A stretch of DNA of 64,000 nt from Polyangium mundeleinium (GTDB lineage Bacteria > Myxococcota_A > Polyangia > Polyangiales > Polyangiaceae): positions 1,302,001 to 1,366,000 of the forward strand of contig NZ_JAQNDO010000001.1 of assembly GCF_028369105.1 (NCBI RefSeq). The letters are read 5' to 3'. The position numbers and the translations under genes were made by a program. Under the pieces are notes generated by a model that saw only the letters and a list, made by a program, of their open reading frames with translations, was not told the DNA's origin and made no database searches. Below are positions 1-64,000 of the stretch, one piece after another (the stretch's first letter is position 1; each line of letters begins with the position of its first letter).

Positions 1-1
1 G

Positions 2-169
2 CGATTGGGCTTCCGCGTGGACGATCCAGCACGAGCTGCAGAGGCCGCCATCGCAGCGGGCGGCCGATGGCGTCGTGACGCGCATCCTGGGGCAGGAATC
101 ATCCTCCAAGACCCCGATGGGAACGATGTCGAGCTGGCTGTACCGAGCGAGCACGAGGCGCTCGGCTGA
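2..169 (+). CDS. VOC/glyoxalase-fold protein, 3' end only
   Basis: The window opens inside a gene. Frame 2 reads 55 codons to a TGA and ends with a segment typical of the last beta strands of vicinal-oxygen-chelate proteins (GAGIILQDPDGNDVELAVP), where the Glu in DVEL is normally a metal ligand. Such proteins act as glyoxalases, dioxygenases or drug-binding proteins; the substrate cannot be told from this piece. It converges on the lipoprotein gene that follows, with only six bases between the two stops. Start and N-terminal half lie outside the window. Confidence 0.75.
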   Translation, partial: RLGFRVDDPARAAEAAIAAGGRWRRDAHPGAGIILQDPDGNDVELAVPSEHEALG

Positions 170-175
170 TCTGGT

Positions 176-724
176 TCATTCCCCAGCCGGCTCCGCCAAG
201 ACGTCGAGCCTCGCTTCGAGCGACTGCATATCGAAGTACTCCTTGCTCGGTGTCAGCGTCACATGCAGGAGCGTCACCGTGAACCGGAGCTGCCCGGCCT
301 TCACCGAACGCTCGGCGCACATGGCCATCTCGCTCGCGTCGAACTCGATCACGCTCTGCACGAGCGCCGAGTTCGGATCGTGCACGTCTTCGAGCCCCGC
401 GACCATGATTTGCACGTCCGGCGCATACGAATGATCCGACGCCCCATTGTACGCCTGCCCTTTCCAGTTGAAGAAGTAGGCATATCCAACGGGATGACCT
501 TCGATGGACTCGATGGTCGCCGTGTCGCCCGTGCAACAAAAGGGCCCGATGTAACCATTCTCGTTCGGTGTCGCTTCGTCGGGTAGCAGGAACGTCGACT
601 GGACGAGCGACGCGTCCAGCCCTTCCGGGCCGGGGCAATCACCGGGCTCCTCGCCGAGCGGCTCGCCCTCACAGCCGAAGATCAACGCAGACAAACCAAC
701 CAAGCACCACGTTGCAAAGCGCAT
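176..724 (-). CDS. Predicted lipoprotein, unknown function
   Basis: This 182-residue protein starts with a short hydrophobic signal ending in a lipobox (LIFGC, Cys18), so it should be lipidated at the cell envelope. The mature part begins with an acidic, Pro/Gly-rich linker, then a compact domain with a Cys-Cys pair near residue 63 and further Cys residues that could form disulfides. I recognise no family. The start gives the classical MRFATWCL signal, and the gene faces a long upstream gap that would hold its promoter. Myxobacterial genomes carry many such single-domain lipoproteins. Confidence 0.75.
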   Translation of the reverse strand: MRFATWCLVGLSALIFGCEGEPLGEEPGDCPGPEGLDASLVQSTFLLPDEATPNENGYIGPFCCTGDTATIESIEGHPVGYAYFFNWKGQAYNGASDHSYAPDVQIMVAGLEDVHDPNSALVQSVIEFDASEMAMCAERSVKAGQLRFTVTLLHVTLTPSKEYFDMQSLEARLDVLAEPAGE

Positions 725-1032
725 GACCCATGCCGATGCATGACATGTGCCAGGGATGTACTGCGCGATCCCACGAGGAAAACACGCGCAAAGCGTCGAA
801 TGCGCGACAAGATGTCATTCGCCACAAGAATATGCGACAGGTTGTCTCGGCAACCACCCGAGATCCGTGCATCGTGACGAAACGCTCGCTCTCCAAGCGG
901 TAGGCGCGCCATCGCGCCCCGTCCGATGCGCCGGGGAGCGTCGCGCCAAGGTGTCGGCGCAGTTCACGATTCGGCGATCACCCCGACGAGCGCTGCCCCG
1001 TTGCGTGCCGACGCTGCCCGGGCCAACCTCGC
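725..1032. other. Divergent intergenic region
   Basis: These 308 bases separate two divergent genes and should hold promoters for both. Overlapping open frames on both strands lack a recognisable protein or consistent codon bias. I see no clear -35/-10 pair and no strong inverted repeat. Confidence 0.5.
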
Positions 1033-1962
1033 ATGGCCTTCATGAACGCACGTCTTCCGCCGAAGCTTCTCGACGATCTCGCGCGAGCGCGTGAGACACA
1101 AACATGGTCGATCTCCGGCCCAAACAGCCAGATCGAACTCGCCGACGACATGGACGAAAGCGACGAGCTTCCCACCCTCGTGCCCTTCGGGACCGATGGC
1201 GGTGGTGGCGTCTGGTACTGCGATGTCGAGGACCACCTCGGCGGAGGCGCCGGATCGATCGTTCACCTCCACATGTCCGGCGGCTACGGCGACGCGCGGC
1301 GAGCGGCGCCGTCGTACCCCGAGCTTCTCGCGCGGCTCTCTCGCGGCTTCGACCCGTACGACCTGCCCACGCTCGACCAAGAGGCATCGGCCAACCTACC
1401 GCGCGCCGTGCGCGTCCCCGGCATCGAGGGGCTCGTCGACGTGAGACGCGTGCATGCGCGCACGCGCCGGCCCGCCGAAGTCGTCTCCGCGCACGACGTC
1501 CTCGCCGCCGGTCTTCCCGCGCGCGGCGGCGAGTCGATCTACCTCACCGACGAGGGACGTATCCACTTCCTGACACTCGCGGCGCGCGCAGTCGTCGATG
1601 GAATTGCATGCGCAGCGGGGACGCCCCTGTCGCTTCATCCGGTGACCGGACGTCCGTTGCGCTTCACGCCTGCGGAGCCGCTCGTGATCGACGGGCTTCC
1701 GCTCCGCGCGGGCCACGAGGTCACCGTGTACGATCCGGTCTTCTCTGCGGCCGTCACCGGCGTGCTCGATCGCGCTCACGATGTCGATGGCGTTCCGCTC
1801 GCAGCCGAGACACGCGTCGTACTCCAAGGCGAGGCGCGCGAGCTTTCGAGTGGAACGTTACGCGAAGCCGCCAGGATCGGCGGAGCGCCCTTGGCGGCGG
1901 GGACGTGGTTCGAGCTGCTCGGCGACACGCTGTATCAAACGCGTCCGCCGGCTGGCGGATGA
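1033..1962 (+). CDS. SMI1/KNR4-like protein with C-terminal repeats
   Basis: The 309-residue product has an N-terminal part resembling the SMI1/KNR4 (SUKH) fold: PFGTDGGGGVWYCDVED followed by a strand and the PSYPELLARL helix. This fold is frequent in immunity proteins of polymorphic toxins but also has housekeeping roles. The C-terminal third holds four imperfect units beginning VDGIACAAGT, IDGLPLRAGH, VDGVPLAAET and IGGAPLAAGT, each about 25–35 residues, suggesting a beta-rich repeat domain. No signal peptide is visible, so it is probably cytoplasmic. A second Met three codons in (MNARLPPK) could be the true start, since no good ribosome site precedes either. No toxin gene adjoins it, so an immunity role is unproven. 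Confidence 0.55.
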   Translation: MAFMNARLPPKLLDDLARARETQTWSISGPNSQIELADDMDESDELPTLVPFGTDGGGGVWYCDVEDHLGGGAGSIVHLHMSGGYGDARRAAPSYPELLARLSRGFDPYDLPTLDQEASANLPRAVRVPGIEGLVDVRRVHARTRRPAEVVSAHDVLAAGLPARGGESIYLTDEGRIHFLTLAARAVVDGIACAAGTPLSLHPVTGRPLRFTPAEPLVIDGLPLRAGHEVTVYDPVFSAAVTGVLDRAHDVDGVPLAAETRVVLQGEARELSSGTLREAARIGGAPLAAGTWFELLGDTLYQTRPPAGG

Positions 1963-2071
1963 GGCGTTCGCCTTGGCCCAAGCACCCTTCAAGGACGCGC
2001 TCGACGCCGAGTTGTGTCGTGCCACAAACGCACGCTTGACACCTCCCGACGGACGTCCTTGAGATTCGCCC

Positions 2072-2848
2072 ATGCGAGGACTCGTCGAAGGAAGATCCGT
2101 CATCGTCACCGGCGCGAGCAAGGGCATCGGCCGCGGCATCGCGAGGGTGTTCGCGCAAAACGGCGCCAAGGTGCTGCTGGTCGCGCGGGATGGCCGCGCG
2201 GCAGCCGAGGTCGCCGCGGACCTCGCGCATGCGGGCGCCGTCGCCTCGGCCTTCGCCGCCGACGTGAGCGACGAGGAGCAGGTCAGGGCCATGGTCGACG
2301 CGGCCGTCGAGCGCCATGGCGGCCTCGACGTGCTCTGTGCAAACGCGGGGATCTTCCCCGCCGCCCGGCTCGAAACCATGACGCTCGCGGAGTGGCGCGA
2401 GGTCATGCGCGTCAACCTCGAGGGCTGCTTCCTGTCGGTGCGCGCCTGCATCCCCGCGCTCGCGCGCTCCGGGGCCGGGCGCGTCATCCTGACTTCCTCG
2501 ATCACGGGGCCGATCACCGGATTCCCCGGCTGGTCGCACTACGCCGCCAGCAAGGCCGGGCAGCTCGGCTTCATGCGGACCGCTGCGCTGGAGCTCTCGC
2601 GGAAGGGGATCACCGTGAACGCGATCCTGCCGGGGAACATCGCGACCGAGGGCCTCGCCGATCTCGGCCAGGACTATGTCGATTCCATGATTGCTTCGAT
2701 TCCTCTGCGGCGCCTGGGCAGCGTCGAGGACATCGGGCATGCTGCGGCCTTCCTTGCCTCGAAGGAGGCCGGCTTCATCACCGGACAGACCCTCGTCGTC
2801 GACGGCGGTCAGACGCTGCCCGAATCGCTCGCGGCATTGAGTGACTGA
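2072..2848 (+). CDS. Short-chain dehydrogenase/reductase, FabG-like
   Basis: This 258-residue classical SDR carries the NAD(P) site TGASKGIG (residues 13–20), the structural NAG motif (91–93), the catalytic Ser region (TSS, about 141) and the YAASK pair (Tyr157, Lys161). The C-terminus ends in FITGQTLVVDGG, the usual signature of 3-oxoacyl-ACP reductase-like enzymes. The enzyme should oxidise or reduce a hydroxyl/carbonyl with NAD(P). Length and motifs are complete, but the substrate cannot be assigned. A lipoprotein gene follows in the same direction 58 bases on and may be co-transcribed. Confidence 0.9.
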   Translation: MRGLVEGRSVIVTGASKGIGRGIARVFAQNGAKVLLVARDGRAAAEVAADLAHAGAVASAFAADVSDEEQVRAMVDAAVERHGGLDVLCANAGIFPAARLETMTLAEWREVMRVNLEGCFLSVRACIPALARSGAGRVILTSSITGPITGFPGWSHYAASKAGQLGFMRTAALELSRKGITVNAILPGNIATEGLADLGQDYVDSMIASIPLRRLGSVEDIGHAAAFLASKEAGFITGQTLVVDGGQTLPESLAALSD

Positions 2849-2906
2849 CCGCGTTTTCAACGACCCAAACCCTGATTCTCATTCTTGGATCCCAGGAGAG
2901 CTCTTC

Positions 2907-3467
2907 ATGAACAGGTTTGCGCGAAGCTCGGCCGTCATGGCCTTGTTCCTGTCGTGCTGTGTTTCCGCACCCGACCCGACCGAGAAGACCCAGGGGCAGT
3001 CCCAGGGCACGTCCCAGGACGAGGAGGCGAGTCTGCGCAAGCTCATCGCCGAGCAGACCGAGGCCTGGAATCACCACGACGCGGCGGCGTGGAGCAAGGC
3101 CTTCGCTCCTGATGCCGAGTTCATCAATATCGTGGGGACGGTCTTCAATGGTCGTGACGAGATCCAAAAGCGGCACGCCAGCATCTTCGCCAGCGTCTTC
3201 AAGGACAGCCGGGCGGAGGTGACGGTGAGGAAAATGCGCTTCGTTGAGCCCACCGTGGCCGTGGTGGACACCGACCACGTGGTCACGGGGTACACGGGGT
3301 TGCCCCCGGGGGTGCAGGCCACCGAGCAGGGCGTGCTGCGCACCCGCATGCGCTATGTCATGAAGCAATCGGGGGGCACGTGGGCGATTGTCGCCGGCCA
3401 GAACACGGACGTGAAGCCAGCGCCGGCTCCGCCATCCCAAGCGGCCCCCGCGCCCACGGGCGGCTGA
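2907..3467 (+). CDS. SnoaL-like (SgcJ/EcaC-type) lipoprotein
   Basis: The Met at 2907 is preceded by AGGAGAG, which favours it over an upstream in-frame ATG overlapping the SDR stop. The product is 186 residues: a short signal with a lipobox near LFLSCC, a Gln/Ser-rich linker, then a SnoaL/NTF2-like cone fold (EASLRKLIAEQTEAWNHHD, then VFNGRDEIQKRHASIF). Proteins of this type bind small hydrophobic molecules or act as cyclases/isomerases; many secreted versions have no known reaction. The C-terminus is Pro/Ala-rich and probably disordered. Family call is good, biochemical role unknown. Confidence 0.75.
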   Translation: MNRFARSSAVMALFLSCCVSAPDPTEKTQGQSQGTSQDEEASLRKLIAEQTEAWNHHDAAAWSKAFAPDAEFINIVGTVFNGRDEIQKRHASIFASVFKDSRAEVTVRKMRFVEPTVAVVDTDHVVTGYTGLPPGVQATEQGVLRTRMRYVMKQSGGTWAIVAGQNTDVKPAPAPPSQAAPAPTGG

Positions 3468-3487
3468 GAGGGCGCGGGGGGAGGGGA

Positions 3488-4489
3488 TCAGCGACGGTCT
3501 TCGCTGGCGTGCGCTCGATTCGCCTGCCAGCGGGAGAGCAGCCTGGCGAGCCAGGCCTCGCGCGCGGCGAGGCAGGCCTTGGCGATCTCCGACTGGGGGG
3601 CGATGTCGTAAAACCCGTGGAAGGCGCCGCCCCATACGTGCAGCTCGCAATGGCCGCCGGCAGCCCAGATAGCGCTGGCGTACGCCACGTCCTCGTCACG
3701 GAACACCTCGGCGGCGCCGACGTCGATGAACGTCGGCGGCAGGCCACGCAAGTCGGTGGCGCGCGCCGGTGCGGAGTAGGGCGAAACGTTCTCGGTGCCC
3801 CGCTTCTCGCCGAGTACGGCCGTCCAGGCAGTCAGGTTGCTCGTGCGATCCCATATGCCGGTGCCCTGGTACTGATAGGAGGAGACCGTCTCGTTGCGGT
3901 CGTCGATCATCGGGCATTGGAGCAATTGTCCGGCCAGCTTCGGCCCCTTCCGGTCGCGCGAAAGGAGCGTGGTGCCCGCCGCGAGCCCGCCGCCGCCGCT
4001 GCCGCCGAAGATGACCAGACATTCCGGGTCGAACCGCAGCTCCTCGGCATGTTCCGCCATCCATGCGAGGCCGGCATAACAATCCTCGACGGGGATCGGG
4101 GCCGGGTGCTCCGGCGCCAGTCGGTATTCGACCGTGACGCCCACCGCGTCGTGCTTCATGGCCCAGTCCACGAGCGGGTGGACCGCCGCGAACCGATTGC
4201 ACATGACCATGCCGCCCCCGTGGATGTTGTAGATCCCGGGGCCGGGCTGGTGGTGGTCCTTGCGGGAAATCACCGAGACGACGATCTCGGCACCTCCATA
4301 GCCAGCAATCGTGTGGTCGACGCACTGGACGGGCAGGTCGCCGATGATCTCCTCGATGGTCGGCATTTTCAATGCGCGGAAATGCTCCAGGCGATCGGGC
4401 GTCATGCCGACCGGCACATACCCCTCCAGGGCCGGGAGGAGCGGCGCGATCTGGGGGTCGAACTGCGGATTCGCGAGAGGGCGCTTCAT
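3488..4489 (-). CDS. Alpha/beta hydrolase, HSL-type esterase
   Basis: The 333-residue protein has the oxyanion-hole HGGG (residues 90–93) and the nucleophile elbow GGSGG (Ser164) of the hormone-sensitive lipase group. A DVGAAEVFRDED segment supplies the acid and a late GAFHGFYD the catalytic His. It should hydrolyse carboxylic esters of short to medium acyl chains in the cytoplasm; no signal peptide is present. Length is normal for the family. It converges on the SnoaL-like lipoprotein gene with 20 bases between stops. Upstream lies degenerate DNA, so it is probably monocistronic. Confidence 0.88.
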   Translation of the reverse strand: MKRPLANPQFDPQIAPLLPALEGYVPVGMTPDRLEHFRALKMPTIEEIIGDLPVQCVDHTIAGYGGAEIVVSVISRKDHHQPGPGIYNIHGGGMVMCNRFAAVHPLVDWAMKHDAVGVTVEYRLAPEHPAPIPVEDCYAGLAWMAEHAEELRFDPECLVIFGGSGGGGLAAGTTLLSRDRKGPKLAGQLLQCPMIDDRNETVSSYQYQGTGIWDRTSNLTAWTAVLGEKRGTENVSPYSAPARATDLRGLPPTFIDVGAAEVFRDEDVAYASAIWAAGGHCELHVWGGAFHGFYDIAPQSEIAKACLAAREAWLARLLSRWQANRAHASEDRR

Positions 4490-4519
4490 GAAGTCTCCTT
4501 GGCGCCCAGTTGTAGTGGA

Positions 4520-4740
4520 CGGCGCCTGGATGTCATGCCCCGACGGCCCGGCATCGGAACGATACGCACGAACCCAGCGAGCTCATCGAATTCTGCCTTG
4601 GCCTCGAGGGTATGGGCGCCGGGTCACCTCCGTCCGGCAAAGACCATGACCACCGGCGCCTGCCGGCTCCGCCGGAGCTCCTCCATCTCCTTGACCAGGA
4701 ACGGTTGCGTCGTCGGAGCGGCATCGCACACGAGCAGCAT
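4520..4740 (-). pseudogene. Short protein remnants, broken frame
   Basis: Reading leftwards from 4740, a 38-codon frame (starts MLLVCDAAPTTQPFLVKEME) ends at a TGA at 4624. Directly after it another frame resumes a protein-like segment (HTLEAKAEFDELAGFVRIVP). The two pieces have high third-position GC and look like parts of one gene broken by an indel. I do not recognise the family. The remnant lies just upstream of the esterase gene and is probably not expressed as a functional protein. Confidence 0.35.
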
Positions 4741-4769
4741 CAACCATGGGGGGGTTCGCTGGCGTCGGT

Positions 4770-4800
4770 TCGATGAACTGCGCGATGCGCAGTTCATCGA
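4770..4800. repeat. Perfect 14-bp inverted repeat, 3-nt loop
   Basis: TCGATGAACTGCGC, then GAT, then its exact reverse complement. The inner eight bases of each arm (AACTGCGC / GCGCAGTT) are the same as in the hairpin at 5364–5394, while the outer bases differ but remain paired. No T-run follows, so it is not an ordinary intrinsic terminator. Confidence 0.8.
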
Positions 4801-4896
4801 TGAGGCCGTGTCTTCCAGCTTGGGGGCCGAGCCAAAAGGCGACGGGGACGTGTGTGCGAGAGATGGGGGGCATGGTCTGAAGAGACGACGTCGAGC

Positions 4897-5061
4897 CTCC
4901 GGAGGTACGAGGCCGTGCCTTGGAGGGACGGGGACGTGTCTCTGGGGCGTGCGGCCGAGTCTCCGGAGGTACGAGGCCGTGCCTTGGAGGGACGGGGACG
5001 TGTCTCTGGGGCGTGCGGCCGAGTCTCCGGAGGTACGAGGCCGTGCCTTGGAGGGACGGGG
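4897..5061. repeat. 64-bp tandem direct repeat, about 2.6 copies
   Basis: Two complete copies (4897–4960 and 4961–5024) and 37 bases of a third. Each starts CTCCGGAGGTACGAGGCCGT; the only difference seen between the copies is at or next to the unit boundary. The period does not keep a reading frame. Near-identity suggests recent slippage or recombination. Fragments of the same motif (GAGGCCGTG, GACGGGGACGTGT) occur just upstream at other spacings. Confidence 0.88.
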
Positions 5062-5363
5062 GCGATGGAAGACGTGACGGGCTCGTGGCGTCGAGAGATG
5101 GGCACGATGCGGGAGACCATCGGCTCATCGCCTTAGACCTACGGCCCCATCGCGTGGTGGGACGGAGCCGTGCCGTTTGGCACTTGAGGCCACCGCTTCA
5201 CGACACGACGTCATGCGACGAGACGTTGCCCGCCGACCTGCCAGCGCTGCGGCCTTTGGTAGACAGGGCAGGGCCATCACCGGTCTTGACCGGCGGCGGC
5301 GTTCCCCACCGAGACAGCCGCGCTGCTGCTTCTGCTGGCACTCCGGCTTCTTCGTCGGCCTGT

Positions 5364-5394
5364 TTGAAAAACTGCGCACCGCGCAGTTTTTCAA
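5364..5394. repeat. Perfect 14-bp inverted repeat, 3-nt loop
   Basis: TTGAAAAACTGCGC, then ACC, then its exact reverse complement. It shares the core AACTGCGC / GCGCAGTT with the hairpin at 4770–4800, while the outer stem has changed on both sides together. It is followed by two further GC-rich hairpins. Confidence 0.8.
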
Positions 5395-5425
5395 CCCTGG
5401 GTCCAGCCCCTGGCTGGTCCGGGGT

Positions 5426-5469
5426 CGAGGGGGCGGACAGCCCCTCGCGGGGTCCGGGGCGGCGCCCCG
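5426..5469. repeat. Two GC-rich hairpins in tandem
   Basis: CGAGGGG (5426–5432) pairs with CCCCTCG (5441–5447), and CGGGGC (5455–5460) pairs with GCCCCG (5464–5469). Together with the 5364 hairpin they form three stem-loops within about 105 bases, resembling REP-like intergenic elements of GC-rich genomes. Function unknown. Confidence 0.55.
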
Positions 5470-5578
5470 ACGCGGCGCTTCCCAGATGAGACCAATGCTC
5501 AGGGCCGTACAGTCGATGAGGATGGGCAATCCCCGTGCAGCAGTGACGAGGTGGTCCCTTCCCGCTGCATTCGGTTGA

Positions 5579-5821
5579 AGCCGCTGCGCCTCGGGGGACG
5601 CGCTCGTCAATGTCCGACGGCCAGATCTGAAAACCGGCGTCTTGCGGACCCTCCCCGGACTCGATACGCCCAAAGCTGCGTTCGTGCCTCATGGCACCAT
5701 GGTCGACGTGGGCCGCGCGAAGACGGAAGCGGGCCAGACGTGGTACCACGTGCGGGCGGTCGTGAACGGTGTGGCCTACGAGGGGTGGATGCACGCGGAT
5801 ATCCTCGATCCGGTGCCCTGA
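5579..5821 (+). pseudogene. SH3-like domain remnant, no start codon
   Basis: After an in-frame TGA (5576–5578) this frame stays open for 80 codons and reads like a bacterial SH3 domain. It runs from ALVNVRRPDLKTGVLRTLPG to TWYHVRAVVNGVAYEGWMHA and ILDPVP, ending at TGA. The pattern of a G-x-V-L-R segment, then W-Y-x-V and G-W-x-x-A-D-I-L is typical of SH3_3-type cell-wall or surface domains. No ATG or GTG with a ribosome site begins it; the only Met is internal. It is most likely the 3' end of a gene whose front was lost in the adjacent repeat-rich stretch. Confidence 0.5.
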
Positions 5822-5917
5822 GCTGCCGTGTCGCCCCAAGATTGTGTTTTGTCTCCCAAACTGTTTTGCGCTACGTCACGCGATCCGAGTTCACGGTACG
5901 TTTTTCCTTCCCGCACC

Positions 5918-7267
5918 ATGACCCCCGTACGCTTCATCCACACCGCTGACTGGCAACTCGGGCTTCGAGCGCACTTCATCCCGGGAGACGCCGGCGCGGT
6001 CGTGCGGAACGCGCGGCTCGAGACCGTACAGAAGATCGGAACCATCGCCCGCGAGTTCAAGGCGGACTTCGTGGTCGTCGCAGGGGACGTCTTCGAGCAT
6101 CACGGCCTCAAGCCCGACACCATCCGGCGCTCGCTCGACAAGATGCGCGACATCCCCGCGCAGGTGCTGTTGCTTCCTGGGAACCATGACCCGCTCACCC
6201 CGGAGGCGTTGTACCGGACGGCGTTGTGGAAGAAGGAGTGCCCGCCGAACGTCCGCGTACTCGACTCGCGCGCGCCGATGATCCTCCGCGAGGGCGTTGC
6301 GCTCCTGCCATGCCCGCTCTTCGAGCGGCACGAGCTCGGCGACGTGACCGAGCACCTCACGGCGGAGTACGGGCCGCAGGATCACGTGCGGATCGGGGTC
6401 GCACACGGGGGTATCAAGGAGTTCCTCGCGGCGCTCGTCGACGACGAGGAGATGATCCACAACGCGATTCCCAAGGACCTCGCGGGGCGCGCGCGGCTCG
6501 ACTACCTCGCGCTCGGCGACTGGCACGGGCTCCTGCAGATCGACGAGCGCACCTGGTACTCGGGGACACCCGAGGCGACACGCTTCAAGGAGCAGAACCC
6601 GGGGAGCGTGCTGCTCGTCGAGGTGGGCGGCAGAGGGGAGCGGCCCGTGGTCGCTCGCCAACAGGTCTGCACGTTCCACTGGAAGCAGCACGAGTTCACG
6701 GTCGAGACGGAGGATGAGCTCGAGCGGCTCGAACGCTTCCTCGACGCGTACCAGGGCAAGGACTCGACGCTGATCGAGCTGACGTTGAAGGGAGCTCCGC
6801 GCATGGAGCTCCGCAGCCGCCTGGAGAACGACGTCCTCGCGCGCGCGCGGGACAGGTTTCGCTTCTTGCGGGTGCGCGACGAGAACCTGCACACGATCTT
6901 CGGCGACGAGGACATCGCTGCGCTGCGTACGAGCGGGTGGATCGGCCGCGTCGCGGAGCGCCTCCAGGCGGGCCTGCCCGACAAACCGACCGAGGACACG
7001 GAGCGCGCGCTGCGGCTGCTTTATCGGCTGTGGATCAGGCCCGCACGAGCGGAGGCCTCGACGCGCGGAGCTACGAGGACATCGAGGAGCTCTCGGGGAG
7101 GGTCGAGACGCTGCGCGCGAAGCTGTCGATCGAGGGGACGCGGATCCAGGCGCGATCGGACGGGCGCGTGTGGATCGGCACGGGCAAGGGGATGGAGGTC
7201 CCCGAGCTCGGGAACGTCGAGCTCGTGCCCGCGCAGCCGGGCCTCGGGCAAGCCGTGGTGCTCGTGA
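5918..7267 (+). CDS. SbcD/Mre11-like metallophosphoesterase
   Basis: The Met at 5918 directly precedes the first strand (MTPVRFIHTADWQLG), so I prefer it to an in-frame ATG 90 bases upstream. Metal-binding motifs of calcineurin-like DNA nucleases are complete: HTADWQ (Asp11), GDVFEHH (56–62), GNHD (88–91), VAHGG (His163) and GDWH (His203). It should be a manganese-dependent DNA exo/endonuclease working with an SMC-type ATPase. Up to about residue 371 (LLYRLW) the protein looks native. The last 80 or so residues are Arg/Ser/Thr-rich and overlap, out of frame, the coding region of the next gene, so they look like read-through after loss of the original stop. It heads a three-gene cassette. Confidence 0.85.
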   Translation: MTPVRFIHTADWQLGLRAHFIPGDAGAVVRNARLETVQKIGTIAREFKADFVVVAGDVFEHHGLKPDTIRRSLDKMRDIPAQVLLLPGNHDPLTPEALYRTALWKKECPPNVRVLDSRAPMILREGVALLPCPLFERHELGDVTEHLTAEYGPQDHVRIGVAHGGIKEFLAALVDDEEMIHNAIPKDLAGRARLDYLALGDWHGLLQIDERTWYSGTPEATRFKEQNPGSVLLVEVGGRGERPVVARQQVCTFHWKQHEFTVETEDELERLERFLDAYQGKDSTLIELTLKGAPRMELRSRLENDVLARARDRFRFLRVRDENLHTIFGDEDIAALRTSGWIGRVAERLQAGLPDKPTEDTERALRLLYRLWIRPARAEASTRGATRTSRSSRGGSRRCARSCRSRGRGSRRDRTGACGSARARGWRSPSSGTSSSCPRSRASGKPWCS

Positions 7268-9540
7268 AGGAGGCCCGCTCCGCGCTGAAGGAGGCGCTCT
7301 ACAACCTCGGCGTCGAGGACGTGCCGCGCGCACGGGAGCGGCGCGCGGCGCGCGAGGAGGCCGAGCGAGAAGCGGAGGCGTTGCGCCGGCGTATCAAGCA
7401 GCTCGCGCCGTCGGGACTCGACGAGCTTGCCGTCCGCGCGTCGCAGCGGGCCGAAGAGCACAAGCGCCTGGAAGGGCGTCTCGGCGCGGCCCTGAAGGCG
7501 CAGGAGGAGCTGGATCGTATCCGGTCCGATCTCGCGCGGCACACGATCGACGCGGACGCGATCCAGGCGTTGCGCGCCGCCGAGAAGCTGGTCGCGCTCG
7601 CGAGGGAGTCGCGGGGGGCGATGGGCACGGAGCTTCTGCTCCGGGCCAACTCCGAGGTCACCGTGCAGGTGGGGGACGAAGAGCCGCCCGTGACCCTGTC
7701 GTCCGGGGAGACGATTGCGCGCCAGGTCACGCGTCCGACGACGGTTTCCATCGGCAACCTGGCCGAGGTCCTCCTCACGCCGCGCGGGGAGGAGCTCGTC
7801 CGGGCCACGGCGCGCCTGGAGAACGCCGAGCGCGCGTTTGCCTCGGCGCTGCGCGTGCACGCGGTCGAGTCGCTGGAGCAGGCGGAGGTGATGGCGCAGG
7901 CCCGCGACGCGATTGCGAGAAAAAAAGCGACCTTCGAACAGCGCCTCGCCGAGGCCGCGCCGCGTGGGATCGATCCGCTGCGCGTCGAGGTGGACCGGAT
8001 GCAGCGCGAAACCCAGGCCGCCGAGACCGAGCTCGCCGCGGCGCGGGAGGCGCTCACCCGGCAGGCCGAGGTCGAGGTCGTGCTCGGCGCCAATCCCGTG
8101 AGCGCACCGAAATTCAAGCGGCTCCTCGAGCTCGAAGAGGCCCTCCTCGCACGCGAGGCGACGGTCACGATGAAGTCAGCGCGTCTGCGTGGTTTGTCCG
8201 GCCTGCTCGCGGGGCGGGAAGTCGTCGTGGGGGAGCCGGTGCCGATCGAAGAAACCGCCGGCGGGCCGGGGTGGACGGTGATCCCCGGGGAATCGAGCGA
8301 ATGGGTGAGGCTCGAAGAGGCCGAGCGTGCGCTCGACGAGGCATTCCAGCGGGCGCAGGTTGCGGACGTGAGCGCTGCGAGAGCGCGGTGGGCGGCGGCT
8401 CGGGACCTCGTCGGCAAACGAGAGCGGCTCGTCGAAACGCTGAAGCTCGTGGCCCCGGACGGCCTCGAAGCATTACGCGGGCGCAAACGCGCGCTCGAAG
8501 CGGCCGCGACAACCGAGGGGCCCGCGGGGGAATCGGAGATGCCCGTCGAGGCGCTCCGGCAACGGATCGAGGCGCTGGAGGCCGAAGTGTCGCCGCTGGA
8601 GGCCACGCAGGCGGCCGCGAAAGAGCAAGCGATTGCGGCCGAAAAGCTCGAGCATGACTGCATGCACGAGGTCGGGGAACTCCGCGGCCGGTGGAGAGAG
8701 CTCGTCACCCAGCACGAGAGGCGCGCCGGAGAGCTCGTCGTATCCCGGAGGGAAGCGCCTGACGCGGTGCTCGAAGCGAAGTTCGAAGAGGCCCGTCGCG
8801 AGCTCGAAGAATCCAGGTCGAATGTCGAACGTGCGTCCACGGAGCTCGCGGCCGCGACGCCGGAGCTCCTCCGGGATGAAGAGGGGCGCGCGCAGTCTGC
8901 CCTGGATTCACACGAGGGACACCTGCGCAAATTGCGGGACGAGGTGAGCAGCTTGCAGGCGCTGCTCGCCAAAGCCGCGGCCGAGGGCCGGTTCGAGGAC
9001 CTCAGCGAAGCGAAGGCAGAACAAGCCGCCGCCGCCGAGGCGCTCACGCGGGTGGAGCGGCAGGCACGCGCGGCGCGGATCCTCTGGGATTTGACGGAGG
9101 AGGCCTATACCGAGGCCCAACGTATCTTCCTCGGGCCCGTGCTGAACGAGGCCGCGCCTTATCTGAACAACCTGAGGCCCGGGACCGAGATCCGGATGAC
9201 GCAGGATCTTCGGCTCGACAAGGTGGTTCGCCGCGGGATGGAGGAGGACTTCGGGCAGCTCTCGGGCGGAACACGAGAGCAACTCTCGGTCATCGTGCGA
9301 ATCGCGCTCGCGCGGGTGTTCGCCAAGGATCGGCGGCCGCTTCCGCTGATCCTCGACGATACGATGGGCTGGACGGACGACGCGCGGTTCCTCTCGATGG
9401 TGCGGATCCTGCGGGATGCGGCCAAGGAGCTGCAGGTCATTCTCCTCACGTGCCATGGGACACGGTTCGACCGGCTGCAGCCGGAGTATCGCGTGGATCT
9501 CGATGAACTTCGTCGCAATGCCGCCGCAGAAATGATCTGA
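6937..9540 (+). CDS. SMC/SbcC-like ATPase, N-terminus with Walker A missing
   Basis: From about residue 35 this frame encodes long Glu/Arg/Ala-rich coiled coils. They end in an ABC signature (QLSGGTREQ, about 774–782), Walker B (LILDDTMGW, about 804) and an H-loop-like strand (ILLTCHG). This is the C-terminal half of an SMC/RecN/SbcC-type head. No P-loop GxxGxGKS exists near the start, and the first 31 codons overlap the phosphoesterase gene in another frame. A GTG at 7030 is an alternative start but also gives no Walker A. The coiled coil is interrupted by three related units, each a beta-rich insert followed by a helix ending LAP(D)GLDEL-like. A deletion probably removed the stop of the upstream gene and the ATP-binding end of this one. 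Confidence 0.72.
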   Translation: MDRPRRGAPPGGPARQTDRGHGARAAAALSAVDQARTSGGLDARSYEDIEELSGRVETLRAKLSIEGTRIQARSDGRVWIGTGKGMEVPELGNVELVPAQPGLGQAVVLVKEARSALKEALYNLGVEDVPRARERRAAREEAEREAEALRRRIKQLAPSGLDELAVRASQRAEEHKRLEGRLGAALKAQEELDRIRSDLARHTIDADAIQALRAAEKLVALARESRGAMGTELLLRANSEVTVQVGDEEPPVTLSSGETIARQVTRPTTVSIGNLAEVLLTPRGEELVRATARLENAERAFASALRVHAVESLEQAEVMAQARDAIARKKATFEQRLAEAAPRGIDPLRVEVDRMQRETQAAETELAAAREALTRQAEVEVVLGANPVSAPKFKRLLELEEALLAREATVTMKSARLRGLSGLLAGREVVVGEPVPIEETAGGPGWTVIPGESSEWVRLEEAERALDEAFQRAQVADVSAARARWAAARDLVGKRERLVETLKLVAPDGLEALRGRKRALEAAATTEGPAGESEMPVEALRQRIEALEAEVSPLEATQAAAKEQAIAAEKLEHDCMHEVGELRGRWRELVTQHERRAGELVVSRREAPDAVLEAKFEEARRELEESRSNVERASTELAAATPELLRDEEGRAQSALDSHEGHLRKLRDEVSSLQALLAKAAAEGRFEDLSEAKAEQAAAAEALTRVERQARAARILWDLTEEAYTEAQRIFLGPVLNEAAPYLNNLRPGTEIRMTQDLRLDKVVRRGMEEDFGQLSGGTREQLSVIVRIALARVFAKDRRPLPLILDDTMGWTDDARFLSMVRILRDAAKELQVILLTCHGTRFDRLQPEYRVDLDELRRNAAAEMI

Positions 9541-9558
9541 GCCAGGGGAACCATCTCC

Positions 9559-12500
9559 ATGACCGGCGTCGCTTTCAAACAAGAAAAGCCCACCCCGATC
9601 CGCAATCTCGATACGGAGGCCATACGCCTCCCGCTCGAACGCGAGCTCGCTGCCCAGCTCCAGCATGAGCCCTTCGTGGCATCGATCCAAGGTTCCCTTG
9701 CATTGCCCGACCCTGCGGCGGTCCGCCGCAAGTTGATGGGGCAGTCGCTGCGCCTCAGCGAGGGAATGGCTCCCGAGCTCCACGCGAGCGCCAAGGAATG
9801 CCTGGGCGTCCTTGGCATCGAGCGTCCGGTCGAGATCTACCAGTCGGCGGGGATCGAGAATGCATCGATTCACCTCATCGAGGAGCCCATCCTCGTCGAG
9901 GTGCAGGGACGCATGATCACCTTGCTCGACCCAGGGAGCATGCGCGCCGTGCTCGGTCACGAGCTGGGGCATTACCTTGCACACGGACCGTGGACCCCGC
10001 TCGGGCAGGCGGGTCGAATGGCGAGCGTGCTTGCCGACGCGGAGGACGTACCCGAGCCCATCCAGAAATTGTCCAGCTCCTTGAGCATGGCGGGCGAGCT
10101 CACGGCCGACCGTTTTGGCTTGCTCGCGTGCCAGGATCTGCATGCGCTCCTCCGGCTCGAGATGATCAGCACCACGGGGCTCCCTGGCAATGCCCTGACG
10201 TGGGATACGGAAGCGTATCTGGCACAGTGCAAGGAGCTCATCGAGCAGTGCCTGCGCGAGGGATCCGGCACCCTGGGCGTCACCCATCCCGAGCACAACC
10301 TCCGCGCCTATGCGGCATGGCTCTTCAGCGAATCCGATCTTTATCGTTCGCTGACCGGTCGTGGCCCCGGTTCGCGCAGCATGGCCGACATCAACGCCGT
10401 GCTTGCCAAGGTCCTCGCGGTGCCGGGATTCGACACCAGCTATCACATGCTGGAGCCCCAGCCTGCCGAGCTTCATGCGTGCGCGCTCGCCAGCAGCGTC
10501 CTCGTGGCAGCCGCCGACGGGGAGATGGCAGATGCCGAGGCCGAGGCGATCGAGCGGGTGTTTGCTCCGCTCGTTTCGGAGTATGCGGCGTACTTCGACG
10601 TCGAGTTTGCTCGCCGGCGCTTCGGCGAGCTCGCGGGTTTGATGGCCTCTCTCGGGGCGGCGTCCCATCGCTCTCTTTTCGGCCTCCTGGCACATGTGAT
10701 CGGAGCGGATGGGGTCCTGGATCCGCGCGAAGTGAGTACGCTGCTGGCCATCGGGGATGCGATCGGCGCAGGCGCCTTGTTCCAGCGCCTGGCGGTTGTC
10801 CTCGTTCGCCGTTTTGGTTTGTCACCCGATGCGATTCCGCAGCCGGTGCTGGACGTTCCGCTCCCCCCACGCGCGAAGGAAGCGCAGAGCGCGCTCGACG
10901 CCTTTCTCGGTGCCATGGCGCGCCGTGGTGGAGGCGAGGCGACGCTTCGCCGTCTCTTGCGGCTCCTTGGCGCAAAAAGGAAAGGCTCGGAGCTCCTGCG
11001 CACCGTGCAGGAGGCGATCCAGCGCGCTGGGTTGCGGCCTGCGGAGGAAATCGCCTCTGTCGAGCTGGATACCGTGCTTCACCTGGAGGCACGGAGCGTC
11101 ACGCCGCCTCCTCCCACGGCATCGACGTCGTCGGTCGTCCCTGGTAGCCCCGAGAGCGTCGTCCTTCGCGGGATCGGCAAGTTGCGCGAGCAGCTCGTGT
11201 CGGGCGATGGCCGGAGCCCATCGGTCCGCCTGTACCAGGCTCGCCCCGGACGCGCTTTTGATCTCGAAACGCTCGAGCAAGTCTCGGTCGGTTTGTCGGA
11301 GCGGGTGCTCGCGCAGGTGCGCACCGGAGAGCGCGCGGTTCTCGTGAAAGCCGCGGAGGCGGGACGGCATGCAGGGGCAAACCAGGCGCTACGCGAGCTA
11401 TTGATGCTCGACCGGGAGCACAATGGGCGCCTGGAGGAAACGGGGGCAAACGATCTGGCCCTTGGGTATCCGTTCCTGATCGGACTCGCCGGCGGATACC
11501 TCGTGCGAGGACCGCTCGTCCTTTACCCCGTCGATCTCGAGCGTGACGATCGGGGGGCACGCAGCTTCGCCTTGAAGCCGCACAAGGACCAGCCGCCCAC
11601 GGCAAACCTCGCGCTTCTTCGGGTGCTGTTCACCAAAAAAGGGCTTCCCCTGCAGGACGACCTTGCGGCACGGCTCGATGAATTGGCTGCCGATCTGGCG
11701 CACGGGCCCGAGGCGCTGCTTGGCGAGCTCTCACGCCTTGGCATCAGCTCCAACAAACTGACGGGCGAGCTTTCCCCCCTCAAAGACCGACGCGAGGAGG
11801 TGCTGGGGCGACGCGATGACTTCCTCGAAGTCGAGGAGATTGCGGTCCTTGGGCTGTTTCCCCAGTCGAATTCGGACCTCCTCCAGGATTACGACGGTCT
11901 CCTCGCGGACCTGGCACGCGGCGACACCCCGACGGGCACATTGCTCGGCGGCGCCTTGGAGCTCTTACCGGCCGAGATGCGGGACAGGTTCGGGTCGAAT
12001 CTGACGCCGAGCCCCCCGCAGACCACGAGCGAGGAGAGTCTCGGTGTGCCCGTGATTGCGTCCGATCCGAGCCAGCGGCAGGTCCTCGCGCTCGCCCGGA
12101 CGAAGCGTGCGCTCGTGGTCGACGGGCCTCCAGGGACGGGCAAGAGCCAGGTCATCGTCAATCTCGTTGCGGATGCGATCGGGCGAGGCGAGCGGGTTGC
12201 GGTGGTCAGCGAGAAGCGGGCCGCACTCGATGTCGTGGCGCAACGCCTGCAGCAAACGGGGTTCGAGCATGCCGTTGCCCTCGTGCACGATGTGCAGGAG
12301 GATCGGAAACCGGTCTACCAGAAAATCGCGGCGCGTCTCGAAGCCGGGCAATCGTCGGATTTCGACACGGCGTCGGCCGCGCAGACCACGCAGGAGCTTG
12401 CAGCGTTGACACAGGTCTTCGATCGGCGTGCCGAGTTGCTCGGTCGAAAACTTCCAGGATGCTCGATGCGTGTCGGGCAGCTTCACGCGCTCGGCTCAGG

Positions 12501-15384
12501 ACTTCCCGCGACAGCCGTCCCAGCCGCGTCCGGCTGCATGGGGCTCCGTGACAGCGATTTGCACCGCGCTCAAACGGAGATAGCGGCGCTGAAACGTTAT
12601 TCCGACTTGTTCGGAAGGGGTTCGCAGTGGCGGTCGGGGCGGATTTCCCTCGCCGAAAAGGCGGAGTCCTGGTTCCAGAGCTTCGAGCCTACGATTGCCA
12701 GGTCCGTGACGACGGCCGCGGAGCTGGAGCAATGGCTTGCAATGGTGGCGCCGACGCCCATCGAGCGCCTGGAGTCAGCAAAGGGCATGCTCGAGGCGGC
12801 GCGGGGGACACGCGATCTTCGCGTCCAACCGGAAGATCAGATGCTCTTCGCGAATGCCCTCACGGTCGCGACCCTCTACCCGGACCGCGCTCGCAACCTC
12901 GGGGAGACAGAGCAGGCGTGGGCGCAGGCACAGGAAGCGTTGCTCCACTTCGCACAACGCGTGGCGTTCAATCCAGGGCCAACGGTCGAAGCCGCCATGG
13001 GGGTGCTTTTGCAATGGGGCAACCGATTCTTCCGGTACTTCTCGCCAGCTTGGTGGCGAGCGAGGGGCGTCGTGCGCGGCTCCGTAACGGCCCTCCTCCC
13101 GGAGAAAGCCGGTGCGTCCCTCGACCCGCCGCTTCTCACGGAGCTCTTGTCCCGGGCGCGCGCGACGCGCGCTTGGGAGCAAGCAGAAGCATGCCTCGAA
13201 GCTTTCAGCCTGCGCTCGCTCGCGTCCAACTCAGCGGCCCATGTGGGCGGCTTGCTTCGGAAGGTGGGGGAGACGTATCGGCGTCTGACGGCCCTCGTCG
13301 CGACGAGGCATCTGCTCGAGGCCGTGAATGCATGGCCGACCCGCTTCTCGATCGAGGAGATCGAGGCATGGGATCGCGCCCTCGATGCGAGGCTCCAAGT
13401 TCTCACCGCGCGGGACGCGCACCACACCGCGGCACAATCGCTTTCGGGCTTCTTCCCCTGGTTGGGTCGGCTGCCGGGACGGGCCGTGCTCGAGGCGTTC
13501 CTGGAGGCGTTTCGGCGCGATGCCCGTCGGGTTGCCGAGGCAGATCGTCGCCTCGCTGCATTCAGTACGTTGTGCCCCGAGGCGCCCGCAGTCTTTCATG
13601 CATTCTCGGAGCACCTCCCGACGGCGGATGCTTCGGCATGGACCGAGTCGTTGGTCAAGACGTGGGCCGTTGCCCGCCTCGACGCGCTGGAGCGATCGAC
13701 GCCGGAGCTCCGGCAGCTCGACGGTCCCACGCCGTACGGAGATGAGGAGGCCGCCGAGCAGCGGATGGCGGCGACGGTCGGACGTGCGGCGGACCTCGAG
13801 CGGAAACGTATCGCTGCCCGGCTCGACAACCATGCGCTCCTGCGCGCGGGGACAGCGCAGCGAGGTCGTCGTCGCACGGCGGATCAGGCCATGAAAGAGG
13901 CGATGCTCAAGGAGTGTCGCAAGCAGCGGAACGTCATGCCGATGCGCACGTTCATGCGGAAATTCGCGCCGGAGGGCCTGCTCGATCTCGTTCCCGTTTG
14001 GCTCCTGTCGCCGGAGACCATGACGGTGCTCTTCCCGCGGCAGCCGCTCTTCGATCTGGTGATTTTCGACGAGGCTTCACAGTGCACCGTGGAAAGCGGG
14101 CTCCCGGTGCTCCTTCGTGCTCAGCGCTCGGTGATCGCGGGTGACGAGAAGCAGATGCCGCCGACGTCGTTTTTCACAGCGAGATCAACGGACGAGGGGG
14201 AGATTTCGGATGACGAAGAGGCGACCGGAGCGCGTGAGCTTTTCGAGGCAGAATCGCTCCTCACGCTCGCGCGATCACGAGTGCCTCGAAGCGGCCTTTT
14301 GTGGCACTACCGCTGCGCCCACGAGGAGCTGATCGCATTCTCCAACTACGCCATGTATGACGGCTCGCTGCTCACGATTCCCTCGACGGCGAGCCGCACG
14401 GCGCCCCCGGCCATTCGTACCGTGATGGTTCCCGATGGCAAGTACGATGCCGGCCGCAACGAGCCTGAAGCTCGCGTGGTCATGGATATCGTGCTGGACC
14501 TTCTGGGACGAACCCCCGTGCCGACCATTGGCATCGTGACGCTCAACATCCAGCAACGGCAGACGATCCTCGACGAAATCGATCGGCGCCGTGCATCGGA
14601 TCGTATGTTTGCGGAACGCTGGGATAAGGCGTGTTCGGCCGAACGGCTTGACGAGCGGCCGTTCGTCAAGAACCTCGAGAACGTGCAAGGGGACGAGCGC
14701 GACATCATCCTCTTTTCGCCTGCGTATGCGCCCGTTGAGCGCGTCACCAAGAAGGGCACGGAACGAGTTGTTCCAGCGCGCTTCGGGCCTCTTGGGCAGC
14801 GTGGCGGGGAGCGACGTCTCAATGTGGCGGTCTCACGTGCGAAACGCGAGTGCATCATCGTCGCATCGTTCGAGCCGGGGATGCTGTCGGTTGGACGGAC
14901 CAAGAACGAAGGCCCCAAGCTCTTCAAGCTATTCCTCGAATTTGCTTTCCACCTTTCGAGTGGGCAGCGTGCACTGGCCGAGCGCGTGTTGCACGTCGTC
15001 CGCGAGAGCCGTCCGACGAGCGCTCCGTCGGCGACGAGGGACCTCCCGCCGGGTTATGTCCCGCTCAAGGCGCAGATCGCCATGGCGTTGCAGCAACGCG
15101 GGGTCACCTGCGAGCTCGATGTGGGGACGTCGGATTTCAAGGTTCCGCTGGCTGTGGTAGATCGCGTTCAATCATCGCGTTATGCGGTTGCTGTCCTGTG
15201 CGACGAAGGGGACGAGACATGCGAAGCGTTCGAGCGCCATGTTCATCGTCCGGCTTCGTTGCGGGCGCGGGACTGGAAGGTCATACGCGTGACGGCGCGG
15301 GATTGGGCGCGAAATTCGGATGCTGTGCTTGCGCGGATCATGAAAGCGTTGGGGGTTGAATCGGCAGCGTCCGCGAGCACGTGA
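9559..15384 (+). CDS. M48 peptidase–TerB-like–SF1 helicase–nuclease fusion
   Basis: This 1941-residue protein starts 18 bases after the SMC-like gene. The N-terminus is an M48-type zinc peptidase: HELGH at 134–138, with the third ligand likely in MAGELTADRFG near 176. Residues about 305–420 hold two acidic helical units like TerB (AADGEMADAEAEAIERVF; GADGVLDPREV). Around 520–700 lies a DUF4011-like region (LRGPLVLYPVDLER). Then comes an SF1/COG1112 helicase: Walker A GPPGTGKS at about 856, DEASQ at about 1503, NVQGDERDIILFS, and LNVAVSRAKRE at about 1754. The last 100 residues resemble an REase_MTES_1575-type PD-(D/E)XK nuclease. COG1112 helicases with nucleases are common in phage-defence loci; that role here is inference. 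Confidence 0.85.
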   Translation: MTGVAFKQEKPTPIRNLDTEAIRLPLERELAAQLQHEPFVASIQGSLALPDPAAVRRKLMGQSLRLSEGMAPELHASAKECLGVLGIERPVEIYQSAGIENASIHLIEEPILVEVQGRMITLLDPGSMRAVLGHELGHYLAHGPWTPLGQAGRMASVLADAEDVPEPIQKLSSSLSMAGELTADRFGLLACQDLHALLRLEMISTTGLPGNALTWDTEAYLAQCKELIEQCLREGSGTLGVTHPEHNLRAYAAWLFSESDLYRSLTGRGPGSRSMADINAVLAKVLAVPGFDTSYHMLEPQPAELHACALASSVLVAAADGEMADAEAEAIERVFAPLVSEYAAYFDVEFARRRFGELAGLMASLGAASHRSLFGLLAHVIGADGVLDPREVSTLLAIGDAIGAGALFQRLAVVLVRRFGLSPDAIPQPVLDVPLPPRAKEAQSALDAFLGAMARRGGGEATLRRLLRLLGAKRKGSELLRTVQEAIQRAGLRPAEEIASVELDTVLHLEARSVTPPPPTASTSSVVPGSPESVVLRGIGKLREQLVSGDGRSPSVRLYQARPGRAFDLETLEQVSVGLSERVLAQVRTGERAVLVKAAEAGRHAGANQALRELLMLDREHNGRLEETGANDLALGYPFLIGLAGGYLVRGPLVLYPVDLERDDRGARSFALKPHKDQPPTANLALLRVLFTKKGLPLQDDLAARLDELAADLAHGPEALLGELSRLGISSNKLTGELSPLKDRREEVLGRRDDFLEVEEIAVLGLFPQSNSDLLQDYDGLLADLARGDTPTGTLLGGALELLPAEMRDRFGSNLTPSPPQTTSEESLGVPVIASDPSQRQVLALARTKRALVVDGPPGTGKSQVIVNLVADAIGRGERVAVVSEKRAALDVVAQRLQQTGFEHAVALVHDVQEDRKPVYQKIAARLEAGQSSDFDTASAAQTTQELAALTQVFDRRAELLGRKLPGCSMRVGQLHALGSGLPATAVPAASGCMGLRDSDLHRAQTEIAALKRYSDLFGRGSQWRSGRISLAEKAESWFQSFEPTIARSVTTAAELEQWLAMVAPTPIERLESAKGMLEAARGTRDLRVQPEDQMLFANALTVATLYPDRARNLGETEQAWAQAQEALLHFAQRVAFNPGPTVEAAMGVLLQWGNRFFRYFSPAWWRARGVVRGSVTALLPEKAGASLDPPLLTELLSRARATRAWEQAEACLEAFSLRSLASNSAAHVGGLLRKVGETYRRLTALVATRHLLEAVNAWPTRFSIEEIEAWDRALDARLQVLTARDAHHTAAQSLSGFFPWLGRLPGRAVLEAFLEAFRRDARRVAEADRRLAAFSTLCPEAPAVFHAFSEHLPTADASAWTESLVKTWAVARLDALERSTPELRQLDGPTPYGDEEAAEQRMAATVGRAADLERKRIAARLDNHALLRAGTAQRGRRRTADQAMKEAMLKECRKQRNVMPMRTFMRKFAPEGLLDLVPVWLLSPETMTVLFPRQPLFDLVIFDEASQCTVESGLPVLLRAQRSVIAGDEKQMPPTSFFTARSTDEGEISDDEEATGARELFEAESLLTLARSRVPRSGLLWHYRCAHEELIAFSNYAMYDGSLLTIPSTASRTAPPAIRTVMVPDGKYDAGRNEPEARVVMDIVLDLLGRTPVPTIGIVTLNIQQRQTILDEIDRRRASDRMFAERWDKACSAERLDERPFVKNLENVQGDERDIILFSPAYAPVERVTKKGTERVVPARFGPLGQRGGERRLNVAVSRAKRECIIVASFEPGMLSVGRTKNEGPKLFKLFLEFAFHLSSGQRALAERVLHVVRESRPTSAPSATRDLPPGYVPLKAQIAMALQQRGVTCELDVGTSDFKVPLAVVDRVQSSRYAVAVLCDEGDETCEAFERHVHRPASLRARDWKVIRVTARDWARNSDAVLARIMKALGVESAASAST

Positions 15385-15732
15385 CGGAGATCGGGTTCGG
15401 AGCCGTCTTCCCCAGCGCGCAAAAAGGTCATCCCCCGAGCGCAACCCGTGGGGGTGAGCCGAGACTCCACGCGCGCGCTCGAGCTCGGCGACGTGGGCGT
15501 TCTGCCCTCCTTCGGAGCAGGAAATCAACCCCGGGGCGCCGGCGCTGCCAGAAACGTTGGATTCTTGCCAGGTTGGCAGCATGACCGGCGGGATGCCAAC
15601 CAGGTTGCCAAGGAGCGAAGGCGTAGACCGAAAAAGATAGCCACCCTGTCGCGGCATGTACGTTGCCATGCATCAGGCCTGAATGGTCGAAATGCTGCCG
15701 TTGCCGGCAGAGGAAGTCGCGAGGAGAGAGGC
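15385..15732. other. Intergenic region upstream of a lipoprotein gene
   Basis: 348 bases between the helicase fusion stop and a lipoprotein gene. Open frames cross it but without protein-like character. A ribosome site (GGAGAGAGG) sits at its right end. No clear terminator or promoter was found. Confidence 0.5.
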
Positions 15733-16923
15733 ATGAAGCATTCTTTGATATTTCGAGCGGGTGGGGGTATTCTGGCGGCGGCGCTCGCATTCGCCGCCGG
15801 CTGCAATGTCACCGTGATCAACGGCGGCGCGGGTGCCGGTGGCCCAGGAGGCAGCGGAGGCCAGGGCGGCGAAGGCGGCAGCGGGGGCGATGGCGGCGAT
15901 CAGGGAGGGGGCGGCGGTCAGGGAGGCAGCGGCGGTCAGGGAAGCAGCGGCGGTCAGGGCGGCAGCGGCGGTCAGGGCGGCGGCGGAGGAAGCTTGCCGG
16001 CCTGCAATGACGGGACGACGACGGTCCTGGCCATCGACAAGTTCCTGCTGGGCGTTACAGATCCCGACGGCACGCCGAACGCCAGCACGGGCTGGAAGCA
16101 TTATGGGTTGAACCTCGATGGCGTGACGTCGACCAAGGACTCTGTCGGTTTGTGCAAGCCGGCGGCCGGCGGCACCCCCGCCGCAGCGTACCCCGACGCG
16201 TACGATGGCAAAGACAACTCCTTCGGCAGGAACCTCTTGCCCATCATCTTGGGGCTCTACGGCGACTACCCGAACCAGGTGAACCAGGACGTGCAGGCCG
16301 GCAAATTCACCTACATGCTGGCCATCGAGGGGCTAGGCGCGTCGACGTCATGTGCGGCGACGAGCAAGCTTTATCGCGGCGACAACCTGGGGACGCTGCC
16401 GACATGGGACGGGACCGACGCCTGGCCCCTCGGCCCGGATTTCCTGAACGACCCGGCGGATCCGGCCTCGGCGAAGAACGTGTTTCTGGAGAGCGTGATC
16501 GATCAGGACGTGTACCGATCCGGCCTCGGGGTAAACTTCGACCTGGTGCTCGGCGACGGAAGCGGCGCGATCCTCTCGGCGTTCCCCATCCGCCACGCGC
16601 GCATCGAAATGAAGCTCTCTCCAGGCCACGACGGGGCCATCGAGGGGCAGTTCGGCGGCATCATCGATACCGAGGCGTTCCTGGTGGAGATCGCGAAGTC
16701 GGCCGCGAAGTTCGACGAATCGTTCTGTGATCCGAACTCGCCGACGTTGCAATCGATTCTCTACCAGATCCGCCAGGCGTCCGATATCATGAAGGACGGG
16801 ACGCAGGACCCGACGAAGACGTGCGACGGGATCTCGATCGGATTCGGATTCACGATGAAGGCGGTCGAGCTGGGCGCAGTGGCCCCGGCGGACCCGCCGC
16901 CGGTCGATCCCTGCGTGCACTGA
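15733..16923 (+). CDS. Gly-rich-linker lipoprotein, unknown domain
   Basis: The start at 15733 follows GGAGAGAGG and yields a lipoprotein signal ending AFAAGC (Cys24); longer in-frame starts lack both. Residues about 30–95 are a Gly/Gln/Ser linker encoded by an 18-bp DNA repeat. The remaining 300 residues form a single domain with paired Cys residues (for example in LPACND and VGLCKPA) that I cannot assign. The recurring FLLGVTDPDGTPN…GWKHYGLNLDGVTS opening suggests a secreted myxobacterial family. It is likely an outer-membrane surface lipoprotein with a flexible tether. Confidence 0.75.
   Translation: MKHSLIFRAGGGILAAALAFAAGCNVTVINGGAGAGGPGGSGGQGGEGGSGGDGGDQGGGGGQGGSGGQGSSGGQGGSGGQGGGGGSLPACNDGTTTVLAIDKFLLGVTDPDGTPNASTGWKHYGLNLDGVTSTKDSVGLCKPAAGGTPAAAYPDAYDGKDNSFGRNLLPIILGLYGDYPNQVNQDVQAGKFTYMLAIEGLGASTSCAATSKLYRGDNLGTLPTWDGTDAWPLGPDFLNDPADPASAKNVFLESVIDQDVYRSGLGVNFDLVLGDGSGAILSAFPIRHARIEMKLSPGHDGAIEGQFGGIIDTEAFLVEIAKSAAKFDESFCDPNSPTLQSILYQIRQASDIMKDGTQDPTKTCDGISIGFGFTMKAVELGAVAPADPPPVDPCVH
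15913..15984 (+). repeat. 18-bp coding repeat (Gly-Gly-Gln-Gly-Gly-Ser)
   Basis: GGTCAGGG recurs at exactly 18-bp spacing (15916, 15934, 15952, 15970) inside the lipoprotein linker. It encodes six-residue Gly/Gln/Ser units and is therefore prone to length change without frameshift. Confidence 0.85.
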
Positions 16924-17018
16924 TCACGCGTCCCCGGGCGACCGAGCCTGGCGCGCCACTGTGCCCTCGGCGTGCTCGGGAAGCCCGGCGGATCTCCTTC
17001 GGCAGATGATATCGGCGG

Positions 17019-18110
17019 CTATTGCGCGATCCGCACGATCACGCCTTCGAACGGATCGTCGGCGCCGCCGCGCGTATACGCGACGTAAATGCCGGTGTCA
17101 TCGAATACGGGTGGCGTGAGCTGCGTGCCCTGCGCGAGCTGCTCGAACTCACTGCTGCCGTCGGCGCGCACGCGCGACAGCATGGCGTAGCCATCGCCGA
17201 AATTCTGCAGGAAATACAGCCACGCGCCGTGGCGCCGCAGGTCGTGCGGCGCGCCGCGCGGGAACTCGGCGTCGCCCATTGGCGCAGCGAGCACGAGCTC
17301 GTTCGAGCCGCCGGCCCCGAAGCGCCGCAGCTCGTACGGCGCGACCGCGGACGTCGTGTACACGTAGTCCGCGTCGACCGCGTGATCGCCGAGGCCGTGC
17401 GACGATAGTCCCGACGCGAGCAACTCGGCCGCACCGCCCGTCGTCGGCACACGCTTCGCCTCGTAGCCGTGCCGATAATAGAGGAAGCCACCAGCGACGC
17501 CGATGGGCGCGTCGTACTCCTCCGTGAGCATGGTCGGGCTGCTGCCGTCGTACCCGATTGCGATCACGGGGCCCGAGCTCGCCGAGATGTCCTCGTGGAC
17601 GACCGATTCCGCGTACAGCCGCTCACCGTCGCCGATCATCGGCGCGACCAGCTCGTAGCGGTCGCCCCATGCGACGATTTCCGCCGCGCCGTCGGGCGTG
17701 GCGGTCACGGCGTCGAACGCCATCAGCGCGGTCCGCACGATGCCGCCCTCGATGACGCTCCCCGGGAAGTACAACGTATCCCCGCGGACTACAGTGCTGC
17801 TCGCGAGCTGCGTCGTGGTCGCGGTGAACTGGTAGCGGAAGAGGCGCGTCGTGCTTGCGGCGGCGAGGTCGATCGCCGAATACGTGCCGCTTGGAGACAC
17901 CACGTACACGCGGCCCGCGCCAACCGCGAATGGCGTGATGCCGGGGCCGAAGTCACAACCGACGACGACCTCCCCATCTGGGACGTCGGTCGTGCATTCC
18001 GAAGGGGCTACGATATCGATGTCGTTCCCAGGCGCGGGCTGGGCGTCGTGGGAGACGCACGCCGCGGCGTGCGAGACGAGCAGGAAGGTGACGAGGAGCT
18101 GGTAGCGCAT
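17019..18110 (-). CDS. Beta-propeller-like lipoprotein
   Basis: I chose the Met at 18110 because it begins a compact signal (MRYQLLVTFLLVSHAAAC, Cys18) that the upstream in-frame ATG would bury. The 363-residue product has repeated segments of the type GxVYVVSPSGTY, DTLYFPG, GFLYYRHGYEAKRVPTTGG and YVYTTSAVAPYELRRF. These blades are typical of DUF5050-like propellers that myxobacteria carry in large numbers. It is probably anchored at the outer membrane and binds a ligand or protein; no catalytic residues are evident. It converges on the preceding lipoprotein gene. Confidence 0.75.
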   Translation of the reverse strand: MRYQLLVTFLLVSHAAACVSHDAQPAPGNDIDIVAPSECTTDVPDGEVVVGCDFGPGITPFAVGAGRVYVVSPSGTYSAIDLAAASTTRLFRYQFTATTTQLASSTVVRGDTLYFPGSVIEGGIVRTALMAFDAVTATPDGAAEIVAWGDRYELVAPMIGDGERLYAESVVHEDISASSGPVIAIGYDGSSPTMLTEEYDAPIGVAGGFLYYRHGYEAKRVPTTGGAAELLASGLSSHGLGDHAVDADYVYTTSAVAPYELRRFGAGGSNELVLAAPMGDAEFPRGAPHDLRRHGAWLYFLQNFGDGYAMLSRVRADGSSEFEQLAQGTQLTPPVFDDTGIYVAYTRGGADDPFEGVIVRIAQ

Positions 18111-18314
18111 ACGCGGCACGATGCCGCCGGTGGCTCGCATCCGCCGATTCATTCTACATTAAACCGCGTTGGACGGCCCTGCGGCGCCGCCGTCCGGGAT
18201 GGAGCCATCGGTACCCGAATCGGCCTGGGCAGGGAACGCGGTAGATACATCCGGGAGCTCGGTCGAGCGCCGCCAGGCTTTGCATTGTGGGGTCCTTGCT
18301 GTCACTTTCCGCGC

Positions 18315-19829
18315 ATGACTGCGCATTGCCTGACTTCACGCCGCACGTTTCTTACCCAGACCGCCGCTGGTGCGCTTGGAGTTGCTCTCCTGGATGCCTG
18401 CGCGGATACGCCCGCGCCCGTCCCCGACGATATTGGCGCGCTCGCGAGATCAGTTCAGGGCACCGTCGTGGTACCGGCGGACGAGGCCTATGACGCGTCA
18501 CGCCTCCTGTACAATACCCGGTTCGATGCGGTTCGACCGCTGGCTGTCGTGAAATGCAAATCAGCGAGCGATGTACAAAAAGCGCTGGGTTGGGCGCGAC
18601 GGAACAGCGTTCACATCGCAGCGCGCAGCGGCGGGCATAGTTATGGTGGTTTCTCGACGACGTCCGGGCTGGTCCTCGACGTCCGCGACATGGCGACCAT
18701 CGAAGTGGACACGACGAACCATACGGTCCTGGTCGGGGCCGGCGCATCGCTGATCGACATCTATGGCGCGCTCTTTGCCCACGGACTCGCGCTGACAGCC
18801 GGCACCTGCCCCACGGTCGGCATCGCGGGTCATGCGCTCGGCGGTGGTTATGGATTGATTTCGCGCAAGTTTGGCTTGACCTCGGACAACCTGCTGGAGA
18901 TCCAGCTTGTCACGGCCGCCGGGGACCTGCTCACCTGCAATGACAAGCAAAACACGGATCTATTCTGGGCATGTCGCGGCGGAGGCGGCGGGCAATTCGG
19001 CGTCGTGACCTCGTTGAAGCTGCAGGTGTATGCCGTCAGCGAGGCGTCTTATTTCAGACTCATATGGGGCTGGCCGGACGCGGCGAAGGTCGTTGATGCG
19101 TGGCAGGCTTGGGCCCCGTACGCGCCGGACGAGCTCACATCGTTATGCGGCCTGTTCTGTCGTCCTGGCAAGGAGCCGTGGGTCCGCGTCATTGGCATGT
19201 ACCTGGGGCCGGTGGCGGCGCTCGAGAAGCTGTTGCTCCCGATGCTGTCGCCGGCGCTGGGGACGCCGACGACAACAGTGGTCGAGGCCGACTCCTACGA
19301 AAACATCACGCTGATGTGGGCGGGCTGCGAGAGCACCGCGGCGGCATGCCACCTCGCGCCGCAAGGCACGCTTGAGCGCGAGATCTATCGCGCCAAATCG
19401 GATTACGTCACGGAGCCGCTGCCGGCTGCCGCCATTGATATCATGATGGAGTGGGTGGCCGCGCGCGCGACCGCGACCGCTACAGGGTACATTCTGCTCG
19501 ACGCCTATGGTGGTGCGCTGAGCCGCGTCGCGCCGGACGCGACGGCGTTCGTGCATCGTGCCCCGTTGTTCTCTTGCCAGTATCTCGCTTACGAGCGCCC
19601 CACGGACACGCCCGAGACGCAACAAGAGAACCGCGACGGGCTGAACGACCTCCATGCGTCCCTGCGCCCGTACATGTCCGGAGAGGCGTATCAAAATTAT
19701 ATCGATCCGGACCTCGCCGACTGGCAGCACGCCTATTACGGCGGGAACTTGCCGCGGCTCCTGCAGGTGAAGGCAAAATACGATCCGCAAAACGTCTTTC
19801 GCTTCGCGCAGAGCTTGCCTGTGGTGTGA
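18315..19829 (+). CDS. Tat-exported BBE-type FAD-linked oxidase
   Basis: The 504-residue protein begins with a twin-arginine signal (TSRRTFLTQ) whose hydrophobic part ends LLDAC (Cys29), a likely lipobox. The FAD domain has RSGGHSYGG (His108) and GTCPTVGIAGHALGGG (Cys165), the pair that binds FAD covalently at two points in berberine-bridge-type enzymes. The C-terminus matches the BBE motif (NYIDPDL, YGGNLPRLLQVKAKYDP). It should oxidise an alcohol, sugar or alkaloid-like substrate at the cell surface with oxygen, releasing peroxide. Export already folded with flavin would explain the Tat signal. No substrate clue comes from the neighbours. Confidence 0.88.
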   Translation: MTAHCLTSRRTFLTQTAAGALGVALLDACADTPAPVPDDIGALARSVQGTVVVPADEAYDASRLLYNTRFDAVRPLAVVKCKSASDVQKALGWARRNSVHIAARSGGHSYGGFSTTSGLVLDVRDMATIEVDTTNHTVLVGAGASLIDIYGALFAHGLALTAGTCPTVGIAGHALGGGYGLISRKFGLTSDNLLEIQLVTAAGDLLTCNDKQNTDLFWACRGGGGGQFGVVTSLKLQVYAVSEASYFRLIWGWPDAAKVVDAWQAWAPYAPDELTSLCGLFCRPGKEPWVRVIGMYLGPVAALEKLLLPMLSPALGTPTTTVVEADSYENITLMWAGCESTAAACHLAPQGTLEREIYRAKSDYVTEPLPAAAIDIMMEWVAARATATATGYILLDAYGGALSRVAPDATAFVHRAPLFSCQYLAYERPTDTPETQQENRDGLNDLHASLRPYMSGEAYQNYIDPDLADWQHAYYGGNLPRLLQVKAKYDPQNVFRFAQSLPVV

Positions 19830-20198
19830 CGAGGGCATCGATCTCACGAGCCCGTCGAGGTCGAGCCTGCCTCTCTTTCGAGTCAGCCTCCGCGCCCGGC
19901 ACTCGCGACATGATCGTGGACACCAAGTGCGGGCCCGTCGCGTTGGGATAGCGTCACGGTTGCCCGGCGTACGGGAAACGTGCTAGGCGTCGGGGAGGAG
20001 GACATGCCGGTTTGTCCGCCTTAGGCGAACTGCGCTTGCCGTAGAGACCGGGTGAACCGAAGAGCATGAGCGCGGCGTCGCATCGGCAGCCTTTCCTGAA
20101 GCGACGCTGGATCCGCGCCACAAGCTTACAAAGGATCTCTGCAACATCCGAGAGAATGACCGAGACAGGCACACCAATATTCTGCTTTAGGAAGGGTC
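19830..20198. other. Intergenic region upstream of LysR gene
   Basis: 369 bases after the FAD oxidase. Short open frames here are not protein-like. The right end (AGGAAGGG before ATG) supplies the ribosome site of the LysR gene. I could not pick out a T-N11-A LysR box with confidence. Confidence 0.45.
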
Positions 20199-21125
20199 AT
20201 GGACCGGATTGACGCCATGCGCGTCTTCGTCGCGACGCTGGACGAGGGGAGCCTTGCGGGCGCGGCGCGCAAACTCGGCCGCTCGCCGGCGTCGATCACG
20301 CGCGCGATCACCTTTCTCGAAAACCATGTCGGCGTACAGCTGCTCCACCGCACCACGCGTTCGATCCATCTGAGCGAGGCTGGCGAGCGTTATGCCGCGG
20401 CCTGCCGGCGTGTGCTGGTCGATCTGGAGGAAGCCGACATGCTCGCGGCGAGCGAGCGCGGCGCGCCGAGAGGTCTGCTCACCGTGACCGCGCCGCTGGT
20501 GAGCGGAACGAAGATCATGCGTCCGATCCTCGACGCGTTCCTGGCGCAAGAACCCGCGGTCAGGGCGCGGCTGCTGCTGCTGGACCGCACGGTCAGCTTC
20601 GTCGAGGAAGGCATCGATGTGGGGCTGCGAATTGCGCACTTGCCCGATTCGAGCCTCCTCGCGACCCGAATCGGTGAGGTGCGGAAGGTGCTCTGCGCGG
20701 CGCCTGCGTATCTCGAAGCGGCGCCACCGCTCATGAGCCCGGCCGACCTTGTCCGCCATCGCTGTATCCAGATGACCTCCTTTGGCCAAGAGAGCTGGAA
20801 CTTCCCACCCGAAAAGGCCACGGGCGCCACGCGGCACGTAGCGATCGAGCCGAGGCTGGTGGTGAACACCGTCGAGGCAGCGGTGGCGTCCGCGGTCGAG
20901 GGCAACGGCATCACACGCGTCTTCTCGTACCAGGTCGCCGACGAGGTGGCAGCGGGTCGACTGCGGATCGTGCTGGCCGACGCGGAGCCTGTGCCACTCC
21001 CCGTTCATCTGATCACGCCCGAGGGCCGGCTTTCGGTGCCCAAGGTGCGCGCCTTCTTCGAATTCGCGGGCCCGCGGCTGAAAGCAGAATTCACGCGGCG
21101 CCAGATCGCCTGCACCGGCGGCTAA
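20199..21125 (+). CDS. LysR-family transcriptional regulator
   Basis: 308 residues with the N-terminal winged helix typical of LysR proteins (MDRIDAMRVFVATLDEGSLA, then AARKLGRSPASITRAITFLE and LLHRTTRSIHLSEAG). A periplasmic-binding-protein-like effector domain follows from about residue 90. Length is normal. It converges on an SDR gene and, beyond it, a hydrolase gene, a grouping often seen where the regulator controls the neighbouring catabolic or detoxification genes. That link is inference. Confidence 0.92.
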   Translation: MDRIDAMRVFVATLDEGSLAGAARKLGRSPASITRAITFLENHVGVQLLHRTTRSIHLSEAGERYAAACRRVLVDLEEADMLAASERGAPRGLLTVTAPLVSGTKIMRPILDAFLAQEPAVRARLLLLDRTVSFVEEGIDVGLRIAHLPDSSLLATRIGEVRKVLCAAPAYLEAAPPLMSPADLVRHRCIQMTSFGQESWNFPPEKATGATRHVAIEPRLVVNTVEAAVASAVEGNGITRVFSYQVADEVAAGRLRIVLADAEPVPLPVHLITPEGRLSVPKVRAFFEFAGPRLKAEFTRRQIACTGG

Positions 21126-21133
21126 AGAGAGCC

Positions 21134-21164
21134 GGCGCGGCATGCGGGGGCGGCACGCCGCGCC
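21134..21164. terminator. Candidate bidirectional terminator
   Basis: GGCGCGGC A TGC, a seven-base loop, then GCA C GCCGCGCC form a 12-position stem with one mismatch, nine bases after the LysR stop and between two convergent genes. No long T-run follows, so efficiency is uncertain. Confidence 0.5.
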
Positions 21165-21208
21165 GTTCCATGGTGGTCAGGCCTTGCCGCTGGCGTGGTT
21201 CTCCCTGA

Positions 21209-21928
21209 TCACCAGTGGCCGGCGTGCTGGCCGCCGTCGACGTGAAGCGTCTCGCCCGTGACGAAGCCTGCATCCTCGAGATAGAGGACTGCCTGGACGA
21301 TCTCGTCAATCGTGCCCATGCGGCCGAGCGGGTGCAGGCCGTCGAGGGACGCATGCGTCTCGGGGGCGTGCATCGGGGTTTTGATGATGCCCGGCGAGAC
21401 TGCGTTCGCGCGAATGCCGTTTGCGGCATATTCTATCGCGAGGCTGCGGGTCGCTGCGTCGATCCCGCCCTTCGTCAGCGATGCGAGAACCGAGGGCACA
21501 CCCTTGATCGGCTGGTCGACGAGCGTGGTCGTGATGCTGACGATATGCCCGCCCGCGCCCTGCTTCAGAAACTGGGTGACCGCCGCCTGGGTCACGTAGA
21601 AGAAGCCCGCGACGTTGACGTTGAGCTTCTTCGTGAAGTCCTCGGCCGTGTATTCGGTGAACGGCTTGGCGATGAAGATGCCGGCATTGTTGACGATCGT
21701 GTCGACCCGGCCGAACGTGGTGACGGCGGCATCCACGATCTTCTTCGCCGTCTCGGGATGGCCGACGTCGCCGTCGACGATCAGGACGTCGGGATCGCCC
21801 CCGAAGGCGCCGGGCTTGATCGAGCGCGAGTTGGCGACGATGCTCCAGCCCTTCGTGCGATAGCCCTCGACGAGGCCGGCGCCGATGCCTTGCGAGGCGC
21901 CCGTGATGATGACGACTTTCTTGTTCAT
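21209..21928 (-). CDS. SDR-fold protein lacking the catalytic Tyr
   Basis: 239 residues with a normal NAD(P) site (TGASQGIG, 9–16), NNAG (80–83) and a C-terminal GETLHVDGGQ. Where classical SDRs have YxxxK, this protein has A149-S-L-T-K153: the Lys is kept and the Tyr position is Ala. I recall the same VLASLTKGG variant in other proteobacterial SDRs, so it seems a subfamily feature rather than decay. It may use another residue or act on an easily reduced substrate. It lies 89 bases downstream of the hydrolase gene on the same strand and is probably co-transcribed with it. Confidence 0.85.
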   Translation of the reverse strand: MNKKVVIITGASQGIGAGLVEGYRTKGWSIVANSRSIKPGAFGGDPDVLIVDGDVGHPETAKKIVDAAVTTFGRVDTIVNNAGIFIAKPFTEYTAEDFTKKLNVNVAGFFYVTQAAVTQFLKQGAGGHIVSITTTLVDQPIKGVPSVLASLTKGGIDAATRSLAIEYAANGIRANAVSPGIIKTPMHAPETHASLDGLHPLGRMGTIDEIVQAVLYLEDAGFVTGETLHVDGGQHAGHW

Positions 21929-22017
21929 TGTCTCACTCCTTGAAAACGAGACGCGTGGAGCGGTGCGCCGCCCGGCGCGTTCCGGACGGCACAGGGGTCG
22001 ACCGATGGGTCGGCTGG

Positions 22018-22908
22018 TCAGGCCGGCAGGTGGCGGGCGAGGAAGTCGCGTATCAGCGGCACGATTTCGTCGGCCTTGTCTTCGAACGCGAAGTGGCCGC
22101 TATCGAGAAGATGGAGCTCGGCGTCGGGCAGGTCGCGCAGGAAGGCCCTGGCGCCGTCGGCGGGAAAGATGCTGTCGTTTGCGCCCCAGGCGATCAGCGT
22201 CGGCGGCCTGTGCGTCCGGAAGAACTCCTGGAATCTGGGATAAAGCGCGACATTGTTGCGGTAGTCGTAAAATAGGTCGAGCTGAATCTCGACGTTGCCG
22301 GGGCGGTCCAGGAAGAGCTGGTCGTAGAGCCACGCCGCGGGATCGAGCCGCGAGATGTCCTTCACGCCATCGACGTATTGGAACTTCGTGATCTCGAGCG
22401 TCATGAAGGGCCTGAGTGCGTCGCGATGGGCTTTCGAATTGTCGGCCCATAGCGCTTTGATAGGATCCCAGAAGGCCAGCAGGCCGTCCTCATAGGCATT
22501 TCCGTTCTGGGTGATGAGCGCAGCCACGCGCTCGGGATGCTCGAGCGCCAGGCGAAAGCCCGTTGGCGCGCCGTAGTCCATCACGTAGAGCGCGTAGCGA
22601 TCGGCGCCGAGCTGCTGGAGCAGGCCGTCGACGATAGCGGCGAACTTGGCGAAGCTGTATTCGAACGCCTCACGCGGAGGCATCGCGGACAAGCCGAAAC
22701 CCGGCAAGTCGGGGGCGATCACGCGGTAGCGGTCGGCGAGCGCGGGAATGAGGTTGCGGTACATGTGCGACGAGCTCGGAAAGCCGTGGAGCAGCACGAC
22801 CACCGGGGCGTCGGCCGGGCCGGCCTCGCGGTAGAAGATCTCCAGTCCCTCGACGGTCGCGGTCCGGTGATGGGTGACGGGAATCGTGGTCGAAGTGGTG
22901 GCAAACAT
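22018..22908 (-). CDS. Alpha/beta hydrolase with Asp nucleophile
   Basis: 296 residues of the haloalkane dehalogenase/epoxide hydrolase branch: HGFPSSS oxyanion loop (41–47), nucleophile elbow VMDYGAP with Asp111 in place of Ser, second acid probably Asp245 (GANDSIFP), and catalytic His272 (SGHFAFED). An Asp nucleophile implies C-halogen, epoxide or fluoroacetate-type chemistry through an ester intermediate rather than plain ester hydrolysis. No signal peptide is seen. It is the first gene of a probable two-gene unit with the SDR-fold protein. Confidence 0.85.
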   Translation of the reverse strand: MFATTSTTIPVTHHRTATVEGLEIFYREAGPADAPVVVLLHGFPSSSHMYRNLIPALADRYRVIAPDLPGFGLSAMPPREAFEYSFAKFAAIVDGLLQQLGADRYALYVMDYGAPTGFRLALEHPERVAALITQNGNAYEDGLLAFWDPIKALWADNSKAHRDALRPFMTLEITKFQYVDGVKDISRLDPAAWLYDQLFLDRPGNVEIQLDLFYDYRNNVALYPRFQEFFRTHRPPTLIAWGANDSIFPADGARAFLRDLPDAELHLLDSGHFAFEDKADEIVPLIRDFLARHLPA

Positions 22909-23144
22909 GAGGATTCTCCCTCGCTTGGAGCCGGGTGGCCGTCGACGCTTCGCGGCGGCGACGTCCCCGATCTAGATCCTCTCGTTTGCCGTAAGAATAG
23001 TCACTGTAACGAATTCACTCTTTCACTTTGCGCAACATGGTGCCTGCGGGGAGTGTCCACATGCTGCGGCGACCACGCGGGACGAATGTCCAGCCGTGGA
23101 ATCAGGAGCCTTGGCGAGCCCGGACGTCGATCCAGGCTCGTCGT

Positions 23145-24293
23145 TCACTGCATCAACGTGTGCAGGTCATCAAGCGGGTCGATGCGAACGCCGCGCGCCT
23201 CGAGCGCGGCCCGCAACGCCCCCGCGGTCCGCTGGTAAAACTCCTCGGTCGCCGCATCGAGCCGGCCGGCCGCTTCGTACAGGTGGCGCACGCGATGGCC
23301 ATCGTACATTCGATCGATTCGCACGGCACGCACCAGCGGCGCGAGCCGCGCGGCCAGCCGCTCGGGGTCCATCGGCAGCACCGGCTGCACCACGGCGACC
23401 GTCACGCACCCAGCGCGCTGGCACGCATCGAGCGCCGCAAACCGTTCCTCGATCGGGTCCCCGCCGGGCTCGAACTGCCGCCGCACCTCGTCGTCGTCCG
23501 TTGGGATCGAGAGGCCCACCAGCACGCGGCGGAAGCGCCCCAGCAGCTCGGCGTCTTCTCCGATCCGCGCGGCACGCGTGAGCACCCCGGGCGTGAAGCC
23601 CGTGCCCACCAGCGCCTCGAGACAACGCCGCGTGATGCGGTACTTCTTTTCGAGTGGCTGGTAGGGATCCGTCACGATCGGGCTCATGCGAACCAGCCCA
23701 GGCGGCAGGGTCGCGACCTCGCGCGCGAGCACCTCGGGCAGGTTGACCTTCACGTCGACGTAGCGCCCCCACGGCAGCTGCGCGCGGCCCTCGAGCTCGC
23801 GCGACAGGTCAGCGCGGTCGGCGACGTAGCAAAACTCGCAGCCGATCATGCAGCCGACGTACGGGTTGAGGTAATAATGCCCCGGGCCCTGCTGCACGAG
23901 CGCTCGTTCGACGCGGACCTCGCGCACCTCGCTCCCGCGCGTCGGCGCCGGGCGAGGGACCATGGGCAGCGCGCCTTCTCGCCGGCGCACCATGTCGACG
24001 AGCTGCCCGACCGCGCGGTGGGCCGACGCGCTCAGAGGCTTCTCGGGATCGAACTGGTGCCGCGCGCACACGTTGAACCGGGACGTCCGCGTGTAGCAGT
24101 CGCGCGTGTCGTCGCGGCTCTCGAACTCCACCAGCACCCACTCGTCGCCGCGGGCGAGCACGACGCAGACGCCCTGCTCGACGTCCCAGCCGGCCAGGCG
24201 CCAGCCACCGGGCGCCGGGCGGGCGTTCAACAACGGCGCGAGCAGCTCGCCCACGATCTGGTCGAGCTTGCGAAGAGGCGGATCATCGCTCAC
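23145..24293 (-). CDS. SPL-like radical SAM protein
   Basis: 382 residues. The cluster motif GCMIGCEFC (Cys148, 152, 155; CX3CX2C) sits in a context like spore photoproduct lyase-type radical SAM proteins (YYLNPYVGC before, VKVNLPEVL and DPYQPLEKKY after). The first 110 residues form an extra domain (WVLVEFESRDDTRDCYTRT, FNVCARHQF) with its own Cys residues, whose role is unknown. Radical SAM enzymes of this branch lack an assigned reaction outside spore formers. It lies 202 bases downstream of a five-gene operon on the same strand but is not overlapped with it, so I treat it as separate. Confidence 0.82.
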   Translation of the reverse strand: MSDDPPLRKLDQIVGELLAPLLNARPAPGGWRLAGWDVEQGVCVVLARGDEWVLVEFESRDDTRDCYTRTSRFNVCARHQFDPEKPLSASAHRAVGQLVDMVRRREGALPMVPRPAPTRGSEVREVRVERALVQQGPGHYYLNPYVGCMIGCEFCYVADRADLSRELEGRAQLPWGRYVDVKVNLPEVLAREVATLPPGLVRMSPIVTDPYQPLEKKYRITRRCLEALVGTGFTPGVLTRAARIGEDAELLGRFRRVLVGLSIPTDDDEVRRQFEPGGDPIEERFAALDACQRAGCVTVAVVQPVLPMDPERLAARLAPLVRAVRIDRMYDGHRVRHLYEAAGRLDAATEEFYQRTAGALRAALEARGVRIDPLDDLHTLMQ

Positions 24294-24495
24294 CCACGGG
24301 ATGCTACCGGTGCCGACCGCGCCCGCGCAATTCCGACGCGGTGGCTACGCAGGTGTGCGGCTCCTCGCGCTCGCTCCTCGGCTCGACACGAGGACCTGGA
24401 AAGGATGCTTGTCGGCGAGCAAGCGGAGCCGCGAGAGCAATGTGCGCACGATGAGGTCGAACGTGTAGCTCGACGTTCCTCCGTGATCGAAGGCA

Positions 24496-25365
24496 TCACG
24501 GTTCCAGCTCGTCGAGCACGTAATAAACATTGAGCTTGTGCGCGCCCCGCAGCCCGAGCGAGGCGCGGCGCGCGCGAAGCCGGAACGAGACCCCGAGTGC
24601 ATCGAACGCCGTGCGCGCCGCGGCGTGGGGATCGAGCGCCGGCGAGCTCGCGAGGGCGTCCCACGTCGAACCCACGAGAGCGAAATCGATCTCGGTGGGC
24701 GCCTCGAAGGTAGGGTCGTCCGGGTGCCGCAGGCGATGGATCCAGAGCGCGTTCCGGACGGGACCGGAGAATCCCTCGACAGGGGGCGGAGCGCCGAGGT
24801 GTGCGAAGTAAAGCTTTGCGCCCGCGAGCCCCTCGGGGCCGATGTCCAGCCCGAGGAGGTGGAGTGGGAGACTGTCCGATTGCGTGGCGCGTTGCGTCCC
24901 GAGGATCGCGCGCGAGAGTGCCAGCGCCGCTGGCCCAGCGCCGTCGCGAAATTGAAGATAGAACTTGGTGCGCGGGGGGCCTCCCCCCGTACCACGCGCG
25001 TATCCCATGAGGATCTGCTCGACCGTGGGGCTTCGCGCCGCGCGGAGCACGCCCTTGGCCGCACGCGAGGCGCCTTCCCCGAGGCCATCGGCCCAGGCGA
25101 GCACGGCGCGCGTCACGTCTTCGCGCGCGTGGACGAACCCGGGAAAAGCATACGAGAACCGCGCCGTATCCACGCCTCGTTCGTCCTCGGCGAGGGACCA
25201 TTCGAGGATGTCGGAGAAATGCCGGCGGTCCTCGGCGAAGCGGGCGAGCACCGCGTCGACGAAACGTCGCTCGGCCTCCGTGGAGCCGGCGCGCGGGAAG
25301 AGGGCGTCTCGCAGCGCGCACGCGCGATCGAGGCGAACCGGACGAGGAGCGCCGGGGGCAGTCAT
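24496..25365 (-). CDS. Unassigned protein, possible ABBA-type fold
   Basis: The ATG at 25365 shares a base with the stop of the PhyH gene (TGATG), so translation is probably coupled; a longer in-frame start is disfavoured. The 289-residue product alternates helices with beta hairpins (RTKFYLQFRDG; LGLDIGPEGLAGAKLYFAHL; HKLNVYYVLDE). That pattern recalls the alpha-beta-beta-alpha barrel of aromatic prenyltransferases, and the LGxDIGPxGL…KLYF segment is echoed in the first gene of this operon. I do not recognise the family with confidence. Its place at the end of a five-gene operon with three redox enzymes suggests a biosynthetic role. Confidence 0.6.
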   Translation of the reverse strand: MTAPGAPRPVRLDRACALRDALFPRAGSTEAERRFVDAVLARFAEDRRHFSDILEWSLAEDERGVDTARFSYAFPGFVHAREDVTRAVLAWADGLGEGASRAAKGVLRAARSPTVEQILMGYARGTGGGPPRTKFYLQFRDGAGPAALALSRAILGTQRATQSDSLPLHLLGLDIGPEGLAGAKLYFAHLGAPPPVEGFSGPVRNALWIHRLRHPDDPTFEAPTEIDFALVGSTWDALASSPALDPHAAARTAFDALGVSFRLRARRASLGLRGAHKLNVYYVLDELEP

Positions 25366-26186
25366 CAGATCGACAGGAAGCCCTCGGGGGGCGGCTGTAT
25401 CCACGTATTCGGCGAGAGCCTCGACGTTCCGCTCATCACGTGCACGATAAGGGATCGCCGCGGCCGCGGCGATCGATTCGGCCCCGAGGCGTGGAGCGTG
25501 CGACCATGGATGAATGCCACGGTTCCACGTCGCATGGGGAGGAGCACCGGCGCGTAATCACGCTCCGGCCGCGGCCGTCCTTCCACGGGGTAAAACCCAT
25601 CGGGCCCCATGGCGAGCGCCACGTGCAGCGGATCGTGGTGCGTCCCCGGCACCACGGAGAGCGCCCCGTTTTCCTCGTCCATGTCGTCGAGGGCCAAAAA
25701 CGCGAGCACCAGCGATTCCGGCTCCGTCGTGAGATACGCGGAGTCCTGGTGCAGGCCGAACTGGACGACGTCCGATCGGGGCTGCTTGTAGACGACGGCC
25801 GATTGCACGATCCAGGCGGGCGGTGGCAGGAGGGCCGAGAGGACGCCGCCGAGCATCTGCCCTCGCGCCACCGAGGCGAAGAGCTCGTCGACGCGATGCA
25901 GCCCGTGCCCGACCCGCATCGCTCGCGCCTCCCAGTCCTCCGCGCGGGCCGGCATTTCCCCGTGCGACATCTCCCAACATACGGACGCATCGTCGCGCGA
26001 CCCGCGCAGGATGTCCCAGAATGCGAGGCTTCTTCGCGTGCCGTCCTGGTGCTCGGCCGCGCAGCGGGTGATGAGCTGTGACAACCGCGCGTTCAGCGCG
26101 TCCACCATCGTCGCAGAGACCGAATCCGGCCGGACGAAATACCCGTCGCGAGCGAAGGCCTCTTGTTCGGCCGGCGTGATGCTCAC
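25365..26186 (-). CDS. PhyH-family Fe(II)/2-oxoglutarate dioxygenase
   Basis: I start this gene at a GTG (26186) that overlaps the upstream stop as GTGA, the arrangement used throughout this operon. The 273-residue protein has the iron facial triad of phytanoyl-CoA dioxygenase-type enzymes: His146 and Asp148 in LHQDSAY and the distal His232 in GRTLHASGPN. An Arg near residue 244 could bind 2-oxoglutarate. It should hydroxylate or desaturate an unactivated carbon using oxygen and 2-oxoglutarate. The length is typical. Position between the Rieske enzyme and an unassigned protein suggests it acts on the same product. Confidence 0.85.
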   Translation of the reverse strand: MSITPAEQEAFARDGYFVRPDSVSATMVDALNARLSQLITRCAAEHQDGTRRSLAFWDILRGSRDDASVCWEMSHGEMPARAEDWEARAMRVGHGLHRVDELFASVARGQMLGGVLSALLPPPAWIVQSAVVYKQPRSDVVQFGLHQDSAYLTTEPESLVLAFLALDDMDEENGALSVVPGTHHDPLHVALAMGPDGFYPVEGRPRPERDYAPVLLPMRRGTVAFIHGRTLHASGPNRSPRPRRSLIVHVMSGTSRLSPNTWIQPPPEGFLSI

Positions 26187-27412
26187 GTTGCCTTGCCTCG
26201 CGAGAGCCAATCTTCGAGCACGTGGTGCATGTGGGCGATGCCGAGCTCGCCCTCGGTCAAGCGGAGGGTACGAAAGCCGCGCGAGCGCATCCCGACCTGC
26301 AAGCGTGCGAGGATGTCGACATCGGCGCCCATCACAGGCCCGAGATCGTGCTCCCCGTGGCGAACGCGGCGGCGGGTCGGGTTTGGCGCGGCGCCGCGTC
26401 CATGGCGCTCGAACGTGAGCTCGTCGAACCAGCAACGCGACGGGTCGATCGGGTGGGGGCGGTGCCGGTAGAGCTCGAGCGAAAAGGGGAGGAAATTCAT
26501 CTGCACGTTGGGAAAAATGTGGATCTGCTCCTTGCGCGCAAGCTCGTCGTCGGATCTCGCGGAGAGGTCGAATCCTTCGCGCCGCGCGCGCTCGCGAAAG
26601 GCACGCGCGATGGCGGGGGGCACGTCCGAGGCGAGCCCGTCGCTCGGAAAACCCTTCACGCCGAGCCGCGCGAGCAGCCCCCGCAATGCCTCGGAGGCGC
26701 GCTCGTCGGGGGCGACCTCGCGCCCGGGCCGGCCGATCGGGAGCGAAATGGTCGAGTGATCGCCGCGCAGGACGAACCGGGCTCCGCGGGCGTCGACGAC
26801 GTCGCGGAGCTCGGGGTGGAGCATGGGCAGGTGGTAGGCCTCGTTGTTGACGTCGACCGACGCCTTCCAGTTCGCTTCAATCTCGACCACGGTCTCGCTG
26901 ACGAGGCGATATTCCTCCGGTCGATGACGGGCGAGCTCGGTCGCAATGGGCGCGAGGTGGGCGTCGAGATCGGGCGGCGTCTCGGCCATCGAGATCCAGA
27001 CGAAGCCGAAGCGCTCGGCGCAATGCACGGGGCGGAGGGAGACCGGGCGCCCCTCGTCCGTGAGCGCCGCCGAGCCAGCGCCGGGCGCGCGCAAGAGACG
27101 CCCGTCGGTCGCATACTCCCAGTGGTGGTAAGGGCAACGGAAAGACGCCGCGCGACCATGCGATTGTGCGCAGAGCGAAGCGCCGCGGTGCTGGCAGACG
27201 TTGTAGAACCCGCGCAACGCGCCGTCATCACCCCGCGCGATCAAGATCGATTCTCCCGCGATGTCGAGCGTGGTGAACGCGCCCGCGCCCTCGAGCTCGG
27301 AGGCGTGCACGGCGAGGAGCCAGGCGACGCCGAACACCGATTCGAGCTCCCGCGCGAGCCAGTTTGGCGAGGTATAACGCTCGGCGGGGATGGCTCGGAC
27401 GAGATCGTTCAT
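26183..27412 (-). CDS. Rieske non-heme iron oxygenase, alpha subunit
   Basis: 409 residues. The Rieske centre is complete: Cys73-x-His75 and Cys93-x2-His96 (CQHRG, CPYHH). The mononuclear iron site shows NWKASVDVNNEAYHLPMLHP with His194 and His199. It should hydroxylate, demethylate or cyclise an organic substrate using electrons from a separate ferredoxin/reductase, which are not encoded here. The start overlaps the upstream radical SAM stop (ATGA). Long open frames that extend upstream in this phase are antisense shadow of the radical SAM gene. Confidence 0.9.
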   Translation of the reverse strand: MNDLVRAIPAERYTSPNWLARELESVFGVAWLLAVHASELEGAGAFTTLDIAGESILIARGDDGALRGFYNVCQHRGASLCAQSHGRAASFRCPYHHWEYATDGRLLRAPGAGSAALTDEGRPVSLRPVHCAERFGFVWISMAETPPDLDAHLAPIATELARHRPEEYRLVSETVVEIEANWKASVDVNNEAYHLPMLHPELRDVVDARGARFVLRGDHSTISLPIGRPGREVAPDERASEALRGLLARLGVKGFPSDGLASDVPPAIARAFRERARREGFDLSARSDDELARKEQIHIFPNVQMNFLPFSLELYRHRPHPIDPSRCWFDELTFERHGRGAAPNPTRRRVRHGEHDLGPVMGADVDILARLQVGMRSRGFRTLRLTEGELGIAHMHHVLEDWLSRGKAT

Positions 27413-28761
27413 CCAGGCAGGCCCCTGCCGCCTTGATCCTGTGCGGCGATGGTACGGGCGAGGGATTCGGTGAGCCGCTGCGCCGCGCGCTCGAGCGCCG
27501 GTGGCACGCGTGCGTAAATCATGTCGTAGCTCGCCGTGCGCGTGAACGCGGGGCGGCGCGGATCCCGGGGGCAGAGGCGTACCTCGATCCGCTCGCCCTC
27601 CCGCTCGAACTGGAGCGCGAGCATGGCGACGCCCCGGCCGAGTGCCGCGCCGTGCAGCCGGAATCCCTCGAGATTCATGCCAGGGGCGAGCCCGAACTGC
27701 GAGAGCCACGTCGCGACAGCAGCCGCGTGTGTACGTTTCTCCCCGGCGTCCTTCACGAGGGAGCGCGTTTCGACGCGCGCTTCGTTCGGGCGGCTCGTGC
27801 CGGCCTCCTGCCTGCGCGGCGAAAGCAGGGTTTCCTCCCACCCGTGTTGCTCGACATAGCTGTGACTGAGGCCCGAGCACGCGCTCCCAGCGTCGGCGCA
27901 GATCCCTTCGTAAATGCACGAATACGCCGGCTCGCGTGTCCAGTAAGCGTCGTCGATCAAGGCCTTCGGCTGGGCGTCGTCGAGGTAACGCGCGAAGGGC
28001 CCGAGCAGGCAGCGCGGAAACCATTTCACCACCGGCGGGATGCCGTTCTGGAGCGCGAGGCGTAGGGCGCCGATGAGGTGCGGCCGCACGTCGCCCACGC
28101 GCGCAGCCATCTGGCGTTGTGCCTCCTCGTCTCCGCGCGGCCAGTAATTCCAGAACTCGACCGATTGCGGGCGGAAAGGCAGGAGCCGCTCGACGATGGC
28201 CTCGAGATGGTCGTGGTTCGGCGCGACGATGGCCGTATTGGTCGACAACGCTCCCCCCTCTGCCACGATGCTTTCGAGGCCCGCGAGGATCGATTCGAAG
28301 CTGCCTTCGCGTTGCACCAGCTTGTCGTACAGCGCCGCCTCTGGCGCGTGAAAGGACACAAAAAACTCGTCGATGCCGGCGTCCATCAGCGTGCGGAGGG
28401 CCCGACGGTCGCCGAGGCGCGTTGCATTCGTCTGAATGCGCACGTGCCGGATCCCGGGGAGCGATCGGGCAAATGCGGCATAGGCGGGCAGGTCCTTGGC
28501 GAGGGTGACCTCGCCGCCGCTGAAGATGATCCGCGAGATGCCGTTGAGCATCGAGCGATCCTCGACGGCGCGCTGGAACGCCTCGAGCGAGGTCCCGGGC
28601 AGCACGTTCAGCGCGTCCTCGACCATGCAGAACGTGCAGGCGATGTTGCACCGGAACGCAAACGTGACCATCAGACTCTCGCCCGGCCACGGAGGAGCAG
28701 GCGGGAGGAAGCGGACGTCGCCGCCCTCCGGCAAGGGGGATTGCGGCTCAGAAGCTGCCAT
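27409..28761 (-). CDS. Radical SAM enzyme with C-terminal Cys cluster
   Basis: The start at 28761 overlaps the end of the preceding gene by 14 bases; longer in-frame starts run deeper into that gene. The 450-residue protein has FRCNIACTFC (Cys38, 42, 45; CX3CX2C), the SAM-binding GGE (SGGEVTLA) and a C-terminal region rich in Cys (CLLG, then SCIYEGICADAGSACSGL) that could hold an auxiliary iron–sulfur cluster as in SPASM proteins. Such enzymes modify peptides or small natural products. No obvious precursor peptide lies in the operon. It is second of five overlapping genes. Confidence 0.87.
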   Translation of the reverse strand: MAASEPQSPLPEGGDVRFLPPAPPWPGESLMVTFAFRCNIACTFCMVEDALNVLPGTSLEAFQRAVEDRSMLNGISRIIFSGGEVTLAKDLPAYAAFARSLPGIRHVRIQTNATRLGDRRALRTLMDAGIDEFFVSFHAPEAALYDKLVQREGSFESILAGLESIVAEGGALSTNTAIVAPNHDHLEAIVERLLPFRPQSVEFWNYWPRGDEEAQRQMAARVGDVRPHLIGALRLALQNGIPPVVKWFPRCLLGPFARYLDDAQPKALIDDAYWTREPAYSCIYEGICADAGSACSGLSHSYVEQHGWEETLLSPRRQEAGTSRPNEARVETRSLVKDAGEKRTHAAAVATWLSQFGLAPGMNLEGFRLHGAALGRGVAMLALQFEREGERIEVRLCPRDPRRPAFTRTASYDMIYARVPPALERAAQRLTESLARTIAAQDQGGRGLPG

Positions 28762-29698
28762 AAATTCCGCTCTTGAGGGTCGTTGCGCGCCCATCGATCG
28801 CCCGGAAGTCGATTCCCACGTCCCAGAGCAGGTGGCCGAGCGCATCCTCACGCGTGCGCACGAAATCCTGGAGCGCCTCGGGCCATTGATGGTCACGGAG
28901 GAAACGCGCGAGCGCGGGGGTGGGGATCCGTGAGAAATACATCGCGTCGGCGTGCCGTTTGTTTGCGACGCAGATCTTCCGGCAGTTGAACAGGTGCGGC
29001 GGCATCAGCCGGTGGAGCGCGTCCCGGCTCGGATCGAAATGAATGCAAGAGCGAAGGCGGTGCAGGACCTCCTCGATCTCGGTGTGCGCGTCGTGGAAGG
29101 TGTAGACGTTCTCGAAGACGAGCTCGTCCCCTTCGCACTTGTAAGAGCGCATGTCGATGTAGATGTCGATGGCCGAAGGCGCCCCCTGGAGCAGCCCAGC
29201 CGGGCCGAGCTCGACGCTGAACATGTGCCAGGGCAGCGGCCGGGGCTCCCGCCCCGTCACCCGAACGTGGGGGGCAAGGAGGGAAGCAACACGGGCAATC
29301 GAGAGGTCGGCGTGCGCGCGCTGGAAATCGTAGAAATAAAGCTCCCAACCAAGCTCGCCGTGCGCGTGATGACGTTTGATACCCCATACCGTGCGGAATG
29401 GTCCGAGCCCTGCGCGAACGGCCGACAGGAGCGCGAGCCCCTCGCGCTCGACGCCTGCGATCGCGAACGACTCCACGAGCACGTTGAGCGAGCGGAGCTT
29501 GCCGAGGGCAGGTGCGATCGGCTCGTACTCGGCGAGGATGTAGTCGTGGAAGCGATCGTCGGGCCCGCAGGTCTCCAGCGGCGCGAGGGCCCGGCGCGGT
29601 GCGGGGCCAGCGGTGTTCGCCAGCGGGAGCTGGGCGCGCCGACGGGACCGTTCGGGGGGCACGGTGCGAAAGCTCCCCGGATTTGGCGGGGATGTCAA
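28748..29698 (-). CDS. Unassigned protein, first gene of radical SAM operon
   Basis: The start is uncertain: the open frame begins at a TTG (29698), which lies inside a TTGACA hexamer, and a GTG at 29662 is an alternative. Neither has a good ribosome site. The 316-residue product shows beta hairpins separated by helices (TVWGIKRHHAHGELG, then WELYFYDFQ; MFSVELGPAGLL, then IDIYIDM). The VELGPxGL…IYI segment resembles one in the last gene of the operon, so the two may be distant paralogues. No known family is recognised. It overlaps the radical SAM gene by 14 bases and is expected to be co-expressed. Confidence 0.6.
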   Translation of the reverse strand: MTSPPNPGSFRTVPPERSRRRAQLPLANTAGPAPRRALAPLETCGPDDRFHDYILAEYEPIAPALGKLRSLNVLVESFAIAGVEREGLALLSAVRAGLGPFRTVWGIKRHHAHGELGWELYFYDFQRAHADLSIARVASLLAPHVRVTGREPRPLPWHMFSVELGPAGLLQGAPSAIDIYIDMRSYKCEGDELVFENVYTFHDAHTEIEEVLHRLRSCIHFDPSRDALHRLMPPHLFNCRKICVANKRHADAMYFSRIPTPALARFLRDHQWPEALQDFVRTREDALGHLLWDVGIDFRAIDGRATTLKSGIYGSF

Positions 29699-29718
29699 GC
29701 GTCAACTGCCGGCGGCAG

Positions 29719-31062
29719 CTACGGCTTCTGCGTCACCGCCTGGAGCGCTTGCAGCGACGATAGCAGAGGCTCCGACGCCGGAGCCTCCCATTTCGTGTCC
29801 AGGATACCGTATGTCTCCTCCGCGCCGAAGACCCGGCCGGTGCCGCGCGCCTGCGTCCCGTTCACCGCCCAATACGCCCAATCGATGTCCGCCTCACTCA
29901 AATACGTTCGGAACGCCGAGAACCAGAACCCTTGCCCCGTCGCGTCGCTCACGCACGTGGCCCCGCTGTGGCAGGTGCCGAACTCGCCGACGAGCACGGG
30001 CGCGGTGAAGGGCTGCCCCTGCGTGAGGATATAGCCCCACTTGTTGCCGAGCTCCGTCTTGAGCTGCTGATAATCGCTGAGCCCCGTGTGAAACCAGGCA
30101 TAGTCGTGCGCCGAGTAGACGACCCGTCCCGGGACGTCGAGCGTGACGGGCAATGTATAAGGCCCCCCGAGGTCGGACCCATAGTTGAGCCCCTCCACGA
30201 CGATGAGCAGGTTCGGGTTCTCCTTGAGCACGGTGTTTCCCCCGCGGGTGGCCGCCCCGTGCCAGTCGGTGGCGGGATCGCCCCCGCCCCACACGGGCGT
30301 CACGCAGCCGCAGCTCCCGCAGGGGCACTGCGTGCAGGCCTGGCAGCCGGCTTCGAGCACCGGCCTCGGCTCATTACGAAGATCCGCCGCCACGACCGCC
30401 GGCTGCGCCGCGTAGCGCTTCGCGAGGGCCTCCCAGTGCTTCAGCCACGTGGCCTCCGGGTATTTCGATGTGTACCAGAGACCATTCTGATCGGTATCGC
30501 TGCAGCACCAGTCGGCCTCGCTCACGTGGTTGTCGAGAATGACCACGAGCCCTTCGTGCGCGAGCGCGTCGATCACGGCGTCGAACACCTCGAGCGCGGT
30601 CTTGCCCTTGAGCTTCGGGTTGGCGCTGACGACCTTGTCGGCGACGACCGGGTTCAGATCGACCATTTCGTTCGACCACGGGAGCCGAACGGCGTTGAAG
30701 CCGAGAGCGCGGATGCGCGCGGCGATGGCGCCGAGTTCCGCGATCTCGAGGCCGGCGGGGACGTAGTCCATCTCCTCGGCGCCGTACCAGTTCACCGCGG
30801 CGAACTTGAATCGCTCCCCGGAGGCGTCGAGGATCCAGCGTCCCTCGGTGTGAAGCGGCAGCGGCGGCAGCGCGTGGCCCGGCGATCCTCCGCCGCCGCC
30901 GCTGCCGCCGCCCCCGTGACCACCGCCGCCGGCCCCGCCGGCCCCGCCTGCGTTGTCCGAGCCACCGCCCGACGGATCTTGACCTGCATGACCGGCCGCG
31001 CACCCCGCGGCTGTGGCGAGCAGGAGACCTCCGAGAACAGCACACAACCATTCGGATGACAT
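29719..31062 (-). CDS. GH5-family glycoside hydrolase lipoprotein
   Basis: The start at 31062 is preceded by AAGGGAG and gives a lipoprotein signal ending TAAGC (Cys21), followed by a Gly/Ser linker to about residue 62. The catalytic (beta/alpha)8 domain has GFNAVRLPWS, the acid/base in LRNEP (Glu231) and the nucleophile in VGEFG (Glu360), as in GH5 cellulases and related endo-glucanases. A Cys-rich insert (CQACTQCPCGSCGC, from about 240) sits after the acid/base strand and may be disulfide-bonded. It should cleave beta-glucan or beta-mannan at the cell surface. It precedes and faces the same way as the radical SAM operon but is separated from it by only 20 bases, so read-through transcription is possible. 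Confidence 0.88.
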   Translation of the reverse strand: MSSEWLCAVLGGLLLATAAGCAAGHAGQDPSGGGSDNAGGAGGAGGGGHGGGGSGGGGGSPGHALPPLPLHTEGRWILDASGERFKFAAVNWYGAEEMDYVPAGLEIAELGAIAARIRALGFNAVRLPWSNEMVDLNPVVADKVVSANPKLKGKTALEVFDAVIDALAHEGLVVILDNHVSEADWCCSDTDQNGLWYTSKYPEATWLKHWEALAKRYAAQPAVVAADLRNEPRPVLEAGCQACTQCPCGSCGCVTPVWGGGDPATDWHGAATRGGNTVLKENPNLLIVVEGLNYGSDLGGPYTLPVTLDVPGRVVYSAHDYAWFHTGLSDYQQLKTELGNKWGYILTQGQPFTAPVLVGEFGTCHSGATCVSDATGQGFWFSAFRTYLSEADIDWAYWAVNGTQARGTGRVFGAEETYGILDTKWEAPASEPLLSSLQALQAVTQKP

Positions 31063-31202
31063 TCGATGCTCCCTTGAAAGATGCGGCTTCGCGTATTCCC
31101 AGCCGGCTCGGCAGCGGCCGCGTCGACCCCTTCGGAGGACACGGCCGCCATCCTCGCTACCCGCCTGCTGCGGGCGGCGCGCCCTTCCGGGGCGCGGCCG
31201 CC

Positions 31203-31760
31203 TCACTTGGCCGCGAGGGTCTCGCAGGGCTTGAGGTTCTTCTCCGCGACCTCGACCGAGGGAACCCCGTCCAGGCCGGTCGTTTTGCAGACGTACTTCT
31301 TGCCGCCGATCTCCTTCAGCATGAAGCCGATATACCCCGTCTTGCCCGCGTTCTCGAACTGGACGATGGCCATATTCGGGCCCTCCTTCGCCCACTTCTT
31401 GAAGGGAAAGAGCGCGGTGTCGCCCTCGAAGCCCTTCTTCAGGGCCGCGAAATCGTCCTTGGCCTCGCTGACGTTGAGCGAGGCCCCGTCGCCGATGTCC
31501 ACGGTGGCGCTCTTGTGCTGATCGTCGAGGCTCATGTCCATGGCGCCCATGCCGCCCGGCCGAACCTTGATCTTGAGGGGCAGCGAGGCGAGCTCCACGT
31601 CCACGAGTTCGCCCTTGGCATCGCCACCCTTCGGCGCCTCGGCCGCGCCCTTTGCCGCCGGCACGCCCGAGCCGGCCGGCTTGGCGGCGGCGTCCTCGCC
31701 CTTGTTCGAATTGCAGCCGGCCACCGCCAGCAGCGCCATGACAACCACGAGCTTGCGCAT
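31203..31760 (-). CDS. Small lipoprotein, unknown function
   Basis: The Met at 31760 follows AGGAGAACAG at good spacing and gives a signal ending AVAGC (Cys16). The 185-residue product has an Ala/Lys-rich linker and then one domain with predominantly beta character (VDVELASLPLKIKVRPGG, YIGFMLKEIGGKKYVCKT) and two Cys residues near the end that could pair. No family is recognised. The GH5 gene lies 140 bases downstream on the same strand and may be in the same transcript. Confidence 0.75.
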   Translation of the reverse strand: MRKLVVVMALLAVAGCNSNKGEDAAAKPAGSGVPAAKGAAEAPKGGDAKGELVDVELASLPLKIKVRPGGMGAMDMSLDDQHKSATVDIGDGASLNVSEAKDDFAALKKGFEGDTALFPFKKWAKEGPNMAIVQFENAGKTGYIGFMLKEIGGKKYVCKTTGLDGVPSVEVAEKNLKPCETLAAK

Positions 31761-32098
31761 CCCTGTTCTCCTCACGGTGTCGCCGGGACCATCGGGCCGC
31801 CGGCGCTCGCCCTAGAGACGGGGAGGGAGGGGCGCTTTTGCGTTTTTTTTGTTCGGTGCGACGAACCACAAGCGCGAGCGCCCCAGCAGCGTTCCGCGAC
31901 GACGGGTCCCGCCGGCGCCTCCCGTGAGGCTGGAGCCACCGCCCCTTCCCGCTCCTCCGCCGCCACGGGCCCCGGAGCCGCCCCCATCGCGGCTCGCTCA
32001 CGTCCACGAGTTCGCCCCCGGGCTGCAAGCCCCGCGTATGCAATCGTGCTTGCAGGGCCTGCGATTCGCGCGTAGGAGCTTGCCCCAGGAGAATCTTC
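31761..32098. other. Divergent intergenic region between two lipoprotein genes
   Basis: 338 bases holding the upstream regions of two divergent lipoprotein genes. The run GCGTTTTTTTTGTTCGG near 31845 is the only AT-rich patch and could be part of a promoter UP-like region. The rest is GC-rich with no protein-like frame. Confidence 0.45.
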
Positions 32099-32530
32099 AT
32101 GCGTTTCCTGTTTTCTGCGGCCCTGATGGCTGGTCTGTTCGCCACGTCGTGCGGTGGAAGCAGCCCCCCTCCTGCATCGACGGTCGAGGTTCCCCCGTCA
32201 GAAGCGGGAGCGACGGGCGCCCCGGCGACTTCGGTTTCCGCCGAGGCTTCGGCGCCTGCCGAGGCCAAGCCGTCCTACAAATCGGACCTCGAAGCCTGGT
32301 GCAATGCGCCCTCGCGCGCGCCGGGGGCCGCAACGGCTTCGGCGGCGGACAGACCGCGGATCCTGGCCGAGTGGATCTCCGCGCAGCTTCAGACCGATCA
32401 GGCGAAGGATCTTGCGAAGCAAATGGGCGTGCTCGACCCTGGCAGTCGACCCGGCGTATTTCGCAAAGAAGTCGAAGCTCAGGGCATCAAGACCTGCCCG
32501 TTCGCCGACGAAATGTCCAAGCCCCGATGA
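32099..32530 (+). CDS. Small lipoprotein, unknown function
   Basis: 143 residues with a ribosome site (AGGAGAATC) before the ATG and a lipobox at FATSC (Cys18). A Pro/Ala/Ser-rich linker of about 40 residues precedes a helical domain of about 80 residues (KSDLEAWCNAP, ILAEWISAQLQTDQAKDLA, GIKTCPFADEM) with two Cys residues spaced to form a disulfide. The same organisation is common among myxobacterial surface lipoproteins of unknown role. Confidence 0.72.
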   Translation: MRFLFSAALMAGLFATSCGGSSPPPASTVEVPPSEAGATGAPATSVSAEASAPAEAKPSYKSDLEAWCNAPSRAPGAATASAADRPRILAEWISAQLQTDQAKDLAKQMGVLDPGSRPGVFRKEVEAQGIKTCPFADEMSKPR

Positions 32531-32643
32531 GGCGCACGGGACTCGTATTCTCGCCTGCGTGACGAACGACGGCCCCCAGGGCGCTCGCCCTCGCAGCTCG
32601 AGCCGATTGCCGAAGGCGATGCCGCGGAACCTCACGAGGCGGC

Positions 32644-32774
32644 TCACGCGGGAACCCGCAGCTCGACGTGGGTGATCCCGGGTCTCCCGTTCTGGTCTGG
32701 ACCAGCGTCACGACGCCCTGTTCTTCGAGACGGACGAGTGCCGGGACGATCATGCGCTCGTATGGGAGGATCAC
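32644..32774 (-). pseudogene. Frameshifted gene fragment
   Basis: Reading leftwards from an ATG at 32774, the frame gives MILPYERMIVPALVRLEEQG and then VVTLVQ. After a single frame change it continues as NGRPGITHVELRVPA and stops at 32644. The two parts read naturally as one protein end, so a frameshift has probably occurred. Family unknown. It abuts the 80-bp dispersed repeat on its upstream side. Confidence 0.4.
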
Positions 32775-32776
32775 CT

Positions 32777-32856
32777 CGACGGACTATCTTGGATGGCCAC
32801 GCCACAGGGTTCGGCATGACCAGACTGGTCCGTCCAAATTTCTTGTGGAATCCCCT
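32777..32856. repeat. 80-bp dispersed repeat, copy A
   Basis: This segment (starting CGACGGACTATCTTGGATGG) is repeated at 53221–53300 with roughly 85% identity by eye and no gaps. Both copies are intergenic and beside lipoprotein genes. No inverted repeat ends are obvious. Confidence 0.75.
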
Positions 32857-32887
32857 CTGAGTTACCTCAGAAGGAACTGAAGTGAAG

Positions 32888-33529
32888 TCAGCACATGAGC
32901 AAATACGATGCGTACTTGGCCCATGCGTTCATCGTCTCCAGGGGGTAGTTCATTAGCTTCCACCACGTCCCGTTCGCCTGCAGGCTCCGGTTGATGCTCG
33001 CGTCCAGCGGGTTGTAGTTCCACGGCATGTCCGGCCCGCCACGCGAACGCGGGACGATGTGGTCGATGTCCTTGCCCTCCAGGTTGACGCCCTGCGCTCG
33101 GAGCGTTTCGCGGTATTGCCGCGTGCTCACGGACCGCCCGCAGACGCCGCGAAGGAAGAGGTCGGAGGCCGCGGCGGCGACGAGCGTGATCGTCACCTCG
33201 CGGTACTTGTCCGCTGCCATCTTGTAGGAACCGGCCGCGTTGCCAAACTCCACGCTCGCCGTCCCGTACAACGCCGCAGCCTGTTCGTAGGTCCGCGCCG
33301 CAGCCTCCAGATCACGGGCAGCTCGGTTGCCACGCTCAAGGACATCCATGGCCATCGCGCGCATGAAGGCCATGTCCTGCTCCGTCAGGCGGTACGTCTC
33401 ATCCGCTTGCTCGAGGGTCTGCTCGCTGTCCGCGAGCGACTGCTCCACCGCGGCCACTCCTTCGAGACGGCCTCCGCCACAACCGCAGGCGAAAACGCCT
33501 AGCGCGAGGAAAAGTTCAGCGCGACGCAT
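32888..33529 (-). CDS. Lipoprotein with C-terminal HNH nuclease domain
   Basis: Starting at 33529 gives a 213-residue protein with a lipoprotein signal (LALGVFAC, Cys15). A helical middle region (residues 25–125) looks coiled-coil-like. The C-terminal part carries CGRSVSTRQYRE, then GKDIDHIVPRSRGG (Asp156-His157) and WNYNPLDASIN (Asn171, Asn173, Asn180), the ββα-metal pattern of HNH nucleases. A lipid-anchored nuclease is odd. Myxobacterial SitA toxins are lipoproteins with variable toxin C-termini exchanged between cells through the outer membrane, and this protein fits that design. No immunity gene is obvious. It is the last gene of a leftward four-gene operon and overlaps its predecessor by 31 bases. 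Confidence 0.72.
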   Translation of the reverse strand: MRRAELFLALGVFACGCGGGRLEGVAAVEQSLADSEQTLEQADETYRLTEQDMAFMRAMAMDVLERGNRAARDLEAAARTYEQAAALYGTASVEFGNAAGSYKMAADKYREVTITLVAAAASDLFLRGVCGRSVSTRQYRETLRAQGVNLEGKDIDHIVPRSRGGPDMPWNYNPLDASINRSLQANGTWWKLMNYPLETMNAWAKYASYLLMC

Positions 33530-34110
33530 TCTGTCGGCATTATTCCGCAATCGGGCATGGTGGTGAGGCCCTCGAGCATGAGCGCCTCACTCCGGAACGC
33601 GGGCTCCATCCTTCCACAAGGCTGCGGCTTCGGCTGCGTCGTGCATGAGCCCGTGCTCCCCGAACTGCCGGTAGCAGCACCCGCCCCGCAGCCGATCAGA
33701 ACTGCAGGCGCCGCGGAGCCGCCGGTCACGCCGGCGACTACCCAGCCGAGGAGGCAGCCCAGCCCGGCACCTTCCGCGGTGTTTCTCGTCCGCTGCGCGT
33801 CGCACGCGAACCAGTGCGCCGTGTTCATGTTGCACGAGGCGAGCTTGGCCATGATGGTCGCTTGGATACGCGAGGTCCGAGCTCGGCACTCCTGCCAAGC
33901 GATGCATCGTCGCTGCGCATCGAGCAGGTGCTGCAACTGAAGTGTATCGGCGCGTAGGTCTGCTGCGCGTCGCTCGTCTTCAGCCACCCGGAGATCGAGC
34001 TCCGACTGCCGTTGCTCGACCTGTCCGAGGCGTCGGTCCATCTGCGCGCTGCATCCGACCAGCACCGAGATGATGAACATGCCCCCGGCGATGAGCGAGT
34101 GTCGCTTCAC
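33499..34110 (-). CDS. Coiled-coil lipoprotein
   Basis: A GTG at 34110 overlaps the upstream stop (GTGA) and gives a compact signal ending VLVGC (Cys20). The 203-residue product continues with a coiled coil (about residues 22–70, RRLGQVEQRQSELDLRVAED) and then a Cys-containing helical region. Near residues 120–155 lies a Gly/Ala-rich hydrophobic segment (GCLLGWVVAGVTGGSAAPAV, IGCGAGAATGSS) resembling glycine-zipper membrane segments. It could form an outer-membrane or inter-membrane structure. It sits between another lipoprotein and the HNH lipoprotein and overlaps both. Confidence 0.7.
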   Translation of the reverse strand: MKRHSLIAGGMFIISVLVGCSAQMDRRLGQVEQRQSELDLRVAEDERRAADLRADTLQLQHLLDAQRRCIAWQECRARTSRIQATIMAKLASCNMNTAHWFACDAQRTRNTAEGAGLGCLLGWVVAGVTGGSAAPAVLIGCGAGAATGSSGSTGSCTTQPKPQPCGRMEPAFRSEALMLEGLTTMPDCGIMPTECVALNFSSR

Positions 34111-34685
34111 GGGAGAACCCTCGCACATCCTGGCGGTAGCGGGGCACCCGCCGGAATTGTGCACGCGCAGCGGAGATTCGTTGTCCTCAGGTAGCCGCCT
34201 CGGCCTCGAACCCAGTGAAAGCGGCGGCCGGAGACACACGCACCACCCCCCGCGTACTTCACCTCGAATGCCTCGAAGTCTCGCGGCGCAGCAACGTCGC
34301 TGAACGCGACGACCGACTGGGGCGTCGGTGCTGTCCACGCCGCAGCCATGAACCCACCTCCCTGGACAACACCGAGGCAGAGACGCATGACGCACGCATC
34401 GGCCCCCGCGTGGTCGGCGCAGGTCGTCTCCAGGACGTCGATGCGCCCGTCGCCGTCGATATCGCCGACCGGAGCAAGCTGCGCCCGCGAGACCAGGGGC
34501 GCAGAACCGCATGGTTTCGTGAGCTCGGCGTGCCACGGAGCGGTGATTGGCATGGGTGGGCTCGACGGCGGCAATATGATGAAGGTCGGCGTGGTCGGGT
34601 TTGGCGACGCAGCACGACGTGTCGAGCCGCCGCACGCAACGAGGCACGCGCCCAGGACGCCCATCAAGATTGGAGCCCAGTTCAC
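34107..34685 (-). CDS. Lipoprotein with FG-GAP/EF-hand-like segment
   Basis: 192 residues with a lipobox at CLVAC (Cys18), a Ser/Thr/Pro linker and a domain starting near residue 55 with paired Cys residues. The sequence APVGDIDGDGRIDVLE resembles a calcium-binding loop of the FG-GAP/dockerin kind (D-x-D-x-D-G-x-x-D). The C-terminus is Cys- and Gly-rich (LRCACTIPAGAPLPPGC). It is probably an extracytoplasmic calcium-stabilised domain. It starts 16 bases after the zinc-finger membrane protein gene and is likely co-transcribed. Confidence 0.7.
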   Translation of the reverse strand: MNWAPILMGVLGACLVACGGSTRRAASPNPTTPTFIILPPSSPPMPITAPWHAELTKPCGSAPLVSRAQLAPVGDIDGDGRIDVLETTCADHAGADACVMRLCLGVVQGGGFMAAAWTAPTPQSVVAFSDVAAPRDFEAFEVKYAGGGACVSGRRFHWVRGRGGYLRTTNLRCACTIPAGAPLPPGCARVLP

Positions 34686-34701
34686 GACATGCCCCGATGC
34701 A

Positions 34702-36939
34702 TTACAGATTCACACTCCCAATCCGCAACTCCATCAACAGATTGTCGTTCCAGCGCGCCATCACCGGCGTGCTCCCCTCATTCCACTTCGAGACTTCATG
34801 CGCCTTGGCGGACGCCGGCCGCGCGGGTAGCTTCACTTCGGACCGCCCCGTCGCCTGCGCGACGAGCCGCCGCAGCCCCTCTTCCTGCCCGTAGAGAGAC
34901 CGCTGGCCCCGCGCTGCTCCGACGGCATAAATGCCCGTGCACACGCCGCCGACCATCGCCGCGTACACGGACACGCCCTTCAATTCGGTCCACCCCGTGC
35001 TCGCAGAGCCCGGCTCGCGTTCAAGAATCTCGTTCACCACGCTCACGGGCGCGCCGAGCAGCGCCACCTTGCCGAGTTCGCTGCTCGCCCACACCGCCGC
35101 CGCTTTCGCCTTCTCCTGGACCTCGCCGTCCCCCTCGCCGAGCCGTCGCGCGGAGGCAGCCAGCTTCGACTGGGACCTGAGCCAGCGGACCCGCGAGAGG
35201 AGATCGCCTGCGGGAATGCTCCGGGCGTCGAGCTCCTCGCAGAGCTTCCGCCGCGTCTTGTCGAGCGTAGCCTCGCGCTCGGGCGTGCTGTGTGCCGCCT
35301 TTGCAACTCTCGCCGCTCCGAAGCGGCAGGCATCCTCTGTACAAGCAGCGCCCTGCACGTCGAACACGCGCGCCTTGAGATCACCGATCTCCGGGACGTC
35401 CGAGAGCTCCGACGACCAGCGCTCGAGTAGCCCGGCGGCGTCCGCGGACCGGTTCGCCTGGAGGGCCGCCTCGATCGCTTCGATGCGTGCCCGCTGCGTG
35501 CGCGCCTTGGCATCGCCCGCATGACTGCCGTTTCGCGCAGCGATTTCGTCGAGCTTTTCGAGGCGCGCATCTCCTGAAAGCCGCTCGGCCTCGGCGAGCT
35601 CGAGCTCGTCGACGACATCCGAGACCTGCTTGGACGACTCGGTCGCCGTGAGCGCCTCCGCGGTGATCCGGGCTCGATCGAGGTCCCCCGTGGCGACCGC
35701 CTGCTGCACCTCCTTTGGGCTCGGCTTGCCGAAGTAACCCACCACGGGGCAGAGCAGGAAGGCGGCCGCGCTGATCCCTATCGCGGCGCGATCCACGACG
35801 CTCGCCGGCCAGAAACGGAAGCCGGGTCGAAGCGCGCGCAGCAGGCCTCCGACCGCGACGATGGCCGCGGCGATGCCGATCAACGACGCGAAGGCGATGA
35901 CTCGGTTGACGGACTGGAAATAGGTCGTCGGCCCGCTCATCGCCGTGATGAACCACGTGCCGCCGATCAACAGCAGGAACGACGTGATGCCCCAGAGGAT
36001 CAGCCGTCGGCGGATCGGCCGCACGGCCTTCGGCGTCGTGGCCCCGACCAGGTTCGCGCCCGACAGGACGACCGTCCCCTTCGTGCCGCACATCTCGTAC
36101 CGCACGTCGCGGCGAAGGACACCGAAGCGGAGAAACTGCTGCGCCTGGATCCGCTCGAGCCGGGGATCGATCGCGGGGGTTTGTCTTCGCAGAACCGCGT
36201 CATCGTCCGGCGTGAGCTCTCCTCCGGCGATGCTGCCCGCGCCCTCCACGGAGACGAACTGCGTGAAGGCTCCGAGGTCCGAAGGCCGCAGGAATCGCTC
36301 CTCGCGGAGCTGCCCGTGCGCCATCACGATCGGGCTGTCCGTCGAGTTCTGCACGACGACGCGTATGCTCTCCTGGTATGTCCACCACACGAGCTGCTGG
36401 CCGCTCCCCGCGCAGCCCGCGCACGTGACGGTGCCCTTCGACAGACACCCGCCGCAGCCCACGGTGCCGCCTCCGCGACAGATCGAGCAGTTGATGTACT
36501 TGCTCGACTTCTTGTAGTGCTTGAGCACACGCCCACTGCCGCCGCAGCCCCCGCAGCGCTGCTTGCCGCTGCCGCCGCATGCGGGGCACGCCGCGATGCC
36601 GCCGCCGCCGCACGGCGTGCAGCGGTCGACGTGCTCGGTACGCGTGCGCAGCTCCTCCATCGTCCCGCGGAACGGATCGAGCGTCGCCTCGTGGACCGGG
36701 CTCGTGCTGCGGCTCCTGCGCTCGTGCGTGGGGATGCGCTGCTGCACGAGGTCGCGACGGATCACCGTCGTCGCCACGCGCGTGATGAGCTCGTCACGCT
36801 CCTTCACCGACGTGATCAACGCATCGGGGTGTCGAGGAGCCCCGAACACTGTGCGGGCCCACGACGCGAACGCGGTACGCACGTTCACGTTCGCGCTTGC
36901 GTCGTCCGTCTCCTCGCCCCGATACGGAGTTGCGACCAT
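34702..36939 (-). CDS. Membrane protein with DnaJ-type zinc-finger repeats
   Basis: I choose the Met at 36939; longer starts would run under the divergent hxsA gene. The 745-residue protein has six CxxC motifs between residues 107 and 180 (CTPCGGGG, CPACGGSG, CGGCGGSG, CSICRGGG, CGGCLSKG, CAGCAGSG), the pattern of the DnaJ central zinc domain but without a J domain. A beta-rich region follows, then three membrane segments (about 312–334, 347–368, 386–403) and a long helical C-terminal region possibly made of TPR-like repeats. The domain order suggests a chaperone-like or scaffold protein in the inner membrane. It leads the operon ending in the HNH lipoprotein and is divergent from hxsA. Confidence 0.72.
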   Translation of the reverse strand: MVATPYRGEETDDASANVNVRTAFASWARTVFGAPRHPDALITSVKERDELITRVATTVIRRDLVQQRIPTHERRSRSTSPVHEATLDPFRGTMEELRTRTEHVDRCTPCGGGGIAACPACGGSGKQRCGGCGGSGRVLKHYKKSSKYINCSICRGGGTVGCGGCLSKGTVTCAGCAGSGQQLVWWTYQESIRVVVQNSTDSPIVMAHGQLREERFLRPSDLGAFTQFVSVEGAGSIAGGELTPDDDAVLRRQTPAIDPRLERIQAQQFLRFGVLRRDVRYEMCGTKGTVVLSGANLVGATTPKAVRPIRRRLILWGITSFLLLIGGTWFITAMSGPTTYFQSVNRVIAFASLIGIAAAIVAVGGLLRALRPGFRFWPASVVDRAAIGISAAAFLLCPVVGYFGKPSPKEVQQAVATGDLDRARITAEALTATESSKQVSDVVDELELAEAERLSGDARLEKLDEIAARNGSHAGDAKARTQRARIEAIEAALQANRSADAAGLLERWSSELSDVPEIGDLKARVFDVQGAACTEDACRFGAARVAKAAHSTPEREATLDKTRRKLCEELDARSIPAGDLLSRVRWLRSQSKLAASARRLGEGDGEVQEKAKAAAVWASSELGKVALLGAPVSVVNEILEREPGSASTGWTELKGVSVYAAMVGGVCTGIYAVGAARGQRSLYGQEEGLRRLVAQATGRSEVKLPARPASAKAHEVSKWNEGSTPVMARWNDNLLMELRIGSVNL

Positions 36940-37084
36940 CTTGGCGAGCGTACCTTCGTCCCGACGGGCCGTGTAGAGCTTCCAGACATCCCCGCGGAGC
37001 GGAAAAAGTGCGCCAAAGAGCCCTCCTCGGGTCGGACAAACAGGTCGCCTTGACGCACACGGAGGATCCGGACGAGAATGCGAC

Positions 37085-37600
37085 GTGGGCAACCCGCGTC
37101 CTCCTCTCGTCGCGCTGGGAACAGCCATCATGGCCGTCGTGCAGGGAGCGTTGCCTTCCGACGCGCTCGTCCCGAGCGCGCTCGCCCAGTCCCCACGGAA
37201 GCCCGACGACGACGGCGAGGACGACTCACTGCTGCTCACGGCCCCGAGCATCGAGCAGCCGATGTACCTCGCGCACCGGTCGCACAGCTCACATCGCTCG
37301 CACGCGTCGCACCGCAGCCACTACTCCGGGGGCTATGGCTCGGGCTCCCGAGGTTCCGACAGCGAAGAAGCGCCGGCCCCGCCGCCTCCTCCCCCCAAGC
37401 CGGCCACCGTGTCGCTCGTGGCCTATCCCGGGGGCCGGATCTTCGTGGACGGGAAGCTCGTGGGAACCGACTCCACGGCGACGCTGACGCTCACGCCCGG
37501 ACGACACGAGGTCCGCGTGGAGAACAAGTTCGTCGGCGACACGAACACGAGCATCGACGTGTCCGAGGGGCAGACCGGCATGATCGTGGTCCAGTGGTAG
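37085..37600 (+). CDS. hxsA: His-Xaa-Ser repeat protein HxsA with PEGA domain
   Basis: The open frame starts at a GTG (37085); an in-frame ATG at 37130 is possible. A weak signal region ends around SALAQ (residue 35). Residues 64–81 are six consecutive His-Xaa-Ser triplets (HRS HSS HRS HAS HRS HYS) followed by GGYGSGSRG, the hallmark of the substrate of the His-Xaa-Ser system. After a Pro-rich hinge (97–106) the C-terminus is a PEGA domain (YPGGRIFVDGKLVGTDS, then LTPGRHEVRVEN), a beta-fold used for surface or envelope binding. I infer that the HxS region is modified by the two downstream radical SAM enzymes and then exported. It is first of four tightly packed genes. Confidence 0.85.
   Translation: MGNPRPPLVALGTAIMAVVQGALPSDALVPSALAQSPRKPDDDGEDDSLLLTAPSIEQPMYLAHRSHSSHRSHASHRSHYSGGYGSGSRGSDSEEAPAPPPPPPKPATVSLVAYPGGRIFVDGKLVGTDSTATLTLTPGRHEVRVENKFVGDTNTSIDVSEGQTGMIVVQW
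37274..37327 (+). repeat. Six His-Xaa-Ser codon triplets in hxsA
   Basis: A 54-base stretch encoding six H-x-S units in phase. His codons are CAC/CAT and Ser codons TCG/AGC/TCC mixed, so the DNA repeat is imperfect while the peptide repeat is exact. This suggests selection at the protein level. Confidence 0.85.
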
Positions 37601-37604
37601 GCGG

Positions 37605-37955
37605 ATGAGGGCCGAAGATCCCGGTGCGGACGCTCCCTTCGTGTTTCGGGACGGATGCATCGGCGTCACCGTCGATGTCCGCGCCTACCGCCTCTCGGCC
37701 GTACAGAAGACCGCCTACAGGCTGGCCGCGAAGTGCACCGCCATCATCGGTGAGGTCCGGGAGCACTCGCTCGTCGTGACGCTCACCTTCGCGCCCACGA
37801 CCGGCGAGCGCGAGGCCCTCGAGACGGCGAGGCTCTTCTTCCAGGAGCTCCTCGACCAGGAGCTCCGTGAGAAAGTTGGAGAACAAACAGCCTCGCTCCG
37901 CGCGCTGATCCTCGCTCACGCCTTCTCGCGCACGAGCCTCCCTCCCCGCGGGTGA
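37605..37955 (+). CDS. hxsD: His-Xaa-Ser system protein HxsD
   Basis: 116 residues beginning four bases after hxsA. The body (VTVDVRAYRLSAVQKTAYRL, SLVVTLTF, ETARLFFQELLDQELREKVG) matches the small companion HxsD protein of His-Xaa-Ser loci: two strands flanking a helix and ending in a long helix with the conserved QELLDQELRE-like stretch. It has no catalytic motif and is thought to serve as a substrate-recognition or delivery partner, comparable with RRE-type proteins of RiPP pathways; that comparison is inference. It lies between the substrate gene and the maturases. Confidence 0.82.
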   Translation: MRAEDPGADAPFVFRDGCIGVTVDVRAYRLSAVQKTAYRLAAKCTAIIGEVREHSLVVTLTFAPTTGEREALETARLFFQELLDQELREKVGEQTASLRALILAHAFSRTSLPPRG

Positions 37956-37956
37956 C

Positions 37957-39408
37957 ATGGTGCGGGCGGTCTTCCATCCGAGGAGTGCCTACGCGCCGTC
38001 GGCGGGATATCGCCTGCTGCCCCTGCGCTTCGGTCGCCTCGACGAGCATGCGTACATCGTAACGAACGACGTCGGCGAGTACGTCCGCCTCGCGCGTGAC
38101 GAGCTCGTCGCGTTCCTCGAGCGGAGGCTCGATCCGAACACGAGCGTTTACAAGGCGCTGAAGTCGCGCCATTTCCTGTACGAAAACGATTCGTCCGTCG
38201 CCTTCGACTTGCTGGCGTTGAAATACAGGAGCCGAGCAGAACGCGTTGCTGCGTTTACGGGGCTCCACATCTTCGTCGTCACGTTGCGGTGTGATCATTC
38301 CTGCCAGTATTGCCAGGTCTCTAGACAATCGGAGGACAGTACCGCATTCGACATGACGGTCGAGCACGCCGACAAGGCGCTCGATCTCGTCTTCCGAAGC
38401 CCAAACGAGCACATCAAGATCGAGTTTCAGGGAGGCGAGCCGCTCCTCAACTTCCCGCTCGTCCGCCACATCGTGGAGCGCGCGCGAAAGCAAAACGAGG
38501 ACCACCGGCGCGACCTCCAGTTCGTCATCACGTCCAATCTTTCACGTCTGTCCGATGACGTATTGTCATTTTGCAAGGAGCACGGCGTGTACCTGTCGAC
38601 CTCGCTGGACGGTCCCGCCGATCTCCACGACGGCCAGCGGCCGACGCGCGGCGGTGGCAGCCATCGGAAAACGGTCGAAGGGATTCACAGGGTCCGCGAG
38701 GCGCTCGGGCCGGACCGGATATCGGCGCTCATGACGACGACGCCGAGGAGTTTGTCGCGCGTCGAGAAGATCATCGACGAGTACGTTCACCTCGGGTTCC
38801 ACGGCATCTTCTTGCGGAGCCTCAGCCCGTACGGATTCGCGGCGCGGAGCCTGGTCAAACGGTACGGCGTCGAAGACTGGCTCGACTTCTACAAGCGCGG
38901 GCTCTCGCACATCCTCCGGATCAATGCCGGGGGCTACTTTTTGCGCGAGGAGTTCACGACCATCCTGCTCCAGAAGATGTTCTCGCCTCTCAGCTCGGGA
39001 TACGTCGATCTCCAATCCCCCGCAGGAATCGGGATCGGGGCGCTCGTCTACAATTACGACGGTGCCGTGTACGCCTCGGACGAGGGCCGCATGCTGGCCG
39101 AGATGGGGGACCAGACCTTCCGATTGGGGCACCTGGATGAGCACAGCTACGAGGATCTCTTGACGTCCGAAGCGCTCCTCGTGCCGCTCGGCGAGACCAT
39201 CCTCGAGGGCATGCCCATGTGCGCCGACTGTCCCTTCCTGCCTTACTGCGGCGCCGATCCCGTGTTTCACAGGGCCACGCAGGGCGACGCCGTCGGGCAC
39301 AAGGCGTTCAGCGCATTCTGCACGAAGCAGATGGGCGTCCTGCGGCACGTGATCGGGCTCCTTGAGACCGACGCCGAGGCGCGAGACATCCTTCTCCGGT
39401 GGGTATGA
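37957..39408 (+). CDS. hxsB: His-Xaa-Ser system radical SAM maturase HxsB
   Basis: 483 residues, starting one base after the hxsD stop. The radical SAM cluster motif is LRCDHSCQYC (Cys112, 116, 119), followed by the SAM-binding FQGGEPLL. The C-terminus has a SPASM-like group (CADCPFLPYC; Cys422, 425, 431), pointing to at least one auxiliary iron–sulfur cluster. The N-terminal 90 residues (GYRLLPLRFGRLDEHAYIVT, YVRLARDELVAFL) match the HxsB family layout. It should act with HxsC on the His-Xaa-Ser region of HxsA; the exact chemistry is not visible in the sequence. Confidence 0.9.
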   Translation: MVRAVFHPRSAYAPSAGYRLLPLRFGRLDEHAYIVTNDVGEYVRLARDELVAFLERRLDPNTSVYKALKSRHFLYENDSSVAFDLLALKYRSRAERVAAFTGLHIFVVTLRCDHSCQYCQVSRQSEDSTAFDMTVEHADKALDLVFRSPNEHIKIEFQGGEPLLNFPLVRHIVERARKQNEDHRRDLQFVITSNLSRLSDDVLSFCKEHGVYLSTSLDGPADLHDGQRPTRGGGSHRKTVEGIHRVREALGPDRISALMTTTPRSLSRVEKIIDEYVHLGFHGIFLRSLSPYGFAARSLVKRYGVEDWLDFYKRGLSHILRINAGGYFLREEFTTILLQKMFSPLSSGYVDLQSPAGIGIGALVYNYDGAVYASDEGRMLAEMGDQTFRLGHLDEHSYEDLLTSEALLVPLGETILEGMPMCADCPFLPYCGADPVFHRATQGDAVGHKAFSAFCTKQMGVLRHVIGLLETDAEARDILLRWV

Positions 39409-39412
39409 GTCC

Positions 39413-40564
39413 ATGCTGGTGAAGCTCTCCGCGCGTGGTCTACGAGCATTGTCGGAAACCTCGCGCAGGCCGTTCGTCGCGCGAATCTCGGAGAATCCCG
39501 CGCTCCCGGAGGCGTATCGATCGAGCGATCTGTTGCTTCTGTCCGAGGAGGCGTCCGAGCTCCCGCCGGGGTTCCGAGGATACCTCTTGCGCCAGCCACG
39601 ACCCTCAGACCGAAAGGACACGTATCACCTCGGCGTCGACCACGATTACCTGCGGGAGGGGGATGTCGTGCGGATCGACCCCGTGCGGGGTACGGTCTCG
39701 GCCCTCTACCGAGCGAACTCCCGGTCGAACACGTTCCTCGTGACCGAGCGCTGCGACAACTTCTGCGTGATGTGTTCCCAGCCGCCCAAGGACCACGACG
39801 ATGGGTGGCTCGTGGACGATATCGAGCGGGCCATCCCCTTGATTTCGCCCGAAGCCTCGGAGATCGGTGTCACGGGCGGCGAGCCTGCTCTCCTCGGCGA
39901 GCGTCTCGTACGGCTCCTCGTGCTGCTCCGGGAGCACCTCCCCCGCACGAGTGTGCATGTCCTCTCGAATGGTCGAAGGTTCGCCGACGCCAGTTTTGCG
40001 CGCGCTGTCGGTGATGTGAGGCACCCTGACCTGATGATCGGCATTCCGCTCTACTCGGATTTGGCCGAGGAACACGACTACGTCGTCCAGGCCGAAGGAG
40101 CCTTCGACCAAACGGTGCGAGGAATCTTGAACCTGAAGCGGCGGCGCGTCCGCGTCGAGCTTCGGTTCGTAATCCACCGGGAGACGGTCGAGAGGATGGC
40201 GGAGTTCGCGCGCTTCGTCGCGAGGAACTTAACCTTTTTGGATCACGTCGCGCTCATGGGCCTCGAGCACGTGGGGTTCGCGAAGACCAATCTCGAGGCG
40301 CTGTGGATCGATCCGCTCGATTACCAAGGGCCACTACGGGAAGCCGTCTTGACTTTGGAACGTGCGGGGATGGCGACCTCGATCTATAACCATCAGCTCT
40401 GCGTGCTCGATCCGACGCTGCACCGGTTCGCCCGGAAGAGCATCTCGGATTGGAAGAATGTGTACGTCGAGATATGCCAGACGTGTCGCCGGAAGGAGGA
40501 GTGCGGTGGATTCTTCACATCCTCTGCGGTGAAGCGTAGTAGGGGGATCTCTCCGTATGGCTGA
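39413..40564 (+). CDS. hxsC: His-Xaa-Ser system radical SAM maturase HxsC
   Basis: The ATG at 39413, four bases after the hxsB stop, begins a 383-residue protein; an in-frame ATG further upstream would lie inside hxsB. Cluster motif TERCDNFCVMC (Cys114, 118, 121) is followed by GVTGGEPALL. A C-terminal group CQTCRRKEECGG could bind a second cluster. The N-terminal 100 residues resemble the HxsC extension seen in paired His-Xaa-Ser maturases. With hxsA, hxsD and hxsB it completes the four-gene set. Downstream DNA is a graveyard of gene remnants, so the operon probably ends here. Confidence 0.9.
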   Translation: MLVKLSARGLRALSETSRRPFVARISENPALPEAYRSSDLLLLSEEASELPPGFRGYLLRQPRPSDRKDTYHLGVDHDYLREGDVVRIDPVRGTVSALYRANSRSNTFLVTERCDNFCVMCSQPPKDHDDGWLVDDIERAIPLISPEASEIGVTGGEPALLGERLVRLLVLLREHLPRTSVHVLSNGRRFADASFARAVGDVRHPDLMIGIPLYSDLAEEHDYVVQAEGAFDQTVRGILNLKRRRVRVELRFVIHRETVERMAEFARFVARNLTFLDHVALMGLEHVGFAKTNLEALWIDPLDYQGPLREAVLTLERAGMATSIYNHQLCVLDPTLHRFARKSISDWKNVYVEICQTCRRKEECGGFFTSSAVKRSRGISPYG

Positions 40565-40628
40565 TACCCTCCGGGGGCGGGCAGCGGATCCCGAGACACT
40601 GACCCCGAGTACCCTCTTCGGCCGTGGT

Positions 40629-40900
40629 ACGCGCTCAACGAAGACGCCGAACTTGCGTACGCCGAGGTCGATCCTCTGCCCGAGGTCTTCCCCCTCATCG
40701 AACAATACCGGCGGTGCATTTGCCTTCGTCGCAGCTTCGAGCCCTCCGCGAAAGAACTCGCGCATCCCCTCTGGCCCAGCGCCCAGCAGGTGCTTGTCCA
40801 CCGTCTCGTGCCAGACGGACCCCAAAACCGTAGCAATTGGCTGGAATGACCTCTGGACACGGTCAATGTACTTCAACCGTATCTCCACGCCCAGCCTCGT
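40629..40900 (-). pseudogene. PD-(D/E)XK nuclease-family fragment
   Basis: On the minus strand the frame reads GVEIRLKYIDRVQRSFQPIA, then TVLGSVWHETVDKHLLG and PPVLFDEGEDLGQRIDLG. This is the N-terminal helical part of Cas4/RecB-like PD-(D/E)XK proteins, with the conserved GxxxH turn. It then runs into antisense of hxsC, so the catalytic D…ExK core is missing. No start codon is evident at its upstream end, where it joins the IS66 remnant. It is a truncated relic rather than a gene. Confidence 0.5.
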
Positions 40901-40914
40901 CTTGCTTGACGGCC

Positions 40915-41215
40915 GTCGCAACGGCACCGATATTTCTGCCGCTTGTGCTTCTTGAACTCGAAGCGTCGCGGGACGACGTCGACCTCCTCCGATTCCTCGA
41001 ATTGCCCTTCCCACGCCTCAAGCGCGCCGCCGCACGAGCTGCAGACCTTATCGGCCTCGTCGAGCCCGTGCACGAGCTCCACAATCAGCAACGACGGCTG
41101 CGCCTTCGGTCCGTGGCCCTTCTGTGGCGGCTTCGGCGATGCGTCGTGCTCGACTCTGCCGCGACGCTCCGACTTCTCGCCGACGAGCAGCCGATTCTTC
41201 TGAGCAATCCAACAG
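40915..41215 (-). mobile_element. IS66-family transposase remnant
   Basis: The minus strand encodes LLVGEKSERRGRVEHDASPK, then PPQKGHGPKAQPSLLIVELV, the zinc-finger part HGLDEADKVCSSCGGALEAW, and EESEEVDVVPRRF with KHKRQKYRCRC. This is the N-terminal/zinc-finger region of IS66-type TnpC transposases. The DDE catalytic domain, the accessory genes and the terminal inverted repeats are absent, so the element is dead. The break coincides with the start of the PD-(D/E)XK remnant. Confidence 0.7.
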
Positions 41216-41335
41216 GCGAAAACCCGGCAGCCGGCAATTTCGGCGGCGCCGCGCCCTTGGCCCAGCCGTACAACGTCCGCCAGTGCAAGCCGATCTCGGG
41301 GCCGGAGGACGGCAAAGCGGAAATCCACGCCCGCG

Positions 41336-41526
41336 CCGACCACCTCCCCCGAGCGCCTCGCACACTTGCGCGACGTGCAGCGGAAGGCCGTGAAGGCCAT
41401 GGAGGAGATGCCTGCCGAGCTTTTCCCAGGTACGCATGCGCGTTGGCATCGAGGGCAAGTCGCACAAGGAGGTCGCCGAGGAGCTCGGGATCTCGAAAGA
41501 CTTGGCGAAGAAGCGAAACGGCTCAT
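41336..41526 (+). pseudogene. ECF sigma factor region 4 remnant, frameshifted
   Basis: One plus-strand frame gives SPERLAHLRDVQRKAVKAME, then EMPAELF. After a frame change the next gives MRVGIEGKSHKEVAEELGIS, then KDLAKKR, the helix-turn-helix that recognises the -35 element in RNA polymerase sigma factors. The two parts would be continuous if one or two bases were added or removed near 41430. Only the C-terminal end of the gene is left. Confidence 0.55.
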
Positions 41527-41530
41527 CCGA

Positions 41531-42475
41531 TCACGGCTTGCAGCTCGCAGGGTAGTTCACGTACGTCTCGCCGAGCGGGGTGAGCTCGCCGTCGGCGCCC
41601 AGCAGATCGATGCTTGGCGTGAAGTCGCTCCGCCCGGTGAACCAGGCATAACGTACGACCCTGGGATTGGCCTCGAGGATCGCGAGCGCGGCCTTCATGT
41701 AGGCTTGCTGCGCGGGCTCGGAGGTGTCGCTCCCATCGAGGCACGAGAACTCCGTCAGCCAGAGCTTTTGCGTGTACTTGCTCTCGAATTGCTGGAGGTA
41801 CCAGGTGAGCGCACTACCGTCGCACGCGTACCAGTGCATAGCGATGTAGTCAATTTTGCAGGCCGGGCAGGCGGCGAAGAACTGGTCGAGCCACTCGAAT
41901 GGGTCCGCCACGTTGCAGGTGCCCCCGCAGAAGTTGACAGCGGGCGACACGATCGCGAGGTCGTGCTGCTTCGCGAAGTCCTCGATCTGAGGCCAGAGCG
42001 CGGCCGCCTGCGTCGGTGTGAGGTTCGCCTGCGAGCCGAAATTGGGCTCGTTGAAGCCGAGGAGATAACGCGCGTCGGGCGGGACCTCCGCGGAAAGCCC
42101 CGAGAGGGATGCCTCACCCCACGCCATGGGCACGTACTCCACGCCAAGCCCGGCGTAGGCGGCAGCGACGTCGGTGTTGTCCGGTTTCGCCGCCCAGTTG
42201 TACCACCAGCCGATCCCCTTCGAGAGCGCGGTGAGGTCGGCCACGGAGTGGTAGCCGTACGCGATTCCGCGCTTGCACGCGGCCGGGGCAGCGCCGCCCG
42301 TGCTCGACGACGACGATGCGCCGCCAGACGCGGTTTCGCCGCTCGAACTCGAGGCATCCGCGCCGGAGCCCCCCGTGCCCGTGTGCAGCACCTCGACGCT
42401 GCTCGAGCCGCAGGCGGTGAGGGCCGCCGCGAGGCCGATGGACACGCGAGCGAGGAGACGCGGAGGGTGGTGCAT
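41531..42475 (-). CDS. GH128-type (Asl1-like) beta-1,3-glucanase lipoprotein
   Basis: 314 residues: signal with lipobox LTAC (Cys22), a Ser/Gly/Thr linker to about residue 65, then a barrel starting CKRGIAYGYHS. Family hallmarks are WWYNW (90–94), VEYVPMAWG, FNEPN with acid/base Glu143, IDYIAMHWY and the nucleophile in WLTEF (Glu242), followed by VVRYAWFTGR. GH128 enzymes cut beta-1,3-glucan such as curdlan or fungal wall glucan. A close paralogue is at 48097–49008. Cys pairs (FCGGTCN, CPACK) suggest a disulfide-stabilised secreted protein. It stands alone, next to the decayed region. Confidence 0.88.
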   Translation of the reverse strand: MHHPPRLLARVSIGLAAALTACGSSSVEVLHTGTGGSGADASSSSGETASGGASSSSSTGGAAPAACKRGIAYGYHSVADLTALSKGIGWWYNWAAKPDNTDVAAAYAGLGVEYVPMAWGEASLSGLSAEVPPDARYLLGFNEPNFGSQANLTPTQAAALWPQIEDFAKQHDLAIVSPAVNFCGGTCNVADPFEWLDQFFAACPACKIDYIAMHWYACDGSALTWYLQQFESKYTQKLWLTEFSCLDGSDTSEPAQQAYMKAALAILEANPRVVRYAWFTGRSDFTPSIDLLGADGELTPLGETYVNYPASCKP

Positions 42476-42511
42476 CGAGGGGTAAGTGGATCGAGCGCCG
42501 GAAACGGCTCG

Positions 42512-43567
42512 TCAGCGAAGGGTGAAGGAGAGCCCCGCTTCGATTTTGCCCCCGACGCCCTGGATCGCGGTCACCGCGGCGCCGTCGTCGGTGGCCGCGA
42601 CCGTGTGCAGCGCGACGACCGCGCCGACGCCGAGGGTCCAGGCGATCGGGCCGGTCCGCGCCCAGCCGCGGACCGTCGTGCCGGCGAGACCGGTCCAGCG
42701 TGATCCGTCGCTCGCCGTCGCGGAGCCCGAGGCCGATCCGACGAGGTGGACGCGCACCGCGTCCGCGTTCGCCTCGAGCCGCACGCCGAACGGCGCGTCG
42801 GGAGGCAGGAACGCGAAGGCCAACCCGAGGCCCGGGCCAAGGGTGTCCGCGCGCGCCGAGCCGTGCAGGGATGCGCGCGGGAGGCCGAAATCGGCGGCGA
42901 AACGAAGCTCCACGAGGAAGCGCGACAGACACCAGGCGCCGACCCACGCCGCGCCTCCGAACCCCACGCGGTGGCCGAAGAAGTCGACCGCGGTCCCGAC
43001 GACGCCGATCTCGACGAGCGGCGGCCGCGCGCGCGTGGGGAGAGCCGGGGCCGCGATCGCGCGCAGGACGGGCGGCGGCGGCGTGACGACCGGCGCCGGC
43101 GCGTCGGCGATCGTCAGCTCCATCCAGCTCGCGCGGAGCAGCTCGTCGGTCGACGCCGCGACGGCGAGAGGCCGGCCGTTCGCGGGGATTCGTCCCAGAT
43201 CGATGGTGCGCTCGACGCGCTTGTCCATGATCAGATCGCCGACCCGGATGGTCGCGAGGAAAGCACCACTCGCCTGGTGCTCGACGTGAAGGGTGATCCG
43301 AGCGATGGGGCGCGCACCGGAGGCCGGGGGACCCGGGGCCGCGCTCGGGACGACGACGACGTCGATATCGCGCGCGCCGAGCTCGGCGCGGAGATGCCGC
43401 TCCAGGGCCGTGCCGATGATGCGATCCGGAGGCTCGACCTCCAGCACCAGCTCGACCACCGCGCGACCACTCCCGGCCTGCGGGGGCGCGGCCTCGGCGC
43501 GGGCCGAGAGCGCGCCGAACGCGAGCAGCAAAGCGCCGGCGATGCGGGAACGAAGTCCTGTCCTCAT
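42512..43567 (-). CDS. Exported protein downstream of FecR gene, unknown function
   Basis: 351 residues with a cleavable-looking signal (LLLAFGALSARAEA). The first half has alternating strands typical of a small periplasmic domain (RAVVELVLEVEPPD, ARITLHVEHQ). The second half, from about residue 195, contains repeated amphipathic strands with Gly turns (VGFGGAAWVGAW, LGLAFAFLPP, VGGKIEAGLSFTLR) and an aromatic/basic last residue pair, consistent with a beta-barrel outer-membrane domain. The ATG overlaps the upstream stop (ATGA). It is the third gene of a sigma–FecR–effector operon and may be the product that system monitors or supplies. Confidence 0.72.
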   Translation of the reverse strand: MRTGLRSRIAGALLLAFGALSARAEAAPPQAGSGRAVVELVLEVEPPDRIIGTALERHLRAELGARDIDVVVVPSAAPGPPASGARPIARITLHVEHQASGAFLATIRVGDLIMDKRVERTIDLGRIPANGRPLAVAASTDELLRASWMELTIADAPAPVVTPPPPVLRAIAAPALPTRARPPLVEIGVVGTAVDFFGHRVGFGGAAWVGAWCLSRFLVELRFAADFGLPRASLHGSARADTLGPGLGLAFAFLPPDAPFGVRLEANADAVRVHLVGSASGSATASDGSRWTGLAGTTVRGWARTGPIAWTLGVGAVVALHTVAATDDGAAVTAIQGVGGKIEAGLSFTLR

Positions 43568-44685
43568 GGGCCTCCGCAGAGCCTTGCCACGCGCCCGGCA
43601 TGCAGGCTCCGCGGGTAGCGCGCACGGAACGCGTCGCGCGCGCGCGTGCAAGCCTCCCGGTCGCCGAGGTTCGCCAAAGCCTCGATGCGGGCCGCCTCCG
43701 CGTCCTCGCGAAACGGATCGCTCGGACGCTCGAGGACGGCTTCGAACGCCGCGGCCGCGCCCTGCGGATCGCGCAGCGATCCGAGGCGGATTCGCCCGAG
43801 CTCGTACGCGGCGAGCCCGGCGCGCGGATCGTCGGGGAAGCGCCGGTAGAACCGCTCGAAGTCGGCGGCCGCGTCCGCGTGGCGTCCGGCGAGCCGCGCC
43901 GCGGTCGCGCGATCGAAAAGCGCCTCGGGCGAGAGCGCGCGCGCCGATCGAGCGGACACCGAAGGCGCCGCCGTGCTGGCCGGCGCGCTCGGCGCCGAGG
44001 CCGACGCGCTCGGCGCCGCCGGCTCGCCACTGCCCCGCGGGGCGAGCGGCGGCCCCATCGTGAGCGGCTCGGGGCCGCCGCTCTTCCAATCCTGCCCCGG
44101 CTTGAGCGTCGCGAGGACCGATTGCGCCGCGTCGCGCACCTCGACCGCGCCGCGCTCGACGCGCACTTCGACCACCTCTCGATCCGCTTCCGGGCGCACG
44201 TCGACCGCGAAGCGCGTGCCTCGATCCTCCACCTCGACGTCTCCCGCGGCGACGACGAAGCGGCGCTCCTCGCGGTGCACGATGTCGCAGATCACGCTGC
44301 CGCGCTCGAGGCGCAGGCGGACCTCGTGGGCGGTCGCGGAGAGCACGTGCAGGCGCGTCGCCGCGGCCAGGCTCAAGATGCTCCCGTCGGGCAGCGACAC
44401 CTCCTGAACCGCCGCCCCCGTGTCGATCACGAGCCCCGTCATCACGGGGCTCGACGGCGGCCTTCGCCACACACCAAGGAAGAGCGCCACGGCCACGAGC
44501 GCAGCGGCCAGGATCGGGGCTGCCCGCCAGCGCATCGCGCGGCGCACCGCGGAACGCGGGCTCTCCGATCCCCGGAGCCGCGCTCGCTCGGCGTCCGCGA
44601 TGGCCGACCACATCCGCGCGATGCGCGCCTCACTCAGCGCCGGGCTCACGAAGTCCGCGATGCGGCGACGCGACACCGATCTCAT
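43564..44685 (-). CDS. FecR-domain anti-sigma/signal protein with TPR tail
   Basis: 373 residues: an N-terminal cytoplasmic segment of about 55 residues, one membrane helix (about 57–73), a FecR domain (VSLPDGSILSLAAATRLHVL, VEVEDRGTRFAVDVR, VEVRVERGAVEVRD) and a Pro/Ser/Ala hinge. TPR-like repeats follow from about residue 260 (LFDRATAARLAGRHADAAAD; FYRRFPDDPRAGLAAYELGR). It should hold the co-encoded ECF sigma factor inactive and relay an envelope signal. The start overlaps the sigma factor stop as ATGA, giving strict coupling. Confidence 0.88.
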   Translation of the reverse strand: MRSVSRRRIADFVSPALSEARIARMWSAIADAERARLRGSESPRSAVRRAMRWRAAPILAAALVAVALFLGVWRRPPSSPVMTGLVIDTGAAVQEVSLPDGSILSLAAATRLHVLSATAHEVRLRLERGSVICDIVHREERRFVVAAGDVEVEDRGTRFAVDVRPEADREVVEVRVERGAVEVRDAAQSVLATLKPGQDWKSGGPEPLTMGPPLAPRGSGEPAAPSASASAPSAPASTAAPSVSARSARALSPEALFDRATAARLAGRHADAAADFERFYRRFPDDPRAGLAAYELGRIRLGSLRDPQGAAAAFEAVLERPSDPFREDAEAARIEALANLGDREACTRARDAFRARYPRSLHAGRVARLCGGP

Positions 44686-45263
44686 CGCCCCTCCTCCCCG
44701 CGCGAACGCGAAACGTCGAGCAGGCCCTCCGCGCGGACCAGCGCGCGCTTGACGGTGGCGAGCGACCACCCGGTCTGCACGACAATCTCCTCCAGCGAGA
44801 GCTCCTCGACCCGACGCAGGATCAGCACGACGCGTTCCCTCACGGGCAGCTTGGCGATGAGGCCGTAGACCGCCACGAGCTCGGCGGCAACGTCCGGGGG
44901 CGCCGTCGACGCGATGAGCGTCTCCAGGTGCACCGGCTCGCCGCGCAGGAGCCCCAGGCGCGCCAGCAGCCGCCGGCGTCGGATGGTCGCGATTGTGACA
45001 CGGGTCACGATCGACGAGAGCCACGCCGCGAACGCCTGGGGCCGCTCGAGCTTGTGGAGCGCGCCGAAAGCCTGGGCGAAGCTCTCCTGCACGATGTCCT
45101 CGAGCTCCTCGTCGCGCCCGAGCAGTCGGAACGAGAGCCCGCTCACCATCCCCACATACCGGCGAAACAGCGCCTCTTTCGCCGGCTCGTCCCCTTCGAG
45201 CGCAGCCGTGACGAGCGCCGCGTCGCTCCGCCGCGGGTCCAGTCTCGTGACGGGCTCGGCCAT
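44682..45263 (-). CDS. ECF-family RNA polymerase sigma factor
   Basis: Taking the Met at 45263 gives 193 residues. Region 2 is clear (EALFRRYVGMVSGLSFRLLG, then EDIVQESFAQAFGALHKLER) and region 4 ends in a helix-turn-helix (LSLEEIVVQTGWSLATVKRA). A longer in-frame start 45 bases upstream cannot be excluded. It is first of three overlapping genes with FecR and an exported protein. Such sigma factors usually transcribe their own operon, but I could not find a convincing autoregulated promoter in the 97-base gap to the next gene. Confidence 0.9.
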   Translation of the reverse strand: MAEPVTRLDPRRSDAALVTAALEGDEPAKEALFRRYVGMVSGLSFRLLGRDEELEDIVQESFAQAFGALHKLERPQAFAAWLSSIVTRVTIATIRRRRLLARLGLLRGEPVHLETLIASTAPPDVAAELVAVYGLIAKLPVRERVVLILRRVEELSLEEIVVQTGWSLATVKRALVRAEGLLDVSRSRGEEGR

Positions 45264-45360
45264 GGTGGGTCCACGAGCTAAGTAGCTCGACCGCACAAAA
45301 CGGCTCACCCGGCGCGCGATTTTTCCGCGTTCACTGGCCGTGTGTGGCGGATTCCATCGT

Positions 45361-46710
45361 CTACTGGGGTAGGCGGAGGCTCGCGAATTCGTCGATCACG
45401 GTTCGCGGAACCGCGTTGGGGAGCGCGGGGACGATCGCCTGCGCGGCTTGCGGGATCTTGCCCGGATGAATCACGGCCACTTGCACCGTGCGCGAGAGTT
45501 CGTCGAGCAGGAACAGGTAGTAGCGATCATCCAGGGCGCGCCGCCACGCCGGGCCTTCCTTCGTCGCAGGGTGATCCGCGTCGATGACCGCGCCTGCATT
45601 CATCGCGGTCAGGCTGTTCACGTCCAGGAGATCGGCGTCGGCAGGAAATTGCTCGATCCCGCACGACTGAATGCCGCACGTCACACCACCGAGCGATCCC
45701 ACCTGGTACGAGCGAATGCCCGTGCTGATGACGTCGCGGTTGCCCCACTGAGGCCCGGACGCCTCGGCGATGACCTCGAACACGTTTATCTGGCCGCAAC
45801 CGTCGCCGAGCTGGCCGTTGTTCGTGTTGTTGAAACAATGGCACGGGTGGTATCCGGACCAGCCGTCGCGATTCAGCTCGGAGGGGGAGATGCCGATCCA
45901 GGGCGAATCTTGCTCTCGCTCGTCTTGGTCCGCCGCGATGCAGCTCAAAGGCTTCAGCGAAGGATCATCGGCGTAGGGCATCGACGCCAGCAGGACGACG
46001 AGCTTCGAGCCGGGCCATCCATCGTAGTCGAGACCCGACCCCGGACAGTACGGATCGCTGCCGGGCCCGCACGGGAACTTGCGCTGCTGCATCGCGAAGA
46101 ACGTGCAGCTGTTGCCCAGGTCTCCGTCGAAGATCGATGCGTCGTTCGGCCCGGAGAAGTGGAAATTGTACGGCGTGTCCGGCGTCCGCCGGTCCCAGAA
46201 CGAACGGATCGCCCACGGGCCTCCTCGATCGGCGAGCGGCTGATAGACGGCAAACTGTTTCACGCGGAGCGGCCCGTCGAGCACCATCGTCAGCTGCTCG
46301 TTGAACGGGGTCAGCAGGTTGGACGTGACCTCGTGTTTGGTCCGGCAGCAGAACTCGCTGCCCCAGCCGAAGTCGATGGTCTCCGACTGCACGTCGCAGC
46401 GGGGGTCCCCGGGCTCGGCTTCGATGCGACGCCCCCAATAGCCCTCCGCTCCGATGTTGAGGAACGTCAACGTCCCGCCGCGGGTGACGACGCCCGTGTT
46501 CGTCGGGACCGCCGGCTCGTGCGGCGGCGCGTGCGTGTTGCCGAGATCGAGCCAGTTCCCCGTGTCCGGATCGCCGAGCGGCGGGCCGCCTCCGGCCTGG
46601 CCGGAGCCACCGCCGCCGCCGCCATTGCTCGAGCCACACGCCCCGACCGTGATCACGCCCGAGAGGACGAGGAGAGCCAGCCCGAAGAGTCGACGCAAAG
46701 AAAACCTCAT
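45361..46710 (-). CDS. TOS1-like (DUF2401-type) lipoprotein, second copy
   Basis: 449 residues with a signal ending TVGAC (Cys25) and a Gly linker. The domain opens with TRGGTLTFLNIGAEGYWGRR and has several Cys pairs. Its signature CHCFNNTNNGQLGDGCGQ, then INVFEV matches the Cys-rich core of the fungal cell-wall protein TOS1 (C-x-C…GCGE-x-D-x-FEV). Here the family Glu after GCG is Gln, whereas the paralogue at 49017–50270 keeps Glu. TOS1 proteins are linked to beta-1,3-glucan of yeast walls. It is last in a four-gene leftward run with a GH128 enzyme. Confidence 0.7.
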   Translation of the reverse strand: MRFSLRRLFGLALLVLSGVITVGACGSSNGGGGGGSGQAGGGPPLGDPDTGNWLDLGNTHAPPHEPAVPTNTGVVTRGGTLTFLNIGAEGYWGRRIEAEPGDPRCDVQSETIDFGWGSEFCCRTKHEVTSNLLTPFNEQLTMVLDGPLRVKQFAVYQPLADRGGPWAIRSFWDRRTPDTPYNFHFSGPNDASIFDGDLGNSCTFFAMQQRKFPCGPGSDPYCPGSGLDYDGWPGSKLVVLLASMPYADDPSLKPLSCIAADQDEREQDSPWIGISPSELNRDGWSGYHPCHCFNNTNNGQLGDGCGQINVFEVIAEASGPQWGNRDVISTGIRSYQVGSLGGVTCGIQSCGIEQFPADADLLDVNSLTAMNAGAVIDADHPATKEGPAWRRALDDRYYLFLLDELSRTVQVAVIHPGKIPQAAQAIVPALPNAVPRTVIDEFASLRLPQ

Positions 46711-46724
46711 GGAGGAATCCAGGC

Positions 46725-48062
46725 TCAAAGATCCTCGAGAATCGCGAAAACGTGATCCCCGCGGTCCTGGAAGACGGGGCCGTTGATGATCCACCGGCCG
46801 TTCTTGTCGTTGAGCGAATGGCACTCGGGGCCCGATCCGGTGGGAATCCACTCGCCATTTTCCTGCTGCTCGTACGAGAGCGTGCCGAGGAGCTCGGTCG
46901 TCTTGTCCTTGCCGAGATACCGGTAGAGCGTGATCTTGTAGAGCTGATCCTTCGTCGGGATGTCGCCCATCTGCGTCCGCGCCGCGCGCAGTTCAGGCCA
47001 CGTGAAGCCCTCGGCGTGGGCGAAGTTGTAGCCAGCCTTGTCGCACCCGCCCGAATAAGGCTTGTGGTAGTTGCCGGGCGAGTTGAGGCCGGGAGCGCCG
47101 TCGTCCTCCCAAATGGCGACCTCCTCCATGGGCCGGCCCTTTTGACCCCAGTACTTGTGTCCAGGAGCCCCGGGCGCGGCGTAGCCGGGCAGGAAGGTCT
47201 CGGACGCGTAATACGACTCGTTGCCGGGGAACTGGGTCCGTGTCGTCGGGATGGGCGCGTTGGCTTTGTTGATGGTCACGCAGCCGTGGTAATCGTCCCA
47301 GCCTTCGTCGTGGCTGGCGAGCTTGGCCTTCTCCGGCTTGGGCACGTAGACGTGGCCCGTGGGATCGACGTAGAGTCCGAAGTTGAGCTGCCAGTTCGCG
47401 CCGTGTCGAGGCCACTCGAACCCCTGCGAGTCGGGCGCCGCCGGGTTGAGGAAAAACATCTCGTAGCCGTCGCCGTCGGGGTGCACGACCCACGTCGGCC
47501 GGAAGCCCGTAAAGTTGATCGGATCGCCGGGGAGCGGATCCTTGTTGTAGATGGAGTATCCGTACTCGTAGCCGCCGTTCACGTGATAAATGAAGGGACG
47601 CATCCCTCCATTCTTCTGGACGAGCTCGCCGGGGTCGTCGTTCGATCCAATCGACCAGCCCTTGTTCTTCTCGCCGGGCGTCCAGGCGACGTCGTCCATG
47701 ACTCCCTTGATGTACGGGAGCTCGAAGTTGCTATCCACGATGTAGTGGGTCTCGGTCTCCACCATCGGGAACGCCTTCTCGCATTGGACCGCCTGAAGGG
47801 TGTAGGTCCACGGCATCGAGGCGACGATCTCGTAGGGAGTCCCCTGGAAGGTCGTGTCCCCGATGTGCTTGACCCGGTACGTCTTGGAGAATGGAGTGGA
47901 GTTGTCGACACCTTCCGCGAGGCAGGCGTCCTCGGGGCGGTTGTCAGGACCGTTGTCGACCCAGGGCCCTCCGGTGTCGCCGTCCGAGTTCGCGCCATCG
48001 CCCCCGCAGCCGGCGAGGACGCTGGAGAGAAGGCCAATTCCTATCATGATTGCGCTTTTCAT
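46725..48062 (-). CDS. Unassigned secreted lipoprotein in glucan operon
   Basis: The Met at 48062 follows GGAGGG and gives a lipobox at VLAGC (Cys19). The 445-residue product is rich in Trp, Tyr, Gly and Asp (WPRHGANWQLNFGLYVDPTG, GYEMFFLNPAAPDSQGFEWP), a composition typical of secreted carbohydrate-active or carbohydrate-binding proteins, but I recognise no family. Gene order (TOS1-like, GH128, this protein, TOS1-like; spacings of 8 to 34 bases) argues that it works on the same polymer. It could be a new glucan-active fold. Confidence 0.7.
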   Translation of the reverse strand: MKSAIMIGIGLLSSVLAGCGGDGANSDGDTGGPWVDNGPDNRPEDACLAEGVDNSTPFSKTYRVKHIGDTTFQGTPYEIVASMPWTYTLQAVQCEKAFPMVETETHYIVDSNFELPYIKGVMDDVAWTPGEKNKGWSIGSNDDPGELVQKNGGMRPFIYHVNGGYEYGYSIYNKDPLPGDPINFTGFRPTWVVHPDGDGYEMFFLNPAAPDSQGFEWPRHGANWQLNFGLYVDPTGHVYVPKPEKAKLASHDEGWDDYHGCVTINKANAPIPTTRTQFPGNESYYASETFLPGYAAPGAPGHKYWGQKGRPMEEVAIWEDDGAPGLNSPGNYHKPYSGGCDKAGYNFAHAEGFTWPELRAARTQMGDIPTKDQLYKITLYRYLGKDKTTELLGTLSYEQQENGEWIPTGSGPECHSLNDKNGRWIINGPVFQDRGDHVFAILEDL

Positions 48063-48096
48063 CGAGAGCACCCTCCAGTCCAATCAAGCGGTCTTG

Positions 48097-49008
48097 TCAC
48101 TCGCAGGGCTTCTGGGGCGCGGCCACGTACGCTTGGCCGAGCTCCGTCAATACGCCGTCGTCCCCCAGCAGGCTCGCGTTCGCCACGTTGTCGGGCCGAC
48201 CGGAGAACCACGCGTACCGCGCGATGCGCGGCTCGTCCTCCAGGTACTCGAGCGCGTCGACCATGAAGTCTTTTTGCTCGGCGAGCGAGCCTGCGTTGTC
48301 GCACGCGAACTCGGTCAGCCAGAGCGGCTTGTCGAACCTCGTCTTGTAGGTCTCGATGTGGTTGATGAGCCACCGGGCCTTGTTGGTCCCGTCGCCCTGG
48401 CAGGCCGTGTAGATGTGGATGCCGATGTAATCGACGCGGCACCCCTCGCAGGCGGCGAAGAAGTCGTCGAGGTACTTGAAGGGATCCGTCTCCTGGCACG
48501 ATCCTCCGCAGAAGTTCACGGCGGGCGACACCAGCGCGAGGCCGCGCGCGTCGGCGACCGCCTCCACGTGGGGCCAGAGCGCCGCGGCCTGGGCCGCCGA
48601 CATATTGGCCTGCTCGCCGAAGTTCGGCTCGTTGAAGCCGAGCAAGAAGTTCACGCCGTCGGGGATCTCTCCGGCGATTTGCGCGGCGCGCATGCTGTCG
48701 AGGCCGCCGCCGCCCCACACCATGGGAACGTATTCGACGCCGAGCATCTTGTACACGTCGGGCTTCACGCCCTCGTCCGGCACGTGCGCCCAGTTGTACC
48801 ACCACGATACCGCTGGCGAGAGCGCCGCCATGTCCGCCTTCGAATGGTAACCGTAGGCGACGCCGCGCTTGCAGCCGGTGGCATGCTGGATCGGCGGCCC
48901 GCTGCCGCCGCCCGGGCCCGGAAGCGGCTCGCTCGAGCCGCAGGAAGCCGAGACGAGCGCCGCCATCGCCGCACCCGCCAACCATCGAATTCGTGTGTCG
49001 TGAAGCAT
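48097..49008 (-). CDS. GH128-type (Asl1-like) beta-1,3-glucanase lipoprotein
   Basis: 303 residues with a lipobox at VSASC (Cys23) and a shorter linker than its paralogue at 41531. The catalytic domain starts CKRGVAYGYHSKADM and has WWYNW, VEYVPMVWG, FNEPN (acid/base Glu127), VDYIGIHIY and WLTEF (nucleophile Glu233), then ARYAWFSGRPDN. This is the full GH128 pattern. It should hydrolyse beta-1,3-glucan outside the cell. It starts eight bases after the upstream TOS1-like gene, so the pair is almost certainly co-transcribed. Confidence 0.88.
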   Translation of the reverse strand: MLHDTRIRWLAGAAMAALVSASCGSSEPLPGPGGGSGPPIQHATGCKRGVAYGYHSKADMAALSPAVSWWYNWAHVPDEGVKPDVYKMLGVEYVPMVWGGGGLDSMRAAQIAGEIPDGVNFLLGFNEPNFGEQANMSAAQAAALWPHVEAVADARGLALVSPAVNFCGGSCQETDPFKYLDDFFAACEGCRVDYIGIHIYTACQGDGTNKARWLINHIETYKTRFDKPLWLTEFACDNAGSLAEQKDFMVDALEYLEDEPRIARYAWFSGRPDNVANASLLGDDGVLTELGQAYVAAPQKPCE

Positions 49009-49016
49009 GGGATCAA

Positions 49017-50270
49017 TCACTCGGGCAAGCGCATCGAGAGCAGCGCGTCGATGGTCGTGCGGGAAAGGCCGCCGGGCAGCGACGGGAGCATCTCCGCGGC
49101 CGCGGCAGGGACCTTGTCGGGGTGGATCACCGCGACCTGGATTTGTCGCTGCTTCTCGTCGAGCAGGATCATGAAGTAGCGATCGCCGATGGGCCGGCGC
49201 CACACGGGGCAACCGTCCGAAGCGCCGCCGACCGCGATCTCGGGTCCCGTCGTGTAGGCCTTTTTCGCGCAGGCATCGACGACCTCGACGTCGTCGGCGA
49301 AGGCGTCGCGATCGCAGCCCTCCCCGCAGACGTTGCCGCCGACGTGGCCGGCCTGGAACGAGCGGACGCCGGTGCTCATGAACTCGCGGTTGCTGTATTG
49401 ATTGTTGTCCATCACCACCTCGAAGACGTTGATCTCGCCGCAGCCGTCGCCGACCGTGCCCGTCTTCGAGTAGCAATTGCAGAGCCCGTTCCACTTGCGG
49501 CCGCCGTCGCGGATGAGCTCGGAAGCCACGAACGCGACCCACGGGCCCGGGTGACCTTGCCCGCCGCCGTCGCATTTCTGCACGCCCGCGTCGTCGAACG
49601 TCATCGACGCGAGAAAGACGATGAGCTTCGAGCCCTTCCAGCCGAGGTGGTTGATGCCCGGATCGTTCGGGCAATAATAATCCTTCCCGTCTCCACACGA
49701 GAACGGCGTCTCTTGCATGAAGTAATTGACGCAATCCTTTTTCGTGAAGTCGCCCGTGAAGTCGGCAGACGTCGTCTGCCCCTCGGTGACGACGAGGTTC
49801 TTGCCGTGGCCGCTCTGCGCGTCCCACGAGGAGACCAAAGGCCACGACGACGGGTCTTCGCCCGGCTGGTAGACCGCGAGCTGCTTGAGGCGGATGGCCT
49901 TCAGGATCAAGGTCATCTCCTCGTCGAAGGGCGCGAGCGTGTCGCTCGTCGTGTGCTGCTCTTTCATGCAGCAGTGCCCTCCCCAGGTGTCTGTCCCGTC
50001 CTTGTAGGTGCACGCTGGATCGCCGGCCTCGCGGTCGATTCGACGGGGCCACCATCCGGGCGCGCCGACGTTGGTGAACGTCATGGTCCCGCCGCGCGTC
50101 GGCGTGCTCGGCTCCGGGGTCTGTGGGCCGGAGCCCGTCGTGCCGGAGCCCGTCGTGCCGCCGCTCCCTCCGGCCCCGTCCGAGGATCCTGCGTTGCCTT
50201 GGCCTCCACCTCCGCAGGCACAGGCGAGCATCACGAGAGCAGCGCGAACGAAGAGGGAAGGGAGCCTCAT
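49017..50270 (-). CDS. TOS1-like (DUF2401-type) lipoprotein, first copy
   Basis: 417 residues with a lipoprotein signal (LVMLACAC) and a Gly/Ser/Thr linker to about residue 55. The domain opens GGTMTFTNVGAPGWWPRRI and carries CNCYSKTGTVGDGCGE, then INVFEV at about 264–285, the core signature of fungal TOS1-type wall proteins. Glu279 and Glu284 are spaced like a carboxylate pair of a glycoside hydrolase. The second copy at 45361 is clearly paralogous from end to end. It leads the four-gene glucan operon; the 153 bases upstream should hold the promoter. Confidence 0.75.
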   Translation of the reverse strand: MRLPSLFVRAALVMLACACGGGGQGNAGSSDGAGGSGGTTGSGTTGSGPQTPEPSTPTRGGTMTFTNVGAPGWWPRRIDREAGDPACTYKDGTDTWGGHCCMKEQHTTSDTLAPFDEEMTLILKAIRLKQLAVYQPGEDPSSWPLVSSWDAQSGHGKNLVVTEGQTTSADFTGDFTKKDCVNYFMQETPFSCGDGKDYYCPNDPGINHLGWKGSKLIVFLASMTFDDAGVQKCDGGGQGHPGPWVAFVASELIRDGGRKWNGLCNCYSKTGTVGDGCGEINVFEVVMDNNQYSNREFMSTGVRSFQAGHVGGNVCGEGCDRDAFADDVEVVDACAKKAYTTGPEIAVGGASDGCPVWRRPIGDRYFMILLDEKQRQIQVAVIHPDKVPAAAAEMLPSLPGGLSRTTIDALLSMRLPE

Positions 50271-50423
50271 CGAGCAGCAAGTGGATCGGCGCGCGAAAAC
50301 GGCTCACGGGTGAGACGAAATCGTTCCCGCCTTCGCCCACCTGTCGCGCTCACGTGAGCGCCGGCACCCGGGCGTCGTGCTGCGCTGCGTGTGCGCAAGC
50401 GCCTCTAAGGCGCATCGGGGAGA

Positions 50424-51419
50424 TCAGGCCTCATGCCGTTCACCCCGGCGGTGTTCTCGCCGGTATGCGCCTGGGGCCACGCCGCCCCAGCGCTTGAAGG
50501 CCCGATTGAACGACGCCTCGCTCTGGTAACCGATGCTCTCCGCGACTTCGATCAGTGGTAGCTCGCTCTCCCGAAGGAACTGGGCGGCCTTCGTCATCCG
50601 CCACCGCGCGAGGTACTCGAGCGGGGGCTCTCCGACGAGCGAGCTGAAGCGCGCGGCGAAGCTGGACCTCGAGAGGGCAACGGCCGTCGCGAGACGCTCG
50701 ACGGTCCAGGGCTCGGCGGGTCTCTCGTGGATGAGGGAGAGGGCCTTGCGGATCTGCGGATCCGCGAGCGCACACAGCCCGTGCTCGTGGCACTGGCGCG
50801 CCGCGATGTGCGTCCGGAGTGCCTGCACGAACAGGATGTCCGCGAGCCGGCTCATGATGACGGTCGCGCCCGGGCTTACCGAGGCGCTCTCCGCGATGAG
50901 CAGTTGCACGAGGGGCGCCAGCGAGGGGGACATCGCGGGATCGTCCGCGGTGACGTGAATGACGCGTGGAAGCCCCTCGAACAACGGCGTGCGAGGCGCG
51001 GCGCCGAGCCGGAAGGTCCCCGCGACCAGGGTGGTGCGGGTCCCATCACCGCCGAGCCGGATCGGCCCTACCCCGCGGGCCCGCTGACATTCACCGTGTC
51101 CGAGCATGTGGAGCGGGCTGCCTTCCGCATCGCGCAGCGTGTGCCCTCCGCCGTGCGGAAACAGCGCCAGATCACCGGCGGACAGGACGATGGCTCCCTC
51201 GACTTTCTCGACCTCCAGGCGAGCGCTCCCACGCGCGACGATGACGATGTGCGCGCCGGGGCTCTCCGGGAACCGGATTCCCCAGGGAGCACCCAGCTCG
51301 AAGCGACCATGCATGAGGGTCGTCAGACGCATCGCGTCCAGCACATCCGCGAGGACGTCGGTTACCGGCTCGTCCACTGGCGCTGGACGATCGGTCAATT
51401 TATTTGGACTGGATGCCAT
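50424..51419 (-). CDS. AraC-family regulator with cupin sensor domain
   Basis: 331 residues from the Met at 51419. The N-terminal half is a cupin-like effector domain (PGAHIVIVARGSARLEVEKV, LALFPHGGGHTLRD). The C-terminus has the two AraC helix-turn-helices (LATAVALSRSSFAARFSSLV and IGYQSEASFNRAFKRWGG). It is divergent from the old-yellow-enzyme gene with 58 bases between starts, the usual layout for direct control of the neighbour, often in response to an electrophile; the ligand is unknown. Confidence 0.9.
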   Translation of the reverse strand: MASSPNKLTDRPAPVDEPVTDVLADVLDAMRLTTLMHGRFELGAPWGIRFPESPGAHIVIVARGSARLEVEKVEGAIVLSAGDLALFPHGGGHTLRDAEGSPLHMLGHGECQRARGVGPIRLGGDGTRTTLVAGTFRLGAAPRTPLFEGLPRVIHVTADDPAMSPSLAPLVQLLIAESASVSPGATVIMSRLADILFVQALRTHIAARQCHEHGLCALADPQIRKALSLIHERPAEPWTVERLATAVALSRSSFAARFSSLVGEPPLEYLARWRMTKAAQFLRESELPLIEVAESIGYQSEASFNRAFKRWGGVAPGAYRREHRRGERHEA

Positions 51420-51477
51420 GGCACGTCCATAGCGGCCTGCCCATTTTCTGTCCACCAGACCTCAACAAGGAAGAACC

Positions 51478-52566
51478 ATGGCAAACGTTTCGAAGCTCCT
51501 GTCCCCCTTCCGCCTGGGCCGCCTCGAGCTGAAGAACCGGCTGGTGATGGCGCCGATGACGCGCAGCCGGGCGCTCGTGGATGGCAACGTGCCCAGCCCC
51601 CTGGCGCCGACGTACTACGAGCAGCGCGCCTCGGCGGGGCTCCTCATCACCGAGGCCACCCAGGTCAGCCCCCAGGGCGTTGGGTACATCCGCACGCCCG
51701 GCATGCACTCGCCCCAGCAGGTGGCGGGCTGGAGGAAGGTGACGGACGCCGTCCATGCATGGGGTGGAGTCATCTTCGCCCAGCTCTGGCATGTCGGGCG
51801 CGTCTCGCACCCGGACTTCCATGACGGCCAGTTGCCTGTAGCGCCCTCGGCGATCGGCTACGAAGGAGAGGTCTTCACGTTCAAGGGCAAGACGCGCATC
51901 GTGACGCCGCGAGCGCTCGAGACCGAGGAGATTCCCGGCATCGTCGAGCAATTCCGGCGCGCGGCGGAGAACGCCCGGGAGGCGGGCTTCGATGGCGTCG
52001 AGCTGCACGGCAGCAACGGCTACCTGCTGGACCAATTCCTGCGGGATGGCTCCAACCAGCGCACGGACGCCTACGGCGGCAGCATCGAGAACCGGGCACG
52101 CCTCCCGCTGGAGGTGGCCCAGGCGGTGGCGGGCGTCTGGGGCGCGGAGCAGGTGGGCTACCGGCTCTCGCCGCAACCGTTCCCCTACGCGGGCATGAAG
52201 GACTCCACCCCGGTCGAGACCTTCACCTACATAGCCCGGGAGCTCCGCCGGTTGGGACTCGGCTACCTGCATGTGACCGAGGCCGTGTCGGGCAACGCGG
52301 TGCCGAGCGCGGAGCAGCGCATCACCCCGCTGCTGCGCAAGGCCTTCCAGGGCGCCTTCATCGTCAACGGCGGCTACGACGCGCGCGCTGGAGAGGAGGC
52401 ATTGGCCCGGGGCGAAGCCGATCTCGTCGCCTATGGCGTGCCGTTCCTCGCCAATCCGGACCTCCCGGAGCGTTTCCGGCGCGAGGCCCCGCTCAACCCG
52501 CCGGACGTCGCCACCTTCTTCACGGGCGAGGAGAAGGGCTACACGGACTACCCGGCGCTGCGCTGA
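51478..52566 (+). CDS. Old yellow enzyme-type alkene reductase
   Basis: 362 residues of the NemA/OYE family: FMN-binding MAPMTRSRA (24–32), substrate-binding His177 and Asn180 in ELHGSNGYLLDQF, likely proton donor Tyr182, and the GGSIENRAR loop. It should reduce activated C=C bonds of enones, nitro-alkenes or nitrate esters with NADPH. AAGGAAG precedes the ATG. It is expressed divergently from an AraC regulator and probably responds to toxic electrophiles through it. Confidence 0.92.
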   Translation: MANVSKLLSPFRLGRLELKNRLVMAPMTRSRALVDGNVPSPLAPTYYEQRASAGLLITEATQVSPQGVGYIRTPGMHSPQQVAGWRKVTDAVHAWGGVIFAQLWHVGRVSHPDFHDGQLPVAPSAIGYEGEVFTFKGKTRIVTPRALETEEIPGIVEQFRRAAENAREAGFDGVELHGSNGYLLDQFLRDGSNQRTDAYGGSIENRARLPLEVAQAVAGVWGAEQVGYRLSPQPFPYAGMKDSTPVETFTYIARELRRLGLGYLHVTEAVSGNAVPSAEQRITPLLRKAFQGAFIVNGGYDARAGEEALARGEADLVAYGVPFLANPDLPERFRREAPLNPPDVATFFTGEEKGYTDYPALR

Positions 52567-52638
52567 CTCGACACCGGACTCGACCAGGCGCGGCGGCGAT
52601 GGCGATGGTTCGGTTGGGATGGGGCTGGTTCCAGGTTG

Positions 52639-53196
52639 TCAGGGACAGGTGCGGTCTGCGGTCATCGTCTGCTTGTTGCCGGCGCAATTGCTCACGCCGG
52701 AGAGAAACGCCGGTCCCACAACGGTGTAGTTGTATTCACACGTGAAGTTGTAGTTCGACCAGTTCACCGTGAAGCGGAGCCCTTGCGCATCGACCACCCC
52801 ATTCTCGACGGGATAACTGATCCCTGCGTAGGACTGGGTGCCCGTCACCTTCCCTTGCGCCTCGTCGAGATCGAGCTGGGTATTGCCCGAGTTCGTTTGG
52901 GTGATCCAGCATCCGTCGAGGCCGTAGCCCGGGTCGCCATTCCCCGCATCGGGCGTACCTTGCCCCCCGTCGTCGCCTTGCGGTCCTGCGTCTTCGGCGC
53001 CGCCTTCTGGCTCTACGCCTGCGTCGTTCATGATGGGCCCACTGCCGCCCGTCGCCCTGCCGCCACCACTTCCACCGCCCCCCGAGCCTGTGCCCATAGG
53101 CTCGGATGACGCGCACGCCACGAGCGTGCAGATTGCGGGGAGCGCAGTCATGGTGAGCGCGGCAGCGCTGAAAAACGAACGCAGGTTCATCGCCAT
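52639..53196 (-). CDS. Small lipoprotein with Gly/Asp-rich linker
   Basis: 185 residues from the ATG at 53196 (a second ATG two codons in is equally plausible). The signal ends CTLVAC and is followed by a 60-residue Gly/Asp/Glu-rich linker. A C-terminal beta domain of about 95 residues follows (YGLDGCWITQTNSGNTQLDL, YNFTCEYNYTVVGPAFLSGV) with four Cys residues. The fold resembles small lipocalin-like or avidin-like secreted domains, but this is a guess. Function unknown. Confidence 0.7.
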   Translation of the reverse strand: MAMNLRSFFSAAALTMTALPAICTLVACASSEPMGTGSGGGGSGGGRATGGSGPIMNDAGVEPEGGAEDAGPQGDDGGQGTPDAGNGDPGYGLDGCWITQTNSGNTQLDLDEAQGKVTGTQSYAGISYPVENGVVDAQGLRFTVNWSNYNFTCEYNYTVVGPAFLSGVSNCAGNKQTMTADRTCP

Positions 53197-53220
53197 GTGG
53201 CGCCTAGGTAGCCGCGCCTC

Positions 53221-53300
53221 CGACGGACGATCTTGGATGACCACGCCACAGGGTTTGGCATGACCAGACGGAGCCGGCCAAACTTCTTGTGGACCACCCT
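53221..53300. repeat. 80-bp dispersed repeat, copy B
   Basis: Second copy of the element at 32777–32856, in the same orientation (starts CGACGGACGATCTTGGATGA). It sits 24 bases upstream of a lipoprotein start. Differences are scattered single substitutions, most of them clustered in the last third. Confidence 0.75.
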
Positions 53301-53376
53301 TTCAAGGAAGCCTGCTTCGACTTGCCCGCGGGCTCGACCCTTGGAAGCAAGTCGACTCCAAAATCAACGAGACCGC

Positions 53377-54876
53377 TCATCGAGCGTGCCCGCACCAGTG
53401 CGCGAGCGCAGCCCGGAGACCGTCGAGGCGCGTCGTGCGCCTTTCGCCGTCGCTCGCCCAGGCGACGTGCCCGTCCGGCCTCACCAGGAGCGCATCGATT
53501 ACAGATAGATCGGTCTGCGGGGCCGCGACCTTGGCCTGGATGACGTCGATGCGATCGCCCCACGCCTCGCTCGCGGCCTGGAGCTCTGCGTCGTCGGCGA
53601 AATCGAGCAGCACATACCGACCCGCGTGCAAGAGCTCGTGAAGGCGCGCCGCGCCGCGGCCCGTCTCGAGCGCGCGGTTGGGCGCCCTCTTGCCGACCCA
53701 TGCGTGTGCCGACGCGCCCTCGGCAGGAGGATAAGCGATGTCGATCGCGCTGATCTGCCCGGCGAGGCGCCGGTTCACGGCTTCGATGCCGAGCAGGTCG
53801 CTCATCATCTCGCGGAGGGCCAGGCCGGGATCCGAGACGTCCATCAGCCTGATCTGGGCCTCCGTATTGCGCACGAGGGCGCGGCCGACGGGGTGTCGCT
53901 CTTCGTGGTAGCTGTCGAGAAGGTGGGGCGGCGCCCAGCCTTTCACGGCGGCAGCGAGCTTCCAGCCGAGGTTCATCGCGTCCTGCAGACCGACGTTGAG
54001 CCCCTGGCCGCCGGCGGGGAAATGGATGTGCGCGGCGTCGCCCGCGAGAAAGACGCGCCCTGCGCGATATCGCTCCGCGAGCCGCGTCGCATTGCCGAAG
54101 CGCGACAGCCAGCGAGGGTCGCGCATTCCGAAGTCCGTGCCGAGGATCCGCTGCACGGAGCTCCGCAGCTCGTCCAGCGTGACCGGCTCGGACCTATCCG
54201 CGTGCATCCTCCGAGGATCGAATACGACGAAGCGGTAGCCTCCGTCGCCGAGAGGAACCACCATCACGCCGCCGTGCGGGCCCACGCGGGAGCCCGGACG
54301 GGCAGGAGGCTCCGCGACCTCGACGTCGCCGAGGAAAGCCGTCAGCGTCGTCTCGCTCCCCGGAAAGGCGATGCCGATCGAGCGGCGCACCACGCTCGCC
54401 GCCCCGTCGCAGCCCACGGCGTAGCTTGCGCGTTCGTCGCGCAGGCCCTCGGGGCCCTGGACCCGCAGCGCGACGCTCCCTTCCCGCTCCATGATCTCGA
54501 CGACCGCGTGGCCGCGCAGGATCTCGGCGCCCAGCTCGCGCGCCCGCGCCTCCAGGAGCTCCTCGCTGCGGGCCTGGGGCAGGAACAGCGTGTAGGGGTG
54601 CTCCGTGTCGAGGCGCGAGAAGTCGAGCCGGGTGTCGAGCATCGCGAAATGCCCCGTGGGGATCGGGACCCCGCGCTCCAGAAAGCGGCCCACGATCCCG
54701 CGCTGGTCGAGAATCTCGATGCTGCGCGGGTGCAGCGTGAGCGCGCGCGACTGCTCCATCCGCGCCGTCCGCTGCTCCAGCACGCGCACCCGGACCCTCG
54801 CGAGCGCGAGCTCGCACGCCAGCATCAGCCCGACCGGACCTGCGCCCACGATCACCACGTCCGTATCCACCATCAC
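53377..54876 (-). CDS. FAD-dependent aromatic hydroxylase-type monooxygenase
   Basis: 499 residues with GAGPVGL near the N-terminus (FAD dinucleotide site), the CDG motif (GCDGAASVVR) and the GD motif followed by ribityl-binding residues (FLAGDAAHIHFPAGGQGLNV). A thioredoxin-like C-terminal part completes the layout of PheA/TfdB-type phenol hydroxylases and of antibiotic-modifying monooxygenases. It should hydroxylate an aromatic compound with NAD(P)H and oxygen. It is divergent from a TetR regulator across two clear operator palindromes, so expression is probably induced by its substrate or a related drug. Confidence 0.9.
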   Translation of the reverse strand: MMVDTDVVIVGAGPVGLMLACELALARVRVRVLEQRTARMEQSRALTLHPRSIEILDQRGIVGRFLERGVPIPTGHFAMLDTRLDFSRLDTEHPYTLFLPQARSEELLEARARELGAEILRGHAVVEIMEREGSVALRVQGPEGLRDERASYAVGCDGAASVVRRSIGIAFPGSETTLTAFLGDVEVAEPPARPGSRVGPHGGVMVVPLGDGGYRFVVFDPRRMHADRSEPVTLDELRSSVQRILGTDFGMRDPRWLSRFGNATRLAERYRAGRVFLAGDAAHIHFPAGGQGLNVGLQDAMNLGWKLAAAVKGWAPPHLLDSYHEERHPVGRALVRNTEAQIRLMDVSDPGLALREMMSDLLGIEAVNRRLAGQISAIDIAYPPAEGASAHAWVGKRAPNRALETGRGAARLHELLHAGRYVLLDFADDAELQAASEAWGDRIDVIQAKVAAPQTDLSVIDALLVRPDGHVAWASDGERRTTRLDGLRAALAHWCGHAR

Positions 54877-54894
54877 GGAACCTCCAGGTCTCTA

Positions 54895-54933
54895 ACTCTA
54901 ACAACGTTAGAGTAACTCGAACGGTGTTAGAGT
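54895..54933. promoter_or_regulatory. Two tandem TetR-type operators
   Basis: ACTCTAAC-AAC-GTTAGAGT (54895–54913) is a perfect 8-bp inverted repeat with a 3-base centre. One base later ACTCGAAC-GGT-GTTAGAGT (54915–54933) repeats it with one mismatch. The centres are 20 bp apart, about two helical turns, so two dimers could bind the same face. The pair lies between the divergent monooxygenase and TetR genes. Confidence 0.85.
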
Positions 54934-55000
54934 CAAGGCGGCGGCGCGGGCTCGTCCTCCCGCCTCGGGCAAGCAAGGAAGAAAAGAACGGGGAACTGCG

Positions 55001-55690
55001 ATGCGACTACGACGCGAGCTGGTGGTTTCGACGGCGCTGCGCCTCCTGGACGAGGTCGGGCTCGACGCGCTGACGATGCGCCGGCTCGGGCAGGAGCTGA
55101 ACGTGCAGGCGGCCACGCTCTACTGGCATGTGAAGAACAAGCAGGAGCTGCTCGACGCCATGGCGGAAGCCATGCTGGCGGACTGCGTGGCCCGCGCCCC
55201 GGAGGGGCTCACGTGGATGGATCGGGCGGCCAACATGGCCGAGCGGCTCCGCCGGGCGTTGCTCGCGCACCGCGACGGAGCGCGGGTCTTCGCGGGGACC
55301 TACGTAACGCAGGAGAACACGCTCCGCTTCGCGGACACGTGGGTCGGCGCGCTGCGTGAGGCAGGGCTCTCGCCGCGCGCCGCCGCGTGGGGGACCTGGA
55401 CGATGGTCTACTACACGATCGGCTTCACCCTCGAGGAGCAAGCCCTGGCGCCACTTCCCGGTACGGAGGGCGGCAGGGTCGATCCGGAGCACCTCCGGGC
55501 GGCGCTCGCCCGCGGCGCGTACCCGCACCTCGGGCAGGCCTCCACGCATTTGCTCGATGCCGACCTCGATGCGCGGTTCCGCTACGGGATCCAGCTCATT
55601 CTCGCGGGCCTCGAAGCAGCGCCGAGAGACGAGCCATCAGATCCGGCGCCCGAGGGCCCGCGCCGGCGGCCGCCCCGCCGGAGCCGGTGA
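55001..55690 (+). CDS. TetR-family repressor with TetR_C-type domain
   Basis: 229 residues. The N-terminal helix-turn-helix reads LDALTMRRLGQELNVQAATL, then YWHVKNKQELLDAM, the tetracycline-repressor branch of TetR proteins. The C-terminal ligand domain is all-helical and ends in an Arg/Pro-rich tail. GGAAG lies upstream of the ATG. It probably represses both itself and the divergent flavin monooxygenase from the two operators between them. Confidence 0.9.
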   Translation: MRLRRELVVSTALRLLDEVGLDALTMRRLGQELNVQAATLYWHVKNKQELLDAMAEAMLADCVARAPEGLTWMDRAANMAERLRRALLAHRDGARVFAGTYVTQENTLRFADTWVGALREAGLSPRAAAWGTWTMVYYTIGFTLEEQALAPLPGTEGGRVDPEHLRAALARGAYPHLGQASTHLLDADLDARFRYGIQLILAGLEAAPRDEPSDPAPEGPRRRPPRRSR

Positions 55691-55823
55691 GCGTTTCTCT
55701 GAAGTGTACGATTTGGGTGTCCCTTTCGGGCGCCCAACCCAATCCATAGAACGTGACCCGACGATCCGACACCCCAGATGATCCTCGCGAGCTACTCGCG
55801 CAGCTTGCGCTCCGCGTGCCGGG

Positions 55824-56470
55824 ATGGTTGGCTCGAGGAAGATTTCACGCGGCGGATCAAAGAGGAAGATGCGCGACAACGGCATGGTCGTCCTGCCCTT
55901 CGCGGTGGACGGGCTGTTCGCGTTCCTGCGCGCTCGCACGGAGCACGTTCCGGAGGAGCTGCGGGAGCGGCTTCGCGCCGTCGTCGAGCAGGGCTCTGGA
56001 TCAACGGGACCGGAAACGCCCGCGACCGCGCCGGACGGCGAAGCTCCAGGCACCGGGCAGGCCGGGCCGGACGTGGCGTCGTTTCTTGGAGGAAACATCA
56101 CAGGCGGGATTGTCGGAGCGGTCGTCGTTTATCTCCTCATGCGTCCCGCGGCGGTCGTGCCAGAGGCCACGAGGAGCCACCTCGACGAGCGCATTCCCCC
56201 GGCTGTTGCCGCTTCGCCGACAGTAGCGCCATCATCACCTGCGCCGCCGCCGAGCCCGCCGAGTTCGATGCCGCGTCCTGCGGATCCGGTGACCGAAGCT
56301 CGGCCTTGCTGAATCGGGCGGTGGGTGCGCTGGAGCAAGGCGACATCGCGGACGCACGGGCGGCGTTCGAGCGGTACGATCGTCGGTTCCCGTCGAACCC
56401 GTTGCCCAAGGTAAGAGCGTTCGTCCTCGGCGAGCTCGTCAGGGCCGAGCGGACCCGCCGCGCTCCCTGA
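55824..56470 (+). pseudogene. Membrane protein gene with probable frameshift
   Basis: One frame (from 55824) encodes a protein with VPEELRERLRAVVEQG, a Gly-rich membrane segment (GGNITGGIVGAVVVYLLM) and a Pro/Ser hinge, stopping at 56312. Before that stop, another frame takes over with SSALLNRAVGALEQGDIADA, then RAAFERYDRRFPSNPLPKVR, and runs to 56470. The latter is a TPR-like tail found after the membrane helix in many myxobacterial anti-sigma-like proteins. The two halves fit one protein broken by an indel near 56270. A sequencing error is possible. Confidence 0.45.
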
Positions 56471-56479
56471 TCGGGAGCG
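56461..56479 (+). terminator. Hairpin at gene end
   Basis: CGCTCCC-TGATC-GGGAGCG, a perfect 7-bp stem with a 5-base loop that includes the stop codon of the preceding frame. Only a short TTAG follows, so termination is plausible but weak. Confidence 0.5.
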
Positions 56480-56499
56480 TTAGCGGCCACGGGGCTGGG

Positions 56500-56528
56500 T
56501 TGACAGGTACATATGATGATCATAATAT
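56500..56528 (+). promoter_or_regulatory. Near-consensus sigma-70 promoter
   Basis: TTGACA (56500–56505), 17-base spacer, TAATAT (56523–56528). The spacer and following bases are AT-rich, standing out sharply from the surrounding GC-rich DNA. It lies 95 bases upstream of the SDR start. Confidence 0.75.
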
Positions 56529-56540
56529 GATGGTCGTAAT
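56513..56540. promoter_or_regulatory. 14-bp direct repeat overlapping the -10 element
   Basis: ATGATGATCATAAT followed immediately by ATGATGGTCGTAAT. The tandem pair covers the -10 hexamer and would be a good site for a repressor; no regulator gene adjoins. Confidence 0.55.
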
Positions 56541-56622
56541 ATTCGGCTGCCTGGCGCGGACGCCGACACCCCGACTCATGCTGCCAGAAGTAAGAAACAC
56601 AACCATCACCCGGATAGTGACC

Positions 56623-57324
56623 ATGAACATCCAGAACGCGACCGTCTTCATCACCGGCGCCAACCGCGGTATCGGCTTGGCCTTCGCCAAGGCCGTCCTC
56701 GAGCGCGGAGCGCGCAAGGTCTACGCCGCCGCGCGGAACCCCTCGAGCATCGAGCTCGCAGGCGTGACGCCCGTGAAGCTGGACGTGACCTCGCCCGAGG
56801 ACGTGAGCGCCGCGGCTGCGGCTGCGACCGACACCACGCTCGTCATCAACAACGCCGGCATCGCCACATTCGGAAGCTTCAACACCCCCGAGGCCGAGAC
56901 CGTGCTGCGCCGCCACCTGGAGACCAACCTCTTCGGTGTGCTCCGTGTCAGTCAGGCGTTCGCGCCCGTGCTTTCGCGCAACGGCGGCGGCGCCTTGCTC
57001 AACGTGGCCTCCGTCGCAAGCTGGCTCTCTGCCCCGACCCTGGCCAACTACGCTGTGTCGAAAGCCGCGCTGTGGAGCTTGAGCAACGCGCTACGCAACG
57101 ACCTGCGCCCGCAGGGCACCCAGGTGCTGACGCTGCACATGGGCTTCGTCGACACCGACCTGACCCACGGCATCAGCGCGCCCAAGGCCACTCCCGAGGA
57201 CATCGTCGCCCGCGCCCTCGATGCGCTGGAAGCCGGCGAAAGCGAGGTGCTGGCCGATGAACGCACCCGCGAGGTCAAGCGCAACCTGAGCGCAGAGCCC
57301 GCGATCTACCTGATCCCGCGTTGA
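56623..57324 (+). CDS. Short-chain dehydrogenase/reductase
   Basis: The Met at 56623 starts the first strand directly (MNIQNATVFITGANRGIG); longer in-frame starts run into the promoter. The 233-residue enzyme has TGANRGIG (11–18), NNAG (76–79), the catalytic Ser in VASVAS (about 130) and YAVSK (Tyr143, Lys147). It lacks the long C-terminal region of FabG-type enzymes and ends shortly after the cofactor domain, as in small carbonyl reductase-like SDRs. Substrate unknown. It is preceded by an unusually strong promoter with a direct repeat. Confidence 0.88.
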   Translation: MNIQNATVFITGANRGIGLAFAKAVLERGARKVYAAARNPSSIELAGVTPVKLDVTSPEDVSAAAAAATDTTLVINNAGIATFGSFNTPEAETVLRRHLETNLFGVLRVSQAFAPVLSRNGGGALLNVASVASWLSAPTLANYAVSKAALWSLSNALRNDLRPQGTQVLTLHMGFVDTDLTHGISAPKATPEDIVARALDALEAGESEVLADERTREVKRNLSAEPAIYLIPR

Positions 57325-58121
57325 CGCCCACGGTCGCCACGGCAACCACCACCGCCCCCACCACCGACGCTGCCCACTCTACGGTCTCCATTGTGCTCGC
57401 GCTGATCACCGGGCTTTTGTGCTTGGGCGTGGATACCCGGCCAGCCGCGCGAGGGACCTGACCATGACGGGGTGAACATGATGCTCGCGGCGCCCCTCAC
57501 GCCGCCCCCCCATCCTCGCTCCCTCATCCCCTTCCTCATTAACGTTCCCAATCCCCCTGGGGACGCTGATTGAAGACATCCAGCCGCGAACAGGGCCCAC
57601 ACGTTCGCGGAACCCTCCACCCCAAACCGCTTCTCTTCGGGCGTCTCGATCGGCGTGAGCAGTACACTGTCGCGGCTGTAGGCGCAGCCGTAGACCTTCA
57701 CGGTCTCGTAGCTGCGCTTGCTGTTCGTCACGGTCATCGGTCCGCCGCACGGACCGCAGCGGAATGGAGTCGTGGTAACGGGTTGGTAACGCGGGCGAGC
57801 GGACCTGTCTTGAGCCGAGGAACGACCACCCCCTTCAGCGCCATCGGCCCAGCATGGGAATGACGATGCCGAGCCCGCGCAGCATGAAGTCGCCCAGCTT
57901 GCGGTAGCGCGGCGGCTGGCTCGCGCCTAGCGCAGTGAAGATTCGCTCGACCATCGCGCGGCTCGAGATGGCCTGCGCGGCCGGCAGGTGTCGCTGGGGA
58001 GACGAGATGAACAGAGCTCGCTCGGTCGTTTTCGCATCTTGGCCCTTTTGGCTGACTACGCAACGAATGTGGCCGACGCTATCTGGAACCGCGCGTTGCT
58101 CCTCGTGATGTACCTCTCGGT
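57325..58121. other. Non-coding stretch with protein remnants
   Basis: About 800 bases without an intact gene. Near 57570–57737 the minus strand gives a protein-like run (KVYGCAYSRDSVLLTPIETP) that decays on both sides. Near 57838–58010 the minus strand reads RALFISSPQRHLPAAQAISS, then PPRYRKLGDFMLRGLGIVIP, resembling the C-terminal part of NAD(P)-dependent epimerase/reductase proteins. Both lack starts and appear to be relics. Confidence 0.45.
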
Positions 58122-61100
58122 CTACGACATCAGTCCGGTCAAGGCCGGCCCGGCGCAAGGGAGTTTAAGGGTGAAGGTGGCTCCCACACCCGGCTCGCTC
58201 TGGACACGGAGCGTGCCCCCGTGCGCCTCCGCGATCGTCCGGCTGATGTACAGGCCGAGCCCAAGCCCGCCGTAGTTCTTGGATACGGCGCGCTCGAAGC
58301 GCTCGAAGATCCGGCCCTGCCTCGCTGGGTCGATACCGATTCCATGATCCGTCAGCGCGAGCCACGCTGTCCCGGCCTCCTCGCCGAGGGAGATCTCGAT
58401 GGGCTTGCCGGCCCCGAACTTGATCGCATTGGAGAGGAGGTTGGTGACGATCTGCTCGACGCGGGAGCGATCCCAATGGCCCACGATCGGGGCGCTGTCC
58501 CGGACCGAGACCGCACACCTGGCCCGCGCCAGATCCAAGGTGAATTGCTCGACCACGTTGCGGGTGAGGGCCCCGAGGTCGACGTCCTCCGGCTCCAGGG
58601 GGAGCCGTTCCGCGTGAATTCGCGAGACATCCAGAAGATCATCGTTCAGCCGAGCCAGGCGCGCCCCTTGCCGCAAGGCGCGCTCGACCAGCTTGCCCAC
58701 GGCTTGCCCGTCGGAGGGTCGACCCGATTGGATGGCCCTGCTCATCGACTGCAACGCGAGCGTGAGAGACGTTATCGGCGTGTTGAGCTCGTGCGAGGCC
58801 ACCGAGAGGAACTCGTCCCGCACGCGGATGGCCTCCTGGGTCTTGCGGTAGAGGCGCGCGTTGTCGATCGCGGTCGCGGCCCGGCGCGCCACTTCCTGGA
58901 CCAGCGTGAGGTCGGCGTCCCCATAGCGGCGCCCCGGCGCGGACGAGGCGATGCTCAGCACCCCGAGCGTTTGCCCCCGCGCCACGAGCGGCACCGCCAA
59001 GCCCGTCCGCGTCCCCAGCGCGCGGATGAGCCCCGCGTGCGCGTCATCATCACAGGTAGCCCGGATGTCTTCGACGGAGAGCTCGGGAAACAGGAGCGCC
59101 TTTCCTGTCCGCAGGACCATGGCAGCCGGGTGCGGCGAATCCCTCCGAGGAGGGTAGCGCTGCTTCAGCTCCTCGAGCAGCGGCTCCTTCGCGGGGTCCT
59201 TGTGGGCCCCGGCGATACGCCGGATCTCTTCACACTCCACGATATCGATCACGCACCAATCGCAGAGCGAGCGCACGCAGAGCCGCACCAGGCGGGCGAA
59301 CGTCTCTTCGCAATCGAGCGACTCCGACAGGATGACCCCCGTCTCGGCCAGGAAAGCCGCGCGCCGCTCCGCCTCCTCGGCCGCCGCCCGCGCTGCCTGC
59401 TCCTTGCCGTGGAGCAGCGCCTTCTCCATGGAAATCGCCGCCTGCGTGGCGAGGAGCTCCAGGGCGACGAGCCGGTCGAGCGTGAAGGCACCGGCGAGGA
59501 GGTTGTTCTCGAGATAGAGGAAATGGATCACCTCGGCCGGCCTCAGGATGGGCATGCAGAGGACGGATTTGGGCTTGTGCCGCGCGAAGTAGTCGTCACC
59601 CGAGAACTTCCCTGCATCGGAGGCGGCGTCGCCGAGGATGACGCGCTCCCTCGTCCGCTGCACGTAGTGGACGAGCGACACAGGGACGCGCTGTGAGACC
59701 TCCACCGGCGAAGTCTGGCGGAAGCTCGTCACCTCCCCTCTCTCTTCGAGGGCGGCCTCCGCTTCGATCGAGAGGCTTTGGCCCTGACACAGGATGAGGC
59801 AAGCCCTCTGCGCGCCGCCCTGCTCGAGGACGACCTCGAGCAGCGTGCGTACCAGTTTGTCGAGGACGATCTCGCTCGAGATGGTCTGCGAGGCCTTGGT
59901 CACCGAAAGCAGGTCGAGCTGCTCGGGTCGGGCCGCGAAGGTGGCGGTGGGCGCGATCGGCTTCGTTTCCAGCAATCGGGGGTAGCGCTGGTCGAGCTGC
60001 AGCACCTTGCCGTCGGCGCCCCAGCGAAGATAGCGAGCGCGGGCCTCGCGCAGGTAGGTGTCGGCGAAGAGCTCGAAGCCTCGCGCACGGTAGAAGCGCG
60101 CGGCCGTCTCGTAGGCGACCGCCTCGTTGTGGACGAAGCCATTGTCGCGCGCGGAGCGGATGGCCTCCTCGTAGAGGCGCTCGGCGTCGAGGTGCCGCCC
60201 TTCGATGCGCGCGATCTCTGCGCCGACCAGCGCGGCGCGGTTCCGGAAGTTCTCGGGGCAGTTATCGGCCCACACCGCGAGCGGCTCGTGGTGGGCGACG
60301 AGCTCCGTGAGGTGCCGGGGCCGCTCGTCGCCAGGCGTCGTGTCGAGGTGCGCTGCCCGCGCGAGCGCGCCATAAAAATGGTATTCGGCCTGCTCGAAGC
60401 AGGATGGCAACGTCGAGAGGAGCCGCTCCGCCTTCGACGCGGCCTCGACCGCGGAGGCGAAAGCGCCCGCGAAGAAGCGCGCCTGCAGCTTGCGGATCCA
60501 GTACCAGCAGGTGGCGATCGAGAGGCGCGGATCGTTCTCCAGGTGCCGCTCGAACCGGCCCTCGTCGAACTCGGCGTCGTTGAAGGAGGCGAAATCCGGC
60601 GTCTTGCCCCGAAGAACCCGGATGAGCACGCGCTGTCCGGTGATGGAGTCGACGACGTGACCGAACTTCGCCTTCTGCACGAACTCGAGCGCGTCGTCGG
60701 CCTCTCGCTGCACCTCGCCGAGCGGATCTCCCGCAGCGAGCAGGAGCGTCAAGGATTGGTTGCAGGCATAGGCCGCATACGTGAGATCGCCGGTCTCCTG
60801 CGCCGCGGCGAAGGCGCGCCGCAGCCACTCGAGGCCAGTGCGGAGGTGCTTCGACCATGGATTGATGCTCTTGCCGAAGAGCAGGTAGACGCGGGCCTTG
60901 AAGCGGAGCAGCCCGCGGTTCTCCAGCAGATCGAGGCCGAGCTTGCCGAAGCGGAACCCCGTCGGATAGTCGCCGAAGAGCGGTCCAAGGACGGTGCCGA
61001 GCCAGCCATAGGCGAAGCACGACGCGTCGCTATTGCCATGCTCGAGGCTGATGTTCGCCATGCGAGCAATGACGATGCAGCTCAGGTTCTTGTCGATGAA

Positions 61101-63782
61101 GTGGGCCGGGGGCGCGAGCATCGTGAGGACGTCCATCGTCGCCCGCCAGCGCGGATCCGAGAGCGACGGCAGATCGATGAGCCCCTCGATCGGCCGTCCC
61201 CCGAGCTGTCGCCACATCCGCTCGTATTCTCGCTGGACCTCTTCCGCCGTCGGGTGCGGCGACCACTCGATGTCGATGAGCCGGAGGTACTGGAGGCCAG
61301 CGTCGACGGCGCGGTCGGTCCGATCCTGGGTGGTATAAAGGTTGAGGCGCGCGCACGTGACGACCGCGAGGTCAATGAGGTTCCCGGCGCGGCGCCAGAG
61401 CGTCGAAAGCCGCTCTTCCGCGGACGTGAGCTCGCCCGTCAAATACTCACACTCGGCCCGGTGGAGCTCGAGCGCGAAGACGAGCTCGTACCGCCGGTCC
61501 CAGGTCTCCTCCGGGAGGAGCGTCGAGCCGGCAGCCAGGTACTTCAATGCCGAGGCGTAGGCCGCGTTCGCCTTGGCGCGCTTGCCCGCGACGAGGTTGA
61601 GCTCAGCCACCCGCTCGCTCTCCTGCCGCGACGTGATCAGCGCGGCGCCGAGGTCGAGCTGGTTCACGATCTCGAAGATCTTCTCCTCGAACTCGTCGGG
61701 CGCCGTACGCGCCGAGAGCAGCCGGCCTATCTCCAGGTGCATCGCCGCCCGCTCGCCTGCGGGGATGAGCGAATAGGCCGCCTCCTGGACACGGTCGTGG
61801 AGAAACTTGTACGTGCCGCCCATGCGGAGGATCAGCCCCGCGCGGACGGCCTCCCACAGGTCCGCATGCAACGCCTCCTCCGAGCGGCCGCGGACCGTCG
61901 CCAGGATGGTGACCTCCGCGGTGTTTCCCAGACAGGCGAGCTGCTTCAGCGCATGCTGGGCGCATTGGGGAAGCCGCACGAGCTTCCCGACCATCAGGGC
62001 AACCACGTTGTCAGTGAAGCCCTTTTCGCGGATCTTCGCGGAGTCCCACCGAAAGGCACCGGCGCGCCCGTCGAACTCGATCAGGCGCTCTTCGTGGAGC
62101 GCGGTGAGGAACTGGATCGCGAAGAAGGGGTTGCCGGCCGTCTTCTCGTGGACGAGGCTCGCGAGCGGAGCGGCGTCTTCGCAGGGGCAATGGAGCGTAT
62201 CGCTGACGAGCGCGGCGAGGCACTCCCGGGAGAGCGGGCCGAGCACGATGTCCGAGACGCGCACGCCCTCCTTCCGCATCTTGTCGAGCACCCGCACGAG
62301 AGGGTGCGAGGCGGTCACCTCGTTGTCGCGATACGCGCCAATGACGAGGAGGTGGCGCGTCTCTGGGTGGGTCATCAGATCCTCGAGGAGCCCGAGGCTC
62401 GCCGAGTCGGCCCACTGCAAATCGTCGAGGAAGACCGCGAGGGGGTGCTCCTTCCGGGTAAACACCCCGACAAAATGCCGGAACACCATGTGGAAGCGGT
62501 TCTGCGCCTCGGCGAGGGGCAGCTCCGGGACGGACGGCTGCCGGCCAATGACGAGCTCGACCTGGGGGATTACGTCGACGATGAGCTGGCCGTTCATCCC
62601 GAGGGCGGCCCGCAGCCGCTGCCGAAAGGTATCGATCCGGTCCTCGCTCTGGGCGAGGAGCTCGAGCACGAGTTCGCGTAGCGCCTGGACGATCGTGACG
62701 TAGGGAATATCGCGCTTGTACTGCTCGAACTTCCCCGAGACCAATGAGCCCCGCTGCCGGAAGATCGGCTTGTATAGCTCGTGCACCAGGGCCGATTTAC
62801 CGACGCCCGAGTAACCGGAGACCAGCACGATTTCGGGTGTCCCGGTGGCGACCACCCGCTCGAAGGCGCCGAGGAGCGCGGCGAACTCCTCCGCGCGACC
62901 GTAGAGCTTTTGGGGCGTCTGAAAACGATCCGCCACGTCTCGCTGACCCAGAGGAAAGGGCTCGATCCGGCTCGTCGATTGCCACGCCGTGAGGCAGCGC
63001 GCGAGGTCGTGCCAGAGACCGGCCGCGCTCTGGTAGCGCTCCTCCGCCACCTTGGAGAGCAGCTTCATGACGATGGCCGACAGCACCTCCGGCACCGACG
63101 GCACGACCTCCCGAGGAGGCGAGGGCGACCGCGCGATGTGGCAATGCACCCACTCCAGAGGATCCTTCGCCTGGAAGGGTAGCCTGCCCGTCAGCATCTC
63201 GTAGAACGTCACGCCGAGGGAGTAGAGGTCCGAGCGGTTGTCGATCACCCGGCTCATCCGCCCCGTCTGCTCTGGCGACATGTAGGGCAGGGAGCCCTCG
63301 ATGAGGCGGAGGGGCTGCGCGGCCTGCTGCTCGCGGGGAAGCCGGGAGGCGATCCCGAAATCGACGATCTTCACCTCGCCGGTCGAGGGATTGACGAGGA
63401 TGTTTGCCGGCTTGAGATCCTTGTGGACGACGTTCTGGCCGTGGACTTCCGCGACTGCCTGCGCGATGGAAACGGCGAGAGGGAGAAACCTCTCCACGCC
63501 CATCGGTGCTCCGAGGAGGCGGCAGAGCGACTCGCTGCCAGTATCCTCCATGACCAGGGCGGGCATGCCCTCGAGCGTCTCGAGCGCGAGGGGCTTCGCG
63601 ACCGCCAGGATGTCGAGCTTCCGGCCAATCTCGTACTCGTTCTTCAGGCGCACGAGATCCCTCGGCCGGCACCGCCTCGGATCGAGCGTCTTGACCACCA
63701 CCGGACGGTGATCGCTATTCCTGAGTCCGCGATGAAGGGCGACTCCGTTATTGTCGAAAAGCAGCTCTGTCAGAGTGTACAT
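58122..63782 (-). CDS. Hybrid Ser/Thr kinase–ATPase–GAF–histidine kinase
   Basis: The Met at 63782 begins the kinase lobe (MYTLTELLFDNNGVALHRG); 1886 residues. Kinase motifs: Lys31 (VVVKTL), HKDLKPANIL (His120, Asp122; the usual HRD is HKD), DFG (141–143) and SPE. An AAA/STAND-type ATPase follows (Walker A GYSGVGKS, 323–330; Walker B FLDDLQWAD), then about 700 residues of TPR-like helices and two GAF domains (about 1390–1630). The HisKA H-box is SVASHELNTPITSL (His about 1665), and the HATPase has NLLSNAIKF, DHGIGID and GGLGLGLYIS. It is probably a cytoplasmic signal integrator; no response regulator lies nearby. Confidence 0.92.
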   Translation of the reverse strand: MYTLTELLFDNNGVALHRGLRNSDHRPVVVKTLDPRRCRPRDLVRLKNEYEIGRKLDILAVAKPLALETLEGMPALVMEDTGSESLCRLLGAPMGVERFLPLAVSIAQAVAEVHGQNVVHKDLKPANILVNPSTGEVKIVDFGIASRLPREQQAAQPLRLIEGSLPYMSPEQTGRMSRVIDNRSDLYSLGVTFYEMLTGRLPFQAKDPLEWVHCHIARSPSPPREVVPSVPEVLSAIVMKLLSKVAEERYQSAAGLWHDLARCLTAWQSTSRIEPFPLGQRDVADRFQTPQKLYGRAEEFAALLGAFERVVATGTPEIVLVSGYSGVGKSALVHELYKPIFRQRGSLVSGKFEQYKRDIPYVTIVQALRELVLELLAQSEDRIDTFRQRLRAALGMNGQLIVDVIPQVELVIGRQPSVPELPLAEAQNRFHMVFRHFVGVFTRKEHPLAVFLDDLQWADSASLGLLEDLMTHPETRHLLVIGAYRDNEVTASHPLVRVLDKMRKEGVRVSDIVLGPLSRECLAALVSDTLHCPCEDAAPLASLVHEKTAGNPFFAIQFLTALHEERLIEFDGRAGAFRWDSAKIREKGFTDNVVALMVGKLVRLPQCAQHALKQLACLGNTAEVTILATVRGRSEEALHADLWEAVRAGLILRMGGTYKFLHDRVQEAAYSLIPAGERAAMHLEIGRLLSARTAPDEFEEKIFEIVNQLDLGAALITSRQESERVAELNLVAGKRAKANAAYASALKYLAAGSTLLPEETWDRRYELVFALELHRAECEYLTGELTSAEERLSTLWRRAGNLIDLAVVTCARLNLYTTQDRTDRAVDAGLQYLRLIDIEWSPHPTAEEVQREYERMWRQLGGRPIEGLIDLPSLSDPRWRATMDVLTMLAPPAHFIDKNLSCIVIARMANISLEHGNSDASCFAYGWLGTVLGPLFGDYPTGFRFGKLGLDLLENRGLLRFKARVYLLFGKSINPWSKHLRTGLEWLRRAFAAAQETGDLTYAAYACNQSLTLLLAAGDPLGEVQREADDALEFVQKAKFGHVVDSITGQRVLIRVLRGKTPDFASFNDAEFDEGRFERHLENDPRLSIATCWYWIRKLQARFFAGAFASAVEAASKAERLLSTLPSCFEQAEYHFYGALARAAHLDTTPGDERPRHLTELVAHHEPLAVWADNCPENFRNRAALVGAEIARIEGRHLDAERLYEEAIRSARDNGFVHNEAVAYETAARFYRARGFELFADTYLREARARYLRWGADGKVLQLDQRYPRLLETKPIAPTATFAARPEQLDLLSVTKASQTISSEIVLDKLVRTLLEVVLEQGGAQRACLILCQGQSLSIEAEAALEERGEVTSFRQTSPVEVSQRVPVSLVHYVQRTRERVILGDAASDAGKFSGDDYFARHKPKSVLCMPILRPAEVIHFLYLENNLLAGAFTLDRLVALELLATQAAISMEKALLHGKEQAARAAAEEAERRAAFLAETGVILSESLDCEETFARLVRLCVRSLCDWCVIDIVECEEIRRIAGAHKDPAKEPLLEELKQRYPPRRDSPHPAAMVLRTGKALLFPELSVEDIRATCDDDAHAGLIRALGTRTGLAVPLVARGQTLGVLSIASSAPGRRYGDADLTLVQEVARRAATAIDNARLYRKTQEAIRVRDEFLSVASHELNTPITSLTLALQSMSRAIQSGRPSDGQAVGKLVERALRQGARLARLNDDLLDVSRIHAERLPLEPEDVDLGALTRNVVEQFTLDLARARCAVSVRDSAPIVGHWDRSRVEQIVTNLLSNAIKFGAGKPIEISLGEEAGTAWLALTDHGIGIDPARQGRIFERFERAVSKNYGGLGLGLYISRTIAEAHGGTLRVQSEPGVGATFTLKLPCAGPALTGLMS

Positions 63783-63944
63783 GCCACGCCCTGGGCTTCC
63801 GGAAGGCGCACCACCTCTCCTTCCCCCCGCGCGAGAAGCGCCACCGGCATGAGTCTCCTGGTCCAAGCCCCGACCCACCGATGACCCTGCACGTTCAGGA
63901 TGTTACCATGACAGACGGGGGAAGCCGTCCTCATCGTGCACGTT

Positions 63945-63950
63945 ATTATA
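63945..63950 (-). promoter_or_regulatory. Probable -10 element of the hybrid kinase
   Basis: On the minus strand GGTATAATAACG contains a consensus TATAAT, about 160 bases upstream of the kinase start. No good -35 at 16–18 bases was seen, so an activator or another sigma factor may be needed. Confidence 0.5.
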
Positions 63951-64000
63951 CCGTAGCAGCAGTACCTTGTCGCGTAAACGGGCCTTGATGCCTTATGTGC

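Follow-up and report, generated by a model that had tools for sequence, protein, structure and literature searches.

Genes and features at the locus

The window, that is, the whole stretch of 64,000 nucleotides that was analysed from the genome of the soil bacterium Polyangium mundeleinium, carries four closely packed genes on its forward strand, hxsA, hxsD, hxsB and hxsC, preceded on the other strand by a gene for which we use the placeholder name X (Table 1). The initial annotation had described the former as a complete His-Xaa-Ser operon with spacers of one to four bases. The four-gene operon is real, with gaps of 4, 1 and 4 bases between consecutive genes, but the description as complete overlooked X, a fifth conserved gene. 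The GTG start of hxsA is backed by an alignment of orthologues, and hxsC starts at an ATG; a longer open reading frame with a TTG start at position 39362 would overlap hxsB. The promoters of both X and hxsA likely lie in the intergenic stretch between them.

Table 1. Features of the hxs locus and its surroundings, with positions counted from the first letter of the window.
Feature	Position	Strand	Description
Gene X (placeholder name)	34702-36939	-	745 aa; membrane protein predicted to partner PEGA
X-hxsA intergenic stretch	36940-37084	.	145 bp, between divergent genes
hxsA	37085-37600	+	GTG start, 171 aa; leader (~aa 1-35), (HxS)6, Pro-rich linker, C-terminal PEGA
HxS array (HRSHSSHRSHASHRSHYS)	37274-37327	+	HRS-HSS-HRS-HAS-HRS-HYS; predicted modification site
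PEGA domain, X-linked subfamily	37400-37597	+	profile match and fusion-PEGA searches
hxsD	37605-37955	+	small partner protein; profile match and predicted structure
hxsB	37957-39408	+	radical SAM maturase; C112, C116, C119 and C-terminal Cys group C422, C425, C431, C455
hxsC	39413-40564	+	second radical SAM maturase; C114, C118, C121 and C-terminal Cys C330, C355, C358, C364

The leader of HxsA was recognized as signal-like by eye. Reading the window in all six frames yields a single run of at least four HxS triplets, and none of 200 dinucleotide shuffles yields any, so that the six triplets previously noted in hxsA stand above chance. The array had also been expected to persist in orthologues of the PEGA-containing protein, and all 11 PEGA-HxsA proteins, the one from the window included, do retain four to seven consecutive triplets.

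Family membership of the Hxs proteins

As anticipated, HxsD, HxsB and HxsC all exceed the cut-offs of the corresponding NCBIfam profiles, with 64.5 bits against 50 (TIGR03976), 603 against 370 (TIGR03978) and 395.1 against 267.9 (TIGR03977), respectively. HxsA, with its six tandem triplets, is a His-Xaa-Ser repeat protein encoded beside them. Against the equivalog model TIGR03979, it reaches 51.8 bits (cut-off 121.65), with residues 30-108 alone aligned, and it is therefore classed as a variant HxsA rather than a TIGR03979 equivalog. It also falls under the other curated cut-offs, namely those for HxsA2 (29.8 of 48 bits), HxsA3 (27.3 of 65) and HxsA4 (23 of 55).

The presence of two radical SAM proteins with a CX3CX2C motif and C-terminal cysteines is borne out by alignments, which show all seven cysteines, the three of the motif and the four C-terminal ones, without exception in 36 of 36 HxsB and 35 of 35 HxsC sequences, the latter count leaving out one partial HxsC (L182). 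The C-terminal group of HxsB is of the SPASM type. Among non-Hxs profiles, HxsB scores best with the ranthipeptide maturase PapB (108.9 bits, cut-off 340), followed by nif11 (95.5 bits). The cyclophane makers YhhB (69.3 bits, cut-off 445), GrrM/OscB (53.2, cut-off 310) and FxsB (51.2, cut-off 370) rank behind these two. All five scores lie far under the respective cut-offs, and the profiles thus do not favour cyclophanes.

HxsD is predicted (pLDDT 87.3) to adopt a ferredoxin-like alpha/beta fold, with a beta-alpha-beta-beta arrangement followed by a long C-terminal helix. A structure search with this model brought no PDB chain to prominence (best Foldseek E-value 8.3e-3, VIA Z-score 7.8). The idea that HxsD is a winged-helix RiPP recognition element was dropped because of the ferredoxin-like model; leader binding is neither shown nor excluded.

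Possible chemistry of the array

We propose that HxsB and HxsC, aided by HxsD, modify the (HxS)6 stretch of HxsA. By analogy with triceptides, which are three-residue cyclophane RiPPs, the modification would most likely join His i to Ser i+2 and thereby generate small rings, with the bond type being uncertain. Triceptide enzymes form His C2-Cbeta(i+2) bonds, and MscB forms a Phe-Cbeta(Ser) bond (PMC11002830). HaaB, YhhB and MscB, which the Hxs enzymes would resemble, are radical SAM/SPASM proteins linking residues i and i+2, including in histidine-containing cases (PMC11002830). The Hxs locus differs, however, in having two radical SAM enzymes plus HxsD, six tandem triplets and a domain-bearing substrate. 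Moreover, HxsB lies far under the cut-offs of the triceptide maturase profiles, such that the likeness would be one of working principle only.

Alternatively, the radical SAM pair may act elsewhere, on X, the PEGA domain or another protein, leaving the HxS array as a metal-binding stretch. In the literature searched, with most subscription journals outside reach, we found no account of Hxs function or chemistry, which leaves room for a different target. However, the array is common to the HxsA proteins read beside these HxsB, whatever follows it, albeit in proteins that were chosen by their array, and we consider a target other than the array highly improbable.

Comparison with other Hxs systems

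The founding paper on Hxs is reportedly that of Haft and Basu from 2011. The HxsABCD systems whose HxsA (TIGR03979) carries a PG_binding_1 domain resemble the Polyangium locus in the succession of leader, (HxS)5-6, linker and C-terminal surface-type domain as well as in the HxsB and HxsC relatives adjoining their HxsA, whereas the Polyangium locus has a PEGA domain instead, an adjacent X and an HxsA under the TIGR03979 cut-off. HxsA2 systems (NF038296), represented by a Pseudomonas locus (L042) and a Nostoc plasmid locus (L184), have a similar leader and HxS array and the same order hxsA-hxsD-hxsB-hxsC; in these two, however, the HxS run is C-terminal with no domain behind it, and X is absent. 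A further HxsA over the HxsA2 cut-off (L176) does have a C-terminal domain. The HxsA4 system (L071, a second locus in the Polyangium mundeleinium genome) has an HxsB over the cut-off and HxS-type repeats as well, but these take the form (HGS)n ending in GSW, without a signal-like leader by eye and without X, and a further radical SAM protein, the only one tested, lies under both the HxsC and the HxsC4 cut-offs.

Substrates with a bare tail raise the possibility that the HxS stretch is excised to yield a secreted peptide natural product, with PEGA being a mere follower domain. HxsA ends right after the HxS tail in 19 of the 27 non-myxobacterial loci read, in the manner of a RiPP core. Counting against the carrier reading given below, the genome G276 encodes an additional HxsA that lacks PEGA and whose HxS tail is bare. 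In the myxobacterial loci, however, PEGA is kept in 11 of 11 cases. In addition, an all-against-all comparison of about 6 kb around these loci revealed no further widely shared gene beyond hxs and X and, therefore, no common protease or transporter, making a released peptide rather improbable. We instead favour the view that the Hxs genes form a maturation cassette whose substrate would be a carrier protein rather than a free peptide.

The PEGA domain of HxsA

The PEGA domain ascribed to the substrate is confirmed, albeit narrowly, with the C-terminus of the window HxsA scoring 21.2 bits against PF08308 (gathering cut-off 20.8). PEGA matches at E-values of up to 0.5 were obtained for 10 of 10 aligned HxsA proteins, including that of the window (best 5.3e-5). 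Among 317 genomes of the class, PEGA-HxsA is present in all 10 readable loci with the same type of HxsB; an eleventh, in G013, is encoded at a locus cut before hxsB, on a short contig with the order hxsC-hxsA-X. Together, the 11 readable PEGA-HxsA loci come from four different families within the class (f1, f6, f22 and f29). The fusion had been regarded as unexpected, yet other HxsA are already known to carry a domain C-terminal to the HxS array, and PEGA is a regular feature of this group. Specifically, PG_binding_1 takes the place of PEGA in the four TIGR03979-passing HxsA proteins scanned, all from Pseudomonadota. PG_binding_1 in these proteins is thought to bind peptidoglycan or another envelope polymer. 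The proposal that PEGA tethers the product to an envelope polymer or protein is thereby supported in kind, and its target can be narrowed to a candidate, the membrane protein X, by consistent adjacency and two gene fusions.

Gene X as a candidate docking partner

X adjoins PEGA-HxsA in 11 of 11 loci, divergently in five and co-directionally in six, and is found at either end of the hxs cassette. At non-myxobacterial Hxs loci, it was not found in any of 28 distinct cases (29 examined, two representing the same contig). Within the 317 class genomes, full-length X was detected in the 10 Hxs genomes, whose scores are high by construction as the search model was built from their sequences, and in G013 and G015, with gapped matches in G296 and G297; all other matches are partial and reach at most 184 bits. 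In G015 and G296, X itself is C-terminally fused to the same PEGA subfamily. G015, G296 and G297 encode X although no such HxsB was found in them, so X does not belong exclusively to Hxs systems. In an unrooted tree, one branch with 100/100 support separates the ten Hxs-linked X proteins from the three others (the two fusions and that of G297). When the PEGA domains of G015 and the window were used as queries in seven chosen genomes, the PEGA of HxsA or X ranked first in six; in G297, the top match was a PEGA frame unlinked to X on its contig. Top matches had E-values of at most 3.4e-8, the next PEGAs of at least 1e-4.

X contains a DnaJ/BSD2-like CxxCxGxG zinc domain and three predicted membrane helices (313-331, 347-365 and 385-403), followed by TPR-like helices and a C-terminal alpha/beta domain. 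The zinc domain is a weak match to PF00684, the DnaJ cysteine-rich domain, in one of ten X proteins (E 0.054); a profile of all ten matches 1exk at E 5.2e-5, and the model of the G015 fusion aligns with BSD2 (6ekb) at Z 7.3, with an rmsd of 2.0 over 54 residues and 35% identity. X shares the CxxCxGxG repeats with DnaJ and BSD2 but differs from them in carrying further domains besides its predicted membrane helices and its TPR-like helices, and no J domain appears in its Pfam listing. The fusion model has a pTM of 0.45. Structure matches were put to use for three parts only, the DnaJ/BSD2-type zinc domain, the TPR-like helices and the fused PEGA; the alpha/beta domain (about 631-765 in the fusion model) has matches at Z-scores of up to 6.8 only. 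In Pfam, the window X matches TPR_19 alone, under the cut-off, and the ten X proteins show scattered weak matches, such as GRXCR1-2_C in four of ten (best E 0.0015). X as a protein of known enzyme function was therefore dropped. Basic residues around the helices fit an N-in, C-out orientation, predicting a cytosolic zinc domain with the TPR-like and C-terminal domains outside. An additional hydrophobic segment towards the C-terminus of five of ten X proteins (residues 658-676 of the window X), which would count against this reading, is taken for beta structure.

PEGA could also bind peptidoglycan or another envelope polymer directly, with X being a neighbour in a parallel role. This would fit the PG_binding_1 domain at the same place in the Pseudomonadota proteins, and a survey counts PEGA among peptidoglycan-associating domains (PMC7159879). 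By contrast, the sharing of the PEGA subfamily with X fusions and the presence of X next to it in 11 of 11 loci argue against direct polymer binding, which we regard as somewhat unlikely. In the literature searched for a binding partner, PEGA is mentioned in passing only.

Implications for Hxs function

Taken as a whole, the reading that we tentatively favour, and that comes close to an even call, is that HxsB and HxsC cross-link the array, HxsA is exported and its PEGA domain docks on the outer side of X. Export from the cytosol would proceed via the signal-like leader, and the docking step is suggested by the fusions, the adjacency and the charge pattern. This would leave a stiff array rich in histidine on the outward-facing side of the inner membrane, where it might serve in metal binding or envelope contacts. 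Metal binding is a guess; the comparison of neighbouring genes brought up no further widely shared gene that would bear on it.

It is possible, if on balance doubtful, that Hxs systems in general are protein-anchoring systems rather than makers of free peptides, placing a radical-SAM-stiffened histidine array in exported carriers whose anchor is swapped between lineages (one that binds peptidoglycan, PEGA together with a zinc-domain membrane protein, or others). The myxobacterial array would then sit on a complex with X, itself able to exist without Hxs.

The Hxs gene set is known but uncharacterised; what is new is the PEGA-ended substrate with an adjacent X. A substrate domain shared with one membrane protein gives Hxs an initial candidate partner that can be tested, along with a place where it may act. 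Moreover, the X-PEGA fusions point to a question of PEGA-X binding that is separable from Hxs chemistry.

Results

A His-Xaa-Ser cassette with a PEGA-bearing putative substrate

The four hxs genes of the window form one closely spaced run (see the table). As the initial annotation had proposed, HxsD, HxsB and HxsC belong to the Hxs families, all three scoring above the respective NCBIfam cut-offs. For HxsA, the TIGR03979 score of 51.8 bits stays below the cut-off of 121.65, and the match is confined to residues 30-108; a PEGA domain follows at residues 115-164 (Pfam, 21.2 bits against a cut-off of 20.8). The HxS array, HRSHSSHRSHASHRSHYS, is the sole run of at least four HxS triplets in the six frames of the window, and such runs appeared in 0/200 dinucleotide shuffles. 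Both putative maturases retain every cysteine of the CX3CX2C motif, plus a C-terminal set of four, in all sequences compared (36/36 HxsB and 35/35 HxsC, one partial HxsC being left out).

Coordinates of the cassette, its surroundings and HxsA loci elsewhere
Feature	Coordinates	Strand	Remarks
X (placeholder name; predicted membrane protein)	window 34702-36939	-	one further gene common to all loci with a readable region (locus comparison)
hxsA	window 37085-37600	+	4-base gap to hxsD
hxsD	window 37605-37955	+	1-base gap to hxsB
hxsB	window 37957-39408	+	4-base gap to hxsC
hxsC	window 39413-40564	+	last of the run hxsA-hxsD-hxsB-hxsC
IS66 transposase zinc-finger domain frame	window 40873-41526	-	directly 3' of hxsC, convergent
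Glyco_hydro_cc glycosyl hydrolase	window 41531-42475	-	beyond the cassette
ECF-type sigma factor and FecR/TPR protein	window 43564-45308	-	beyond the cassette
L071, same genome	G000:C1:13006000-13021000		HxsA4 locus
HxsA genes of genome G276 (locus L122)	5588-5836 and 8919-9461		one bare HxS tail, one C-terminal domain
HxsA-leader and X pieces, locus L125 (G099)	about 8914-9721		second, broken-looking set downstream of the intact cassette
HxsA, locus L186 (Calothrix plasmid AP018291.1)	7821-8552		long C-terminal stretch of unassigned type behind the array; annotated hypothetical

The source genome measures 13.25 Mb, and the closest named relative of its HxsB is found in Polyangium sp. 15x6 (97%). 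HxsB matches at E<=1e-90 occur in 81 of 317 genomes of the class; the window type (63-100% identity) is encoded by 11. The remaining matches show 34-41% identity to the window protein and include a second copy in four of these 11 genomes; 19 of 35 loci of this second type contain a repeat of at least four HxS, mostly HGS. The second-type copy of the source genome lies in L071, whose HxsA4, (HGS)n ending in GSW, scores 111.8 bits against a cut-off of 55; the HxsB there is above cut-off, and the radical SAM protein is nearest to HxsC4, yet under cut-off. In a plasmid collection, HxsB relatives at E<=1e-60 turn up in 329 of 72,556 records. Klebsiella accounts for 305 of these (about 31% identity in the eight listed among the 305), and predicted conjugative plasmids make up 263 of the 329.

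PEGA-fused HxsA is present in all ten readable window-type loci, the eleventh genome (G008) being interrupted by a contig end. An eleventh copy comes from G013, where the contig ends inside hxsC and hxsB is therefore outside view. All eleven retain the HxS stretch invoked in the initial annotation, with four (L125) to seven (L122) triplets. A PEGA-HxsA profile recovered eight full-length copies from 108 genomes of the taxonomic family, all among the eleven.

Domains behind the array are also found elsewhere. At 19 of the 27 non-myxobacterial loci where an HxsA was readable, it ends in a bare HxS tail; at the other eight, among them that of the Calothrix plasmid (L186), a domain-sized C-terminal stretch follows the array. 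Four scanned Pseudomonadota proteins, all above the TIGR03979 cut-off, carry PG_binding_1 at the position occupied by PEGA in the window protein, and a fifth (L173) resembles one of them by eye; the stretch gave no Pfam match in two HxsA from the Acidobacteriota search, one of which passes HxsA2. In G276 and L176, a single maturase set is accompanied by a pair of HxsA genes, of which one has a bare tail and the other a domain. The PEGA fusion had initially been regarded as an unexpected layout. Since these proteins show that the plan of array, linker and C-terminal domain is already known, its novelty narrows to PEGA plus the adjoining X, of which we have met no description.

Gene X adjoins PEGA-HxsA

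X adjoins PEGA-HxsA in 11/11 loci, divergently in five (86-152 bases apart) and co-directionally in six (spacing -7 to 51 bases; approximate in L056, where the X start is unsettled), and the pair sits 5' of hxsD or 3' of hxsC, depending on the locus. This variable order argues against a neighbourhood that has simply been inherited unchanged. No X was found at 28 distinct non-myxobacterial Hxs loci (29 examined, L047 being the L183 contig; some incomplete) or at 35 second-type HxsB loci (L058-L092).

An X model built from ten genomes, which score 982-1178 bits, matched 40/317 class genomes at E<=1e-5, with three candidates scored per genome. Outside the ten, G013 reaches 760 and G015 623 bits, followed by G297 (338) and G296 (321) over their longest stretch; the remaining matches are partial (<=184 bits). 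Across ten X proteins, 14 cysteines are invariant, of which 12 lie within repeats at 107-176; the profile matches both BSD2 and the DnaJ cysteine-rich domain, the latter at E 5.2e-5. Three hydrophobic stretches occur in 10/10, with basic residues concentrated ahead of the first stretch and in the segment separating the second from the third, a distribution that suggests an N-in, C-out topology. Five of the ten have an extra hydrophobic stretch in the C-terminal part, drawn as strands in the structure model.

In G015 and G296, X and PEGA follow one another within a single protein, the zinc region being shortened in G296. Both genomes lie outside the 81 with an HxsB match, and HxsB, HxsC and HxsD were not found on the stretches around the fusions. 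The X of G297 is cut short by its contig end, and a different, unlinked contig has a PEGA reading frame at its start. When the G015 and window PEGAs were searched against seven chosen genomes, the PEGA of HxsA or X ranked first in six and the unlinked frame in G297 (all E 3.4e-8 or better), with the next-ranked PEGAs at 1e-4 or worse. The fused domains fall below the Pfam cut-off (G015, 14.2 bits; G296, no match), so that their identity as PEGA rests on the HxsA profile and on an alignment of 12 sequences, in which 12 columns are invariant. A tree of 13 X proteins places the ten that are Hxs-linked (including G013; G005 omitted as a near copy of the window X) together on one side of a 100/100 branch. 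The G015 model (pLDDT 88.6; pTM 0.45, at which relative domain placement is unreliable) comprises a zinc domain, three long helices, TPR-like helices, an alpha/beta domain and PEGA, with matches to BSD2 (Z 7.3) and, for PEGA, to 6hif_Y (Z 9.2).

Discussion

Gene content, conservation, adjacency and fusion are the established part of this work. The Hxs system is mentioned in passing in the accessible parts of PMC9062424 and PMC8446631; a search by Hxs names retrieved no account of function, with most subscription journals beyond its reach, and a published account may exist.

HxsB and HxsC may modify the HxS array. Its His/Ser i, i+2 spacing fits the three-residue cyclophanes of triceptides, for which the part of PMC11002830 available reports His C2-Cbeta and Phe-Cbeta(Ser) cases. 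HxsB scores far below the cut-offs of cyclophane-maturase profiles, and higher on PapB (family name, ranthipeptide maturases); these scores make a different bond possible and slightly lower our confidence in a scheme of cross-linking, export and docking on X. Also counting against that scheme are the presence of X where window-type HxsB was not found, the other examined Hxs loci without X, and one locus with a second, PEGA-less HxsA. Its main competitor holds that PEGA binds peptidoglycan or another envelope polymer directly, X being a neighbour with a parallel role. A survey, as far as accessible, counts PEGA among peptidoglycan-associating domains (PMC7159879); given the adjacency and the fusions, we consider direct polymer binding less likely than docking on X.

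Histidine cross-links can bind copper, as exemplified by noursin (PMC10206099, in the part available). Taking the sequence evidence together, we tentatively favour, at slightly less than an even chance, a scheme in which HxsB and HxsC would cross-link the array, HxsA would be exported, and its PEGA domain would dock on the outer side of X.
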